A stretch of DNA of 43,758 nucleotides, taken from Candidatus Goldiibacteriota bacterium (GTDB taxonomy: Bacteria > Oederibacteriota > PGYV01). Below are positions 1 to 43,758 of the stretch, in pieces. Position 1 is the first letter of the stretch; each line of letters begins with the position of its first letter. Below the pieces are notes generated by a model that saw only the letters and a list, made by a program, of their open reading frames with translations, ran no database searches and was not told where the DNA came from. The stretch lies in NCBI GenBank assembly GCA_016937715.1, contig JAFGWA010000116.1, positions 1 to 43,758 on the forward strand, in the 5' to 3' direction. Made by a program: the position numbers and the translations under genes.

Positions 1-390
1 CAGTTTGCGATTGTTTTTGAAGGTAGACTTAACTTGGATCAAGAGTAGCTATGAATGGCTGTTTACACAAAAGAACTGACATACTCGTATTTGTTGATAA
101 ATAGAGCGGTTTTGCTTGATGGTCTGCAGGTGAACAATAAAATTTTTTGACGGGCGTATTCTGTATTCCATATCCTGGCTCCTTGGTCGATATATGAGAG
201 TTTTATCCTATTTTTGTACAAAAATAAATGCGAAAAACTCGCAACAGCCATTATAATTAATAATATTTTTATAACGTTTTACAATACAAAACCTTGTTCA
301 AAATACGAAACTTTTTATACATTTAATTGTCTAAAAATATGGTAAATTATATACATTAGGCTGCTAATCTAAACAGGCAGGTTTACAGCA
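1..390. other. Upstream intergenic region without a supported gene
   Basis: This AT-rich stretch contains only a 62-codon minus-strand frame (63-251), which has no ribosome binding site or recognisable protein features and is judged spurious. A possible promoter for the cellulase gene lies at its right end. I see no RNA gene or repeat in it. Confidence 0.5.
327..355 (+). promoter_or_regulatory. Possible sigma-70 promoter of the GH9 gene
   Basis: TTGTCT at 327-332 and TATACA at 350-355 are separated by 17 bp, about 35 bp before the start codon. Each hexamer matches the consensus at four of six positions, so support is moderate. Confidence 0.35.
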
Positions 391-3300
391 ATGAAAAAAG
401 CCTTAATTACACTTGCGGCATTTATTGCCGTATCATCGTTTACTAACCTTTTTGCGGCGCATGATTACAGGGAAGCGCTGTATTTATCAACTTATTATTA
501 CGGCGCCCAGCGCTGCGGTGACACTAAATCGTGGATACACGGCGCATGCCATGTAAAAGACGGGCAGACAGTCAGCAGGGATCTTACAGGCGGATGGCAT
601 GACTGCGGTGACCATGTATTATTCGGACAGACAGCGCCTTATGCGTGTTCTGTACTTCTTCACTCTTACGTTGAATTTCAGGCGTCTCACGAAGACAGAT
701 ATACGCAGGCTTATTCGGCGCCTCCGGCAAACGGAATTCCGGATATCCTTGATGAAGCTAAAGTTATGACAGACTGGCTTATAAAGGCGCACACAGGCAG
801 CGGTTTTTATTACCAAAAAGGAAACGGCGATTACGACCACAAGCATATGTCAGAGCCGGTTTATTACGGCAATACTTATAATGTAACAGAAGGCGGAGAA
901 AAAGACGGCGGCAGGCCGGTAAGTTTTGCAAGTTCAGGCGCAAGCAACATTGCCGGAAACGCTGCAGCTTCGCTTGCTTTAATGGCTATTGCATACGCGC
1001 CGTATGATTCCGCTTATGCCGATACCTGTTATACAAAAGCTAAAGCATATCTTGCCACAGGAGAGACAAGCCCTAACGCTGTGGGCGGCGGCGGTTATTA
1101 TCCCGCGGGCAACTGGGGTGACGATATGGCGTGGGGAGCGATTGCCATAAGAAAAGCCGCGGTTGCAAGGGGAAATTCAGCGGATGCTTCAACGTATCTT
1201 ACAAAGGCTCAGGGTTTTACAGGGAACAGCTATACAATGCCCACAAACTGGATATTCTGCTATGACCACACGGAACCTATTGCCGCTTATGAGCTGTATA
1301 AAGCCGGCGATACATCACAGCTGGCCAAGTTAAAAACAGAAGTGGATTCTTACAAGGCATCAATGGTTACATGCGGTACAGGTTCATACGCGTTTAAAAC
1401 CGAATGGGGTTCATTAAGATATGCTGCTAATATGGCTTATATAGCAGCGCTGTACAGCCGGATTTCAACCGGGACGGAACAAAGCGGAGCGATAACATTT
1501 CTGAAAAATAACATTGATTTTATTTTAGGCACACACGGTGATATAACGGGTTCTCCCGGTGCTCAGGCAGGAAGGTCGTTTTTAATAGGTTACACAAATC
1601 CGGATAATGCTTCGGCAGGCAGCGTGGAACATCCTCATCACCGCGCCGCTTTTGGAAGGACGACAGATGCTGATACCAAATGGCCGCAGGAAAATTCAAG
1701 CCCGGGAAGTGTTCCTTATTTATATCAGCTTAAAGGCGCACTTGTGGGCGGACCGCGTGCTTCGTGCAGTAATTATAATGATAAAATAGATGATTACGTT
1801 GCAAATGAAGTGGGTGTTGATTACAACGCGGGTTTTGTGGGTTCTGTTGCCGCTTATATTTACATGAGCAATCCGCCCACCCCTACATACACTTACACTC
1901 CGTCAAGAACAAATACTCCTGACCCGGCGTGGACAAAGACTTTTACATACACGGCCACTCCAACAGCAACAATAACCCCGATACCGCCGCTTACAAGCAA
2001 ACTTAACCTTGAAGTAAAAACAAACGGAAGTGTGGCTTCGTGTACCGATAATTCTTTTGGTTTTGATTATAAGATTACAAACTGGGAAACTACGGCGGTT
2101 AGCGCTTCAAATATTACAGTTGTTATCTGGCTTGGGACAACAGGAACTATTGCAGGCGCAATAGATTCCGCGGCAAAATATAATGCCGACGGTTCGGGTT
2201 ACACTTCAATAAGCCCCACGCTTGCGTCTTCTGCGGGTGAAACCTGCACGGGCGGAACAAAAAAAGTGGTTATATCTTTCCCGGCCACGGATATTCCTGC
2301 CAATGGCGGATATATTATTGTACAGGGCAGGCTTAACAGGGACGGTTATCAGACGCCTTTTGATGCTGAATGCGATGACTACGCGAAGATAGAAAAGACA
2401 TGGACCACTTATCAGAATAACAGCGGGCACGTGCTCTATCAGGGAACAAATCTGGTATGTGAATATGTAAGCAATACAACGCGGGATACGGCAACCGGCA
2501 GGCATGTCTGCACGGGCGCGACGGGCTGCCCGGACGCCACCACTTCAACACCCACAAATACAAGAACTTATACATCTACGCCTACGGCAACAAACACCCA
2601 TACATCCACTTACACATACACCAATACAAGAACCAATACGCCCACTGCTTCCAACACAAACACACATACGGCTACCAACACTCCCATACCGCCTACGGCC
2701 ACATATACTTATACGGCTTCAAATACACGCACAAATACTTACACGGCAACCAATACGCCCATACCGCTGACGGCCACGTTTACTTATACGGCGTCAAATA
2801 CACGCACAAATACTTACACTGCTACCAACACACCGATACCGCCTACAGCCACGTATACTTATACGGCTTCAAATACGCGGACAAACACTTACACCGCGAC
2901 AAATACGCCTATACCGAATACAGCCACCTTTACAAATACTGCAACGCGTACTTTTACGGATACAAACACTTTAACAAACACGCCTACTGATACGTTTACA
3001 AACACTCACACTTCAACAAATACGCCTACGGATACTTCCACCTATACTCACACAATAACAAACACTTTTACCAATACATATACAAATACATTTACAGCCA
3101 CCAATACTTTTACGTCCACCTTTACCCGTACTTATACTGTGACAAACACGTTTACCAATACCTCTACAGACACACACACGCATACGGCAACTGCCACGCC
3201 AATACCCGGCGGGCCGGATCTTGTAATTCTGTCAGCTTCACTTACCGTGCAGAATCCTGTGCCGTGTATTATCGGCGCGGGAATGCAGGCGCAGGGAGTA

Positions 3301-4479
3301 CTTGTGTTTTACAGAAATCAGGGCAGTGACCCGGCAGCCGCTTTTGTAATTGATGTTGACGGGAATACTGTGGCGGTATCAGACCTTCCGCCCGGGGGAA
3401 GCGGTTCGTTCTGGATGCAGTATGTGCCTTCGGGCGCTGTTAATATTACGGCGGATATAAATAACGTTATTGCGGAACTTGATGAAACAAATAATGTATT
3501 CAGCGAAGTTCTTGTAACGCCTACAACAATACCGCAGTGCACAAATACATTTACCAATACCGCAACTGACACAAATACACCCACTGCGACAGATACCGCT
3601 ACAAACACACAGACTTACACAAACACGCCGACTGAAACATATACAAATACGCCGTCTTACACGGCTACGGATACGGATACGGCAACGCTGACATACACTG
3701 CCACTTATTCATATACGGCAACTAATACCGCTGAAAACACGGCAACGGAAACAAACACTCCTGTTGATACTCCGACTGAAACGTACACGATGGTTAGCAC
3801 AGCCACGCACACAAATACTGAAGTTAATACTCCTACTTACACTTATACCGCGGTTAATACCGCTACAAACACAAATACAGCTGTATTCACTGCAACACAT
3901 ACCAATACTTCAACTGTGCCTGCGCTTACCAATACAAACACAGCCACATTCACGCATACGCACACAAATACATTCACAAATACTCATACGCCAACAGTTC
4001 CAACTTCAACTTTCACAAACACGCATACGGCCACAAATACGCACACTGCAACTGTTCCGACATCAACAAATACATATACATCCACGCAGACGTTTACTGA
4101 TACACCAACTGTAACTTATACTTACACCCCGGTGTGGACGCCGTCGCCAACGCCTGACGGAAAAATTTCAATACCTGAAAAACCGCTTATATATCCCAAT
4201 CCTGTAAGCGGGGATGGTACGGTAAAAATAAGGTTCTTAATAACAAAACAGGCAAAGGTAATAAAAATTAAAATATACACTGTTTCCGCAAGGCTTGTAA
4301 AATACTCGGAAATATATACATCTGACAGGAATTTAATGCAGGGCTATAATGTAATTGAACTGCCGGAAAGTATGTTAAGGCAGCTGGCAAGGGGAACGTA
4401 TTATTACTCCATAACCGCGGAAGACGCGGAAGGCAATAAAGCAAGGGCAAAGACAGATAAGATTATTATTATGAAATAA
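391..4479 (+). CDS. Secreted multidomain GH9 glycoside hydrolase (cellulase) with CBM-like, CARDB and sorting-like C-terminal domains
   Basis: Predicted extracellular endo-acting beta-glucanase. A signal peptide (residues 1-23) precedes a GH9 catalytic domain (about 24-493). The family's DAGD-type motif appears as GGWHDCGDH, with Asp71 and Asp74 as expected base residues. HPHHR lies at 414-418, and NEVGVDYNAGF carries the expected acid Glu473. A short Thr-rich linker follows, then a beta-sandwich at about 533-705 that looks like a cellulose-binding module (CBM3-like, tentative). Next come a long linker of alternating threonines (about 714-939), a CARDB domain (about 940-1047), a second long linker (about 1050-1255) and a terminal Ig-like domain starting LIYPNPV. 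That last domain resembles type IX secretion or FlgD-like sorting/anchoring domains. GH9 assignment is firm; substrate (cellulose versus another beta-glucan) and CBM family are inferred. At 1362 residues it is far longer than a bare GH9, because of the linkers and accessory domains. Confidence 0.9.
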   Translation: MKKALITLAAFIAVSSFTNLFAAHDYREALYLSTYYYGAQRCGDTKSWIHGACHVKDGQTVSRDLTGGWHDCGDHVLFGQTAPYACSVLLHSYVEFQASHEDRYTQAYSAPPANGIPDILDEAKVMTDWLIKAHTGSGFYYQKGNGDYDHKHMSEPVYYGNTYNVTEGGEKDGGRPVSFASSGASNIAGNAAASLALMAIAYAPYDSAYADTCYTKAKAYLATGETSPNAVGGGGYYPAGNWGDDMAWGAIAIRKAAVARGNSADASTYLTKAQGFTGNSYTMPTNWIFCYDHTEPIAAYELYKAGDTSQLAKLKTEVDSYKASMVTCGTGSYAFKTEWGSLRYAANMAYIAALYSRISTGTEQSGAITFLKNNIDFILGTHGDITGSPGAQAGRSFLIGYTNPDNASAGSVEHPHHRAAFGRTTDADTKWPQENSSPGSVPYLYQLKGALVGGPRASCSNYNDKIDDYVANEVGVDYNAGFVGSVAAYIYMSNPPTPTYTYTPSRTNTPDPAWTKTFTYTATPTATITPIPPLTSKLNLEVKTNGSVASCTDNSFGFDYKITNWETTAVSASNITVVIWLGTTGTIAGAIDSAAKYNADGSGYTSISPTLASSAGETCTGGTKKVVISFPATDIPANGGYIIVQGRLNRDGYQTPFDAECDDYAKIEKTWTTYQNNSGHVLYQGTNLVCEYVSNTTRDTATGRHVCTGATGCPDATTSTPTNTRTYTSTPTATNTHTSTYTYTNTRTNTPTASNTNTHTATNTPIPPTATYTYTASNTRTNTYTATNTPIPLTATFTYTASNTRTNTYTATNTPIPPTATYTYTASNTRTNTYTATNTPIPNTATFTNTATRTFTDTNTLTNTPTDTFTNTHTSTNTPTDTSTYTHTITNTFTNTYTNTFTATNTFTSTFTRTYTVTNTFTNTSTDTHTHTATATPIPGGPDLVILSASLTVQNPVPCIIGAGMQAQGVLVFYRNQGSDPAAAFVIDVDGNTVAVSDLPPGGSGSFWMQYVPSGAVNITADINNVIAELDETNNVFSEVLVTPTTIPQCTNTFTNTATDTNTPTATDTATNTQTYTNTPTETYTNTPSYTATDTDTATLTYTATYSYTATNTAENTATETNTPVDTPTETYTMVSTATHTNTEVNTPTYTYTAVNTATNTNTAVFTATHTNTSTVPALTNTNTATFTHTHTNTFTNTHTPTVPTSTFTNTHTATNTHTATVPTSTNTYTSTQTFTDTPTVTYTYTPVWTPSPTPDGKISIPEKPLIYPNPVSGDGTVKIRFLITKQAKVIKIKIYTVSARLVKYSEIYTSDRNLMQGYNVIELPESMLRQLARGTYYYSITAEDAEGNKARAKTDKIIIMK
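2668..2967 (+). repeat. 75-bp in-frame minisatellite encoding a Thr-rich linker
   Basis: Four consecutive 75-bp units (starting 2668, 2743, 2818 and 2893, the last diverging) encode a 25-residue repeat beginning TATNTPIP. Copies differ mainly at synonymous positions and a few residues, such as Tyr/Phe and Pro/Leu/Asn. The repeat lies inside the GH9 reading frame and preserves frame, so it probably changes linker length by whole units. Confidence 0.85.
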
Positions 4480-4515
4480 TTTAGATGATTGGATGCTTAG
4501 ATGCTTGGAGGCTTG
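4480..4515 (+). repeat. Family D tract (GATGCTTGG-like units)
   Basis: Short imperfect units (GATGATTG, GATGCTTA, GATGCTTGG, AGGCTTG) begin at the base after the GH9 stop codon. Related tracts follow stop codons at 22160, 24405 and 40562. No coding or terminator function is evident. Confidence 0.7.
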
Positions 4516-4529
4516 TAAGTTTTAGTATT

Positions 4530-4566
4530 GGTAGACGCGGGTATTTAGCCCGCGGCAATTGATTTT
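4530..4566 (+). repeat. Family B REP-like palindrome
   Basis: A GGTAGACGCGGG left part and an AGCCCGCGG right part form a CGCGGG/CCCGCG stem (4536-4541 with 4549-4554). Nearly identical copies occur at 20071, 38454 and 40734. Confidence 0.8.
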
Positions 4567-4590
4567 TAAAATAGCGAATTAAGCTATAAG

Positions 4591-4642
4591 CAGTTAAGCA
4601 GAAGCGAAAACGTAAGAAATTTGTTTCGCTATAGCTTAACTG
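4591..4642. repeat. Long imperfect inverted repeat
   Basis: Arms at 4591-4609 and 4624-4642 pair at 16 of 19 positions: CAGTTAAGC pairs with GCTTAACTG and AGCGAAA with TTTCGCT. TAAGCTATA at 4580-4588 could instead pair with TATAGCTTA at 4630-4638, giving two exclusive folds. There is no T-tract after it, so it is not a simple terminator. Confidence 0.55.
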
Positions 4643-4723
4643 TTAAATCGTTCATATGATGTGTTTTATAATCCATATGCGGTTTTAACGTTAAAATTTT
4701 GTTATTAATACATTAAAAATTAA

Positions 4724-4751
4724 TTGACCGAACTGAAATTTCTGCTATAAT
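4724..4751 (+). promoter_or_regulatory. Sigma-70 promoter of the SLH-type barrel gene
   Basis: TTGACC (4724-4729), a 16-bp spacer and a perfect TATAAT (4746-4751), with an extended -10 TGC just before it, lie about 47 bp upstream of the start codon. This is one of the best promoter matches in the window. Confidence 0.7.
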
Positions 4752-4798
4752 AAGCGGACATTATTACAAAACAGGGAAATTTTGTTAAGGAGATAAGC

Positions 4799-7234
4799 AT
4801 GAAAAAAATTGCAATTCCACTTATCCTAATATTTGTTTTTTCCGCGTCTGTATTCGCGTTAACGGACACAGAAAATTTAATCATTCCTCAGACAGACCCT
4901 ATCTATCATGATTTTTATCTGTTGGCGCAGTCAGGTGTAATTACATCTGTAATGCCTGATACTTTTAAAACTATTCCGATGAGCTCATATGACGCGGCAA
5001 GGTATATTGTGGAAGGCGCAAATAATATTATTGCCGCCACAAGCGTCGCGCCCGGCACCAATACGCAGGGCAAGACAGCCATGTTAAGAAAATATTTTGA
5101 TATTTACAGGGCAAAAGCATTTGAAATTTATAACAAAACAATAGAGATGAGAAAAAGGGTTCAGGCAGCGGAAAAGCTTCTTTCCAACCCTGAAATAGCG
5201 GGTTTTAAAGCATACATAGAAGAGATATATCCGGAAACAATAGAAGCGGGAATGGAACACGAAAAGACAACATACCGCGGTATTCCGCCTTTTAAGGTTC
5301 AGGGTATGTTAACCGCGCGCTGGCAGGACGTTGAAGCTTTTGGCGTTTCCCCCGTGCACCATACATCGCTAGGCGGAACATTCATGCAGTTGTGGACAGA
5401 AGGGGTAATAACGCAGGACATTAATTTTAAATTAAACCTTACCTTTGAAAAACCATGGAACGAAGCGGAAAAGAAACTTATTCTTTCTGACGGCACGCCT
5501 GTAATGAATTATCCGGAATACTGGGGAACAGGGCAGAGGTTTTTGGACAAATACACAATTAACATAGGCGCTTTTGGATGGGCGATTTCCACAGGGTTTT
5601 TCTGGGAAGACATCACCCCGTTTGTCGCAAAATCCGTGCTTTCAAACAGGCCGGCTTTATTTGACCGCGACCATTACGCGCTTGAAGAAACAACAAAAGG
5701 GCATTATGAAAACGCTTTCCTGCACTCTTTTGTCGCGCGCGGCGATATCTGGTCAAAACACGGCTTTATGGGTATAGCGCTTTACAACAACGATTTCTTC
5801 GGCACTAAAGGCAGGCTTAAGCTTATGGCAGGCAAAGCCGAAAAATTTGAAGAGTTCTATGATGTGCTTTACCTTTATGAATTCGCGGGAAGGTATTTAC
5901 AGCCCCTTGAATTTGGGCCTTTAAAAGCTTCTCATATTGCGGTTAACTTTTTTAACACTTCAAATGATAAAAGTGAAATTATATCAAGCGATCCGCAGGC
6001 GCCCGCTGATTATAACTATCCTCTTGCGCCTGACGGCTACTTGAAGGCAAACACAATAGTCGGCGGCGACGCCAAGTTCAATTTAATGGATATATTTGAA
6101 TTAACCGGCGAATACGAATTTTCAGATTACCACGGCTGGATGAAGCCTTTTGATCCTATTGACTTATATTCACCCAGGGTAAACGCGGCGGGCAGCGCGG
6201 CTTATGTACAGGGTAAACTTAAAACGCACGCGACAATTACAGGCAAATACTCCAAAATTGACCCTACATATATAGCGGATGCTTCTGCTATCATTGACAC
6301 TACGTATTACCAGCTTAACACCCCGCCGGATGATTCAAGGCACGCAAAGCTGGACTGGCACTCTTATTCCGGCGATCCCACTCTTCTATATAATAATACC
6401 CAGAGAATTGACCTGCTTGCAAGCGTGCCAATACCGGGCGGCTTCTTAAACTTCACTTACGGTACGGCATCGCAGATAAACCCGACCACAAACAGGCTTT
6501 ATGTGGACCACTTTGTTTCCGGCAACAGGCTTACAGGACCCATGTGGTGGCACCTTTTCTACAGCAGTTATGGATATCCTGATTCTGACGCGTTTTCAGG
6601 TTTCTGGAAATATAATGATCCGGACGGTTTAACAGGCGGGCTTCACAGAGCCGGAACTTACAGCGGAAAACGTTATCTTATAACAGATAAGTGGCTTACC
6701 AATAAAGAAGTAATTGTACTTGATGTTGACCCGCTTGACCGTTCTAAGAAGTATACAAATAATGCCTCTGTTGAATTAAAACTCCAGCTTAATAAAATAT
6801 TAGGCATGAAAGATAATTTATTTATTCAGGGGTACGGCGAACTTGTAACCGTATGGCCGGGCGCTGACCTTATGGTTACGTTTGGCGACAGAAAAGCGTT
6901 TTTCACGCAGAATCTTTTAAGCGGTTTCATATATTTTAACCCGACAAGAAAAATAGGCTTAATGGCTGAAGCTTCAATAGAACGCTGGTCTTCATCGCAG
7001 TCAGTCGCGCTTACAAACAGGGATATTAAAAAGCCTATTGAATATCTTGATAACAGTTACGGTCTTGGGCTTGATTATGACTTTGCGCCAAGGACGTCAT
7101 TATATTTAAGGGCTAAAAGGTTCTTCCATCAGGATTTATATTACAAGGATTACAGGGACACACCCACAAGCGAATGGAAAACCCAGGACTTTGACGGCTG
7201 GTTCCTGTTTATGGAAGTAAAGAATTTCTTCTAG
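4799..7234 (+). CDS. Outer-membrane beta-barrel protein with SLH-like N-terminus
   Basis: Predicted outer-membrane porin-like protein of 811 residues. A signal peptide (about 1-20, ending VFA) precedes a short segment (about 30-75: DFYLLAQSGVIT, then SSYDAARYIVEG) resembling an S-layer-homology repeat. A helical, probably coiled-coil stretch follows (about 95-155), then a long region of alternating beta strands ending in Phe-Phe, the usual C-terminal barrel signature. The SLH, coiled coil and barrel order is known from OmpM/Slp-type proteins that tether the outer membrane to the cell wall. The next gene has the same order, so the two look paralogous though diverged. A good promoter and an AAGGAG ribosome site precede the start. 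Cargo is unknown; its position beside a cellulase suggests glycan uptake, but that is inference. Confidence 0.75.
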   Translation: MKKIAIPLILIFVFSASVFALTDTENLIIPQTDPIYHDFYLLAQSGVITSVMPDTFKTIPMSSYDAARYIVEGANNIIAATSVAPGTNTQGKTAMLRKYFDIYRAKAFEIYNKTIEMRKRVQAAEKLLSNPEIAGFKAYIEEIYPETIEAGMEHEKTTYRGIPPFKVQGMLTARWQDVEAFGVSPVHHTSLGGTFMQLWTEGVITQDINFKLNLTFEKPWNEAEKKLILSDGTPVMNYPEYWGTGQRFLDKYTINIGAFGWAISTGFFWEDITPFVAKSVLSNRPALFDRDHYALEETTKGHYENAFLHSFVARGDIWSKHGFMGIALYNNDFFGTKGRLKLMAGKAEKFEEFYDVLYLYEFAGRYLQPLEFGPLKASHIAVNFFNTSNDKSEIISSDPQAPADYNYPLAPDGYLKANTIVGGDAKFNLMDIFELTGEYEFSDYHGWMKPFDPIDLYSPRVNAAGSAAYVQGKLKTHATITGKYSKIDPTYIADASAIIDTTYYQLNTPPDDSRHAKLDWHSYSGDPTLLYNNTQRIDLLASVPIPGGFLNFTYGTASQINPTTNRLYVDHFVSGNRLTGPMWWHLFYSSYGYPDSDAFSGFWKYNDPDGLTGGLHRAGTYSGKRYLITDKWLTNKEVIVLDVDPLDRSKKYTNNASVELKLQLNKILGMKDNLFIQGYGELVTVWPGADLMVTFGDRKAFFTQNLLSGFIYFNPTRKIGLMAEASIERWSSSQSVALTNRDIKKPIEYLDNSYGLGLDYDFAPRTSLYLRAKRFFHQDLYYKDYRDTPTSEWKTQDFDGWFLFMEVKNFF

Positions 7235-7240
7235 TCAGCT

Positions 7241-7276
7241 GTTCGTGAAGCCAAGCGTGAAACGCGCAGGCTGAAC
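7241..7276. repeat. Stepped hairpin after the barrel gene
   Basis: GTTC/GAAC, AGCC/GGCT and GCGT/ACGC pair in nested order between 7241 and 7276. There is no T-run, so it may be another REP-like unit rather than a terminator. Confidence 0.45.
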
Positions 7277-7290
7277 GTTACAGATGACTA

Positions 7291-7332
7291 TACTTTTTGT
7301 AGCGCTTATGTTTAAAAGCGCACAAAAAAGTA
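7291..7332. repeat. Inverted repeat with A/T-rich outer stem
   Basis: TACTTTTTGT-A-GCGCTT (7291-7307) pairs with AAGCGC-A-CAAAAAAGTA (7316-7332) around a short loop, with one mismatch and one bulge. It may act as a weak transcription stop between the two barrel genes. Confidence 0.45.
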
Positions 7333-7360
7333 TATAATTTTCTTGGTTTTTTTTGTTCTT

Positions 7361-7387
7361 GTAGGGACAGCGCTCCTGCGCTGTCCG
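7361..7387. repeat. REP-like palindrome with GGACAGCGC arms
   Basis: A perfect 9-bp stem GGACAGCGC/GCGCTGTCC (7365-7373 with 7378-7386) with a TCCT loop follows a TTGTAGG lead-in. A degenerate relative with the same lead-in begins near 38338. Confidence 0.7.
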
Positions 7388-7458
7388 CGTAAGGTTTGTA
7401 ATGAAGGTGTTGTATTTAAAGATAAAAAATATTTACTAAATATATGGAGGTACACTTA

Positions 7459-9696
7459 ATGTTAAAGAAAATTGCGGTTGTATTAATGCTTTTTATTGTC
7501 CCGGCTTTTGTTTTTGCCGCGGATGACCTTATCGGAAAGGATCACTGGTCTTATAAGAATATAAAAGAGCTCTCTGAAAGCGGGATAATAACAATGCCGC
7601 TTGAAAAAGACGCACTTACACGCGCTGAAGTTGTTGATTATATCAACAACGGCGTTGATAACGTACTTTACGCGGCTGCAGGGGATTCGTCATCGGGCGG
7701 CAGCGATCTGATGGGTAAGATCAACAAGTTATATGACCTTGTCAAAGCGTACATGACAGATATGATGCGCACCGAGAAAAAACTTGATGATATCTTAAAC
7801 ACAATAGGCGATTTAAGCGCCAAAAAGAAAGAAATAGAAATGAAGCAGGATAAACTGCTTAATTCAATAGGAATGAGGATTAACGGCGAATCTAACGCTT
7901 ATATGACAGACCTTCTTTTATTCGGAAATAAGTATCAGTCAGTGGGAGACCCTGTTGAACGCGTAAGGCCTATAACGCAGTATGTTGACTTAAAGTTTTC
8001 CCTTCGCGCAAGAAAAGACCTTTACGCGGAAGCCACATTCAGGCTGGAAAATATGTTTGGCGGTTTCTGGGGCAGCAAAGATGTTTATGGTTTAAGAAGA
8101 TTCTTCATTCAGGGCGATATGCCTGTGTCGTTTGTATTCGGTGATTTTCAGGGAAAACAGACCCCGTTTACATTATGGGCGGTTGATGATGAAAGGCCTT
8201 TTGAAGCCAAGGTTTTTGCCGATAAAAGGGATATGAATAAGAACGAACTTTACCTTCTTGATAATTCATGGCCGTTAAACGGCGGCAAGATTCAGACTAT
8301 AGTTGAACTGTTTGATTCAGTTGATGTTAACATGATGGTGCTTGGAGCAAGGCTGGGTGAATCAAATAAACCGGGGTACGGCGGGGTAACGTATAATCAC
8401 GATCAGTATATGATAGGCGGCAGGATAGCAACAGATTTTTCGCTTAAAGATATGCTTGAAGTGGGCGTAAACTACAATGAAATTACTGATGCAAAAGATA
8501 CAGGCACACAGCTTTCCGCGGCACAGGCGTTAAACCCTGCCATTTCAGATGTATTTAATAACTATGTATTTTCAGGCGACGGTGCTTTTAAGTTTATGTT
8601 TGGTGAAGGAGAGGATGATGGTTATGTAAAGATATCCGGTGAATTTGCCAAATCAATGTACACTCCCAAAAAAGGAAAACAATGGAGGCAGTGGTACTAT
8701 GACAGCACAACCGGCTATCAGTGCCTTACCGCAACAAGCCACCATTATGCTGAAGGCGCCGCTTTAAAGGCGGGCATTGAAGCAAACTATTTCAACACAA
8801 CGGTCGAAATTTCATATAGGAATGTCGGAAATTCATTCACGGCATATGCTGCTCAGACAAGAATATATGACGAAGCAAATAATTTCCCTTATCTTACGCA
8901 GAATAATACCTGGAATATAAATCCGGGAGTCGGGCTTCCTCCCGCTTATATGATAGGCGGAGAAGTTTACCCTTTCACGCAGTATAATCCGGTTATTTCG
9001 CTTCAGGAAGACGGAATTGCGTCAAGGCCCGGAAATCTTTTGGATTATCCCGTATATGAAAATGCGACAAACCCTTACGGCGATTCAACTCCAAACAGGT
9101 CGGGTATCAAAGTGGCTCTTAAAGGCGATTATCTTGACAATATGATATCACCGCATTTTGTATTTGAAATGGCGTCGGAACCTGAACCGTTTATAAAAAA
9201 GAAACCTAAGAATTTCTCTGTTATTGAAGTTGGCGCAAGGGCTGAATACTGGCAGGTAGCGGTAATGGCAGGCGTTAAAATGGAAAGTGTTAAAAATGAC
9301 GCTGTAGGAAATTCCAAGGTTGCTTTTGATTCCACGGGTATTGACCTTGGAATTGAATATCAGATAATAAAGAAAAAGCTGCTTGCGTATTTGGGATTCA
9401 AGAGCAACAGCATAAAGGGTTTTGATTCGTATATTTCAGGTACCGGCGCGATAGCCCCTATGGCGCAGTTAAGATACGACCATACAATCACAAGCCTTGG
9501 CGGCGGAGTGGAATTTAAAGTTGCAAAACCCGTAACAATGGGTATATATTTTACAAATACCCTTATAGAAGATAACAGGACCGTAAAAACAGCTGAAGAC
9601 GCGCTTTATTACGGTGAGCCGATAGGCACGAAATTCTCCGATTACAACAGTTATAACGCTCAGGAACTTGGCGCAAAGATAAGTATTCTGTTCTAA
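7459..9696 (+). CDS. Outer-membrane beta-barrel protein with SLH-like domain and coiled coil
   Basis: Predicted porin-like outer-membrane protein of 745 residues. I place the start at the ATG at 7459, because GGAGG at 7446-7450 sits 8 bp before it; the upstream in-frame ATG at 7444 overlaps that site. After a signal peptide ending FVFA, residues about 20-65 (KDHWSYKNIKELSESGIIT, then TRAEVVDYINNGVDNVL) match an SLH repeat more clearly than in the preceding gene. A charged coiled-coil segment follows (about 85-120, EKKLDDILNTIGDLSAKKKE). The rest is beta-strand rich and ends in ISILF. By analogy with OmpM/Slp proteins, the SLH part would bind cell-wall polymer while the barrel spans the outer membrane. 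Transported solute unknown. Confidence 0.8.
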   Translation: MLKKIAVVLMLFIVPAFVFAADDLIGKDHWSYKNIKELSESGIITMPLEKDALTRAEVVDYINNGVDNVLYAAAGDSSSGGSDLMGKINKLYDLVKAYMTDMMRTEKKLDDILNTIGDLSAKKKEIEMKQDKLLNSIGMRINGESNAYMTDLLLFGNKYQSVGDPVERVRPITQYVDLKFSLRARKDLYAEATFRLENMFGGFWGSKDVYGLRRFFIQGDMPVSFVFGDFQGKQTPFTLWAVDDERPFEAKVFADKRDMNKNELYLLDNSWPLNGGKIQTIVELFDSVDVNMMVLGARLGESNKPGYGGVTYNHDQYMIGGRIATDFSLKDMLEVGVNYNEITDAKDTGTQLSAAQALNPAISDVFNNYVFSGDGAFKFMFGEGEDDGYVKISGEFAKSMYTPKKGKQWRQWYYDSTTGYQCLTATSHHYAEGAALKAGIEANYFNTTVEISYRNVGNSFTAYAAQTRIYDEANNFPYLTQNNTWNINPGVGLPPAYMIGGEVYPFTQYNPVISLQEDGIASRPGNLLDYPVYENATNPYGDSTPNRSGIKVALKGDYLDNMISPHFVFEMASEPEPFIKKKPKNFSVIEVGARAEYWQVAVMAGVKMESVKNDAVGNSKVAFDSTGIDLGIEYQIIKKKLLAYLGFKSNSIKGFDSYISGTGAIAPMAQLRYDHTITSLGGGVEFKVAKPVTMGIYFTNTLIEDNRTVKTAEDALYYGEPIGTKFSDYNSYNAQELGAKISILF

Positions 9697-9713
9697 AAGT
9701 ATTTTGTTCTTTA

Positions 9714-9741
9714 TTGTAGAGACGCAACATGTTGCGTCTCC
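9714..9741. repeat. Family A REP-like palindrome
   Basis: A perfect 22-bp palindrome (9719-9740, half-site GAGACGCAACA) is preceded by TTGTA. Related copies occur near 13299, 24500, 28864 and 38292. No T-tract follows this copy. Confidence 0.8.
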
Positions 9742-9799
9742 GGTGTAAAAAGTGGCAGCTGCGGTTTGATGCGGTATATTTTGATGAATTTAATGTAAA

Positions 9800-9835
9800 C
9801 TTTTTGTCAGGTAATTCCGTCAAACTGACAGAAAG
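9800..9835. promoter_or_regulatory. Inverted repeat upstream of the CBM9-like gene
   Basis: CTTTTTGTCAG (9800-9810) and CTGACAGAAAG (9825-9835) are complementary at 10 of 11 positions around a 14-bp centre, ending 35 bp before the start codon. It could be an operator or a leader hairpin; no regulator is identified. Confidence 0.35.
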
Positions 9836-9870
9836 AAACAATAAAAAATATCTTTAAAGGAGGCAATAAA

Positions 9871-10590
9871 ATGAAGAAAATCGCGGTAATGGCAGTACTG
9901 GTACTGGCTTTCTCGGCGGTGTTTGTTTACGCTGAAAAACCAAAAACGACTCTTAGCATCGTATCGGAAGGTTTTACAATTGACGGTTCGCTTGCGGACT
10001 GGGCGGCAGTTAAACCTGTTGTTCTTGACAGTGCAAAAATGTTAACTCACGGTAAGGCGGAATGGGCGGGCAAAGAAGTTCAGTCTGGGAAAGTTTATGT
10101 TGCTTTTACGGAAGACGCGCTTTATGTAGCTGCAGAAGTAAAAAGCCCCAAAGGAATTGCTAATAATAATGTAGGCAAAGATATGTGGAACGGAAATGCG
10201 GTGGAAGTATTTATTGGATTTGATAATTCAGACCCGGAAAGGGAAATGTACACGGAATCTGACTACCAGCTTGGTTTTAACCCGGGGAAAGTAAATAAAG
10301 AAGGCAAAGTAATAAACAAACCGGAAGTTTACTGTTTTAACATGGAACAGAATGCGGAAGGTTCAAAAATAAAGGCAAAAAAGATAAAAGGCGGATACAT
10401 CATTGAAGCAATGGTTCCGGGTTCTTTCTTTCCTGCGTGGAACGTTGCAAGCGGCAATGAAATTTCTTTTGACATAAGCATAGATGACCAGGGAACAAAA
10501 GGCGCGGCAAGAAAGCTTCAGTTCACATGGTCGGGATACGCTGAAAGTTACAAGAATCCTGCCGGTTGGGGAACCGCGGTTTTAAAATAA
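9871..10590 (+). CDS. Secreted CBM9-like carbohydrate-binding protein
   Basis: A 239-residue protein with signal peptide (about 1-21, ending VYA) and essentially one domain. That domain resembles the family 9 carbohydrate-binding / DOMON-like sandwich: an opening FTIDGSLADWAAVKPV, a middle LYVAAEVKSP, the acidic NAVEVFIGFDNSD segment and a late GGYIIEAMVPGSFF strand. These features typify CBM9-like domains that bind reducing ends of beta-glucans or xylan, often attached to xylanases; here the domain stands alone. AGGAGG lies 8 bp before the ATG. Its position between outer-membrane barrels and glycan-binding lipoproteins suggests a surface or periplasmic glycan-binding role. Ligand not determinable from sequence. 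Confidence 0.75.
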   Translation: MKKIAVMAVLVLAFSAVFVYAEKPKTTLSIVSEGFTIDGSLADWAAVKPVVLDSAKMLTHGKAEWAGKEVQSGKVYVAFTEDALYVAAEVKSPKGIANNNVGKDMWNGNAVEVFIGFDNSDPEREMYTESDYQLGFNPGKVNKEGKVINKPEVYCFNMEQNAEGSKIKAKKIKGGYIIEAMVPGSFFPAWNVASGNEISFDISIDDQGTKGAARKLQFTWSGYAESYKNPAGWGTAVLK

Positions 10591-10631
10591 TATATTAAAG
10601 AAAGATAAAATTGAGGGAGGTAATACCGAAT

Positions 10632-11792
10632 ATGAAAAAAGCTCTGGTAACGGTAATAGTGGTACTTGCCGCAGTCGGGATAATATTCTCGGCATGCAGC
10701 AAGAAAAGAACGGTTCCGGTTGCGCCGGAAGATTTAGGCACGGCAACATATACGCATACATTTACCAATACTCCTACTGAAACAAATACCATTGACCCGG
10801 CTGTTCCAACAAACACATTTACACGTACTTTTACAAGTACTCCGACTGAGACGCCTATTCCAAAACCCACAGGCTGGATAGATGACTGTGAAGACATATA
10901 TGGGCCAAACCAGAATGATTTCCAGGTAACAGGCGGGCCGGTTTTAAATTCCGGCGGATACTGGATAACTTATGACGATAACTCAAAGCAGAATAATGGA
11001 ACATCCTACGTTTGGCCTATGTCTGATACATGGGCTGAGAGGAAATCTGTTTCTCCTGAACCTTTTGTAATGTCAGCTCCCGGTTATACCGGTTCTCCTT
11101 ATGGACAGAGTTTTGCGGCGCGTATTACCGGTTATGTAACTGGCTGCGAAGGCGGGTCAGGCAGCTGGTGGTTAGATACCACGTGCACCGGGCTTGGTAC
11201 TATTACAATATATAATCCTATTGACGAAACAACGGTATTCAGGTTTGGTTTTATCGGTATGGGCTGTCAGTTAACACCTACAGCAGGTGAAGGTGCCACA
11301 GGTTATACCGCAGGACAGACCGGTGTTGCCGGCCTTATTGACGATCCGCTGGACTGTCAGGAAGTTGATATTTCGGGCTTTACCGGAATAAGGTTCTGGT
11401 ATAAAGGCGACGGAATGAACTGGAGGGTTAAGATACCGTTTACCAACCAGCTTAACTGTGATGGGAAGTATCATCCGGAAATGCCTGTCGGAGAAGAAGC
11501 TGCGATTATGGCTACGTCAAGTTATACAAAAGCCAATGATGCGGGCTTTAATATTATGGCCAGTGCCACGGATTGGACATTAATAGAGATACCGTTCTCC
11601 TCGCTTGCTTATGAAACATGGGGCGCTCCGCTTACCACAGACTGCTCTGCACCCGGCGGAGATTGCGCGATCACCACGGTACTTCAGCATGTGAAACAGA
11701 TACAGTTCCAGACATTCGGAGATCCGGCGGCAGAGAACCGTTATCCTAACTCCCGCGAAATATGGATTGACGATATAGAACTTTATTATTAA
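10632..11792 (+). CDS. Lipoprotein with Thr-rich stalk and CIA30/CBM11-like domain
   Basis: The start at 10632 gives a normal lipoprotein signal (MKKALVTVIV..., lipobox FSAC, lipidated Cys19). The earlier TTG at 10611 would add seven residues and spoil it. GGGAGG lies at 10615-10620, slightly far from the ATG. After the Cys come two short alternating-Thr stretches (about 37-80), the same linker type as in the GH9 enzyme. A beta-sandwich of about 300 residues follows, with WIDDCED near its start, an IRFWYKGDG strand, WTLIEIPFSSL and a terminal REIWIDDIELYY. This pattern recalls CBM11/CIA30 galactose-binding-like folds. It probably binds a beta-glucan on a membrane-anchored stalk. Fold assignment is by pattern only. 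Confidence 0.65.
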   Translation: MKKALVTVIVVLAAVGIIFSACSKKRTVPVAPEDLGTATYTHTFTNTPTETNTIDPAVPTNTFTRTFTSTPTETPIPKPTGWIDDCEDIYGPNQNDFQVTGGPVLNSGGYWITYDDNSKQNNGTSYVWPMSDTWAERKSVSPEPFVMSAPGYTGSPYGQSFAARITGYVTGCEGGSGSWWLDTTCTGLGTITIYNPIDETTVFRFGFIGMGCQLTPTAGEGATGYTAGQTGVAGLIDDPLDCQEVDISGFTGIRFWYKGDGMNWRVKIPFTNQLNCDGKYHPEMPVGEEAAIMATSSYTKANDAGFNIMASATDWTLIEIPFSSLAYETWGAPLTTDCSAPGGDCAITTVLQHVKQIQFQTFGDPAAENRYPNSREIWIDDIELYY

Positions 11793-11818
11793 TAAATAAA
11801 GGCAATACTGATATAAAT

Positions 11819-11844
11819 CCGGCCGCGGGTTAAACCGCGGCCGG
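11819..11844. repeat. Perfect 10-bp GC hairpin between lipoprotein genes
   Basis: CCGGCCGCGG (11819-11828) pairs perfectly with CCGCGGCCGG (11835-11844) around a GTTAAA loop. There is no T-run, so it is not a standard terminator. It may protect mRNA ends, pause transcription, or be a relative of the family B palindromes. Confidence 0.6.
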
Positions 11845-11876
11845 AAGAACTTATATAAACAAACAGGAGTTAAAAA

Positions 11877-12536
11877 GTGAAAAAAATACAATTTATAGCA
11901 TATATAACAGCCGCGTTGTTCGTATTAACTTCCTGTGCCGGCGTTGTTGAAGTGAAAACTCCGGGTATTACCGGCGGAAAGATAGTGCCTAAAACTGTAA
12001 AGAAGAAATTTAAACCCGTTTTATTTGAAGATTTTGAAGCCGGCACAGCTGTCGGTTCTTATTCATATGCCAATACGGGCGGAAACGCTTCGGCTGAAAA
12101 GTTTGTGGCGACGATGGATGAAAAACACGGCGGAAATTATTCCGCGTTTTCTTCGTTTGACACCGGCGCTGACGGCGCGTGGGGTGTTGGCATAGGAACC
12201 CAAAGCGCGTACGGCGGCGGTTATATAGATGCTAAAGACAGGGATACCTTTTCAATCTGGGTAAAAGCGCCTGCGGGTATGCCTTTTTATTTCTTCTGCA
12301 ACGAAGCGCAGGATAACGGCGGGGACGGGGAATTCTGGAATTCGCCTAACCAGACAGGTACAGGTAAATGGGACCTTTATGAAGTAAGCATGGATGAGTT
12401 TTACAAAAATATATATTCCGGAAATCAGGAAGGCAATAACGCGGTTGATATGACTGCAATGGGCACCATAGGGCTGCAGTTTTCCGGTTCGGTAGGCAAG
12501 GGAACAGTATATATAGATGATGTATATTTTAAATAA
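11877..12536 (+). CDS. Lipoprotein with CIA30/CBM11-like domain, copy 1
   Basis: A 219-residue lipoprotein starting at GTG, with AGGAG (11865-11869) 7 bp upstream. A hydrophobic signal ends in the lipobox LTSC followed by AGVV. The mature part is one galactose-binding-like beta sandwich: VLFEDFEAGTAVGSYSYAN near its start, a TFSIWVKAPAGMPFYFF strand, a GTGKWDLYEVSMDEF segment and a closing GTVYIDDVYFK. The order of strands and the terminal IDD motif fit CIA30/CBM11-like domains. The next gene is a clear paralogue. Probably a surface or periplasmic glycan-binding lipoprotein; ligand unknown. Confidence 0.65.
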   Translation: MKKIQFIAYITAALFVLTSCAGVVEVKTPGITGGKIVPKTVKKKFKPVLFEDFEAGTAVGSYSYANTGGNASAEKFVATMDEKHGGNYSAFSSFDTGADGAWGVGIGTQSAYGGGYIDAKDRDTFSIWVKAPAGMPFYFFCNEAQDNGGDGEFWNSPNQTGTGKWDLYEVSMDEFYKNIYSGNQEGNNAVDMTAMGTIGLQFSGSVGKGTVYIDDVYFK

Positions 12537-12566
12537 TCACAGAAACTAATTATTTCGGAGGCTGAA

Positions 12567-13223
12567 TTGAAAAAAACAATTGTAATTTCTTCATTCATAG
12601 CGGCATTATTTTTAATTACTTCCTGCGCGGGCGTAATTTCATTCAGAAAACCCGGTACCGCAAGGGTTTCAAAGGCCGCTGCAGGGGCTGTGTTAAAGCC
12701 CGTTCTTTTTGATGATTTTGAAAGGGGAAATATCCCGATGTCTTATTCTTACGCCAACACGCAGGCGGCGGCTAATATGTCTAAGTTTGCGGTTACAGGC
12801 GATGAAAAATATAACGGAAGCAGTTCTGCGGCTTCGGCTTATGACACGGGGACAAGTTCTGAATGGGGCTGCGGCGCGGCTCTTGCCAGCGCTTATGCAA
12901 CCGAAGGTTACATTGATGCCGCAGGAAGAAAGTTTATTACGGCATGGGTACTTGCTCCGGAAAATACAACTTTTTATTTCTTTGTAAATGAAGCCGCGGC
13001 AAACGGCGGCGACGGGGAATACTGGAATTCGCCAAGCCAGACAGGCGCGGGAAAGTGGGCTTATTATGAAATTCCTTTTGATGAATTCTTCAAGAATATA
13101 TATTCCGGCTCACAGGCGGGAAATAATGATTTAGACCCATCCGCTATAGGCGTTGTCGGCGTTCAGCTTGGCGGTATGCAGGGTAAGGGTACAATATATC
13201 TGGATGATATCTGGCTTAAGTAG
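12567..13223 (+). CDS. Lipoprotein with CIA30/CBM11-like domain, copy 2
   Basis: A 218-residue paralogue of the preceding lipoprotein, separated by only 30 bp, so a tandem duplication within one operon. It uses a TTG start with GGAGG (12557-12561) 5 bp upstream. Lipobox ITSC is followed by AGVI. Shared blocks include VLFDDFERGN, SYSYANT, GGDGEYWNSPSQTG, a FKNIYSG segment and GTIYLDDIWLK. Conserved Trp and Asp positions suggest both copies keep the same fold, while loops differ (for example AAANMSKF versus NASAEKF), perhaps giving different ligand preference. Transcription ends at a strong terminator just downstream. Confidence 0.65.
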   Translation: MKKTIVISSFIAALFLITSCAGVISFRKPGTARVSKAAAGAVLKPVLFDDFERGNIPMSYSYANTQAAANMSKFAVTGDEKYNGSSSAASAYDTGTSSEWGCGAALASAYATEGYIDAAGRKFITAWVLAPENTTFYFFVNEAAANGGDGEYWNSPSQTGAGKWAYYEIPFDEFFKNIYSGSQAGNNDLDPSAIGVVGVQLGGMQGKGTIYLDDIWLK

Positions 13224-13243
13224 ATTTTATTAATTTAATTATC

Positions 13244-13272
13244 AAAAGGCGGCCTTCATGGCCGCCTTTTTT
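13244..13272 (+). terminator. Rho-independent terminator
   Basis: An 11-bp perfect stem (AAAAGGCGGCC with GGCCGCCTTTT), a TTCAT loop and a T6 run directly after the GC core form a textbook intrinsic terminator closing the lipoprotein operon. Confidence 0.92.
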
Positions 13273-13293
13273 ATTTTAAAGCTTTGTTTTTTA

Positions 13294-13320
13294 TTGTGGA
13301 GACACAATACATTGTGTCCT
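13294..13320. repeat. Family A REP-like palindrome, degenerate
   Basis: TTGTGGAGACACAAT is mirrored by ATTGTGTCC. It has the same lead-in and size as the 9714 copy, with a few substitutions. Confidence 0.6.
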
Positions 13321-13350
13321 GGTTTTTTGATTTTTGTGTTTTAATGCCGT

Positions 13351-13436
13351 GGTAGGTGCGGGCTTCAGCCCGGGGCTGTTGATTTGTTTTTTTTTGGTTT
13401 GGCAGATGCGGGTATTTAATCCGCGCAGATTTTTTT
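13351..13436. repeat. Two degenerate family B palindromes in tandem
   Basis: GGTAGGTGCGGGCTTCAGCC (from 13351) and GGCAGATGCGGGTATTTAAT (from 13401) are two diverged copies of the family B unit, about 50 bp apart, each followed by a GATTT or GATTTTTT tail. Confidence 0.6.
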
Positions 13437-13458
13437 AAATACCAATTCAAAAATGCGG

Positions 13459-13487
13459 TTTAAAATCACCCGTTTATAGGGTATAAT
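13459..13487 (+). promoter_or_regulatory. Sigma-70 promoter of the FadL-like gene
   Basis: TTTAAA (13459-13464), a 17-bp spacer and a perfect TATAAT (13482-13487) lie 27 bp before the start codon. The metF promoter has the same hexamers and spacing. Confidence 0.55.
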
Positions 13488-13514
13488 ATAAAAAATCAAT
13501 AACCTGGAGGGTAT

Positions 13515-14939
13515 ATGAAAAAGAAAATATTCATCTTTTTCTTCTTGTTTTTATTATCTTTCTGTTCCGTTTTCGCGGAAACAGTGATGACAATCAGGGA
13601 ATTTTACGGCGGCTCTGTTGATTTTCGCGCCGCAATTCAGACAGATGCTTTTTACGGCTCGCGCGGCGACGGTTTAAGGGCCGGCGGTACGGTTTCCACC
13701 CTTGATTTTCATCAAAGTTTTACCTCTTACAATCCTGCCTGCCTTGCATTTATGAAAACAGCAACTGCTTCTCTTGGGCTTATACCTGTTTCGCTGGGAA
13801 TGGATACGGGAATGATAGCTTCTTTTGCGGGGCAGAGCGTTGAAAGCATAATAAATGAAAACCTTGAAGAATCGTTTCAGGACATGACAAAAACCGCGGG
13901 TGTTACCACCACAATAGATACTATAAAAGGGCACATAGGCCAGCCGCCCGGAATAACTTCCCTTGAAATCATGGTGCCTTTTGCGGATAACGGCGCGGGT
14001 TTTGGACTTGCCAGGGAAGAAAAATTTACGATGGAATTTGACATGCTGTTAAACGGTACGGAAGTTTTAATTAATATGACGGATGATGAAAATTCCATGA
14101 TAGACGTGGACGCACGCGCCAAAGTAAACGCGCTTGTAAATATGGATATAAGAAATGTGGTGACGTCATTCGGGCTGGCAAGAAAAATAACGCCTATCTG
14201 GGCTGCGGGAGCTGTTTTGGAACGAATTGAATCGCGCTTTTTCACGGATGCCGGCGCGCAGGTGGATGCAATTGCGCGGTATTCCGGCAATGATTATGAA
14301 TTCAACACGCGGCCTGACAACAGTTTAAACGCTGTGGCTGCGGGCGATTTAAGGGCTGAAGGCTGGGGATTAAGGTTTGGGACATCGCTTCATTCACCGG
14401 ACGATTCGGTGGAAACCGCAATTGATTTTTCAATTCAGCCGGAGCTTAAATACAAAGGCAGGCTGGATATAAAATATCACACCATTCCGGATTCAATAGA
14501 TATTTCTGATGTAACGCTGACACAGGAAGAAGCAATGGATGGCACGGATAAAGAACTGAAAATTAAACTGCCTTCTTTTGCAAGGGTAACGCTTGCATGG
14601 AAGCCGGGAGTAATTATAGCGTTCAATTACACGCATTACTTTGACCCTTTTTATATTTCGTACGGCGCCGATAAAGTGCATCTGACAATGATGGACGCTT
14701 TCCGCCTTGGTTTTAATTTTGGCGGTTTCCAGCTTGGGGGCGGAATAATACTTTCAAATGAAGGTACAGAAATAAAAAATGAAGATACCGGAGAGATAAC
14801 CAAACAGACTTCGTGGTTCCCGATACCGGTACTATCAATGGGAATGGTTATACCAATAGGAAAATACATAGACGCGGAAATGGAATTTATGGCAGTGCCT
14901 TTTCCGGTCTTAAAATCAGCTGTAACATATAATTTTTAG
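13515..14939 (+). CDS. FadL/PorV-like outer-membrane beta-barrel protein
   Basis: A 474-residue predicted barrel with a signal peptide of about 22 residues (ending VFA). SYNPACLAFM near residue 75 recalls the NPA motif of FadL/OmpP1/PorV-type proteins, in which the N-terminus folds into the barrel as a hatch. Many amphipathic strands follow, and the chain ends TYNF with the terminal Phe typical of BAM-assembled barrels. GGAGG lies 4 bp before the ATG. It is 25 bp upstream of the giant repeat-protein gene, so the two are probably co-transcribed. It could be a hydrophobic-compound transporter or a secretion accessory; the sequence does not decide. Confidence 0.65.
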   Translation: MKKKIFIFFFLFLLSFCSVFAETVMTIREFYGGSVDFRAAIQTDAFYGSRGDGLRAGGTVSTLDFHQSFTSYNPACLAFMKTATASLGLIPVSLGMDTGMIASFAGQSVESIINENLEESFQDMTKTAGVTTTIDTIKGHIGQPPGITSLEIMVPFADNGAGFGLAREEKFTMEFDMLLNGTEVLINMTDDENSMIDVDARAKVNALVNMDIRNVVTSFGLARKITPIWAAGAVLERIESRFFTDAGAQVDAIARYSGNDYEFNTRPDNSLNAVAAGDLRAEGWGLRFGTSLHSPDDSVETAIDFSIQPELKYKGRLDIKYHTIPDSIDISDVTLTQEEAMDGTDKELKIKLPSFARVTLAWKPGVIIAFNYTHYFDPFYISYGADKVHLTMMDAFRLGFNFGGFQLGGGIILSNEGTEIKNEDTGEITKQTSWFPIPVLSMGMVIPIGKYIDAEMEFMAVPFPVLKSAVTYNF

Positions 14940-14964
14940 CGTAAAAATATAAAAGAGGTGCCTG

Positions 14965-17900
14965 ATGAAAAAAATTATTATTTCATTTTTGTTAATATCC
15001 GTGTTTGCCGCGTCGGCGTTTTCGCTGCCGCGTGTGACCGAAAACCCGAAGGTATTAATACCAAACGATGAATCTGTTACTGTGCGTTGGGATGATGGTT
15101 TTACGGCAAGCCCGATTACGCGCACCTGTGAAATAGTTTTTGGAACTTCGCCGTCATCATATTCAGGGCAGATAAACCAGACTGCCCTTGGGGAAGCCGC
15201 TTTTGTTCCTCAGGATTATGGCATGACAGGCGGTGTCTACTATTGCCGCGTATCAGACACGGTTATAAATGAAACTTCGCGCGAATTTAAACTTTATGTT
15301 GAATCTTCTAATGCCCCGCAGTATATTGCGCCCGCGAATAATGCTGTATTGACAACCCTTAATCCGGTATTAAGCTGGCAGCCGGTTGCAGGTGTCCCTT
15401 ATTATACGGTGTTTATGTTTGACAGCAAGGCGGAAATAGATTTTGGTTCAGGTTCTGTTTCAATCACCGCCAACGTGATCTGGGCGGCCACCACCGACCA
15501 GACAAGCATAGAGTATCCTCAGCCTGACCCGTCGGGATATTATGACAAACTTGCACCGCCCCCTTTGGTACAGGGGCTTACTTATTCCTGGGCTGTGGTA
15601 AATAATTATAGCGGCTCTCCTTCGTTAATATCAGATGCATTCTCCGGAGTAAGGGCTTTTACGGTTAATATGCCTGCGGGTGTTTCGGCGCCTGTGTTAA
15701 ACCTTCCTGCGGACGGCGCTGTATTTATTGATCAGGAAGTTGATCTTTCCTGGAATAGCGTTGCAGGAGCATCAGGGTATAAAGTTTTTCTATCAAGAAA
15801 AGAAGAGGGCAGCGGCGAAATAATAGGCTCTGCAAGCGTGCCGGTGTGGAGTGGGGAAACGCTTGATACGCAGATAAATATCCCGTATAACATATGGCTT
15901 TATAATGCTAATTATGAATGGTATGTGATGGCTTTTGATTCCGCAGGCAAAGGCGTAAAAAGCGCGGTCAGGTCATTTAATTATCAGACAACTGTATATC
16001 CCGTCCATATAGCAATAAATGAGAATACTTCTTTGGGGACAGAGGCAGTACCTCAGGCAATTCTTTTTGTGGAAACCATTTCCGGCGGTTCGGTAAACCT
16101 TTACCCTTACACGTGCAGGGATGATGGAACCTTTGATATTGACCTGCCTGCCGGAACGTATAAGTTTACAGTGAAAAAAGAAGGGTATAATACGCAGGAT
16201 TTCAGTGTGGCAGTTGCAGGCGCTGTAAGCGAAACATTTACCATTACAAAAAGCGCTTATTCTCTTACCGGAAGTATTACCGATGATTCTGCTAACGCGC
16301 TGCAGGCAGTGCAGTTAACGGCAAAACTTGACGGCGTGACAGCCACCGCTTCCACACTGGCAAACGGTGCTTTTGTCCTTTATCTTGATAATTACGGCCC
16401 GTGGCAGATAACCGCGGTTAAAGCGGGGTATGCGGAAACTGTAATAACAGAGCTTGTACCGGATGGAACAATGACAGGTAATTATGATGTGATTAAATTA
16501 TCTCCTATTATAATGGTTAAAAATCTGAATTCTGTTTCCGGGCAGGTTACAAATGACACGGCGCAGGGAATAGCGGGCGCTGTGGTGGCGGTATCAGATA
16601 TTTCCAACACTTATACTGACACAACAGATTCATCGGGTAATTATTTTATTTCACTGCCGGACGGCAGTTATGAAGTTGCTGTAAGTAAGACAGGTTTTGT
16701 GCCGCCGCCTGTTTCGGCGCTGTCAGTTGCGCTTGGAGAGTCAAAGGTAAGGAATTTTACAATGTCTCCTGAGGCAAACATAATAAGCGGTACTGTGTCA
16801 AGAAACGCGGCGCCTTTTGCGGGTGTGTTGGTGCGGGCGGTGCCTTCTGCGGGTAGTCCTCTAGAAACTTATACCGATATTTTTGGAGCGTATTCCATAA
16901 GCGCCGGCATTGGCGATTTTACGGTTGACGCGTATTACAGCGGCTATACATCTGACCAAAGCAGGACAGTTTCTTTTATAACCGGCGGAAACACGTCGTC
17001 TGGAAATTATTTTGCAATGTCGGAAAACGGCTCTTTTGTAAACGGCACGGTAACAATAGACGGAACCGCGCCGCTTGAAGGCGCGGCGGTTTCAAACGGA
17101 GTAACAACAGTATATACTGATGCGTCGGGAAATTATTCGCTTTCAATGTTATCAGGTACTTACACAATTTCGGGGGCTAAAACCGGATATTCTTCAGATG
17201 GCGATGAGCCTATAATAGTCGGCGTGGGGCAGACTTTAAATGATATAGATTTTGTTCTGTCGCCAAACGCGTGCGTAATTAACGGCGTTGTGCGTGATAA
17301 TTTAGGCACGCCTGTAAGCGGGGCGGCAGTTTTTGCTGTAGGGCCGGGGGTTACACAAACGGCTTTAACAGACAGCCTGGGAAATTATTCGATTTCCATT
17401 ATGGCTAATCCGCAGGTTTTCAGTGTCTATGCTTCAAAAAACGGATTTAATGATTCGTCTGATGTTGTGCTTACACTTTCTCCGGGGCAGATATCAAACG
17501 GGAATAACCTTACTTTAATTCCGGATATAGGTTACCTGACAGGCGTTGTAACAGACGGGGTTAACCCCGTGAATTCAGCGGCTGTTTATATCTTAAACGC
17601 GTCAGGAGTAACAAAGACTGTTTTAACGGATACAAACGGGGTTTATTTTACAGGGGTTAAGACAGGCGGGATATCGGTTTACGCATCAAAATTATGGTAT
17701 GTGAATTCTTCTTTGACAACAGATTCTGTTGATTCTTCAAATACAACATATAACGCAAAGATTATTAACCTGCAGCTTTTTCCTGACGCGCAAACAATAA
17801 CGGGTATAATAACTGATGGTGTAAATCCGCTTAACGGTGTTGCGGTAACGGTCACCGCGCCGGGAGCCACAATTAATGCTATGACAGACGGATCGGGGCG

Positions 17901-20040
17901 TTATGTTGCCATGATACCCGGTTTAAGTACTTCTGTGAGGGTACAGTGCGTAAAAGCAGGATATACTTCCACATCTGATGATGTTGCAACTTGGGGAATT
18001 CCTGCACATCTTTATCATTTTGATAGGGCAATGAGCGCAGCTTACGGCACTCTTCAGATGGACATAGCCACTTCTGATGTAAGCCCGATAAATGCTGTTG
18101 TTTCAGCCAACGGCAATACAAAAGCGGTTTTGGGCCCATCACCTGTAAACGCTTTTGCCATGCCTCTTCTTCCGGGAACTTACAACATCACAGTTTCGCA
18201 GGCAGGGTATTCTGATGCCGTGGTTTCGGATGTTTTAATCGGCATCGGAACAACATATATAGGGACATTAGTACTTAGTCAGATTTCTACGCCAAGGACA
18301 ATCTCCGGAAATGTAAATGACGGCGCTGTAAATATAGCGGGTGCAACGGTGCAGGTATTCAGGTTTGATAATACGTTTGTTACGTCAGCTGTAACTGATG
18401 CTTCGGGAAATTTTTCCATCGCCGGACTTTTAGCACTCGCCTATAATATTGTTGTTTATAAGGATGGATATAATGTACTGGAACAGAATGCGGATGTTTC
18501 ACTGGGTGATTTAACAGGGCTGAATTTAATGCTTACGGAAAAAACCGCGGCTCTTTATGCGAATGTCACAGGCGCGGGTACTGCGCTTCAGGGGGCATTT
18601 ATCACCCTTGAAGGTACGGGGTCCAACCTTGGCTACACAGGTTCAGGTACAACCGGCGCTGACGGCGGTGTTACAATTACCGCGCTTAACGCGGGGGATT
18701 ATAATGTAACAGTTTCAAAAAGCGGGTATACAACTCTTAATTCTACGGTTAATCTTACAGCCGGTGTTACCGCGCAGCAGGAATATACAATGACAGTTAA
18801 TCCCGGTGAGACGGGCGGAGTGGCGGGAACAATTAAGGATGCTGATGCAAATGCAATGCCGGCAGTTACGGTTAATATTTACGATCAGGCTTTCCCGGAT
18901 ACCGTGTACGGAACTGCTTCAACCGATTTGACGGGAATTTTCTGGCATGTATTGCCTGCGGGAAATTACACGCTTGTCCCGGTAAAGGACGGTTACTCCT
19001 CTTCTCCTGTCCAGGAGTATATTTCAATCGCTGCAGGCACAACTGTTACGGCTTCATTTACAATGTCGCCGTTAACGGGCGGCGGTATTACAATTACAGG
19101 GCCGCTTAATCCTGTGTTTAACACAAACATCGGCGGGCCGTATAATTTTGCGGCAGTTTTAAAAGACGGGGATGGCAAGTCTGTATCTGCCGTATTTTCG
19201 TGGAGGGTTTCGCCGAAGGAAGCGGGTACAATAACTTCAGCAGGCGTCTTTACGCCTGATACAAATTACATAGGACAGATAACAATATTTGCCGCGGCGC
19301 AGGGATACGAAGGCGCTTACGAATGCCCGGTATACCAGAAACTTTACGCGGGAATGGGGGCTGTGGATGTCACCGATTATAAAGGTTTTAGCCTTCAGAT
19401 ACCTTCAGGTGCATACTCTCCGCTGAACACACTTGACAGGATAACAATGTATAAGATGCCTGCATCAGGTATTTATGGAACCTCGCGTGATTTGAAGGCA
19501 ATGGGTAGTATTTATAAAATTACAGAAGGCGTAATTTTTGATATGAACTGCACGGTTACGCTTCCTATACCGGCAGAATACACCGGCGGTAATTACAGCG
19601 CGGGAATATGGAGCGCGGACACTCTCTCATGGATATCAATCGGCGGAACAGTATCAGGGTCTTCAATAAGCACAGGGTCCTCAACATTGTCGCGGTTTGC
19701 AGTGCTGTCAGAAATGGGGCAGCTGGCAATGGACTTCTCGGAATTAACGCCTAATCCGTTTTCTCCTAAAAGAGGGGAATTAAAGATAAGGTACGCAATA
19801 AGCACTAAAGAAGGGTCGTCTGTTGAAACTACAATAAAAGTATTTAATGTCGCCGGAAAACTTGTAAGGACAATCATAGACAGGCAGTTCAGGGCGGCGG
19901 GTGCTGTTAATAATGATTACTGGGACGGCAGGGATGAAAGCGGCAAATGGTGCGCTAACGGCAGGTATATAATACAGGTGGAAATAAAAGACGCCAAAGA
20001 GAAAAAACAGTATTTGTACTCTGTGGCGGTAGTGAAATAG
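14965..20040 (+). CDS. Giant secreted protein with FN3-like and carboxypeptidase-regulatory-like repeats and FlgD-like C-terminus
   Basis: 1691 residues, signal peptide ending FSL. Residues about 22-345 form two or three FN3/Ig-like domains (LSWQPVAGVPYYTV, DLSWNSVAGASGYKVF). From about 375 to 1370 come roughly twelve repeats of 80-85 residues. A typical one reads SGQVTNDTAQGIAGAVVAV, then TDSSGNYFISLPDGSYEVAV, then SKTGF. This is the carboxypeptidase D regulatory-like fold, common in surface adhesins and TonB-linked proteins. A BIG-like segment (about 1373-1455) and a ZU5-like segment (about 1462-1585, GFSLQIPSGAYS) follow. The end (about 1591-1691) is a FlgD-like Ig domain beginning LTPNPFSPKRGELKIRY, with WDGRDESGKW and NGRYIIQVE. 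Such ends serve sorting or anchoring in several diderm phyla. No catalytic motif seen; a structural or adhesive role is inferred. Confidence 0.8.
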   Translation: MKKIIISFLLISVFAASAFSLPRVTENPKVLIPNDESVTVRWDDGFTASPITRTCEIVFGTSPSSYSGQINQTALGEAAFVPQDYGMTGGVYYCRVSDTVINETSREFKLYVESSNAPQYIAPANNAVLTTLNPVLSWQPVAGVPYYTVFMFDSKAEIDFGSGSVSITANVIWAATTDQTSIEYPQPDPSGYYDKLAPPPLVQGLTYSWAVVNNYSGSPSLISDAFSGVRAFTVNMPAGVSAPVLNLPADGAVFIDQEVDLSWNSVAGASGYKVFLSRKEEGSGEIIGSASVPVWSGETLDTQINIPYNIWLYNANYEWYVMAFDSAGKGVKSAVRSFNYQTTVYPVHIAINENTSLGTEAVPQAILFVETISGGSVNLYPYTCRDDGTFDIDLPAGTYKFTVKKEGYNTQDFSVAVAGAVSETFTITKSAYSLTGSITDDSANALQAVQLTAKLDGVTATASTLANGAFVLYLDNYGPWQITAVKAGYAETVITELVPDGTMTGNYDVIKLSPIIMVKNLNSVSGQVTNDTAQGIAGAVVAVSDISNTYTDTTDSSGNYFISLPDGSYEVAVSKTGFVPPPVSALSVALGESKVRNFTMSPEANIISGTVSRNAAPFAGVLVRAVPSAGSPLETYTDIFGAYSISAGIGDFTVDAYYSGYTSDQSRTVSFITGGNTSSGNYFAMSENGSFVNGTVTIDGTAPLEGAAVSNGVTTVYTDASGNYSLSMLSGTYTISGAKTGYSSDGDEPIIVGVGQTLNDIDFVLSPNACVINGVVRDNLGTPVSGAAVFAVGPGVTQTALTDSLGNYSISIMANPQVFSVYASKNGFNDSSDVVLTLSPGQISNGNNLTLIPDIGYLTGVVTDGVNPVNSAAVYILNASGVTKTVLTDTNGVYFTGVKTGGISVYASKLWYVNSSLTTDSVDSSNTTYNAKIINLQLFPDAQTITGIITDGVNPLNGVAVTVTAPGATINAMTDGSGRYVAMIPGLSTSVRVQCVKAGYTSTSDDVATWGIPAHLYHFDRAMSAAYGTLQMDIATSDVSPINAVVSANGNTKAVLGPSPVNAFAMPLLPGTYNITVSQAGYSDAVVSDVLIGIGTTYIGTLVLSQISTPRTISGNVNDGAVNIAGATVQVFRFDNTFVTSAVTDASGNFSIAGLLALAYNIVVYKDGYNVLEQNADVSLGDLTGLNLMLTEKTAALYANVTGAGTALQGAFITLEGTGSNLGYTGSGTTGADGGVTITALNAGDYNVTVSKSGYTTLNSTVNLTAGVTAQQEYTMTVNPGETGGVAGTIKDADANAMPAVTVNIYDQAFPDTVYGTASTDLTGIFWHVLPAGNYTLVPVKDGYSSSPVQEYISIAAGTTVTASFTMSPLTGGGITITGPLNPVFNTNIGGPYNFAAVLKDGDGKSVSAVFSWRVSPKEAGTITSAGVFTPDTNYIGQITIFAAAQGYEGAYECPVYQKLYAGMGAVDVTDYKGFSLQIPSGAYSPLNTLDRITMYKMPASGIYGTSRDLKAMGSIYKITEGVIFDMNCTVTLPIPAEYTGGNYSAGIWSADTLSWISIGGTVSGSSISTGSSTLSRFAVLSEMGQLAMDFSELTPNPFSPKRGELKIRYAISTKEGSSVETTIKVFNVAGKLVRTIIDRQFRAAGAVNNDYWDGRDESGKWCANGRYIIQVEIKDAKEKKQYLYSVAVVK

Positions 20041-20106
20041 AGCGGCAGCTCGGCAGCTCGGTTTAGATCCGGTAGACGCGGGTCTTTAGCCCGCGGCAGT
20101 TGAATT
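20041..20106 (+). repeat. Composite repeat: CGGCAGCT tract then family B palindrome
   Basis: Two CGGCAGCT units directly follow the stop codon. GGTTTAGATCC then leads into a family B palindrome at 20071-20106 (GGTAGACGCGGG...AGCCCGCGG). A GGTTTAGTACC-like bridge also occurs near 40600. Confidence 0.7.
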
Positions 20107-20124
20107 GAATGAAAGAATGTTTTT

Positions 20125-20210
20125 ATATTTATTGGATATGGGATACAAGTTTATAGGATAATTTTTATATTTATGGGATATTGGTTAATAGTTTATTGGA
20201 TAAATTTTTT
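20125..20210 (+). repeat. Tandem family E AT-rich repeat (two copies)
   Basis: Two about 43-bp units, each of the form TTTATKGGATAT...TTTATWGGATAA, lie side by side just before the ribosome site of the next gene. A third copy at 40770-40812 shares TAATAGTTTATTGGATAAAT with the second. Both locations also follow a family B palindrome. They may carry promoter elements, but no clear -35/-10 pair is visible. Confidence 0.7.
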
Positions 20211-20222
20211 ATGGAGGTTATG

Positions 20223-21128
20223 ATGAAAAAATTGATGTGTTTACTTTTTATTCTTACGGCGGGCGCGGTTTATGCCAATCCCGGTGTTTCAGGCGCTTTT
20301 ACGGATGTGGGAACGGCAAGGCCTTCCGCTTTAGGCGGCGCGTTTACCGCTGTTGCGGATGACAGCAACGCTGTTTTTTATAATCCTGCCGGTATTGTGC
20401 TGTCGGATTATAAGGATTTCTCGTTTCTGCATTTTCGGCAGAAAGGGATAATACCATATAATTACGCTTCCTTTATATTCCCCATAAGCAGAATGCGCGG
20501 GTTAGGCGCGGGCATGATAATTTCCGGTGATGAGATATTTGATGAAAAGACATTCTTTTTATCTTACGCGGAAAATTTCGGGTGGGTTAACAGGATGCTG
20601 TCAGGATTTTCGCTTGGCGCCAATGTGAAATTTATGTTTGCGGGTTACGGCGATCAGAATATATCCGGAGGCGAAGAGCGCATTAAAGGCAGCGCGTGGG
20701 GTATAGGGCTGGATTTGTCTTCCATGTGGCAGGTAAATGAAAATATAAGGGCAGGGGTAATGATAAGGGATTCATTTTCCTGGATATCATGGAAAAACCA
20801 GTATGAAACATACACGGAAGGAGTACCGCTTACTTCTTCTTTTGGCGTAAGCTACAGAATGCCGGAATTTATGATTTCGGGTGAAATAGCGGATCTGGGT
20901 ATTGTTAAAATAGGGATTGAAAAAACGTTTTTTAAACACTTTGACCTTCGCGGCGGCTACACGCAGGTGCTTGATACGGAATCATATAAGGAATATTTTG
21001 TGGGTTTTGGGCTGTCCAGATTTGTATTCGGGCCGGAAAGGTCAATGTCCGCGTCGCTTGATTTTTCATACGGCTTTGAAAGGCTTGATAACACATTTAA
21101 AATACAGGCTGGGTTCAGATTTAAATAA
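20223..21128 (+). CDS. PorV/PorQ-like outer-membrane barrel protein
   Basis: I choose the ATG at 20223, 5 bp after GGAGG (20213-20217). The in-frame ATG at 20181 lies inside a repeat and lacks such a site. The 301-residue product has a signal peptide (ending VYA). The mature N-terminus carries PSALGGAFTAVADDSNAVFY followed by NPAGI, a hallmark of the PorV/PorQ and related FadL-superfamily barrels. PorV is the outer-membrane shuttle that receives T9SS substrates. Strand-rich sequence continues to the C-terminal GFRFK. Two secreted proteins in this window end in PNP-type Ig domains, so a PorV-like partner is noteworthy, but many relatives have other or unknown roles. The next gene follows after 18 bp. 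Confidence 0.75.
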   Translation: MKKLMCLLFILTAGAVYANPGVSGAFTDVGTARPSALGGAFTAVADDSNAVFYNPAGIVLSDYKDFSFLHFRQKGIIPYNYASFIFPISRMRGLGAGMIISGDEIFDEKTFFLSYAENFGWVNRMLSGFSLGANVKFMFAGYGDQNISGGEERIKGSAWGIGLDLSSMWQVNENIRAGVMIRDSFSWISWKNQYETYTEGVPLTSSFGVSYRMPEFMISGEIADLGIVKIGIEKTFFKHFDLRGGYTQVLDTESYKEYFVGFGLSRFVFGPERSMSASLDFSYGFERLDNTFKIQAGFRFK

Positions 21129-21146
21129 CAACAGGAGTATTAAACT

Positions 21147-22160
21147 ATGAAAAAATTAATTTTGTTTTTTGTTTTTTGCATGTTTTCATTTGCCGCTTAC
21201 GCGGATATTAACAGTGATCTTCAAGAACTGACAGCGGAAACAGGTCTTTTGAAAAACGACCTGACAAAGATTTCGGGATTTATAAATTCGGAACTTACAA
21301 AACAGATATTATTAAACGGTACTGCGGGTACTGTTTTCCCGGGAAATATATGCACCTTTCCGGGCGCGGAATTTGGAGCGCAGCTTGGGATATCGGCGGG
21401 AAGTTTTAATGTGGAAGGCCTTAAATCTCTTGAATATGATTACCTTCCGCAGATAGATACGGACAACGCGGACATTCCAAAAAATATTCCCCTTCCTGCG
21501 GGGGCTTTTCATGTTAAATCCGGTTTCTTCCCGCTGTTTGGAAAAGAGACTGACCTTGGAATAAGATTCCTTACGCTGGATTTTGGCATAAATCAGGAAA
21601 AGGTAAAAATGCGCGCGCAGCATTATATTTTCGGACTTGAACAAAGGTATTTGCTTGTTAAACAGACGGAAACATCCCCGTTTGGTGTCACCGGCGCTTT
21701 AAGCCTTGATTACTTGTCGGGAAGGGTAAAGATTACGCTTGCTCAGGATACTGCGGATACGGCGGAAATTAACGGCACGCCTTATGATATTGTAACTGAC
21801 GGTCAGGTGGTGGTTGCATCTGAATGGAATGTGCAGACAGTGGGAATGAAACTTGTCCTGAATAAAGAGCTGTTTTTCTTTAACCCTTTTGCGGGGATTG
21901 GGCTTAATTTCAATTTTGGAAATTATGGAACCACGGCGGGGATAGAGAGCTATATAACAATAACTGAATCCGGAAATCCGGGAAATACCGCGACAGAATT
22001 CGCGGAGATAAAAGCGCCGTATTCAAGCACGCCTTCAATGCTTGACGCAAGGCTTATAATGGGTTTTGAAATAGGCATTGCGGCTTTTAAATGGAACTTC
22101 ACGTATGAATGGGCAGGGGAAGTATTCAGTTTAATGACAGGCATAAGGTTTCAGATATAA
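21147..22160 (+). CDS. Outer-membrane beta-barrel protein, uncharacterised
   Basis: A 337-residue protein with signal peptide (ending AYA), then a short helical segment (about 22-52, NSDLQELTAETGLLKNDLTK) that could be periplasmic. From about residue 60 onward the sequence has alternating polar and hydrophobic strands and ends TGIRFQI, as expected of a small barrel. AGGAG lies 7 bp before the ATG. It is co-directional with the PorV-like gene and 18 bp downstream, so probably in the same operon. I recognise no specific family; the barrel fold and outer-membrane location are inferred from pattern only. Confidence 0.55.
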   Translation: MKKLILFFVFCMFSFAAYADINSDLQELTAETGLLKNDLTKISGFINSELTKQILLNGTAGTVFPGNICTFPGAEFGAQLGISAGSFNVEGLKSLEYDYLPQIDTDNADIPKNIPLPAGAFHVKSGFFPLFGKETDLGIRFLTLDFGINQEKVKMRAQHYIFGLEQRYLLVKQTETSPFGVTGALSLDYLSGRVKITLAQDTADTAEINGTPYDIVTDGQVVVASEWNVQTVGMKLVLNKELFFFNPFAGIGLNFNFGNYGTTAGIESYITITESGNPGNTATEFAEIKAPYSSTPSMLDARLIMGFEIGIAAFKWNFTYEWAGEVFSLMTGIRFQI

Positions 22161-22165
22161 AGAGC

Positions 22166-22222
22166 AGAAGGTTGGAAGGTTAGATGGTTGGAGGCTTGGA
22201 GGCTTAGAGGCTTGGTTTAGAT
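22166..22222 (+). repeat. Family D tract (GGTTGGA/GGCTTGG units)
   Basis: Imperfect units (GAAGGTTGGAAGGTTAGATG, then GGAGGCTT repeated) start six bases after the stop codon and run into GGTTTAGATCCGG, the bridge seen before the family B copy at 20071; here the palindrome itself is absent. Confidence 0.65.
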
Positions 22223-22297
22223 CCGGGGAACCTTGTTCGGGCGGTTATTTCTAAATTTAAAAAATTTTATCAAACATATCTGCGTTAAACCTTAATA

Positions 22298-22326
22298 TTG
22301 ACTAAAACGCTTTCGTGATGTATATT
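22298..22326 (+). promoter_or_regulatory. Sigma-70 promoter candidate for the dehydrogenase operon
   Basis: TTGACT (22298-22303), a 17-bp spacer and TATATT (22321-22326) match the consensus at five of six positions each. If used, it gives a leader of nearly 200 nt before the Gfo/Idh/MocA gene. Confidence 0.5.
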
Positions 22327-22525
22327 TCATTCAAATCAGGTATTTTAAAAAAATAATGTTATAGAAGGAATTGTTGATATATCAGTTTTTACTGTGTCCG
22401 GCGTTGAAAATTCATGGAATAGGCGGCAGGTATCTTAATGGCATCGGCATTGTGACATGAAGCTGTTTTAGTGTTTCCATTAATAATGCGATAAAAAAAG
22501 TAAATATTCATATAAACAGGAGAGT
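22327..22525 (+). other. Long 5' leader without a recognised element
   Basis: This 199-bp stretch separates the candidate promoter from the dehydrogenase start. I see no riboswitch signature, no strong hairpin and no convincing short gene in it. It may hold a regulatory leader that I cannot identify. Confidence 0.3.
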
Positions 22526-23560
22526 ATGATGAAAATGATAAAAGCGGCTGTGATTGGGGCGGGCAAGATTGCGGAAAGGACGCATCTTCCGCAGTATAAA
22601 GAATTAAAGAATGTGGAAGTGGCGGCAATATGCGATATAAACAGAAAAAAAGCTGAACGCCTTGCGAAAATATTTTCAATACCGGCTGTATATACAGATT
22701 ACAAAAAGATGATAAAAGAGTGCGGCTGCGAAGCTGTTTCCGTATGTACCCCCAACTATCTTCACGCGCCTATGTCAATATTCGCTGCAAAAAATAATAT
22801 GCACGTCCTTGTGGAAAAACCTATGGCGATGTCAGTAAAAGAGATGAAAGCAATGATAGCGGCTTCAAAGGCGGCTATGAAAATTTTAATGGTGGAACAG
22901 TCACACCGTTTTGACCCCGGCCACGAAGTTTTAAAAGATATAGTGGACAGCGGCATCATTGGAAAAGTTGTATCAGTGCGCGGCAAGCTTGGCCATTCCG
23001 GGCCGGAATTCTGGTCGGATGATTCTCCATGGTTTTTTGATGAAAAAAAATCAGGCGGCGGCGTGACTGTTGATGTCGGAATACACATCCTTGACCTTAT
23101 CCGTTTTGTCACCGGCAAGAATGTGGCGTCGGTCTCCGGTTATATGGCAAACCTTGTAAAGAAAAAAGCAAAACTTGAAGATAACGTGGAAGCCGCGCTT
23201 AAATTCACGGACGGAACAATAGGAGTGTATGAAGCCTCGTGGACAAACAGCCCGTATGAAGTTGTAGTGCAGGTTTACGGGACAAAAGGCAAAGCAATGG
23301 TAAACCAGTCCAACTATGACCCGCAGAGGGTGCGCGTGTGGACGGTGGATCCGGCAAATCCATACAACACGGTAAAGGAAGTCAGGTATAAGATTCCCGC
23401 GAAAAGCAGGAATATAAGCCCTATCGGGCATTTTGTTGACTGTATGGTAAACAAAAAGAAATGTATTATAGACGGAACAGAAGGTATGAAATCCGCTGCT
23501 GTTGTTATTGCCACAAGGCAGTCCGCCAAAACCGGCAAGCCGGTTAAACTTACGGTATAG
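22526..23560 (+). CDS. Gfo/Idh/MocA family NAD(P)-dependent sugar dehydrogenase
   Basis: Cytosolic oxidoreductase of 344 residues, the usual family length. A Rossmann fold begins AAVIGAGKIAERTH (glycine-rich dinucleotide loop). The conserved EKPMAMS loop lies near residue 95, with its Lys expected at the active site. DVGIHILDLIRF near 180-190 carries the Asp-x3-His pair common in the family. The C-terminal sheet domain is complete. The start could be either of two adjacent ATGs (22526 or 22529); AGGAG at 22518 fits the second slightly better. The next gene, a sugar isomerase-like TIM barrel, starts 11 bp after the stop, so they form an operon. The family covers inositol, glucose, apiose and many other sugars; substrate not assigned. 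Confidence 0.85.
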   Translation: MMKMIKAAVIGAGKIAERTHLPQYKELKNVEVAAICDINRKKAERLAKIFSIPAVYTDYKKMIKECGCEAVSVCTPNYLHAPMSIFAAKNNMHVLVEKPMAMSVKEMKAMIAASKAAMKILMVEQSHRFDPGHEVLKDIVDSGIIGKVVSVRGKLGHSGPEFWSDDSPWFFDEKKSGGGVTVDVGIHILDLIRFVTGKNVASVSGYMANLVKKKAKLEDNVEAALKFTDGTIGVYEASWTNSPYEVVVQVYGTKGKAMVNQSNYDPQRVRVWTVDPANPYNTVKEVRYKIPAKSRNISPIGHFVDCMVNKKKCIIDGTEGMKSAAVVIATRQSAKTGKPVKLTV

Positions 23561-23571
23561 GGAGAACGCAA

Positions 23572-24405
23572 ATGTCATATAAGCTAAGCGCGGTTACATG
23601 GTCGCAGCACTATTCTTATGAACTTGGAAAGATTGATGATATGGGTTTGATTGACCTTTATGCAGAACATGGCCTTGGCGGAATTGAATTTATTATGGAG
23701 CATTTAAAATCTCACGGTGAAAAACACCTGTTAAAATTGAAAAAATACGCGTCAGATAAAAATATTACTTTTTCCGCAATATCGCCGGGCAATAATTTTG
23801 GCAATGTGAACGATAAGGATAATAAAGCAAATCTGACATACGTTCAGAAAAGCATTGATACCGCGTATATCCTTGGCGCGCCAAATGTAAGGGTGTTTGC
23901 CGGCTGGCCGCCCGCGGGTATGCGTGAAAAGATGCGGGGCACAGCTGTTAGGTATATGAAGCTTGCCGCAAAATATGCCGAAAAAAAGGGAATAACGCTT
24001 GCGGTAGAGCCGCATAACAACGGCGGTTTTCTGCCGGATTCAAAGTCCGCAATCAGGTTCATAAAAGATGTTAACTCCCCGTCTGTTAAAATGAATGTAG
24101 ATACCGGGAATTACCTTGGGCACGATGAGGATATTTATAAAGCAATAGCCGCTTCAATGAAATATACCGTAAACTGCCACTTAAAAGTCCACGCCATATC
24201 CAAAGACGGCAAAAAGACATCCGACTTTAATCTTGATAGGGTGTTTGAAGTGTTAAGCGGCGCGCAATATACCGGGTGGATAGCAATTGAATATGAAGGG
24301 CAGGAATTTGTAAGTGGTGAAAAACCGGACAGGGCAAAGAATGAAATGGAGTATTTTGGGGCGGCTGTCAAAAGGGCGAAGGAACTGATAAAGAAGTACT
24401 ATTAA
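23572..24405 (+). CDS. Sugar phosphate isomerase/epimerase-like TIM barrel
   Basis: 277 residues of the xylose-isomerase-like (AP endonuclease 2) superfamily, typical length. The expected metal-ligand strands are visible: GIEFIMEHLK near residue 45, LAVEPHNNGG near 143 (Glu ligand), KMNVDTGNYLGHDED near 173-185 (Asp and His ligands) and WIAIEYEGQEF near 238 (Glu). Family members isomerise or epimerise sugars, inosose or hydroxypyruvate using a divalent metal. Its coupling to a Gfo/Idh/MocA dehydrogenase 11 bp upstream is a frequent pairing in catabolism of inositol and unusual sugars. The substrate cannot be named. No promoter lies between the two genes, so they are probably co-transcribed. 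Confidence 0.8.
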   Translation: MSYKLSAVTWSQHYSYELGKIDDMGLIDLYAEHGLGGIEFIMEHLKSHGEKHLLKLKKYASDKNITFSAISPGNNFGNVNDKDNKANLTYVQKSIDTAYILGAPNVRVFAGWPPAGMREKMRGTAVRYMKLAAKYAEKKGITLAVEPHNNGGFLPDSKSAIRFIKDVNSPSVKMNVDTGNYLGHDEDIYKAIAASMKYTVNCHLKVHAISKDGKKTSDFNLDRVFEVLSGAQYTGWIAIEYEGQEFVSGEKPDRAKNEMEYFGAAVKRAKELIKKYY

Positions 24406-24439
24406 GGCGGAAGGTTGGATGGTTAGATGCTTTGTTTAA
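24406..24439 (+). repeat. Short family D tract
   Basis: GGCGGAAGGTTGGATGGTTA followed by GATGC and TTTGTTTA starts at the base after the isomerase stop codon. It is a short, diverged form of the GATGCTTGG-type tract. Confidence 0.55.
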
Positions 24440-24494
24440 AAATGGTTGAAACGGGCGTGTGGAAGGAAATGTCAGAAACATGCCGAAAATGATA

Positions 24495-24526
24495 ATGTGG
24501 AATCGCAATATATTGCGGCTTTTTCA
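24495..24526. repeat. Family A palindrome, degenerate
   Basis: TGTGGAATCGCAATA mirrored by TATTGCGGCTT and followed by a short T run. It resembles the 38292 copy in its GCAATATATTGC core, but the outer stem has decayed. Confidence 0.55.
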
Positions 24527-24590
24527 AGGATATATTTTGTACCTGCAGCTGCAGGCATGGGCTTTTCAAAATACGGGTAAAATTTTTGCC

Positions 24591-24619
24591 TTTAAACTTC
24601 CTATCTATTAATATATAAT
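24591..24619 (+). promoter_or_regulatory. Sigma-70 promoter of metF
   Basis: TTTAAA (24591-24596), a 17-bp spacer and TATAAT (24614-24619) lie 32 bp before the TTG start. Confidence 0.5.
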
Positions 24620-24650
24620 AACATTCATAAAATTTGAAAGGGGCAATAAC

Positions 24651-25526
24651 TTGAAGATAAGCGAAATTTTAAAGAATAAAGAGTTTGTTTTTTCCCTGGA
24701 GATATTTCCGCCAAAGCCGGATTCGGATATATCGGTAATTTATAATACACTGGACGGGCTTAAGGATTTAAAGCCCGATTTTATAAGCATTACATTTGGC
24801 GCCGGCGGCGGCACCCGTTCAAGGACTGTGGAAATTGCGGAACGTATTGAAAATCATTATAAAATACCCTGCATGGCACACCTTACCTGCATTGGCGCCA
24901 CAAAAGATTCCATTACAGGTATATTAAATGAACTGCAATCAAAGAATATTCAGAATATAATGGCGCTAAGGGGCGACCTGCCTGAAGGTGTTAAAGACCC
25001 GCTGAAAGATTTCAAGTACGCATCTGACCTTGTTAAATTTATAAAGAATAAATGGGATTTCTGCGTGGGTGTAGCCGGATACCCTGAAAAACACCCTGAA
25101 GCAATAGATATAAAAGTGGATATAGAAAATCTTAAGAATAAAGTTGAAGCAGGGGCTTCTTTTATCACCACTCAGTTGTTTTTAAATGATGACCATTACT
25201 TCAATTTTGTTAAATTGGCCAGGGAAGCGGGAATCAAAGTGCCTGTTCTGCCGGGAATAATGACAGCGACAAAGATTTCAAGCCTTGAACGTATGACAAA
25301 GATGTGCGGAGTGGAGATTCCGGAGCGGTTTAAAGCAGCCACTTCCACCTGTGCAATTGATAATCCTGTATGTGATGAAACCGTGAAATATACCGTAAAT
25401 CAGATAAACCATCTGATAAAAAATGGCGTGCCCGGAATTCATCTGTATTCTATGAACAGGGTGGAACAGAACAGGCGTATTTATGAAGAGTCGGATATCT
25501 CAAAGTTGAGAAAAGAAAATGCTTAA
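24651..25526 (+). CDS. metF: 5,10-methylenetetrahydrofolate reductase
   Basis: Cytosolic flavoenzyme of the folate one-carbon pathway, reducing 5,10-methylene-THF to 5-methyl-THF for methionine synthesis (or, in some anaerobes, the Wood-Ljungdahl methyl branch). At 291 residues it has the standard short bacterial length. Family motifs seen: FSLEIFPPKPD at the start with the conserved Glu, FISITFGAGGGTRSRT, MAHLTCIGA, NIMALRGDLPEG (FAD contact region), GVAGYPEKHPEA, GASFITTQLF and GVPGIHLYSMNR near the end. The start is TTG, preceded by AAAGGGG at 24637-24643. It overlaps the fluoride-channel gene by 8 bp. No gene for a zinc or iron-sulfur partner subunit lies beside it. Confidence 0.93.
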   Translation: MKISEILKNKEFVFSLEIFPPKPDSDISVIYNTLDGLKDLKPDFISITFGAGGGTRSRTVEIAERIENHYKIPCMAHLTCIGATKDSITGILNELQSKNIQNIMALRGDLPEGVKDPLKDFKYASDLVKFIKNKWDFCVGVAGYPEKHPEAIDIKVDIENLKNKVEAGASFITTQLFLNDDHYFNFVKLAREAGIKVPVLPGIMTATKISSLERMTKMCGVEIPERFKAATSTCAIDNPVCDETVKYTVNQINHLIKNGVPGIHLYSMNRVEQNRRIYEESDISKLRKENA

Positions 25527-25908
25527 TAAGATACTTATGGTGGCGGCAGGCGGCGGCCTTGGTGCTGTTTTAAGATACGCTGTCACGCACTTTGTTAACC
25601 TGGCGTTTCCCGGGACTGTTGTATCCCACTGGGGTACGCTTGCGGTTAATCTTGTCGGTTCTTTTCTGATAGGCATTCTGTTTTCCACCGTGCAGGGTGT
25701 GCCGCATTTTAACCATCTGTGGCTGTTTTTCGCGGTGGGGTTTATGGGAGCGTTTACAACGTTTTCGTCATACGCTCTGGAAATGCATAACCAGCTTGGC
25801 GCGGGAATGTATAAAGACGCCGCGCTTAATTTTTTACTGAATAATATTGGCGGTGTACTTATGGTTTTTGCGGGTATAATGGTTGTTAAGATGGTAAAAG
25901 GACAATAA
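25519..25908 (+). CDS. fluC: Fluoride ion channel FluC/CrcB
   Basis: A 129-residue inner-membrane protein with four hydrophobic segments, forming a dual-topology dimer that exports fluoride in characterised members. Diagnostic motifs: GGGLGAVLRY at the start, GTLAVNLVGSFLIG with the conserved Asn, and GFMGAFTTFSSY, which carries the Phe box and the central cation-site region. The length is that of a single-gene FluC. It begins 8 bp inside the end of metF, so translation is probably coupled. A fluoride riboswitch was looked for upstream of metF and not recognised. Confidence 0.92.
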   Translation: MLNKILMVAAGGGLGAVLRYAVTHFVNLAFPGTVVSHWGTLAVNLVGSFLIGILFSTVQGVPHFNHLWLFFAVGFMGAFTTFSSYALEMHNQLGAGMYKDAALNFLLNNIGGVLMVFAGIMVVKMVKGQ

Positions 25909-25924
25909 AAAATTAGGGGCTTTT

Positions 25925-26737
25925 ATGAAAATTGACGTACATACCCATTTTTTTCCCGATGAAATCGCGGAAAAAACAATAAGGCACCTTGAAAACCTTG
26001 GCGGCATAAAAGGGTATGGCAACGGTGATTTAGTATCTTTGCGGCAGTATATGAAAGAAGACGGCGTTGATATATCGGTTAATGTGCCGGCCGCCACAAA
26101 GCCGGAGCAGATTACCGGAATTAACAGGCGCATGGTTGAATTCAACAAAGCCGGAAATAAAGATGTTATATGTTTTGGCGCTATGCACCCTTATTTTAAT
26201 ACCGTAGGCAGTTTTGAGGATGAAATTCAGTTTTTATATGATAATGGCATTAAAGGCATTAAGATGCACCCGGAGTATCAGCAGTTTTATCCTGATGACG
26301 GGCGGGTAAAAAAAGTTTATAAGACTTGTTCAAAACTGGGCATGATAATTTTATTTCACGCCGGGGCGGACTGCGCTTTTGATGAGAACGATGTAAAAGG
26401 CACGCCGCAGCGGTTTGCAAGGGTTGCTGAAACTTATCCGCAGTTGAAAATGGTGCTTGCCCACATGGGCGGCTATCACCTGTGGGATGACGTTTACAGG
26501 TATCTTGTCGGCAAAAATGTTTATTTTGACACTGCCTTCTGTGATGAAATGGAAGATACGGCTTTTACCAATATAATAAAAGACCACGGAACGGATAAAG
26601 TAATGCTTGGTTCTGACTTTCCGTGGGAACGCTCGGGCAAAATTATAGCGAAGATTGAAAAGTGTTTTCCTGAAAATGATATCAAAGAAAGAATATATCA
26701 TTTAAACGCCGAAAAACTTCTGGGTCTGTCAGTCTGA
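25925..26737 (+). CDS. Amidohydrolase-2 family metal-dependent hydrolase, copy 1
   Basis: A 270-residue TIM-barrel hydrolase. Visible motifs are the N-terminal metal site DVHTHFFPDE (His6, His8), GIKMHPEYQQFYPDD after strand 4, LFHAGAD, VLAHMGG and the C-terminal GSDFPWE with the catalytic Asp. This is the amidohydrolase-2 (ACMSD-like) family, whose members act as decarboxylases, lactonases or hydrolases. It starts 16 bp after fluC, and the next gene is a paralogue whose ATG directly follows this gene's TGA. Substrate unknown; lactone or carboxylate chemistry on a sugar acid would fit the neighbouring sugar dehydrogenase, but that is inference. Confidence 0.8.
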   Translation: MKIDVHTHFFPDEIAEKTIRHLENLGGIKGYGNGDLVSLRQYMKEDGVDISVNVPAATKPEQITGINRRMVEFNKAGNKDVICFGAMHPYFNTVGSFEDEIQFLYDNGIKGIKMHPEYQQFYPDDGRVKKVYKTCSKLGMIILFHAGADCAFDENDVKGTPQRFARVAETYPQLKMVLAHMGGYHLWDDVYRYLVGKNVYFDTAFCDEMEDTAFTNIIKDHGTDKVMLGSDFPWERSGKIIAKIEKCFPENDIKERIYHLNAEKLLGLSV

Positions 26738-27556
26738 ATGAAAATCATTGATACTCACACCCACTTTTTTACCGATGACAGAAGTCCGGCAGATAAAGAG
26801 TATCTTAAATCAGAAGGTTTGATACTGGAAGGTAATGACGGGGAGCTTGAAGGGTTAAAAAAGTTTATGAGAGAAGACGGGGTATCTGTTTCGGTAAATG
26901 CCCCTATTGCTTTATCACATCAGGCCTGTTTAAAAGTGAACAGGATGATGATTGAATTTAATAATACGCAGAAAGATGTAATCTGCCTTGGCACAATGCA
27001 TCCTTCAATGGAAAGGGAAGCGTTTGAAGAGGCGCGGTTTCTGGCAGAAAACGGTATCAAAGGCGTTAAGATGCACCCGCAGATTCAGGACTTTTATCCG
27101 GATGATAACAGTATGAAAGATATTTATGAAGCGTGCCAAAAGAACGGCCTTTATATGGTGCAGCACGCGGGCGCGGGCGCGGAGCCTGAATTTGACCGCG
27201 ATAAAATAAAAGGAACGCCTGAAAGATTTAGAGATGTTATTGAGACATATCCCGGTTTAAAACTGGTAATAGCGCACATGGGCGGGCTTAATATGTGGGA
27301 AGATGCGATGAAATACCTTTGCGGTAAAAATGTCCTGTTTGACACCGCTTACTGTACGGTTATAAAAGACGCGCTGCTTACAGAAATAGTAAAAGCCCAC
27401 GGCGCGGATAAAGTAATGTTCGGTTCAGATTTCCCGTGGGTAAGGGCAAGGGATATAAAAGCAAAGCTTATAAGTTGTATCAAAGATGACAGGGAAAGGG
27501 AATTGGTTTTTTGGGGTAACGCGGCCGCTTTACTGGGGATAAAGCCGGTCGCATAA
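26738..27556 (+). CDS. Amidohydrolase-2 family metal-dependent hydrolase, copy 2
   Basis: A 272-residue paralogue of the previous gene, starting at the base after its stop codon, so a tandem duplication with probable translational coupling. The same motifs recur: DTHTHFF, GVKMHPQIQDFYPDD, VQHAGAG, VIAHMGG, NVLFDTAYC and GSDFPWVRA. All predicted metal and catalytic positions are kept in both copies, so neither looks degenerate. They may form a hetero-oligomer or act on related substrates. An inverted repeat with a T tail follows. Confidence 0.8.
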   Translation: MKIIDTHTHFFTDDRSPADKEYLKSEGLILEGNDGELEGLKKFMREDGVSVSVNAPIALSHQACLKVNRMMIEFNNTQKDVICLGTMHPSMEREAFEEARFLAENGIKGVKMHPQIQDFYPDDNSMKDIYEACQKNGLYMVQHAGAGAEPEFDRDKIKGTPERFRDVIETYPGLKLVIAHMGGLNMWEDAMKYLCGKNVLFDTAYCTVIKDALLTEIVKAHGADKVMFGSDFPWVRARDIKAKLISCIKDDRERELVFWGNAAALLGIKPVA

Positions 27557-27559
27557 GTG

Positions 27560-27606
27560 AGACGGGGCATATGAACCTGTTTCAATTATGCGACAAACGT
27601 CTTTTT
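27560..27606 (+). terminator. Possible terminator after the amidohydrolase pair
   Basis: AGACG (27560-27564) pairs with CGTCT (27598-27602), and an inner GCATA with TATGC, around a long loop. T5 follows. The stem is interrupted, so support is modest. Confidence 0.4.
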
Positions 27607-27655
27607 CTGTAAGGTAATATACCTTTAAAATCTCATATTTATAACAAATTCCATA

Positions 27656-27671
27656 TGGCACGGTATATGCT
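27656..27671 (+). promoter_or_regulatory. Sigma-54 (RpoN) promoter of the chemoreceptor gene
   Basis: TGGCACG-GTAT-ATGCT places the invariant GG (27657-27658) and GC (27669-27670) exactly 12 bp apart and matches the TGGCACG-N4-TTGCW consensus at all defined positions but one. The expected start of transcription is near 27682, about 35 bp before the start codon. Confidence 0.6.
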
Positions 27672-27716
27672 TTATTATTAACTGTAAGAATTATAAAATT
27701 ATAAAAGGGGTGCTAT

Positions 27717-28835
27717 ATGGAGGAAGCAACGACAGCTGTTCTGACCTGGGGAAATGTTTTCTATTCGCTTATCGTAACAACTGTGATAATAACATTGGGT
27801 TTTATTATTGTCAGTATCGGCTTGTATATGATATTCAGGAACAGGATGATATTTAAGATGTGGATAAGGATATATCCGGCAATTGTATTGATGATTATGA
27901 TTTCTAATTTTGTCACTAATGTCGGTTATGTCCCCGGGGTTGATAAACTTTTAATGCGGCTGATTACGCTTGGCGGTTCAACTTTGATGGTAATTACCAT
28001 ATTTGTTTTAACGGGAAGATATTTTGAAAAATCAATTGAATCAAATATAGGAAAATTAAAGGGCGCGGCAGATGAAGTGGCTTCGGTTTCTGTGCATATC
28101 GCGTCTGCAAGCCAGGACCTTGCCCAAAGCGCGTCAGAACAGTCTGCTGCTGTAACTGAAACGGCTTCCACCCTTTCACAGATTACGGATAATGCAAATA
28201 AAAATAACCAGCTTGCAGCAAGCGCCGGCGCCGCGTCAGGCCAGGCCGGTGAAGAGGCCGCGAAAGGTTCAATTTCAATAGCCAGAATGCAGGAAGCCAT
28301 AACCGCTATAAAGCAGTCATCTGATGAAACCGCCAAAATTATTAAGACAATAGATGATATTGCTTTTCAGACAAACCTTCTGGCGTTAAACGCGGCTGTG
28401 GAAGCGGCGCGCGCGGGTGAATCAGGGAAGGGGTTTGCTGTAGTTGCTGAAGAGGTAAGAAATCTTGCCAAACGTTCCGCTGATGCCGCAAAAAGCACAA
28501 CAGAACTAATACAGGGTGTTCAGAAAAATGTGGATAAAGGCACTGTTATATCGGCAGAGGTAAAAGAAGCGCTGGAACGCATGCGGGCAAGCGTTAATGA
28601 AACAGCAAAGGCAATTTCAGGCGTAAGCGTTTCGTCCAATGAACAGCTGTCCGGTATAAGAGAAGTAAATAAAGCAGTAGCTCAGGTTGATTCCAGCACG
28701 CAGAGCAATTCCGCAAATGCGGAAGAGACAGCAGCGGCCTCGGAAGAATTATCCGCGCAGGTTCATGAACTAAATTCCATGGTCGCGTCATTGTACGCAT
28801 TTTTGGATTTAACCGGGGGGAAGAAGACAGCATAA
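27717..28835 (+). CDS. Methyl-accepting chemotaxis protein without a periplasmic sensor domain
   Basis: A 372-residue chemoreceptor-type signal transducer. The N-terminal 105 residues hold about three hydrophobic helices (roughly 11-37, 48-66, 81-101) with short connections, so there is no extracytoplasmic sensor domain and no recognisable HAMP. The cytoplasmic helical bundle follows, with the conserved hairpin tip [20 protein letters not shown], then [17 protein letters not shown] at about 217-255. The tip binds CheW and CheA in known receptors. Ala/Glu/Gln/Ser-rich segments either side are potential methylation helices. AAAGGGG lies 6 bp before the ATG. The signal may be sensed within the membrane or by a partner; no che genes are in the window. 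Confidence 0.88.
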
Positions 28836-28861
28836 AGCCGGTGTTTAAATGTTTTTTAACG

Positions 28862-28893
28862 CGGAGGCGCAATGTATTGCGCCTCGTTTTTTT
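28862..28893 (+). terminator. Family A palindrome acting as terminator
   Basis: GAGGCGCAA (28864-28872) and TTGCGCCTC (28877-28885) form a 9-bp perfect stem with a TGTA loop, followed by G and T8. It belongs to repeat family A but also has the form of an intrinsic terminator for the chemoreceptor gene. Confidence 0.75.
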
Positions 28894-28983
28894 TGCCTGT
28901 ATAAAACAAAATCCCCGGGTATATTTTTAACTTTATCCTTTGCCTGTTATCTGTTAATATTACTTAATAACACGGAGGATATG

Positions 28984-29901
28984 ATGTCAAAACCTGAATT
29001 AAGCTGGCAGGAAAAAGCAAAAAATATGGCAGCCGGGATAAGAAAACGGGTGCTTGAACACACGATAAAGAATAACGGCGGTTATATGAGCCAGGCATGT
29101 TCCTCGGCGGAAATTTTTGCCGCGTTATACAGCAAAATATTAAAACTTGAACCTTCTAAAGGCCCGCTTGAACCAAAACCTTATGCCGGCGTTCCCGGTG
29201 CGGCAAATTCCAAATATTCCACCGGCGCTTATATGCACGGCGCGAAAAATCCTGAATATGACAGGTTTATACTGTCGCCCACGCATTATTCGCTTGTACT
29301 TTATGCCGCGCTGATAGAAGCGGGAAGAATGTCGGAAAATTCCCTTGAACAGTTTAACCGCGACGGGTCATCTGTAGAAATGATAGGGGCTGAACATTCC
29401 CCAGGAATGGAAGTAATGACAGGGTCTTTAGGGCAGGGGCTTGGACAGGCAGCCGGTATCGCGCTTGCCAGAAAAATGAAAAAAGAAGAAGGCCGGGTAA
29501 TTGTCATGATGTCAGACGGCGAGTTTCAGATAGGAATGACATGGGAATCGATGCAGTTTATATCGCACCATAAACTTGATAATATGGTGATAATTGTGGA
29601 TGTTAATAAACAGCAGTGTGACGGCGCGGTAAATTCAGTTATGAGAATTGACCCGCTGGATAAAAGGCTGGAAGCTTTTGGGGCAAGGGTCTTTAAATTA
29701 TACGGGCACAATATTAATGAACTTGCATCACGCGCGGAATTGAAGCCGGATGGAAGGGTGCTTGTTATACTTGCGGAAACTGACCCGTGCCAGGGGCTGT
29801 CCCTGTTAAGCGCGAACGCGCCCAAACTTCATTATTTAAGGTTTAAAAGCGCGGAAGAAAAAGAAAAATACGCGGAAGCGTTGAAACGGATGGCGGAATA
29901 A
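28984..29901 (+). CDS. Transketolase N-terminal (thiamine-diphosphate binding) subunit
   Basis: The start at 28984 is chosen because GGAGG (28974-28978) sits 5 bp before it. A longer in-frame reading from 28849 would run through the family A terminator. The 305-residue product is the first half of a transketolase. It has LSPTHYSLVLYAAL and GSLGQGLGQAAGIALA in the Pyr/PP interface region and MMSDGEFQIGMTWE (about 175-188), the thiamine-diphosphate/metal motif. VDVNKQQCDG supplies the downstream Asn ligand. The usual GDGE is SDGE here. The second half is the next gene, overlapping by 1 bp. Together they move two-carbon units between sugar phosphates. Two-gene transketolases occur both in central metabolism and in the apulose-4-phosphate enzyme AptAB. 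Confidence 0.85.
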   Translation: MSKPELSWQEKAKNMAAGIRKRVLEHTIKNNGGYMSQACSSAEIFAALYSKILKLEPSKGPLEPKPYAGVPGAANSKYSTGAYMHGAKNPEYDRFILSPTHYSLVLYAALIEAGRMSENSLEQFNRDGSSVEMIGAEHSPGMEVMTGSLGQGLGQAAGIALARKMKKEEGRVIVMMSDGEFQIGMTWESMQFISHHKLDNMVIIVDVNKQQCDGAVNSVMRIDPLDKRLEAFGARVFKLYGHNINELASRAELKPDGRVLVILAETDPCQGLSLLSANAPKLHYLRFKSAEEKEKYAEALKRMAE

Positions 29902-30908
29902 TGGAATTATTATCAAGGGTTCATCAGAAGAATCTTGTCTCCTGGGCAAGGGACAGGGAAAATGTCCTTGTATTGTCCGCGGACCTTACAGGTTCGTGCG
30001 AAGCTGACCTTTTCAGGGACACGTATCCGTCGCGTTTTATTTCCTGCGGAATTGCGGAGCAGAATATGATGTCGGTTGCCGGAGGCCTTGCAAGGGAAGG
30101 ATTTATTCCTTTAATTCATACCTTCGCGGTTTTTATTTACAGAAGGGCGTATGATCAGATTGCGATGTCTGTGGCGTATCCGAATCTGCCGGTTAAGATG
30201 TTTGGTTTTCTTCCCGGAATAGTAACGCCGGGCGGCGCCACCCACCAGGCAATAGAAGATGTTTCTGTAATGAGGGCGCTGCCAAATATGACAATACTTG
30301 AGACAGGCGATGCCACGGATGTTGAAAGCGTGCTTGACGTAATGCGCGCTGTTAATGGCCCGGTTTATATCAGAATGTTAAGGGGGGAATTGCCGCGCCT
30401 TTTTTCCGCGGATGAACCCATGAAGTTTGACACTCCCAGAATTATAAGCAAAGGCACGGATGTGACAATTATATCATCCGGGATATGCACAGAAGAAACC
30501 CTGCGCGCTGCCGCGGCTATGAAGAAAAAAGGCGTGTCGGTAAATCACGTGCACGTTTCCACGTTAAAACCTTTTAATAATAAAATGTACGCGGATATAA
30601 TAAATACCGGAAAATACGGCGTAATAACCGTTGAAAACCATACCACTACCGGCGGGCTTGGCACAATAGTGGCGGAAAAAGCGGTAGCCTGCGGTATTAA
30701 TAAAAGAATGGCAAGGCTGGGTTTAAGGGACACCTTTACCCATGGAGCAAGCAGGGCTTACCTTATGAAAGAACACGGCTTTGATGCCGCGGCTATTATA
30801 CACGCTGTCGAAAAGATGACGGGAAACAAACTGAATATTTCCGATGATGAACTTGCCAAAGTAAGAATTGAAGCGGTTCATTCCGAAGCTAAAGCCGAAG
30901 GCCTCTAA
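29901..30908 (+). CDS. Transketolase C-terminal (pyrimidine-binding) subunit
   Basis: A 335-residue partner of the preceding subunit; the ATG overlaps the upstream TAA by one base, implying coupled translation. The catalytic Glu expected to activate thiamine diphosphate is in CGIAEQNMMSVAGGLA (Glu53). FLPGIVTPGGATHQAIED and RMLRGELPRLF follow in the pyrimidine-binding domain. The C-terminal transketolase domain begins near residue 185 (DVTIISSGICTEETLRAA) and contains ENHTTTGGLGTIVAEK. Both halves look intact, so the enzyme should be an active heterotetramer. The Gdx gene starts 26 bp downstream and the RLP gene follows that, suggesting a four-gene operon. Confidence 0.87.
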   Translation: MELLSRVHQKNLVSWARDRENVLVLSADLTGSCEADLFRDTYPSRFISCGIAEQNMMSVAGGLAREGFIPLIHTFAVFIYRRAYDQIAMSVAYPNLPVKMFGFLPGIVTPGGATHQAIEDVSVMRALPNMTILETGDATDVESVLDVMRAVNGPVYIRMLRGELPRLFSADEPMKFDTPRIISKGTDVTIISSGICTEETLRAAAAMKKKGVSVNHVHVSTLKPFNNKMYADIINTGKYGVITVENHTTTGGLGTIVAEKAVACGINKRMARLGLRDTFTHGASRAYLMKEHGFDAAAIIHAVEKMTGNKLNISDDELAKVRIEAVHSEAKAEGL

Positions 30909-30934
30909 TAAATTCTAAAAATCAGGAGAGTATC

Positions 30935-31252
30935 ATGGACTGGATAATTCTGTTTATTGCGGGCATATTTGAAACGGCGTGGGCGCTTACGCTTAAATAC
31001 ACGCAGGGATTTACAAAACCCATGTTCAGCGTGATTGCCGTTATTTTTATGGTAATAAGTTTTTTCCTGCTGTCATACGCGTTAAAGACAATTCCGGTGG
31101 GAACAGCTTATGCGGTATGGACGGGAATCGGAGCGCTTGGCGTTGCAATTATAGGTATAGTGTTTCTGGCAGAACCGGTTAACGCGGTGCGCATAATCAG
31201 CCTGCTTTTGGTGGTCGCCGGTGTTGCGGGTTTAAGGCTGGCGGGAAAATAA
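30935..31252 (+). CDS. gdx: SMR-family exporter, guanidinium-exporter (Gdx/SugE) type
   Basis: A 105-residue four-helix inner-membrane protein of the small multidrug resistance family, which works as an antiparallel dimer driven by protons. Glu13 and Trp16 lie in IAGIFETAWALTLKYTQGFT, and GTAYAVWTGIGALG lies near residue 56. This Glu-x2-Trp-Ala...Lys pattern separates Gdx/SugE proteins from EmrE-type drug exporters. AGGAG lies 8 bp before the ATG. Its stop codon overlaps the RLP start by one base. No guanidine riboswitch is recognised upstream; placement inside a transketolase-RLP operon is unexpected for Gdx. Confidence 0.85.
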   Translation: MDWIILFIAGIFETAWALTLKYTQGFTKPMFSVIAVIFMVISFFLLSYALKTIPVGTAYAVWTGIGALGVAIIGIVFLAEPVNAVRIISLLLVVAGVAGLRLAGK

Positions 31253-32370
31253 TGAACAATACAGGGTGGTTTGCCGCGCGGTACAATATTTCTGCGGGTA
31301 ATATGGCGGAAGCCAAAGAACGCGCTTTTGATATCTGCGTGGAGCAGACTGTTGAATTTCCGTATGACCTGATAAAGAAAAAAAGCATCAGGGAAAACAT
31401 TGTCGGAAAAATAAGTTCGTTAAGTGAGATTAAGAAAGGTCTTTATAATGCGGAAATTTTATTTCCGTCTGCCGCGGCGGGTAATGAATTAACCCAGTTA
31501 TTCAATGTCCTGTTCGGCAATATCAGTATAAAGCCCGGAATCAAACTTGAAAAGTTTGAACTTACAGGTGCCATGTTAAAAACTTTTACCGGCCCGCGCT
31601 TCGGGGTTAAAGGGATAAAAAAAATAACCGGCAATAAAAAACGCCCGCTTGTATGTTCCGCTTTAAAGCCAATGGGAACAAGTGTTAAAGAACTGGCGGA
31701 ACTTGCATATAAATTTGCGCTTGGCGGAATAGACATAATAAAAGACGACCATGGCCTTGCTGACCAGAAATTTTCACCTTTTAATGAAAGGGTAAAAAGG
31801 TGTACGGAGGCGGTAAGAAAAGCAAACAGGCAGACCGGATACAATACGGTATATATGCCAAATGTTACGGGGGACGGGACAGAGACTTTAAAGAGGGCAA
31901 AGTTTGCGGCAAAGTACGGCGCGGGAGCGGTTATAATTTCAGGGGCGCTTTCAGGTTTTGCTTCCATTCTTGAAGTATCGCGTGATAATAAAGTAAACGT
32001 ACCTGTTTTTTTTCACCCTGCTTTTGCCGGCAGTTTCACTTCCTGCGGGAATTCCGGAATAAGCCATTACGCGCTGTATGGGCAGCTTACAAGGCTGTCA
32101 GGCGCGGATGCCGCTATCTTTCCAAGTTACGGCGGACGGTTTTCTTTTTCAAAAGAGGAATGCAGAAGCATTGTTAATGGCTGTACTGATAAATTCGGGA
32201 ATGCAAAGTCCATCATGCCGGCGCCGGGCGGCGGTATGACGGTTGAACGCGCGGCAGAACTTAAGCAATTCTACGGCAATGATGCCGTATTTCTTATCGG
32301 CGGGGGATTGTTCAGGCATAGTGACGATATTACCAAAAGCGTAAGGGATTTTATTGCCTGTCTAGAGTAG
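31252..32370 (+). CDS. Form IV RuBisCO-like protein (RLP)
   Basis: A 372-residue RuBisCO large-subunit homologue, shorter than true RuBisCO (about 450-475). The N-terminal domain (about 1-120) precedes a TIM barrel. By hand comparison, SALKPMG keeps the Lys175 equivalent (Lys139) but loses Lys177. GGIDIIKDDH keeps the carbamylated Lys201 and Asp203 equivalents (Lys164, Asp166), with Glu204 replaced by His167. HPAFAG (255-260) replaces the HIHRAMH segment, and the loop-6 Lys334 position falls at or near Arg296 in SYGGRF. CO2 fixation is therefore unlikely. Known form IV proteins are DK-MTP-1-P enolases (MtnW) or enzymes of apionate breakdown (OiaC, OiaX). Context favours a sugar-acid reaction; function unproven. 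It overlaps gdx by one base. Confidence 0.85.
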   Translation: MNNTGWFAARYNISAGNMAEAKERAFDICVEQTVEFPYDLIKKKSIRENIVGKISSLSEIKKGLYNAEILFPSAAAGNELTQLFNVLFGNISIKPGIKLEKFELTGAMLKTFTGPRFGVKGIKKITGNKKRPLVCSALKPMGTSVKELAELAYKFALGGIDIIKDDHGLADQKFSPFNERVKRCTEAVRKANRQTGYNTVYMPNVTGDGTETLKRAKFAAKYGAGAVIISGALSGFASILEVSRDNKVNVPVFFHPAFAGSFTSCGNSGISHYALYGQLTRLSGADAAIFPSYGGRFSFSKEECRSIVNGCTDKFGNAKSIMPAPGGGMTVERAAELKQFYGNDAVFLIGGGLFRHSDDITKSVRDFIACLE

Positions 32371-32384
32371 TTTTGTCGGGGGAT

Positions 32385-32400
32385 ATGACCGGGTGGTCAT
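32385..32400. promoter_or_regulatory. TetR operator, site 1
   Basis: ATGACC-GGGT-GGTCAT is a palindrome with the same TGACC/GGTCA half-sites as the second operator. It lies 15 bp after the RLP stop and just upstream of the TetR promoter. Confidence 0.7.
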
Positions 32401-32407
32401 TTCGTTA

Positions 32408-32436
32408 TTGACTTTTTAATTAAAATCTTGTATATA
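32408..32436 (+). promoter_or_regulatory. Promoter of the TetR/ABC operon
   Basis: TTGACT (32408-32413), 17 bp and TATATA (32431-32436) lie between the two operators, so a bound repressor would be expected to block it. Confidence 0.55.
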
Positions 32437-32442
32437 TCATTT

Positions 32443-32460
32443 AATGACCATGTGGTCATT
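32443..32460. promoter_or_regulatory. TetR operator, site 2
   Basis: AATGACCA-TG-TGGTCATT is a perfect 18-bp palindrome immediately before the ribosome site of the TetR gene. It resembles the TGACCA-N2-TGGTCA sites of TetR-family repressors. Confidence 0.78.
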
Positions 32461-32470
32461 GGAGGATTGA

Positions 32471-33118
32471 TTGCCAAAGATACAGGAAAAGCACTTATTT
32501 AAAAGGTTAAGCCCGGACAAACAGGAACGTATAATGCATGCCTGTATAGACGAGTTCGCCAAAGCCGGCTATACCAATGCTTCCACCAATAAAATGGCAA
32601 AGGCGGCGGGAATTTCAAAAGGCAGCCTTTTTAAGTACTTTTCCAGCAAGAAAGAGTTATATGTTGAAGTTATAGACCACATTCTGGAGGATTTTTTTGG
32701 GTATGTACAGTCCAAGGATTACTATCTGGAAGAGAAAGACATTCTTGAAAGGCTGAAACTGGTAACCAAAGAGACATATTCTTTTTTCAGGAAGAAGACA
32801 AGCCTGTTTAAGGTGCTTATGCGGGTTAAAACCGAGGGCGGAATGAATGTTATGGAATATTTGAAAGAGCGCTGGGAGCCGAAGGTCGCGTTTTTTTACG
32901 GCAGGTTTTTTTCAGGCGTTGATTTTTCAAAACTGGCTTTATCACAGGAAGAATTTATCAGGCTCTGGAACTGGATAGATTACGCGATAGATTCGGAAGT
33001 GCTTTCGGATTTAGGCGGTGAATTTACAATGGATGACATAGAAGCTGCCTACGAAAACAGGCTTGGGCTTATTTACAGGGTTTTTAAAGACGGAATATAT
33101 AAAAAGGAGAAAAAATAA
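32471..33118 (+). CDS. TetR/AcrR family transcriptional repressor
   Basis: A 215-residue regulator starting at TTG, with GGAGG (32461-32465) 5 bp upstream. The N-terminal helix-turn-helix is clear: ACIDEFAKAGYTNASTNKMA followed by KAAGISKGSLFKYFSSKKEL, ending near residue 60. The rest is a helical ligand-binding domain with many aromatic residues, often seen in regulators sensing hydrophobic compounds. Two palindromes flank its promoter, so it probably represses itself and the downstream transport genes. The next gene overlaps its stop by one base. The inducer is unknown; a lipid, bile-like or drug molecule would fit the operon, as inference. Confidence 0.9.
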   Translation: MPKIQEKHLFKRLSPDKQERIMHACIDEFAKAGYTNASTNKMAKAAGISKGSLFKYFSSKKELYVEVIDHILEDFFGYVQSKDYYLEEKDILERLKLVTKETYSFFRKKTSLFKVLMRVKTEGGMNVMEYLKERWEPKVAFFYGRFFSGVDFSKLALSQEEFIRLWNWIDYAIDSEVLSDLGGEFTMDDIEAAYENRLGLIYRVFKDGIYKKEKK

Positions 33119-34350
33119 TGTTTTTCTTTCTTAAACTTGCTTATGGAAATATTACCAAGAATATCAGAAATTCGCTTACTATTATTATTGCGGTTTTTAT
33201 CAGCGTGTTTTTTATGGAATTTACAATCGGGTATATGGATGGTTTTAAGATGAAGCTTTTAAAAGAGGGGCTTGATCTGGTGGGCCATGTAAAAGTGTAT
33301 AACAAAATGTATAAAGAGAATCTTGATTTTTCGCCTGTGGAATACAATATTCCGATTAACGACGGGATAATGGAAAAAATAAAAACCATCCCGGGGTTTA
33401 AGGATGTAAGGGCGGAAATAAATTTTGGAGTGCTTGCAAGCACCGGCGATTTAAGCCAGGAAACGCTGGTTAAGGCAATTGACCTTTCGCGTAGGGATGA
33501 AGTTTACGCCCCGAGGGTAAAAAATATCAGGCAGGGCAGGTATCCTTCTGCGGAAAATGAAATAGCTATCGGTTATAAAATGGCGCAGATATTAAAAGTT
33601 AAAGAAGGGGATTCTCTGGTGCTGTTTGGGCTGGACAGTTACGGCGGCATGAACGCGGTAGAAGGCGTGATTACCGGAATATTCAACAATTTTAATCCGC
33701 CGGAAGATGAAAAACTTGTATTGTGCTCGCTTGAACTGGCGCAGAGATTTCTTGGCATAGAAGGCACGGCAACGGAGCTGTTTGTTAATTTAAATGATTC
33801 GCTTACCGCCAAAGACGCGGCAAAAGCGCTAAGGGAAAAATTACCGCCTGAATACACGGTGAATTCATGGGAGGACGAGCAGCCTATGCTTGTATATGCT
33901 TTTCAGTCCATGGATGTGGCGACGTTTATTATATGCGCCATTATTCTTGTGGCCGCGGCTTTCGGCATAGTTAATTCTTTCCTTATGAATATAATGGGAA
34001 GGATGCCGGAATTCGGCGTACTGCGCGCCATGGGCGTGTCCAGGCTGCAGCTTGTACTTATGATTTTATCGGAATCTTTCGCGCTTGGCCTTATAGGGAC
34101 GGCGGCGGGCATGCTGCCCTCTGTCGCGATTGTGGCTTATTTTCAGAAGCACCCCATCAATTATGAAAAAATGGGGGATATGATGGAAAGTATGGGAGGG
34201 ATAGACGCGATGATAGGAACGGCGCTTACATTTGAATCGGCAGCCGCTGTTTTTGTGACCGGTGTGCTTATATCTGTGGCAGCTTCGCTGTATCCGGCTT
34301 TATCGGCAGCGCGCAGAAAACCTGTAGAGATACTGAGGGTGCTTGAATGA
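33118..34350 (+). CDS. ABC transporter permease, FtsX/MacB (LolC/E-like) type, 1
   Basis: A 410-residue inner-membrane protein. The topology fits the type VII (MacB/LolCE) permease: one N-terminal transmembrane helix (about 18-40, LTIIIAVFISVFFMEFTIGY) and a large periplasmic domain (about 45-255). Three C-terminal helices follow (about 262-285, 305-330, 375-398), with EFGVLRAMGVSRLQL between, the usual cytoplasmic loop contacting the ATPase. It ends SAARRKPVEILRVLE, a conserved tail. It overlaps tetR by 1 bp and the next permease by 4 bp. Relatives use mechanotransmission to extract lipoproteins or drive efflux; here a paired second permease implies a heterodimer like LolCE. Confidence 0.85.
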   Translation: MFFFLKLAYGNITKNIRNSLTIIIAVFISVFFMEFTIGYMDGFKMKLLKEGLDLVGHVKVYNKMYKENLDFSPVEYNIPINDGIMEKIKTIPGFKDVRAEINFGVLASTGDLSQETLVKAIDLSRRDEVYAPRVKNIRQGRYPSAENEIAIGYKMAQILKVKEGDSLVLFGLDSYGGMNAVEGVITGIFNNFNPPEDEKLVLCSLELAQRFLGIEGTATELFVNLNDSLTAKDAAKALREKLPPEYTVNSWEDEQPMLVYAFQSMDVATFIICAIILVAAAFGIVNSFLMNIMGRMPEFGVLRAMGVSRLQLVLMILSESFALGLIGTAAGMLPSVAIVAYFQKHPINYEKMGDMMESMGGIDAMIGTALTFESAAAVFVTGVLISVAASLYPALSAARRKPVEILRVLE

Positions 34351-35588
34351 ACAAAAAAACTTTAAAGATGGCATTTTTTAACGTTATTAAACACAAAAGG
34401 CGCACGTTTTTCAATGCGATGACTTTTTCCGTAAATATGATCGCGCTTATATTTGTCTTAGGGCTGGTCCGCGGGCAGTATAACATGATGATAGACAAGA
34501 CAATAGATTTACAGGTGGGCCATTTGAAAATATATAAAGAAGGTTATATTGAAGACAAAAAGCGCATGCCGCTTGATATAGCCATAAGCAACCCCGATGA
34601 AGTTATAGAAGATATTATTAAGGTGGGCAGGGTTAAAGGTGCTGCCAAGCATATAGTAAGCAACGGTACGCTTAGCAGCGGCAGCAAGAAAACGGGTATG
34701 ATGTTTATGGGAATAGATTATGAAAGTGAAAAGAAAGTGACAAGCGCTTACGATAAAGTGTCAGGTACGGCGCTGGGTAATAATGCAGGAATATATATAG
34801 GAAAGAAACTGTCACAGCTGATGCAGGTTGAACCCGGCGGCACCATGATGATTTACGCCAGGACAAAGGATAATTCAAATAACCTGGTGGACGCGGAAGT
34901 TAAGGGCATATATTCCGCCGGTTTTGAGTATATGGAAAAAAATGTTGCGGTTGTGCCTTTTGATTTCGCTTCGGATTATTTGAACATGAACGGCGCGGCG
35001 ACGGAAATTAAAATCGCCCTTGAAAATAAAAAGTACACGGCGCAGGCTAAAAAAGAGATACAGGAAATACTCCGGAATAAGTATCCTTCGCTTATCGTGC
35101 GCGACTGGGCGGAAGAAGCTCCGGAAATAATTTTTGCCATCCAGCAGGACTTGGTTGTTTATTCGATTATTTTTGCAATTCTGATATTCTTATCTTTTTT
35201 TATAATTGTAAACACGCTTACCATAAGCGTGTTTGAACGCACGGCGGAAATAGGGACATTAAGGGCTATTGGAATGCAGAAAAAAGAGATAAAAAATATG
35301 TTTCTTGTGGAAGGGCTGATACTTGGCATGATTGGCGTAATAGTGGGAGGATTGCTTGTACTTCCTCTGGTATATCAGATGAATGTGACAGGAATAGATA
35401 TGAGCGGTAAAGGAATGGAAGAATTGTCCATGCCTTTTGACCCTGTGATGAAGGCGATAAGCGAGCCGTTTGACTGGCTTATATCGGGATTGATATGCAT
35501 TATTTCGGCGGCTTTCGGGGCGTGGTTTCCCGCTTCGCGCGCCGCAAAGACGGATATAATACACGCGTTAAAAAGAGGCGTTAAGTAA
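34347..35588 (+). CDS. ABC transporter permease, FtsX/MacB (LolC/E-like) type, 2
   Basis: A 413-residue partner of the preceding permease with the same plan: helix at about 20-42, periplasmic domain to about 265, then helices near 270-297, 316-345 and 380-405. The cytoplasmic motif AEIGTLRAIGMQKKEIKNMF and the tail SRAAKTDIIHALKRGVK are as in MacB/LolE proteins. ATGA overlap with the upstream gene suggests equal expression of both subunits. The two are clearly diverged from each other, so a functional heterodimer is more likely than a recent duplication. The ATPase gene lies three genes downstream in the same operon. Confidence 0.85.
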   Translation: MNKKTLKMAFFNVIKHKRRTFFNAMTFSVNMIALIFVLGLVRGQYNMMIDKTIDLQVGHLKIYKEGYIEDKKRMPLDIAISNPDEVIEDIIKVGRVKGAAKHIVSNGTLSSGSKKTGMMFMGIDYESEKKVTSAYDKVSGTALGNNAGIYIGKKLSQLMQVEPGGTMMIYARTKDNSNNLVDAEVKGIYSAGFEYMEKNVAVVPFDFASDYLNMNGAATEIKIALENKKYTAQAKKEIQEILRNKYPSLIVRDWAEEAPEIIFAIQQDLVVYSIIFAILIFLSFFIIVNTLTISVFERTAEIGTLRAIGMQKKEIKNMFLVEGLILGMIGVIVGGLLVLPLVYQMNVTGIDMSGKGMEELSMPFDPVMKAISEPFDWLISGLICIISAAFGAWFPASRAAKTDIIHALKRGVK

Positions 35589-35625
35589 GCGCGGGTTTAA
35601 TGAAAAAACTATAATGGAGGACTTT

Positions 35626-36360
35626 ATGAAAAAATTACTGTTTGTCATGGCAGTGCTGCTTGCGGCATCCGGGCTTTTTGCCGCTGACGCGAAATATTCA
35701 AAAGAGCTTGCAAAAGAACTTTTAAAATCCACGGATGACTCTTTGTATCCAAAGATTTTTAAATCGGTAATGAGTATGAAGACTATAAGGCCGGGCAGGA
35801 AAGCTTTGTCCTACACGTATCTTATCCACTCCAAAGGCACGGATAAAGCGCTTATGGAAATTACGGCGCCTGCAAGGGATAAAGGAAAAAAGATACTTAT
35901 GACAGGCGATAATTTATGGATGTATGTGCCGGCTGTGTCCAGGCCTGTGCGCTTGAGCAAAAAGGATTCTTTTATGGGCAGCTCTTTCAGTAATGAAGAC
36001 CTTATGAATTCCACGATGGCGGATGACTATGAACCGGTTATAAAGGATAACAAAGGCGATTTATACCTGCTTGAACTTACGGCAAAAAGGCCGGATGTGG
36101 CTTACGCAAGAATTGAAATCTGGGTAAACAGGGCGCTTATGGTGCCGACCGAGGCTTCTTATTTCGGTATGTCCGGCAAACTTATGAAAAAAATGACTTT
36201 TGACAAAGTGGGGGAAATGGCGGGATTAAAAAGGCCGCTTCACATGAAAATGGAAGATGTCCTTGAGAGGGGAGCTTATACGGAAGTGGATTTTATATCC
36301 ATGGAAGAATTAAAGTCGCTGCCTGATTACAAGTTTGACCAGACACAGATGGCAAAATAA
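35626..36360 (+). CDS. LolA-like outer-membrane lipoprotein-sorting protein
   Basis: The start at 35626 follows GGAGG (35616-35620) by 5 bp. The 244-residue product has a signal peptide ending GLFA and an open beta-barrel pattern typical of LolA-like periplasmic carriers: SMKTIRPGRKALSYTYLIHS, GKKILMTGDNLWMYVPAVSR, SFSNEDLMNSTMADDY and IEIWVNRALMVPTEASYFG. Such proteins are often annotated outer membrane lipoprotein-sorting protein and occur beside MacB- or RND-type pumps. It probably shuttles a lipid or lipoprotein from the two permeases across the periplasm to the barrel encoded next. This differs from LolA proper, usually encoded elsewhere; cargo unknown. Confidence 0.8.
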   Translation: MKKLLFVMAVLLAASGLFAADAKYSKELAKELLKSTDDSLYPKIFKSVMSMKTIRPGRKALSYTYLIHSKGTDKALMEITAPARDKGKKILMTGDNLWMYVPAVSRPVRLSKKDSFMGSSFSNEDLMNSTMADDYEPVIKDNKGDLYLLELTAKRPDVAYARIEIWVNRALMVPTEASYFGMSGKLMKKMTFDKVGEMAGLKRPLHMKMEDVLERGAYTEVDFISMEELKSLPDYKFDQTQMAK

Positions 36361-36411
36361 AAAACATTATTTATTCAGGATATTTAAGAGGTTAATATTT
36401 TGGAGGTAACA

Positions 36412-37566
36412 ATGAAAAGGTTTCTATTTTTATTAGCGGTTTTAATACCTGCAGCGGGTGTAAACGCGGCTGATTTTGACATGTCTTTGGAACTGGAAAG
36501 TTCCTATTTAAGGGGTTATTACAGGCAGGCTTTAATAAGCGGGCCTTATGTAATCCCGCAGACGCCTGTATCTGCTGTTGAACAGAAAGCGGAGCTGACC
36601 CTTACAAAAGAACTTGATGATGTAAAATTGAATTTTAACGGCGAGATGAAGTTAAATGAAAACAGTGTAAGCACAGCTGTTAATTACGCGTACGCGGGCC
36701 TGTCAAACGGGCCGTTTACCGCGTCATTTGGAAAACAGCGGGTAAGATGGGGCACAGGGTATATGTGGAATCCTTCCGATGTCCTGCAGCTACCTAAAAA
36801 CGCGCTTGATCCTGAAGGTACGGTGGAAGGCACTTACAGCGCAAGGCTTGAATACTCCGGTGAATTCTTTACGCCGTCGGTAATTGTATCGGCAGTGTCT
36901 GCCGATGATGAAGGGGCGCTTGAAAACAGCATATCATATGCCTTTCAGCTGTATAAACTTGTGGGTACTGCCGATATCTTTATAAACGGCGCGTACCTGA
37001 ATGATTATGTTGAAAGCGTTGGTGCTGCAATATCCTGGGACGCGGATATTTTTGTAGTTAATCTGGAAGGCGCGGCAATAAGATATTTGTCAAACGCGCC
37101 TAATGTGATGCATGTTTTAAAACCGCGTGACACCGGTAAGTTCAAGCTGGGCATAACAGCCGGGCTTTCAAAAAGGCTCTCTGATTCATTTTTTATCTCC
37201 GTGGAGTATTATTATAACGGCTGGGGATTGAACAACGCGGATTATGCCGAAGCTGCCGCGGAGGTTTTGGATAGTGATTCATATATGGGAATTTCCCGCG
37301 GGCTTATGGCGTGGCCAAAACGCAATTACGCGGGGGCAAGTTTAAGTTATACCTGGCTTGATACAATTACTTTAACAGCCGCCGGTATTTACGGCGCGGA
37401 TGACGGCGCGGTTTACGCGTTTCCGGCGTTAACGTGGAATCCATCTGAAAATTACGGTTTTACCGCGGAACTTTTATACAATTTCTGCGATTCAAGAAGC
37501 GCGCAGGGAGTGCTGTTAAATCCGGTGCGGTCGGTTTTAAATCTGAAGTTTAATGCATACTTCTAA
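36412..37566 (+). CDS. Outer-membrane beta-barrel protein of the ABC/LolA-like operon
   Basis: The start at 36412 has GGAGG (36402-36406) 5 bp upstream; the TTG at 36400 would place the Shine-Dalgarno inside the gene. The 384-residue product has a signal peptide ending NAA and then repeated amphipathic strands, ending FNAYF with the terminal Phe. ASFGKQRVRWGTGYMWNPSD near residue 110 resembles the conserved strand-turn of DUF1302/alginate-export-like barrels. Within this operon it is the natural outer-membrane end point or channel for material carried by the LolA-like protein. The ATPase gene starts 11 bp after its stop. Specific family not certain. Confidence 0.7.
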   Translation: MKRFLFLLAVLIPAAGVNAADFDMSLELESSYLRGYYRQALISGPYVIPQTPVSAVEQKAELTLTKELDDVKLNFNGEMKLNENSVSTAVNYAYAGLSNGPFTASFGKQRVRWGTGYMWNPSDVLQLPKNALDPEGTVEGTYSARLEYSGEFFTPSVIVSAVSADDEGALENSISYAFQLYKLVGTADIFINGAYLNDYVESVGAAISWDADIFVVNLEGAAIRYLSNAPNVMHVLKPRDTGKFKLGITAGLSKRLSDSFFISVEYYYNGWGLNNADYAEAAAEVLDSDSYMGISRGLMAWPKRNYAGASLSYTWLDTITLTAAGIYGADDGAVYAFPALTWNPSENYGFTAELLYNFCDSRSAQGVLLNPVRSVLNLKFNAYF

Positions 37567-37577
37567 GAGGTGAAAAA

Positions 37578-38267
37578 ATGGGAAATATAATTGAAATTAA
37601 AGATGCAAAGAAAGATTATCAGCTGGGAAAGACGACTGTGTCCGCGTTAAAAGGCGTTAACCTTAACGTTAAAGAGGGAGAGTTTATGTCTATTGTGGGG
37701 CCGTCAGGTTCGGGCAAGACAACCCTTTTAAATCTTATAGGGTGCCTTGATTCGCCTACAAGCGGGCTTGTAAAACTTTTTGGCGACCACGATGTTTCCA
37801 AACTTAGCGACAAACATGCAACAGAGTTAAGAAGGGACAGGATTGGTTTTATTTTTCAGACGTTTAACTTAATACCGGTGCTTAACGTATCGGAAAATAT
37901 TGAATTCCCGCTTATTATACAGGGAGTGAAAGCTGAAGAAAGAAAGAAAAGGGTAGCGGATATTATAGAAGATGTGGGTCTGCAGGAATTTGTGGGGCAT
38001 AAGCCCGACGAACTGTCCGGCGGGCAGCGCCAGCGTATAGCTGTCGCGCGCGCGCTTATAACAAACCCCAAACTTGTCCTTGCGGACGAACCTACGGCAA
38101 ACCTTGACAAGGAAAACGGCCTGAATATTCTTGCTATCATGAAGCACATGAACGAAGAACACGGCGTGACATTTGTATTTTCCACCCACGACCAGCGCGT
38201 CATGGAACACGCCAAAAGGGTGGTTGTCCTGGAAGACGGGGTTGTTACAAAGGACACTGTCTGTTAA
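37578..38267 (+). CDS. ABC transporter ATPase, MacB/LolD type
   Basis: A 229-residue cytoplasmic ATPase that should power the two permeases. Walker A GPSGSGKTT is at 41-49, the Q loop in GFIFQTFNLIPVLNV (about 92-106), the signature LSGGQRQR at 146-153, Walker B LVLADEPTANLD at about 166-177 and the switch His in STHDQRV near 200. The insertion and spacing match the LolD/MacB branch. It is the last gene of the operon headed by TetR. A family A palindrome with a T-run follows and may terminate transcription. Confidence 0.92.
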   Translation: MGNIIEIKDAKKDYQLGKTTVSALKGVNLNVKEGEFMSIVGPSGSGKTTLLNLIGCLDSPTSGLVKLFGDHDVSKLSDKHATELRRDRIGFIFQTFNLIPVLNVSENIEFPLIIQGVKAEERKKRVADIIEDVGLQEFVGHKPDELSGGQRQRIAVARALITNPKLVLADEPTANLDKENGLNILAIMKHMNEEHGVTFVFSTHDQRVMEHAKRVVVLEDGVVTKDTVC

Positions 38268-38285
38268 GCAGTTATTTGTTTTAAT

Positions 38286-38319
38286 AATGTAGAGGCGCAA
38301 TATATTGCGCCTCGTTTTT
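38286..38319 (+). terminator. Family A palindrome, probable terminator of the ABC operon
   Basis: A perfect 22-bp palindrome (38292-38313, half-site GAGGCGCAATA) is followed by G and T5. It has the same lead-in (AATGTA) as other family A units. It could stop transcription after the ATPase gene in the manner of the 28862 copy. Confidence 0.6.
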
Positions 38320-38335
38320 GTTTGATGTATTTGAA

Positions 38336-38395
38336 TTTGTAGGGATGGCTGCTTAAATGCGGGCGTTGCCATCGCATTTACGCTGTCCGGCTCTT
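38336..38395. repeat. Degenerate GTAGGGA...GCTGTCC repeat
   Basis: TTGTAGGGAtgGCTGC and CGCTGTCCGG bracket an internal 8-bp stem TAAATGCG/CGCATTTA. It appears to be a diverged, enlarged relative of the unit at 7361-7387. Confidence 0.45.
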
Positions 38396-38451
38396 TTTTA
38401 ATTTTGGGCATGTGTATTTTTTTAGGGGGCGGCAGTTGGTTGGGATTTGTA

Positions 38452-38490
38452 TTGGTAGACGCGGGTCTTTAGCCCGCGGCAGTTGATTTT
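38452..38490 (+). repeat. Family B REP-like palindrome
   Basis: A nearly exact copy of the unit at 20071 (GGTAGACGCGGGTCTTTAGC, then CCGCGGCAGTTGATTTT). It ends next to the 201-bp inverted-repeat element. Confidence 0.8.
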
Positions 38491-38492
38491 AT

Positions 38493-38693
38493 AAGGGTTA
38501 TGTATATTTTTTCAGTTCGCGCCGCAAATTGGTAATCTTGCAGGCAAACAAGCCTGAAATCGCGGGTTAGGTTAACGTCATTGGCGGCCGGGAACTAGCG
38601 GCATATACGAATCTGCCGGCGCTGCATTAAATCTGTATTGATGTATACACAGTTACTTTGCGCGGCGCTTCTGAAAAAACACACATAACCCTT
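38493..38693. mobile_element. 201-bp element with 23-bp terminal inverted repeats (MITE-like or structured RNA)
   Basis: The left end (38493-38515, starting AAGGGTTATGT and ending TTTTTTCAG) is the reverse complement of the right end (38671-38693) at 21 of 23 positions. Just inside, GCGCCGC and GCGGCGC extend the pairing. The interior has small hairpins (CAGGC/GCCTG; AGCGGCA/TGCCGGCGCT) and no open frame of note. T6 spans the right boundary. The shape fits a miniature inverted-repeat transposable element. A folded noncoding RNA with a terminator-like closing stem is the alternative. No clear target duplication is visible. Confidence 0.5.
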
Positions 38694-38822
38694 TTTTAAT
38701 AATTAGCGGCAACTTAACCTGTTCTATCGGGTTTTCTGTTTGTTTTTCTTGCTTACAGCCTTAAAATCATATAAAATAATAACATTATTGCTTGTTTTAT
38801 ATTACTTTACCTTTGGAGACGC

Positions 38823-40562
38823 ATGAAAACATACCTTAGAATGCTGCAATATGTGAAGCCATATCTTGCCCGTATTATAATTGCTTTATGTGTTATGGTC
38901 ATTACCGCGGGGCTTACAGCGGCTTCTTTTTACGTTATAAAGCCCGTAATTGATAAGATTCTTGCCAATCCTGACAAGGCAGAAGCGTTAAAATACATAC
39001 GGCTGCTTCCGATCGCGGTTATATTAATTTACGCTCTGAAAGGTGTGTTTCTGTATATTCAGGGATATCTTATAAACTGGATAGGAAATAAGATAATCTG
39101 GGACATGCGCAATTCGCTTTACAGGCACATCACCAACCTTTCAATGAGATTTTTTAACAATCAAAAAATGGGAGTGCTTATCTCCCGTATCACCAATGAC
39201 GTCACTCTTATGCAGGGCGCGGTGGCCAATGTGCTTGGCAATCTTATAGGCAGCGTCCTTAACATTATCGGCCTTGTAAGCCTTCTTTTTTATTTGAATT
39301 GGTTTCTTGCGTTAATGGCTATTATTGTTTTTCCTATAGCTGTGCTTCCTATTATTCAGTTTGGCAAAAAAATGAAAGCTGCGGCGCGCGGCACTCAGGA
39401 AAAAATGGGTGATATCACCGCTGTTTTAAATGAAAGTTTTAACGGAATCAGGATAGTAAAAGCATTTGGCATGGAAGAGTATGAACGCAGACGTTTTAAT
39501 TCGGACCTGCAGAGGTTTTTTGACTATACAATGAGAGGAGTCCGCGCTTCTTCGCTGTCGTCGCCCACAATGGAAACCATAGGTGCCATTGGCATCGCGG
39601 CTATAATTTTTGTGGCAGGGTCAGCTGTTATTAACGGCACGCTTACCACAGGGACGTTTTTTGCTTTCATAGCGGCCATTACCGGATTATATCCGCAGGT
39701 AAAAAAATTAAATGATATGAATAATGTAATCCAGCAGGCGCTGTCCGCGGGGGAACGTGTATTTGAAATACTTGATACCAAGCCGGAAATTAACGACCTG
39801 CCCGGGGCAAAGGAATATCCTGAATTTAAAAACAGCATAACTTTTAACAATGTAAAATTCGCGTACAATCCGGGGGAAGATGTATTAAAAGGAATTAATC
39901 TGGAAATAAAAAAAGGCCAGGTTTTTGCCGTTGTCGGGCCGTCAGGTTCGGGTAAAAGCACCACTGCAGACCTTCTTGCGCGTTTTTATGACCCGCATGA
40001 AGGCGTTATAGAAATAGACGGAACCGATATCAGGCACATAAAACAGGAAGCGCTGCGCAAACTGATAGGAATAGTAACGCAGGAAACAATACTTTTTAAT
40101 GACACTATAAAGGCGAATATTGCCTACGGGGACGGGGAAATAAACGAAACAAAAGTTTTAGACGCGGCAAAAGCTGCCAACGCGCATGATTTTATAGTCA
40201 AGCAGCCTGCAGCGTATGAAACCATGATAGGCGACAGGGGTGTAAGGCTGTCCGGAGGACAGAGGCAAAGGCTTGCTATTGCAAGGGCTATACTTAAAAA
40301 TCCTCCTATTCTTATTCTGGATGAAGCCACGTCATCTCTTGACAGTGAATCAGAAATTCTGGTGCAGGACGCGATAAATAACCTTATGAAAAACAGGACC
40401 ACATTTGTCATAGCCCACAGATTATCAACGGTAAGGAACGCGGATAAGATAGTTGTAATTGACGGCGGTGTCATAAAAGAAGAAGGCAGACATGAAGAAC
40501 TGCTTGCCAAAAATGGGATATATACAAAACTTTATAATATGCAGTTTAAACTGCACGAGTAA
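38823..40562 (+). CDS. msbA: MsbA-like lipid A/lipid flippase (ABC exporter)
   Basis: A 579-residue half-transporter with an N-terminal six-helix domain (about 1-320) fused to an ATPase domain. MRFFNNQKMGVLISRITND near residue 101 and GTQEKMGDITAVLNESFNGI near 195 are typical of MsbA and related lipid exporters. Walker A GPSGSGKST is at 372-380, the signature LSGGQRQR at 476-483, Walker B LILDEATSSLDSE follows, and the H-loop is VIAHRLSTV. As a homodimer it would flip lipid A-core from the inner to the outer leaflet of the inner membrane. The nearby heptose genes support this. A drug-exporter role cannot be excluded by sequence alone. Confidence 0.85.
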   Translation: MKTYLRMLQYVKPYLARIIIALCVMVITAGLTAASFYVIKPVIDKILANPDKAEALKYIRLLPIAVILIYALKGVFLYIQGYLINWIGNKIIWDMRNSLYRHITNLSMRFFNNQKMGVLISRITNDVTLMQGAVANVLGNLIGSVLNIIGLVSLLFYLNWFLALMAIIVFPIAVLPIIQFGKKMKAAARGTQEKMGDITAVLNESFNGIRIVKAFGMEEYERRRFNSDLQRFFDYTMRGVRASSLSSPTMETIGAIGIAAIIFVAGSAVINGTLTTGTFFAFIAAITGLYPQVKKLNDMNNVIQQALSAGERVFEILDTKPEINDLPGAKEYPEFKNSITFNNVKFAYNPGEDVLKGINLEIKKGQVFAVVGPSGSGKSTTADLLARFYDPHEGVIEIDGTDIRHIKQEALRKLIGIVTQETILFNDTIKANIAYGDGEINETKVLDAAKAANAHDFIVKQPAAYETMIGDRGVRLSGGQRQRLAIARAILKNPPILILDEATSSLDSESEILVQDAINNLMKNRTTFVIAHRLSTVRNADKIVVIDGGVIKEEGRHEELLAKNGIYTKLYNMQFKLHE

Positions 40563-40604
40563 TTTAGATGCTTGGAAGGTTAGATGCTTGGATGCTTGGT
40601 TTAG
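40563..40604 (+). repeat. Family D tract (GATGCTTGG units)
   Basis: TTTAGATGCTTGGAAGGTTA, then GATGCTTGGATGCTTGG and TTTAG, begins right after the msbA stop codon. This is the clearest tract of the family and leads into a CCGGTAG sequence like the start of a family B unit. Confidence 0.75.
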
Positions 40605-40733
40605 TACCGGTAGGCGCACCCTTTCAGGATGCGGTTGTAGCGAGCCTGCGAGCGGAAATCCCGGCGATGAAGCGAGTTTACGAGCGAAGATGCAGGGACA
40701 TTTGAATAGAGCGGTTGTAGTATGTTTTGTTCC
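40605..40733. repeat. Complex repeat block between family D and family B units
   Basis: CCGGTAGGCGCACC starts like family B but diverges. It is followed by GCGAGCCTGCGAGCGG, AAATCCCGGCGATGAAGCGA and GTTTACGAGCGAAGATGCAG, a pattern of short GCGAG-type units. GCGGTTGTAG occurs twice (40631 and 40711), bracketing an 80-bp period. An open frame through this block (to 40752) is judged non-coding. Confidence 0.5.
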
Positions 40734-40812
40734 GGTAGACGCGGGTCTTTAGCCCGCGGTAGTTTGTTTGGTTATGGGATATGGGATAATAGTTTATTGG
40801 ATAAATTTATCA
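40732..40812 (+). repeat. Family B palindrome followed by family E unit
   Basis: The family B copy (40734-40767) is followed after two bases by an AT-rich family E copy (40770-40812) that runs up to the AGGAG of gmhB. The same B-then-E order is present at 20071-20210. Confidence 0.75.
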
Positions 40813-40822
40813 GGAGTACTTA

Positions 40823-41401
40823 ATGAACAAAGCAGTCTTTCTTGACAGGGACGGGAACATAATTCATGACCCGGGTTATTTAAGCGACCTTAAAAAGTTC
40901 CGTTTCTATAAAAACAGCGTTAAGGGTTTAAAACTGCTGCAGGACAGCGGGTTCAAACTCATTGTACTTACAAATCAATCCGGCGTGGCGCGCGGTTTTT
41001 ACGGCGAGGATTTTGTAAAGGCCACGCACAAATATATGGATAAACTTTTAGCCGCGCACGGCGTAAAAATAGCCGCGTATTTCTACTGCCCGCACCACGT
41101 TGACGCTGAAGTTAAAAAATATAGAAAAGACTGCGAATGCCGCAAACCCAAAACGGGTATGATAGATATGGCTGTTAAAAAATTCAAAATTGACCTGAAA
41201 CAAAGCTGGTCAATAGGCGATAAACTGACCGATGTTAAACTTGGAAAAAATGCCGGGACAAAAACCGTACTTGTACTTACCGGCAAAGGGAAGAAACAGG
41301 CATTAAAAATTGAACCAAAGACAAGGCCCGATATTATCTCGGCAAACCTTTACTCTGCGGCTAAAAAGATAACAGCCGGAATAAAGACGGAGGACAAATG
41401 A
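40823..41401 (+). CDS. gmhB: D-glycero-D-manno-heptose 1,7-bisphosphate phosphatase
   Basis: A 192-residue HAD-superfamily phosphatase of the histidinol-phosphatase/GmhB type, removing the C7 phosphate during ADP-heptose synthesis. Catalytic FLDRDG holds Asp8 and Asp10; LTNQSGVARG is motif II; CPHHVDAE...CECRKP supplies the zinc-binding Cys/His loop (about 92-110); IGDKLTDVKLGKNAG is the C-terminal Asp motif. AGGAG lies 7 bp before the ATG. ATGA overlap with the next gene, the heptose kinase, supports the pathway assignment over histidine synthesis. Confidence 0.88.
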   Translation: MNKAVFLDRDGNIIHDPGYLSDLKKFRFYKNSVKGLKLLQDSGFKLIVLTNQSGVARGFYGEDFVKATHKYMDKLLAAHGVKIAAYFYCPHHVDAEVKKYRKDCECRKPKTGMIDMAVKKFKIDLKQSWSIGDKLTDVKLGKNAGTKTVLVLTGKGKKQALKIEPKTRPDIISANLYSAAKKITAGIKTEDK

Positions 41402-42384
41402 AAAAATATACAGCCCTTGTGGATAAATTCCGCGGCAAGCGTGTGCTTGTACTTGGGGATTTTATCCTTGATGAATACATTTACGGCGAAACAGAGCGCA
41501 TCTCGCGAGAGGCGCCCGTTCTTATATTAAGGCACACAAAAAGCACCTATGTGGCAGGCGGCGGGGCAAACCCTGTTATGAATATATCCGACCTTGGCGC
41601 GGTGCCTGTGCCGGTGTCGGTTGCGGGTACTGACAGGTATTCGGACATACTGCTTGACCTTATGAAGGAAAAAGGAATAGATATTTCCGGCATTGTAAGG
41701 ATCGATGAATATACAGTACCTGTAAAAGCGCGCGTTATGGCGGGAAGCGTGCACACCGTAAAACAGCAGATTGTAAGAATTGACAGGTACAGCGATAACG
41801 GGATTTCAAAAGAGATGGAAAAAAAGGTAATTGAAAATATTAAAAGGTTATTACCTTCTGTCTGTGCTGTAATAGTTTCGGATTATGGCGGCGGTATGAT
41901 TACCGACGGAATAATAAAATACATTAATTCCGCGGCAAAAGCCGGGGCAAAAGTAATAGTGGATTCCCGATACGCTTTAAGAAAGTATAAATACATATCG
42001 GCAGCCACGCCAAATGAAACCGAAGCAGGCCCTGCGGTAGAAATAGAAAAATACGACGACAAAAGCGTGACGAAAATAATCAGAAAACTTTCAGATGCCA
42101 TGAAGGCAAAAGGGATGATAGTGACCCGGGGCAGCAAAGGGATGATGATTTTTGAAAAAGGGAAAATTACCTCTATCGCGGCGCACGGTACGGATGAAAT
42201 AGTGGATGTATCCGGAGCGGGCGATACGGTGTCTTCTGTTGTGGCGTTATCTCTTGGGTGTAATTCATCGCTTACGGATGCCGCAAAAACGGCAAATGTG
42301 GCAGGCGGCGTGGTGGTAATGAAGCGCGGTACAGCGACAATTACGGCGGAAGAATTAAAAAGGGAGCTTAAAAATGCCGACTAA
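41398..42384 (+). CDS. rfaE1: D-glycero-beta-D-manno-heptose-7-phosphate kinase (HldE N-domain type)
   Basis: A 328-residue PfkB/ribokinase-family kinase corresponding to the first half of HldE. Motifs: VLVLGDFILDEYIYGETERI and SREAPV near the start, GGGANPVMNISDLGA (sugar site), SDYGGGMI, a TPNETEAG strand and the anion hole/catalytic base region DVSGAGDTV near residue 280. It phosphorylates C1 of heptose-7-phosphate. It overlaps gmhB by 4 bp and the nucleotidyltransferase gene by 11 bp. The split from the second domain is known in several phyla, where the two proteins are called HldA/HldC or RfaE1/RfaE2. Confidence 0.9.
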   Translation: MKKYTALVDKFRGKRVLVLGDFILDEYIYGETERISREAPVLILRHTKSTYVAGGGANPVMNISDLGAVPVPVSVAGTDRYSDILLDLMKEKGIDISGIVRIDEYTVPVKARVMAGSVHTVKQQIVRIDRYSDNGISKEMEKKVIENIKRLLPSVCAVIVSDYGGGMITDGIIKYINSAAKAGAKVIVDSRYALRKYKYISAATPNETEAGPAVEIEKYDDKSVTKIIRKLSDAMKAKGMIVTRGSKGMMIFEKGKITSIAAHGTDEIVDVSGAGDTVSSVVALSLGCNSSLTDAAKTANVAGGVVVMKRGTATITAEELKRELKNAD

Positions 42385-42862
42385 GATAATGACAAGGGAA
42401 AAGATAGCGGTTATTGCCGCGAAGCAGAAAAAAAAGGGTAAGAAAATTGTATTTGCCAACGGCTGTTTTGACATTCTTCACGTGGGACATGTGCGGTTTC
42501 TGCGCGGTGCCAAAGCAAAAGGCGATATTCTTGTACTGGGTTTAAACTCGGACGCGTCAGTCAGAAAGTTAAAGGGCAAAGGCAGGCCGCTTGTAAATCA
42601 GCGCGACAGGGCGGAACTTATGGCCGCGTTTGAGTTTGTGGATTATGTGACCGTCTTTGGCGAACAGACAGTGGAAAAAACTTTAAGGATAATAAAGCCC
42701 GATTATCACGCAAAGGGCACTGATTATACAAAAGATACAGTGCCTGAAAAGGATATAGCAAAAGAGCTTGGGATAAAGATAGTAATTGTGGGTGATAAGA
42801 AAAATCATTCTACAAAGGATGTAATTAAGACAATAGTTGAAAGATACGGTAATAATAAGTAA
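42374..42862 (+). CDS. rfaE2: Heptose-1-phosphate adenylyltransferase (HldE C-domain type)
   Basis: A 162-residue cytidylyltransferase-fold enzyme that joins heptose-1-phosphate and ATP to give ADP-heptose. FANGCFDILHVGHVRFL carries the diagnostic HxGH nucleotide-binding motif. LGLNSDASVRKLKGKGRP and NQRDRAELMAAFEFVD are standard family blocks, and the chain ends after a KDVIKTIVERYG helix that lines up with the HldE C-terminus. The start lies 11 bp inside rfaE1. The length is that of a stand-alone domain, so this is a separate polypeptide and not a broken fusion. Confidence 0.92.
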   Translation: MPTKIMTREKIAVIAAKQKKKGKKIVFANGCFDILHVGHVRFLRGAKAKGDILVLGLNSDASVRKLKGKGRPLVNQRDRAELMAAFEFVDYVTVFGEQTVEKTLRIIKPDYHAKGTDYTKDTVPEKDIAKELGIKIVIVGDKKNHSTKDVIKTIVERYGNNK

Positions 42863-42900
42863 AAGCCGGTATCGGGTATTGACATAAAAACGGGGGATTA

Positions 42901-43758
42901 ATGAAAAAAGTACTGGTATGCCGTACGGACGGAATAGGTGATTTATTACTTACCACACCCCTTATTCACGAACTGGCCGCGGCAGGATATGAAACATATG
43001 TGCTTGCGGGACTGTACGCGGGAACGCTTCTGGAAAACAATCCCGACGTAAAAGGGATAATTTATTATAATAAAGAAAATATTAAGTTTGTCCAGACGTC
43101 CATAAAAGGCCGCGGTTTTGACCTTGCAATATGCGCTTATCCCCGTTTTGAAATCGCGCGGATGCTGAAAAAAAGCGGAATAAAAGAAATTTACGGCACT
43201 TCAAGGCGGTGGTATTCGCCTCTTTTTTTTAACAGAAGAATAAATATAAGCAGAAAAAAATCGGATAAACATGAAGCCGATTACAACCTTATGCTGGCGC
43301 CGTTTCTTGGCGAAAAGCAGGCGGCAGGCTATTACTATTTTCCTACAAAAGAAGAAAAAGACAGGGCTGCACAGGTATCAGCAAAACTTGGATTAAAAGA
43401 ACGGTTTGTAATAGTTCATCCCGGCAGTAAAGGTTCGGCATGGAACTTAAGCCCGGAAAAATACGCGGAGATTGCTTCGCTGATTTCTGTTGAAACGGGA
43501 GCGGATGTACTTATAACCGGCGCGGCATCAGAAAAAGAAATTATGATTAAAGCAGGCGCGGGTTCTGTTAAAGATAAAAGGATAAAGATTCTTGATGAAA
43601 CGATGGATGTAAGGGATTTTGCCGCGTTAATCGGGATGTCATCGCTGGTGGTAAGCTGCAGCACAGGCCCCATGCATATTGCAGCCGCGCTTAAAATTAA
43701 AACGCTAAGTTTTTTTCCGCCCAAAGAAATACCCCATATAAGCAGTGCAAGGTGGGGC
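42901..43758 (+). CDS. Glycosyltransferase family 9 (heptosyltransferase-like), partial
   Basis: An open frame runs from the ATG at 42901 to the window edge (286 codons, 3' end missing). GGGG lies just before the start. The product begins MKKVLVCRTDGIGDLLLTTP, the signature of ADP-heptose:LPS heptosyltransferases, whose N-terminal domain binds the acceptor. The second Rossmann domain begins FVIVHPGSKGSAWNLSPEKY and contains SCSTGPMHIAAAL, the conserved GT9 nucleotide-sugar site. It follows rfaE2 by 38 bp, so it probably uses the ADP-heptose made by the upstream genes to build LPS core. Which heptosyltransferase (WaaC, WaaF or another) cannot be told. Confidence 0.9.
   Translation, partial: MKKVLVCRTDGIGDLLLTTPLIHELAAAGYETYVLAGLYAGTLLENNPDVKGIIYYNKENIKFVQTSIKGRGFDLAICAYPRFEIARMLKKSGIKEIYGTSRRWYSPLFFNRRINISRKKSDKHEADYNLMLAPFLGEKQAAGYYYFPTKEEKDRAAQVSAKLGLKERFVIVHPGSKGSAWNLSPEKYAEIASLISVETGADVLITGAASEKEIMIKAGAGSVKDKRIKILDETMDVRDFAALIGMSSLVVSCSTGPMHIAAALKIKTLSFFPPKEIPHISSARWG

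Follow-up and report, generated by a model that had tools for sequence, protein, structure and literature searches.

MTA and 5'-deoxyadenosine are toxic by-products of the use of S-adenosylmethionine, and their disposal by anaerobes is only partly known. In R. rubrum and R. palustris, a RuBisCO-like protein (RLP) of the DeepYkr type and a cupin yield methylthioxylulose-5-phosphate and DXP in the MTA-isoprenoid shunt (PMC5893883), and this partnership with a cupin is the one in vivo role of DeepYkr RLPs known so far (PMC5893883). The DHAP shunt, which uses MtnP/MtnK, MtnA and a class II aldolase (Ald2/DrdA), instead ends in a C-C cleavage that gives a triose phosphate and a C2 compound. The D-apiose/apionate pathways (AptAB, OiaX/OiaC, OiaK) likewise use a split transketolase or a protein of the RLP family to break down sugars.

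Here we analyze a window, by which we mean the whole 43,758-nucleotide contig JAFGWA010000116.1 of a Candidatus Goldiibacteriota bacterium, that contains a split transketolase (subunits TKn and TKc) encoded with an RLP. As judged from sequence comparison, this trio is likely to form a module that salvages 5-deoxyribose phosphates with a 5-substituent (methionine or 5-deoxypentose salvage) in which a thiamine enzyme takes the place of the cupin. It has in common with the MTA-isoprenoid shunt the RLP clade, the active-site motifs, the use of MtnA and independence of oxygen, but it has a split transketolase-like enzyme for the cupin and its expected product is a triose phosphate rather than DXP. 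The first steps of the DHAP shunt, to MTRu-1P or 5-deoxyribulose-1-phosphate, would also be the same; however, the order to which this genome belongs has no class II aldolase, and cleavage by the trio would follow isomerization by the RLP and depend on thiamine diphosphate. Compared with the apiose/apionate pathways, the trio lies on another RLP branch, is not accompanied by the OiaK family and has a different transketolase donor site. The closest solved structure of the transketolase is the split enzyme of Carboxydothermus hydrogenoformans (6YAK/6YAJ), which is alike in its two-chain architecture and thiamine-diphosphate site but still has His100, Asp469 and the histidine of THAG, all of which are missing from the RLP-linked enzyme.

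Gene content of the window and limits of the conserved unit

The genes of the region, which an earlier sequence-only reading had taken as one candidate apiose-like (branched-sugar) catabolic set, are as follows.

22526-23560, + strand: Gfo/Idh/MocA dehydrogenase
23572-24405, + strand: AP_endonuc_2 TIM-barrel protein
24651-25526, + strand: MetF
25519-25908, + strand: CrcB/FluC
25925-26737, + strand: Amidohydro_2 protein, first copy
26738-27556, + strand: Amidohydro_2 protein, second copy
27717-28835: chemoreceptor
28864-28893, + strand: intrinsic terminator with a 9-bp stem and a 4-base loop, followed by GTTTTTTTT
28981-29901 (frame from 28849), + strand: TKn, the diphosphate-binding N-terminal subunit of the split transketolase linked to the RLP
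29901-30908, + strand: TKc, pyrimidine-binding and C-terminal subunit of the same enzyme
30935-31252, + strand: SugE-like SMR transporter between TKc and RLP, absent from the earlier reading
31252-32370, + strand: RLP of DeepYkr type with a KDDHG motif

The genes which that reading listed are present where it placed them and belong to the families it gave, yet only the two-subunit transketolase and the RLP make up a conserved unit, with the remaining genes being neighbors only inside the order. The terminator folds with -16.1 kcal/mol (z -2.3) and has the longest stem in a pattern scan, followed by eight T, although the pattern scan by itself is at background level. It is read as closing the chemoreceptor unit and separating TKn-TKc-RLP from the upstream genes. 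Because a start at 28849 would run through this terminator, the start of TKn is most likely 28981, downstream of GGAGGA, and on sequence grounds the functional unit is assigned to TKn-TKc-RLP at 28981-32370. The SMR transporter between TKc and RLP is an insertion confined to the genus from which the window comes. A single operon of all ten genes was rejected because a terminator precedes TKn, the upstream blocks are convergent in relatives and the trio is not accompanied by the remaining genes in genomes beyond the order. The Gfo/Idh and TIM-barrel pair (22526-24405) is kept as a neighbor within the order only. The metF-fluC-amidohydrolase block with its two amidohydrolases (24651-27556) is a separate conserved block of the order, which in relatives mostly faces the trio in convergent orientation. 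Of 33 loci from outside the order, none had MetF, Gfo/Idh or the TIM barrel near the trio, and the amidohydrolase gave one weak match. Neither an Rfam nor a tRNA scan found anything in the window. A GH9 enzyme and a CBM9-like protein are encoded at the opposite end of the window.

Conservation of the transketolase-RLP trio

Clustering beyond chance holds for TKn-TKc-RLP and, outside the order, not for the rest of the set. All 11 order-level relatives with this RLP have the three genes side by side, and TKc also precedes the RLP in genome G044. Among the best 80 homologous loci in GTDB genomes, TKc adjoins the RLP in 64, from at least 10 phyla, making a specialized split transketolase the commonest partner of the RLP among its 80 closest relatives. 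Hosts with TKc beside the RLP include Bacillota, Chloroflexota, Spirochaetota, Nitrospirota, Myxococcota, Calditrichota, Planctomycetota and one Lokiarchaeota MAG, and cultured hosts of the trio are Heliobacterium mobile, H. chlorum, Clostridium ljungdahlii and C. drakei. Spacing between TKc and RLP is usually at most 117 bp, or the genes overlap, and pairwise distances of the two proteins are correlated (r = 0.79). Additionally, an RLP-type TKc is present in 10/10 genomes with a transketolase-type RLP versus 0/26 others; one extra copy of the RLP-type transketolase without an RLP, in genome G010, counts against the salvage reading. The trio is widespread and apparently undescribed: in the literature searched on RLP, transketolase and methylthio or methylthioribose metabolism, no account of this pairing was found, with an earlier mention in Erb 2012 or Tabita 2007 being possible.

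The RLP and its exchangeable partners

The best PDB match of the RLP (269 bits) is 3QFW, which we take to be R. palustris RLP1. In the RLP tree the transketolase-partnered proteins, 3QFW and the cupin-partnered RLPs form one clade (SH-aLRT 99) that excludes MtnW, OiaX and a second RLP. The motifs KP.G, KDDHG, HP, GGRF and P.GG are common, with few exceptions, to 72 transketolase-type and 14 cupin-type RLPs, and His167 is found in proteins with either partner versus Glu (KDDE) in MtnW and OiaX. These sequence characters place the RLP among the 5-methylthioribulose-1-phosphate 1,3-isomerases of DeepYkr type that serve the MTA-isoprenoid shunt, and it is predicted to be a 5-methylthioribulose-1-phosphate or 5-deoxyribulose-1-phosphate 1,3-isomerase. 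Two other identities were rejected: MtnW, for which the scores of 229 and 177 bits fall below NCBIfam equivalog cut-offs of 409 and 513.6, and OiaX, at 89 bits versus a cut-off of 700, both of which occupy separate branches.

Sister RLPs are often fused to or adjoin a cupin where the transketolase is missing, and the free-standing cupin of this RLP-linked kind matches Rru_A2000 (3JZV) with 143 bits. A cupin is absent from 9/9 transketolase-type genomes and from all seven genomes of the order (the window's genome, G000, and six relatives), while an RLP-type transketolase is absent from 7/7 cupin genomes; since these genomes were picked by RLP partner, the information lies solely in the partner that is missing. 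On the RLP tree there are at least four swaps between transketolase and cupin. The two are mutually exclusive partners genome-wide and replace each other on the RLP tree. As a point against the salvage reading, nine RLP loci have neither partner adjoining; with L185 left out, two of the genomes carry a close cupin elsewhere, four have weak cupin matches only and two have neither.

Residues and kinship of the RLP-linked transketolase

The RLP-linked TKn has an invariant EMIGAEHSPG where GHPD, with His100 of E. coli transketolase (EcTK), is usual; this donor-site histidine is missing in 72/72 RLP-linked TKn and present in 15/15 other split transketolases. In the window TKc, L stands at the position of EcTK H461 and G at that of D469, with the E411, H473 and R520 positions retained. 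All RLP-linked proteins lack both His461 and Asp469, whereas almost every other split transketolase in the comparison has them; their loss has no simple reading and is counted against the salvage reading. The position of His100 is Phe in DXS, and H100F/L substitutions let a transketolase use pyruvate (PMC7661550). Glu411 and His473 are present in 73/73 RLP-linked proteins, and the D, E and Asn of the diphosphate motif GDGE...N, which here reads SDGE, in 72/72 RLP-linked TKn. This retained site marks the protein as a putative thiamine-diphosphate enzyme of the transketolase superfamily.

The RLP-linked transketolases form a clade of their own. Because the window's genome encodes an ordinary split transketolase (G000:C14) and a DXS (G000:C36) as well, the RLP-linked enzyme is an extra, divergent copy. 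Of the outcomes that the sequence-only reading had named as refuting it, grouping of the transketolase with housekeeping enzymes and of the RLP with MtnW were not observed. An automatically named AptAB pair lies elsewhere in the transketolase tree on a long branch, and the AptB-named protein, by automatic annotation, keeps ordinary transketolase residues that are missing in the window protein.

Linkage to mtnK and mtnA and the proposed route

Just upstream of the trio, on the same strand, mtnK occurs at 9 and mtnA at 11 of 37 testable loci, a minority that we count against the salvage reading. An operon of mtnK-mtnA-TKn-TKc-RLP is carried on plasmids of Pararhizobium, Mariluticola and NT-25, and in C. 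ljungdahlii the same operon is preceded by a sugar ABC transporter. The window's genome encodes MtnA (G000:C87:3368-4354, 438 bits, cut-off 279) on a different contig from the trio, which is also counted against salvage. A further point against it is the phosphorylase beside mtnA, which scores 85 bits versus the MTAP (MtnP) cut-off of 275 and resembles a general purine nucleoside phosphorylase. A class II aldolase was found in 0/7 genomes of the order, and no acireductone dioxygenase scored above cut-off there. Since MtnA is present without these enzymes or the cupin, MTRu-1P has no other known outlet among the enzymes found in the order.

The trio, the kinship of its RLP, linkage to mtnK and mtnA, partner replacement and histidine loss are read from sequence, and from there we infer the substrate of the split transketolase and the bond that it would cut. 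A nucleoside phosphorylase or MtnK would convert MTA or imported 5-methylthioribose to 5-methylthioribose-1-phosphate, from which MtnA would form 5-methylthioribulose-1-phosphate. The RLP would then shift the carbonyl to give 1-methylthio-D-xylulose-5-phosphate, or DXP if 5-deoxyribose is the start. In the place of the cupin methylsulfurylase, the split transketolase-like enzyme would cut C2-C3 of the 1-substituted xylulose-5-phosphate, forming glyceraldehyde-3-phosphate and a CH3S-bearing C2 unit that may be released, transferred, or shed methanethiol for methionine synthesis.

Alternative explanations

Salvage of 5-deoxyribose or 5'-deoxyadenosine might instead be the main task, with the RLP giving DXP directly, the transketolase cleaving or re-using it, and no methylthio group involved. 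MtnK and MtnA also handle 5-deoxyribose in the DHAP shunt (PMC10986504, PMC12632272). Many hosts of the trio are anaerobes, which would be expected to be rich in radical-SAM enzymes, and loss of His100 is also compatible with a C1-methyl donor. However, the task of the alternative partner, the cupin, is removal of the methylthio group, so it would be pointless with a 5-deoxy substrate, and some loci have cysK or an enzyme of the cystathionine gamma-synthase/lyase family nearby. We regard 5-deoxyribose as the main substrate as unlikely, and favor methylthio salvage by the trio.

It is very unlikely that the RLP just adjoins an ordinary transketolase of the pentose-phosphate pathway, or a DXS. 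The thiamine-diphosphate site of the enzyme, with catalytic Glu and His, is retained, and NCBIfam transketolase and DXS models do match it, below cut-off; yet the genome has another split transketolase and a DXS, the three residues His100, His461 and Asp469 are lost in all RLP-linked proteins, which form their own clade, and, save for the extra G010 copy, transketolases of this kind occur only with transketolase-type RLPs. Least probable is an apiose, apionate or other branched-sugar route with an AptAB-like transketolase and OiaX/OiaC-like RLP, as the sequence-only reading had proposed. The broad families (RLP, split transketolase, Gfo/Idh, TIM barrel) agree with such a route, as would the GH9 and CBM9-like proteins. 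Against this, the RLP branches away from OiaX with its low score, the trio travels with mtnK and mtnA in other phyla, and Gfo/Idh and the TIM barrel are never near it outside the order. The OiaK homologue that might have been encoded elsewhere was also not found, PF07005 (DUF1537) being absent from all seven genomes examined from the order, each of them 91% complete or better. On these scores, tree positions and the absent kinase, assignment to apiose or apionate catabolism was rejected as unsupported.

Significance

Within the favored salvage route, we tentatively raise the doubtful but possible case that the split transketolase acts as a phosphoketolase of a new type, which would cleave 1-methylthioxylulose-5-phosphate, drive methanethiol out of the C2 unit bound to thiamine, much as Xsc does with sulfite, and form acetyl phosphate and glyceraldehyde-3-phosphate. 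Phosphoketolase and Xsc serve as mechanistic precedent only, as they belong to different families and no close homology is claimed. Xsc (sulfoacetaldehyde acetyltransferase) depends on thiamine and cleaves a C-S bond with formation of acetyl phosphate (PMC6453916). The pairing of RLP and transketolase predicts a thiamine-enzyme reaction and a further salvage route beside the known ones. If the phosphoketolase-like reading is true, then salvage of MTA or methylthioribose would be energy-yielding in many anaerobes from at least 10 phyla.

A conserved transketolase and RLP gene unit

All of the genes named in the sequence-only reading of the window (contig C116 of a 2.59 Mb genome, 96% complete in 124 contigs) were recovered at their reported positions. 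Since an intrinsic terminator follows the chemoreceptor gene, the gene for the N-terminal transketolase subunit (TKn) opens a new unit that continues with the C-terminal subunit (TKc) and the RuBisCO-like protein (RLP), and a TKn start at 28981 is more likely than one at 28849.

28864–28893, + strand, intrinsic terminator after the chemoreceptor gene
28981–29901, + strand, TKn, start behind GGAGGA
29901–30908, + strand, TKc
30935–31252, + strand, SugE-like SMR transporter, between TKc and RLP
31252–32370, + strand, RLP

Among the loci compared, the SugE-like insertion was seen only in the window's genus. At the start of the window (391-13223) are genes for a GH9 enzyme, then for two large proteins with no match in Pfam and for CBM9-, CBM11- and CIA30-like proteins.

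The genes for TKn, TKc and RLP are contiguous in 11 genomes of the window's order that contain this RLP, even where all other neighbours differ, and in a genome from the same phylum (G044) TKc lies immediately 5' of RLP. A scan of GTDB genomes returned at least 529 related places, the best 80 of which were retained for analysis; TKc adjoins RLP in 64 of these best 80 loci, with TKn nearly always in front and with TKc/RLP overlaps of 1–4 bases being frequent. Hosts of this trio include Heliobacterium mobile, H. chlorum, Heliophilum, Clostridium ljungdahlii, C. drakei and Alkalispirochaeta, as well as Nitrospirota, Chloroflexota, Myxococcota, Calditrichales, Planctomycetota and one Lokiarchaeota MAG. 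TKc and RLP coevolve, with a distance correlation of 0.79 (n = 64). The region had been proposed to be a single gene set. Linkage of the trio is indeed kept in relatives, but metF, Gfo/Idh, TIM-barrel and amidohydrolase genes are neighbours and not partners: the first three are absent near the trio from all 33 loci outside the order, the amidohydrolase has one weak case among these loci, and within the order all four are often convergent to the trio.

Relationship of the RLP to known families

The nearest solved structure to the RLP is 3QFW (269 bits, versus about 149 for MtnW structures), and no NCBIfam equivalog scores above its cut-off (mtnW 229 of 409, OiaX 89 of 700). In a tree of 106 proteins, all transketolase- and cupin-partnered RLPs constitute one clade (SH-aLRT 99, by a quick method that overstates support on long branches, with plasmid rows flagged as such) that leaves out MtnW, OiaX and the second RLP of the window's genome. 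By its separate branch and its sub-threshold score, the RLP is not MtnW. Transketolase-type RLPs are about 35–43% identical to the cupin-partnered ones and have active-site stretches in common with them, including KDDHG versus KDDE in MtnW and OiaX. The DeepYkr RLP of R. rubrum and R. palustris turns 5-methylthioribulose-1-phosphate (MTRu-1P) mostly into 1-methylthioxylulose-5-phosphate, from which a cupin then forms DXP (PMC5893883).

The second RLP (G000:C85:15636-16860; L032:7637-8860) is of the KDDE type, scores 307 bits to OiaX (cut-off 700) and is kept across the order, including genomes that lack the first RLP. Its locus encodes ClpB, a YfmF/YfmH-like fused protein, a 137-aa protein and an LpxF-like phosphatase, then the RLP.

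Exchange of transketolase and cupin partners

Seven of the best 80 loci have a cupin beside RLP and no transketolase, a Terrarubrum plasmid has a cupin gene after RLP, and in five phylum-mates RLP carries a fused C-terminal cupin. The cupin of one such locus matches Rru_A2000 (3JZV) over its full length with 143 bits. The RLP tree requires at least four partner changes, with cupin types forming a sister clade and also being nested within the transketolase clade (Syntrophomonas/Pelotomaculum, Propionispora/Propionispira and one other Bacillota genome). Genome-wide, the cupin is absent from 9/9 tested transketolase-type genomes and from 7/7 genomes of the order, and the RLP-type transketolase from 7/7 cupin-type genomes; because these genomes were chosen by locus type, absence of the other partner is the informative part. 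At L162 and L188 neither partner is visible beside RLP, but both genomes encode a close cupin at another place. A separate set of 36 genomes has RLP-type TKc in 10/10 genomes with a transketolase-type RLP and in 0/26 others. The simplest reading is that the product of the RLP would be a shared substrate of transketolase and cupin.

The operon order on plasmids of Rhizobiaceae and Devosiaceae is mtnK–mtnA–TKn–TKc–RLP with an adjoining sugar ABC transporter gene, and in C. ljungdahlii a ribose/arabinose-type ABC ATPase and permease precede the same five genes. Of the loci outside the order, 37 have enough sequence ahead of the trio to be judged; same-strand mtnK is found there in 9 of them and mtnA in 11. 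In the window's genome mtnA (438 bits) adjoins a nucleoside phosphorylase gene on another contig than the trio. 5-Methylthioribose and 5-deoxyribose are both established substrates of MtnK and MtnA (PMC5893883, PMC10986504); either may be the main substrate here, with the cupin argument favouring methylthioribose.

A specialised transketolase donor site

The RLP-linked transketolases are a clade of their own, and the window's genome also encodes an ordinary split transketolase and DXS, which speaks against a housekeeping role for this enzyme. As matched to EcTK numbering by alignment only, His100 is lost in 72/72 TKn (71 have Met there, with a gap of one residue, within an invariant E-MIGAEHSPG), His461 is Leu and Asp469 is Gly in 73/73 TKc, and Glu411, His473, Arg520 and the diphosphate motif are retained. 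One published study counts His100 as a donor-binding residue, finds Phe at this position in DXS, and reports that H100F and H100L transketolase variants gain activity on pyruvate (PMC7661550). Given the altered donor site and these precedents, the donor is expected to lack a C1 hydroxyl, as do 1-methylthioxylulose-5-phosphate and DXP.

His100 and Asp469 are also missing from a sister family of split transketolases (L240:2994-4900, Rhizobium sp. CC-CFT758; L241:3055-4909, Pantoea), which lies near SDR genes without an RLP and may use different 1-deoxy ketoses as donors. A second RLP-type transketolase copy that has no RLP beside it (L224:4769-6687, G010:C42) adjoins RidA-like and HAD hydrolase genes. 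Divergent trios occur on plasmids of Vibrio nigripulchritudo (L246:1980-6599; two transketolase genes, RLP, FGGY kinase) and Ponticoccus (L245:1-5125; molybdopterin oxidoreductase, two transketolase genes, RLP); both contain EMIGAEHSPG, which suggests other input sugars.

Proposed route

Sequence comparison documents the trio, the kinship of the RLP, the mtnK/mtnA linkage, the replacement of partners and the altered donor site, and we infer the following steps. MtnA would convert 5-methylthioribose-1-phosphate to MTRu-1P, which RLP would convert to 1-methylthioxylulose-5-phosphate, and the transketolase would cleave the latter to glyceraldehyde-3-phosphate and a thiamine diphosphate-bound C2 unit bearing CH3S. 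This unit may be released as methylthioacetaldehyde, be transferred to an acceptor, or yield acetyl phosphate or acetate after loss of methanethiol. For the last of these Xsc sets a precedent, as this thiamine-dependent enzyme cleaves a C–S bond and produces acetyl phosphate (PMC6453916). The methanethiol could supply methionine synthesis. Close to the trio, seven loci have a gene of the cystathionine gamma-synthase/lyase family and four have cysK.

Five loci (L131, L135, L142, L186, L190) from Chloroflexota, a spirochaete and one further bacterium have a gene for an LsrF-like thiolase close to the trio, with the L190 copy above the NCBIfam cut-off, which is a hint of some connection to AI-2-like C5 sugar phosphates.

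Among known pathways, the suggested apiose/apionate route is not borne out, as the RLP is not of the OiaX type and an OiaK-type kinase was found in 0/7 genomes of the order; the transketolase comparison, made with an automatically named AptAB pair that sits elsewhere in the tree on a long branch, speaks neither for nor against that route. The trio route is not the DHAP shunt, for whose aldolase the order was negative. The MTA-isoprenoid shunt is alike up to the RLP step, but its cupin was sought here and is absent, so the trio route is not a member of it. The order has no class II aldolase (0/7 genomes), no acireductone dioxygenase above cut-off and no cupin, which leaves the trio as apparently the only recognisable exit for MTRu-1P. 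Our literature search, of partial coverage with some key papers outside it, came upon no paper in which a transketolase is the partner of a DeepYkr RLP. In the proposed trio route a transketolase would take the place of the cupin.
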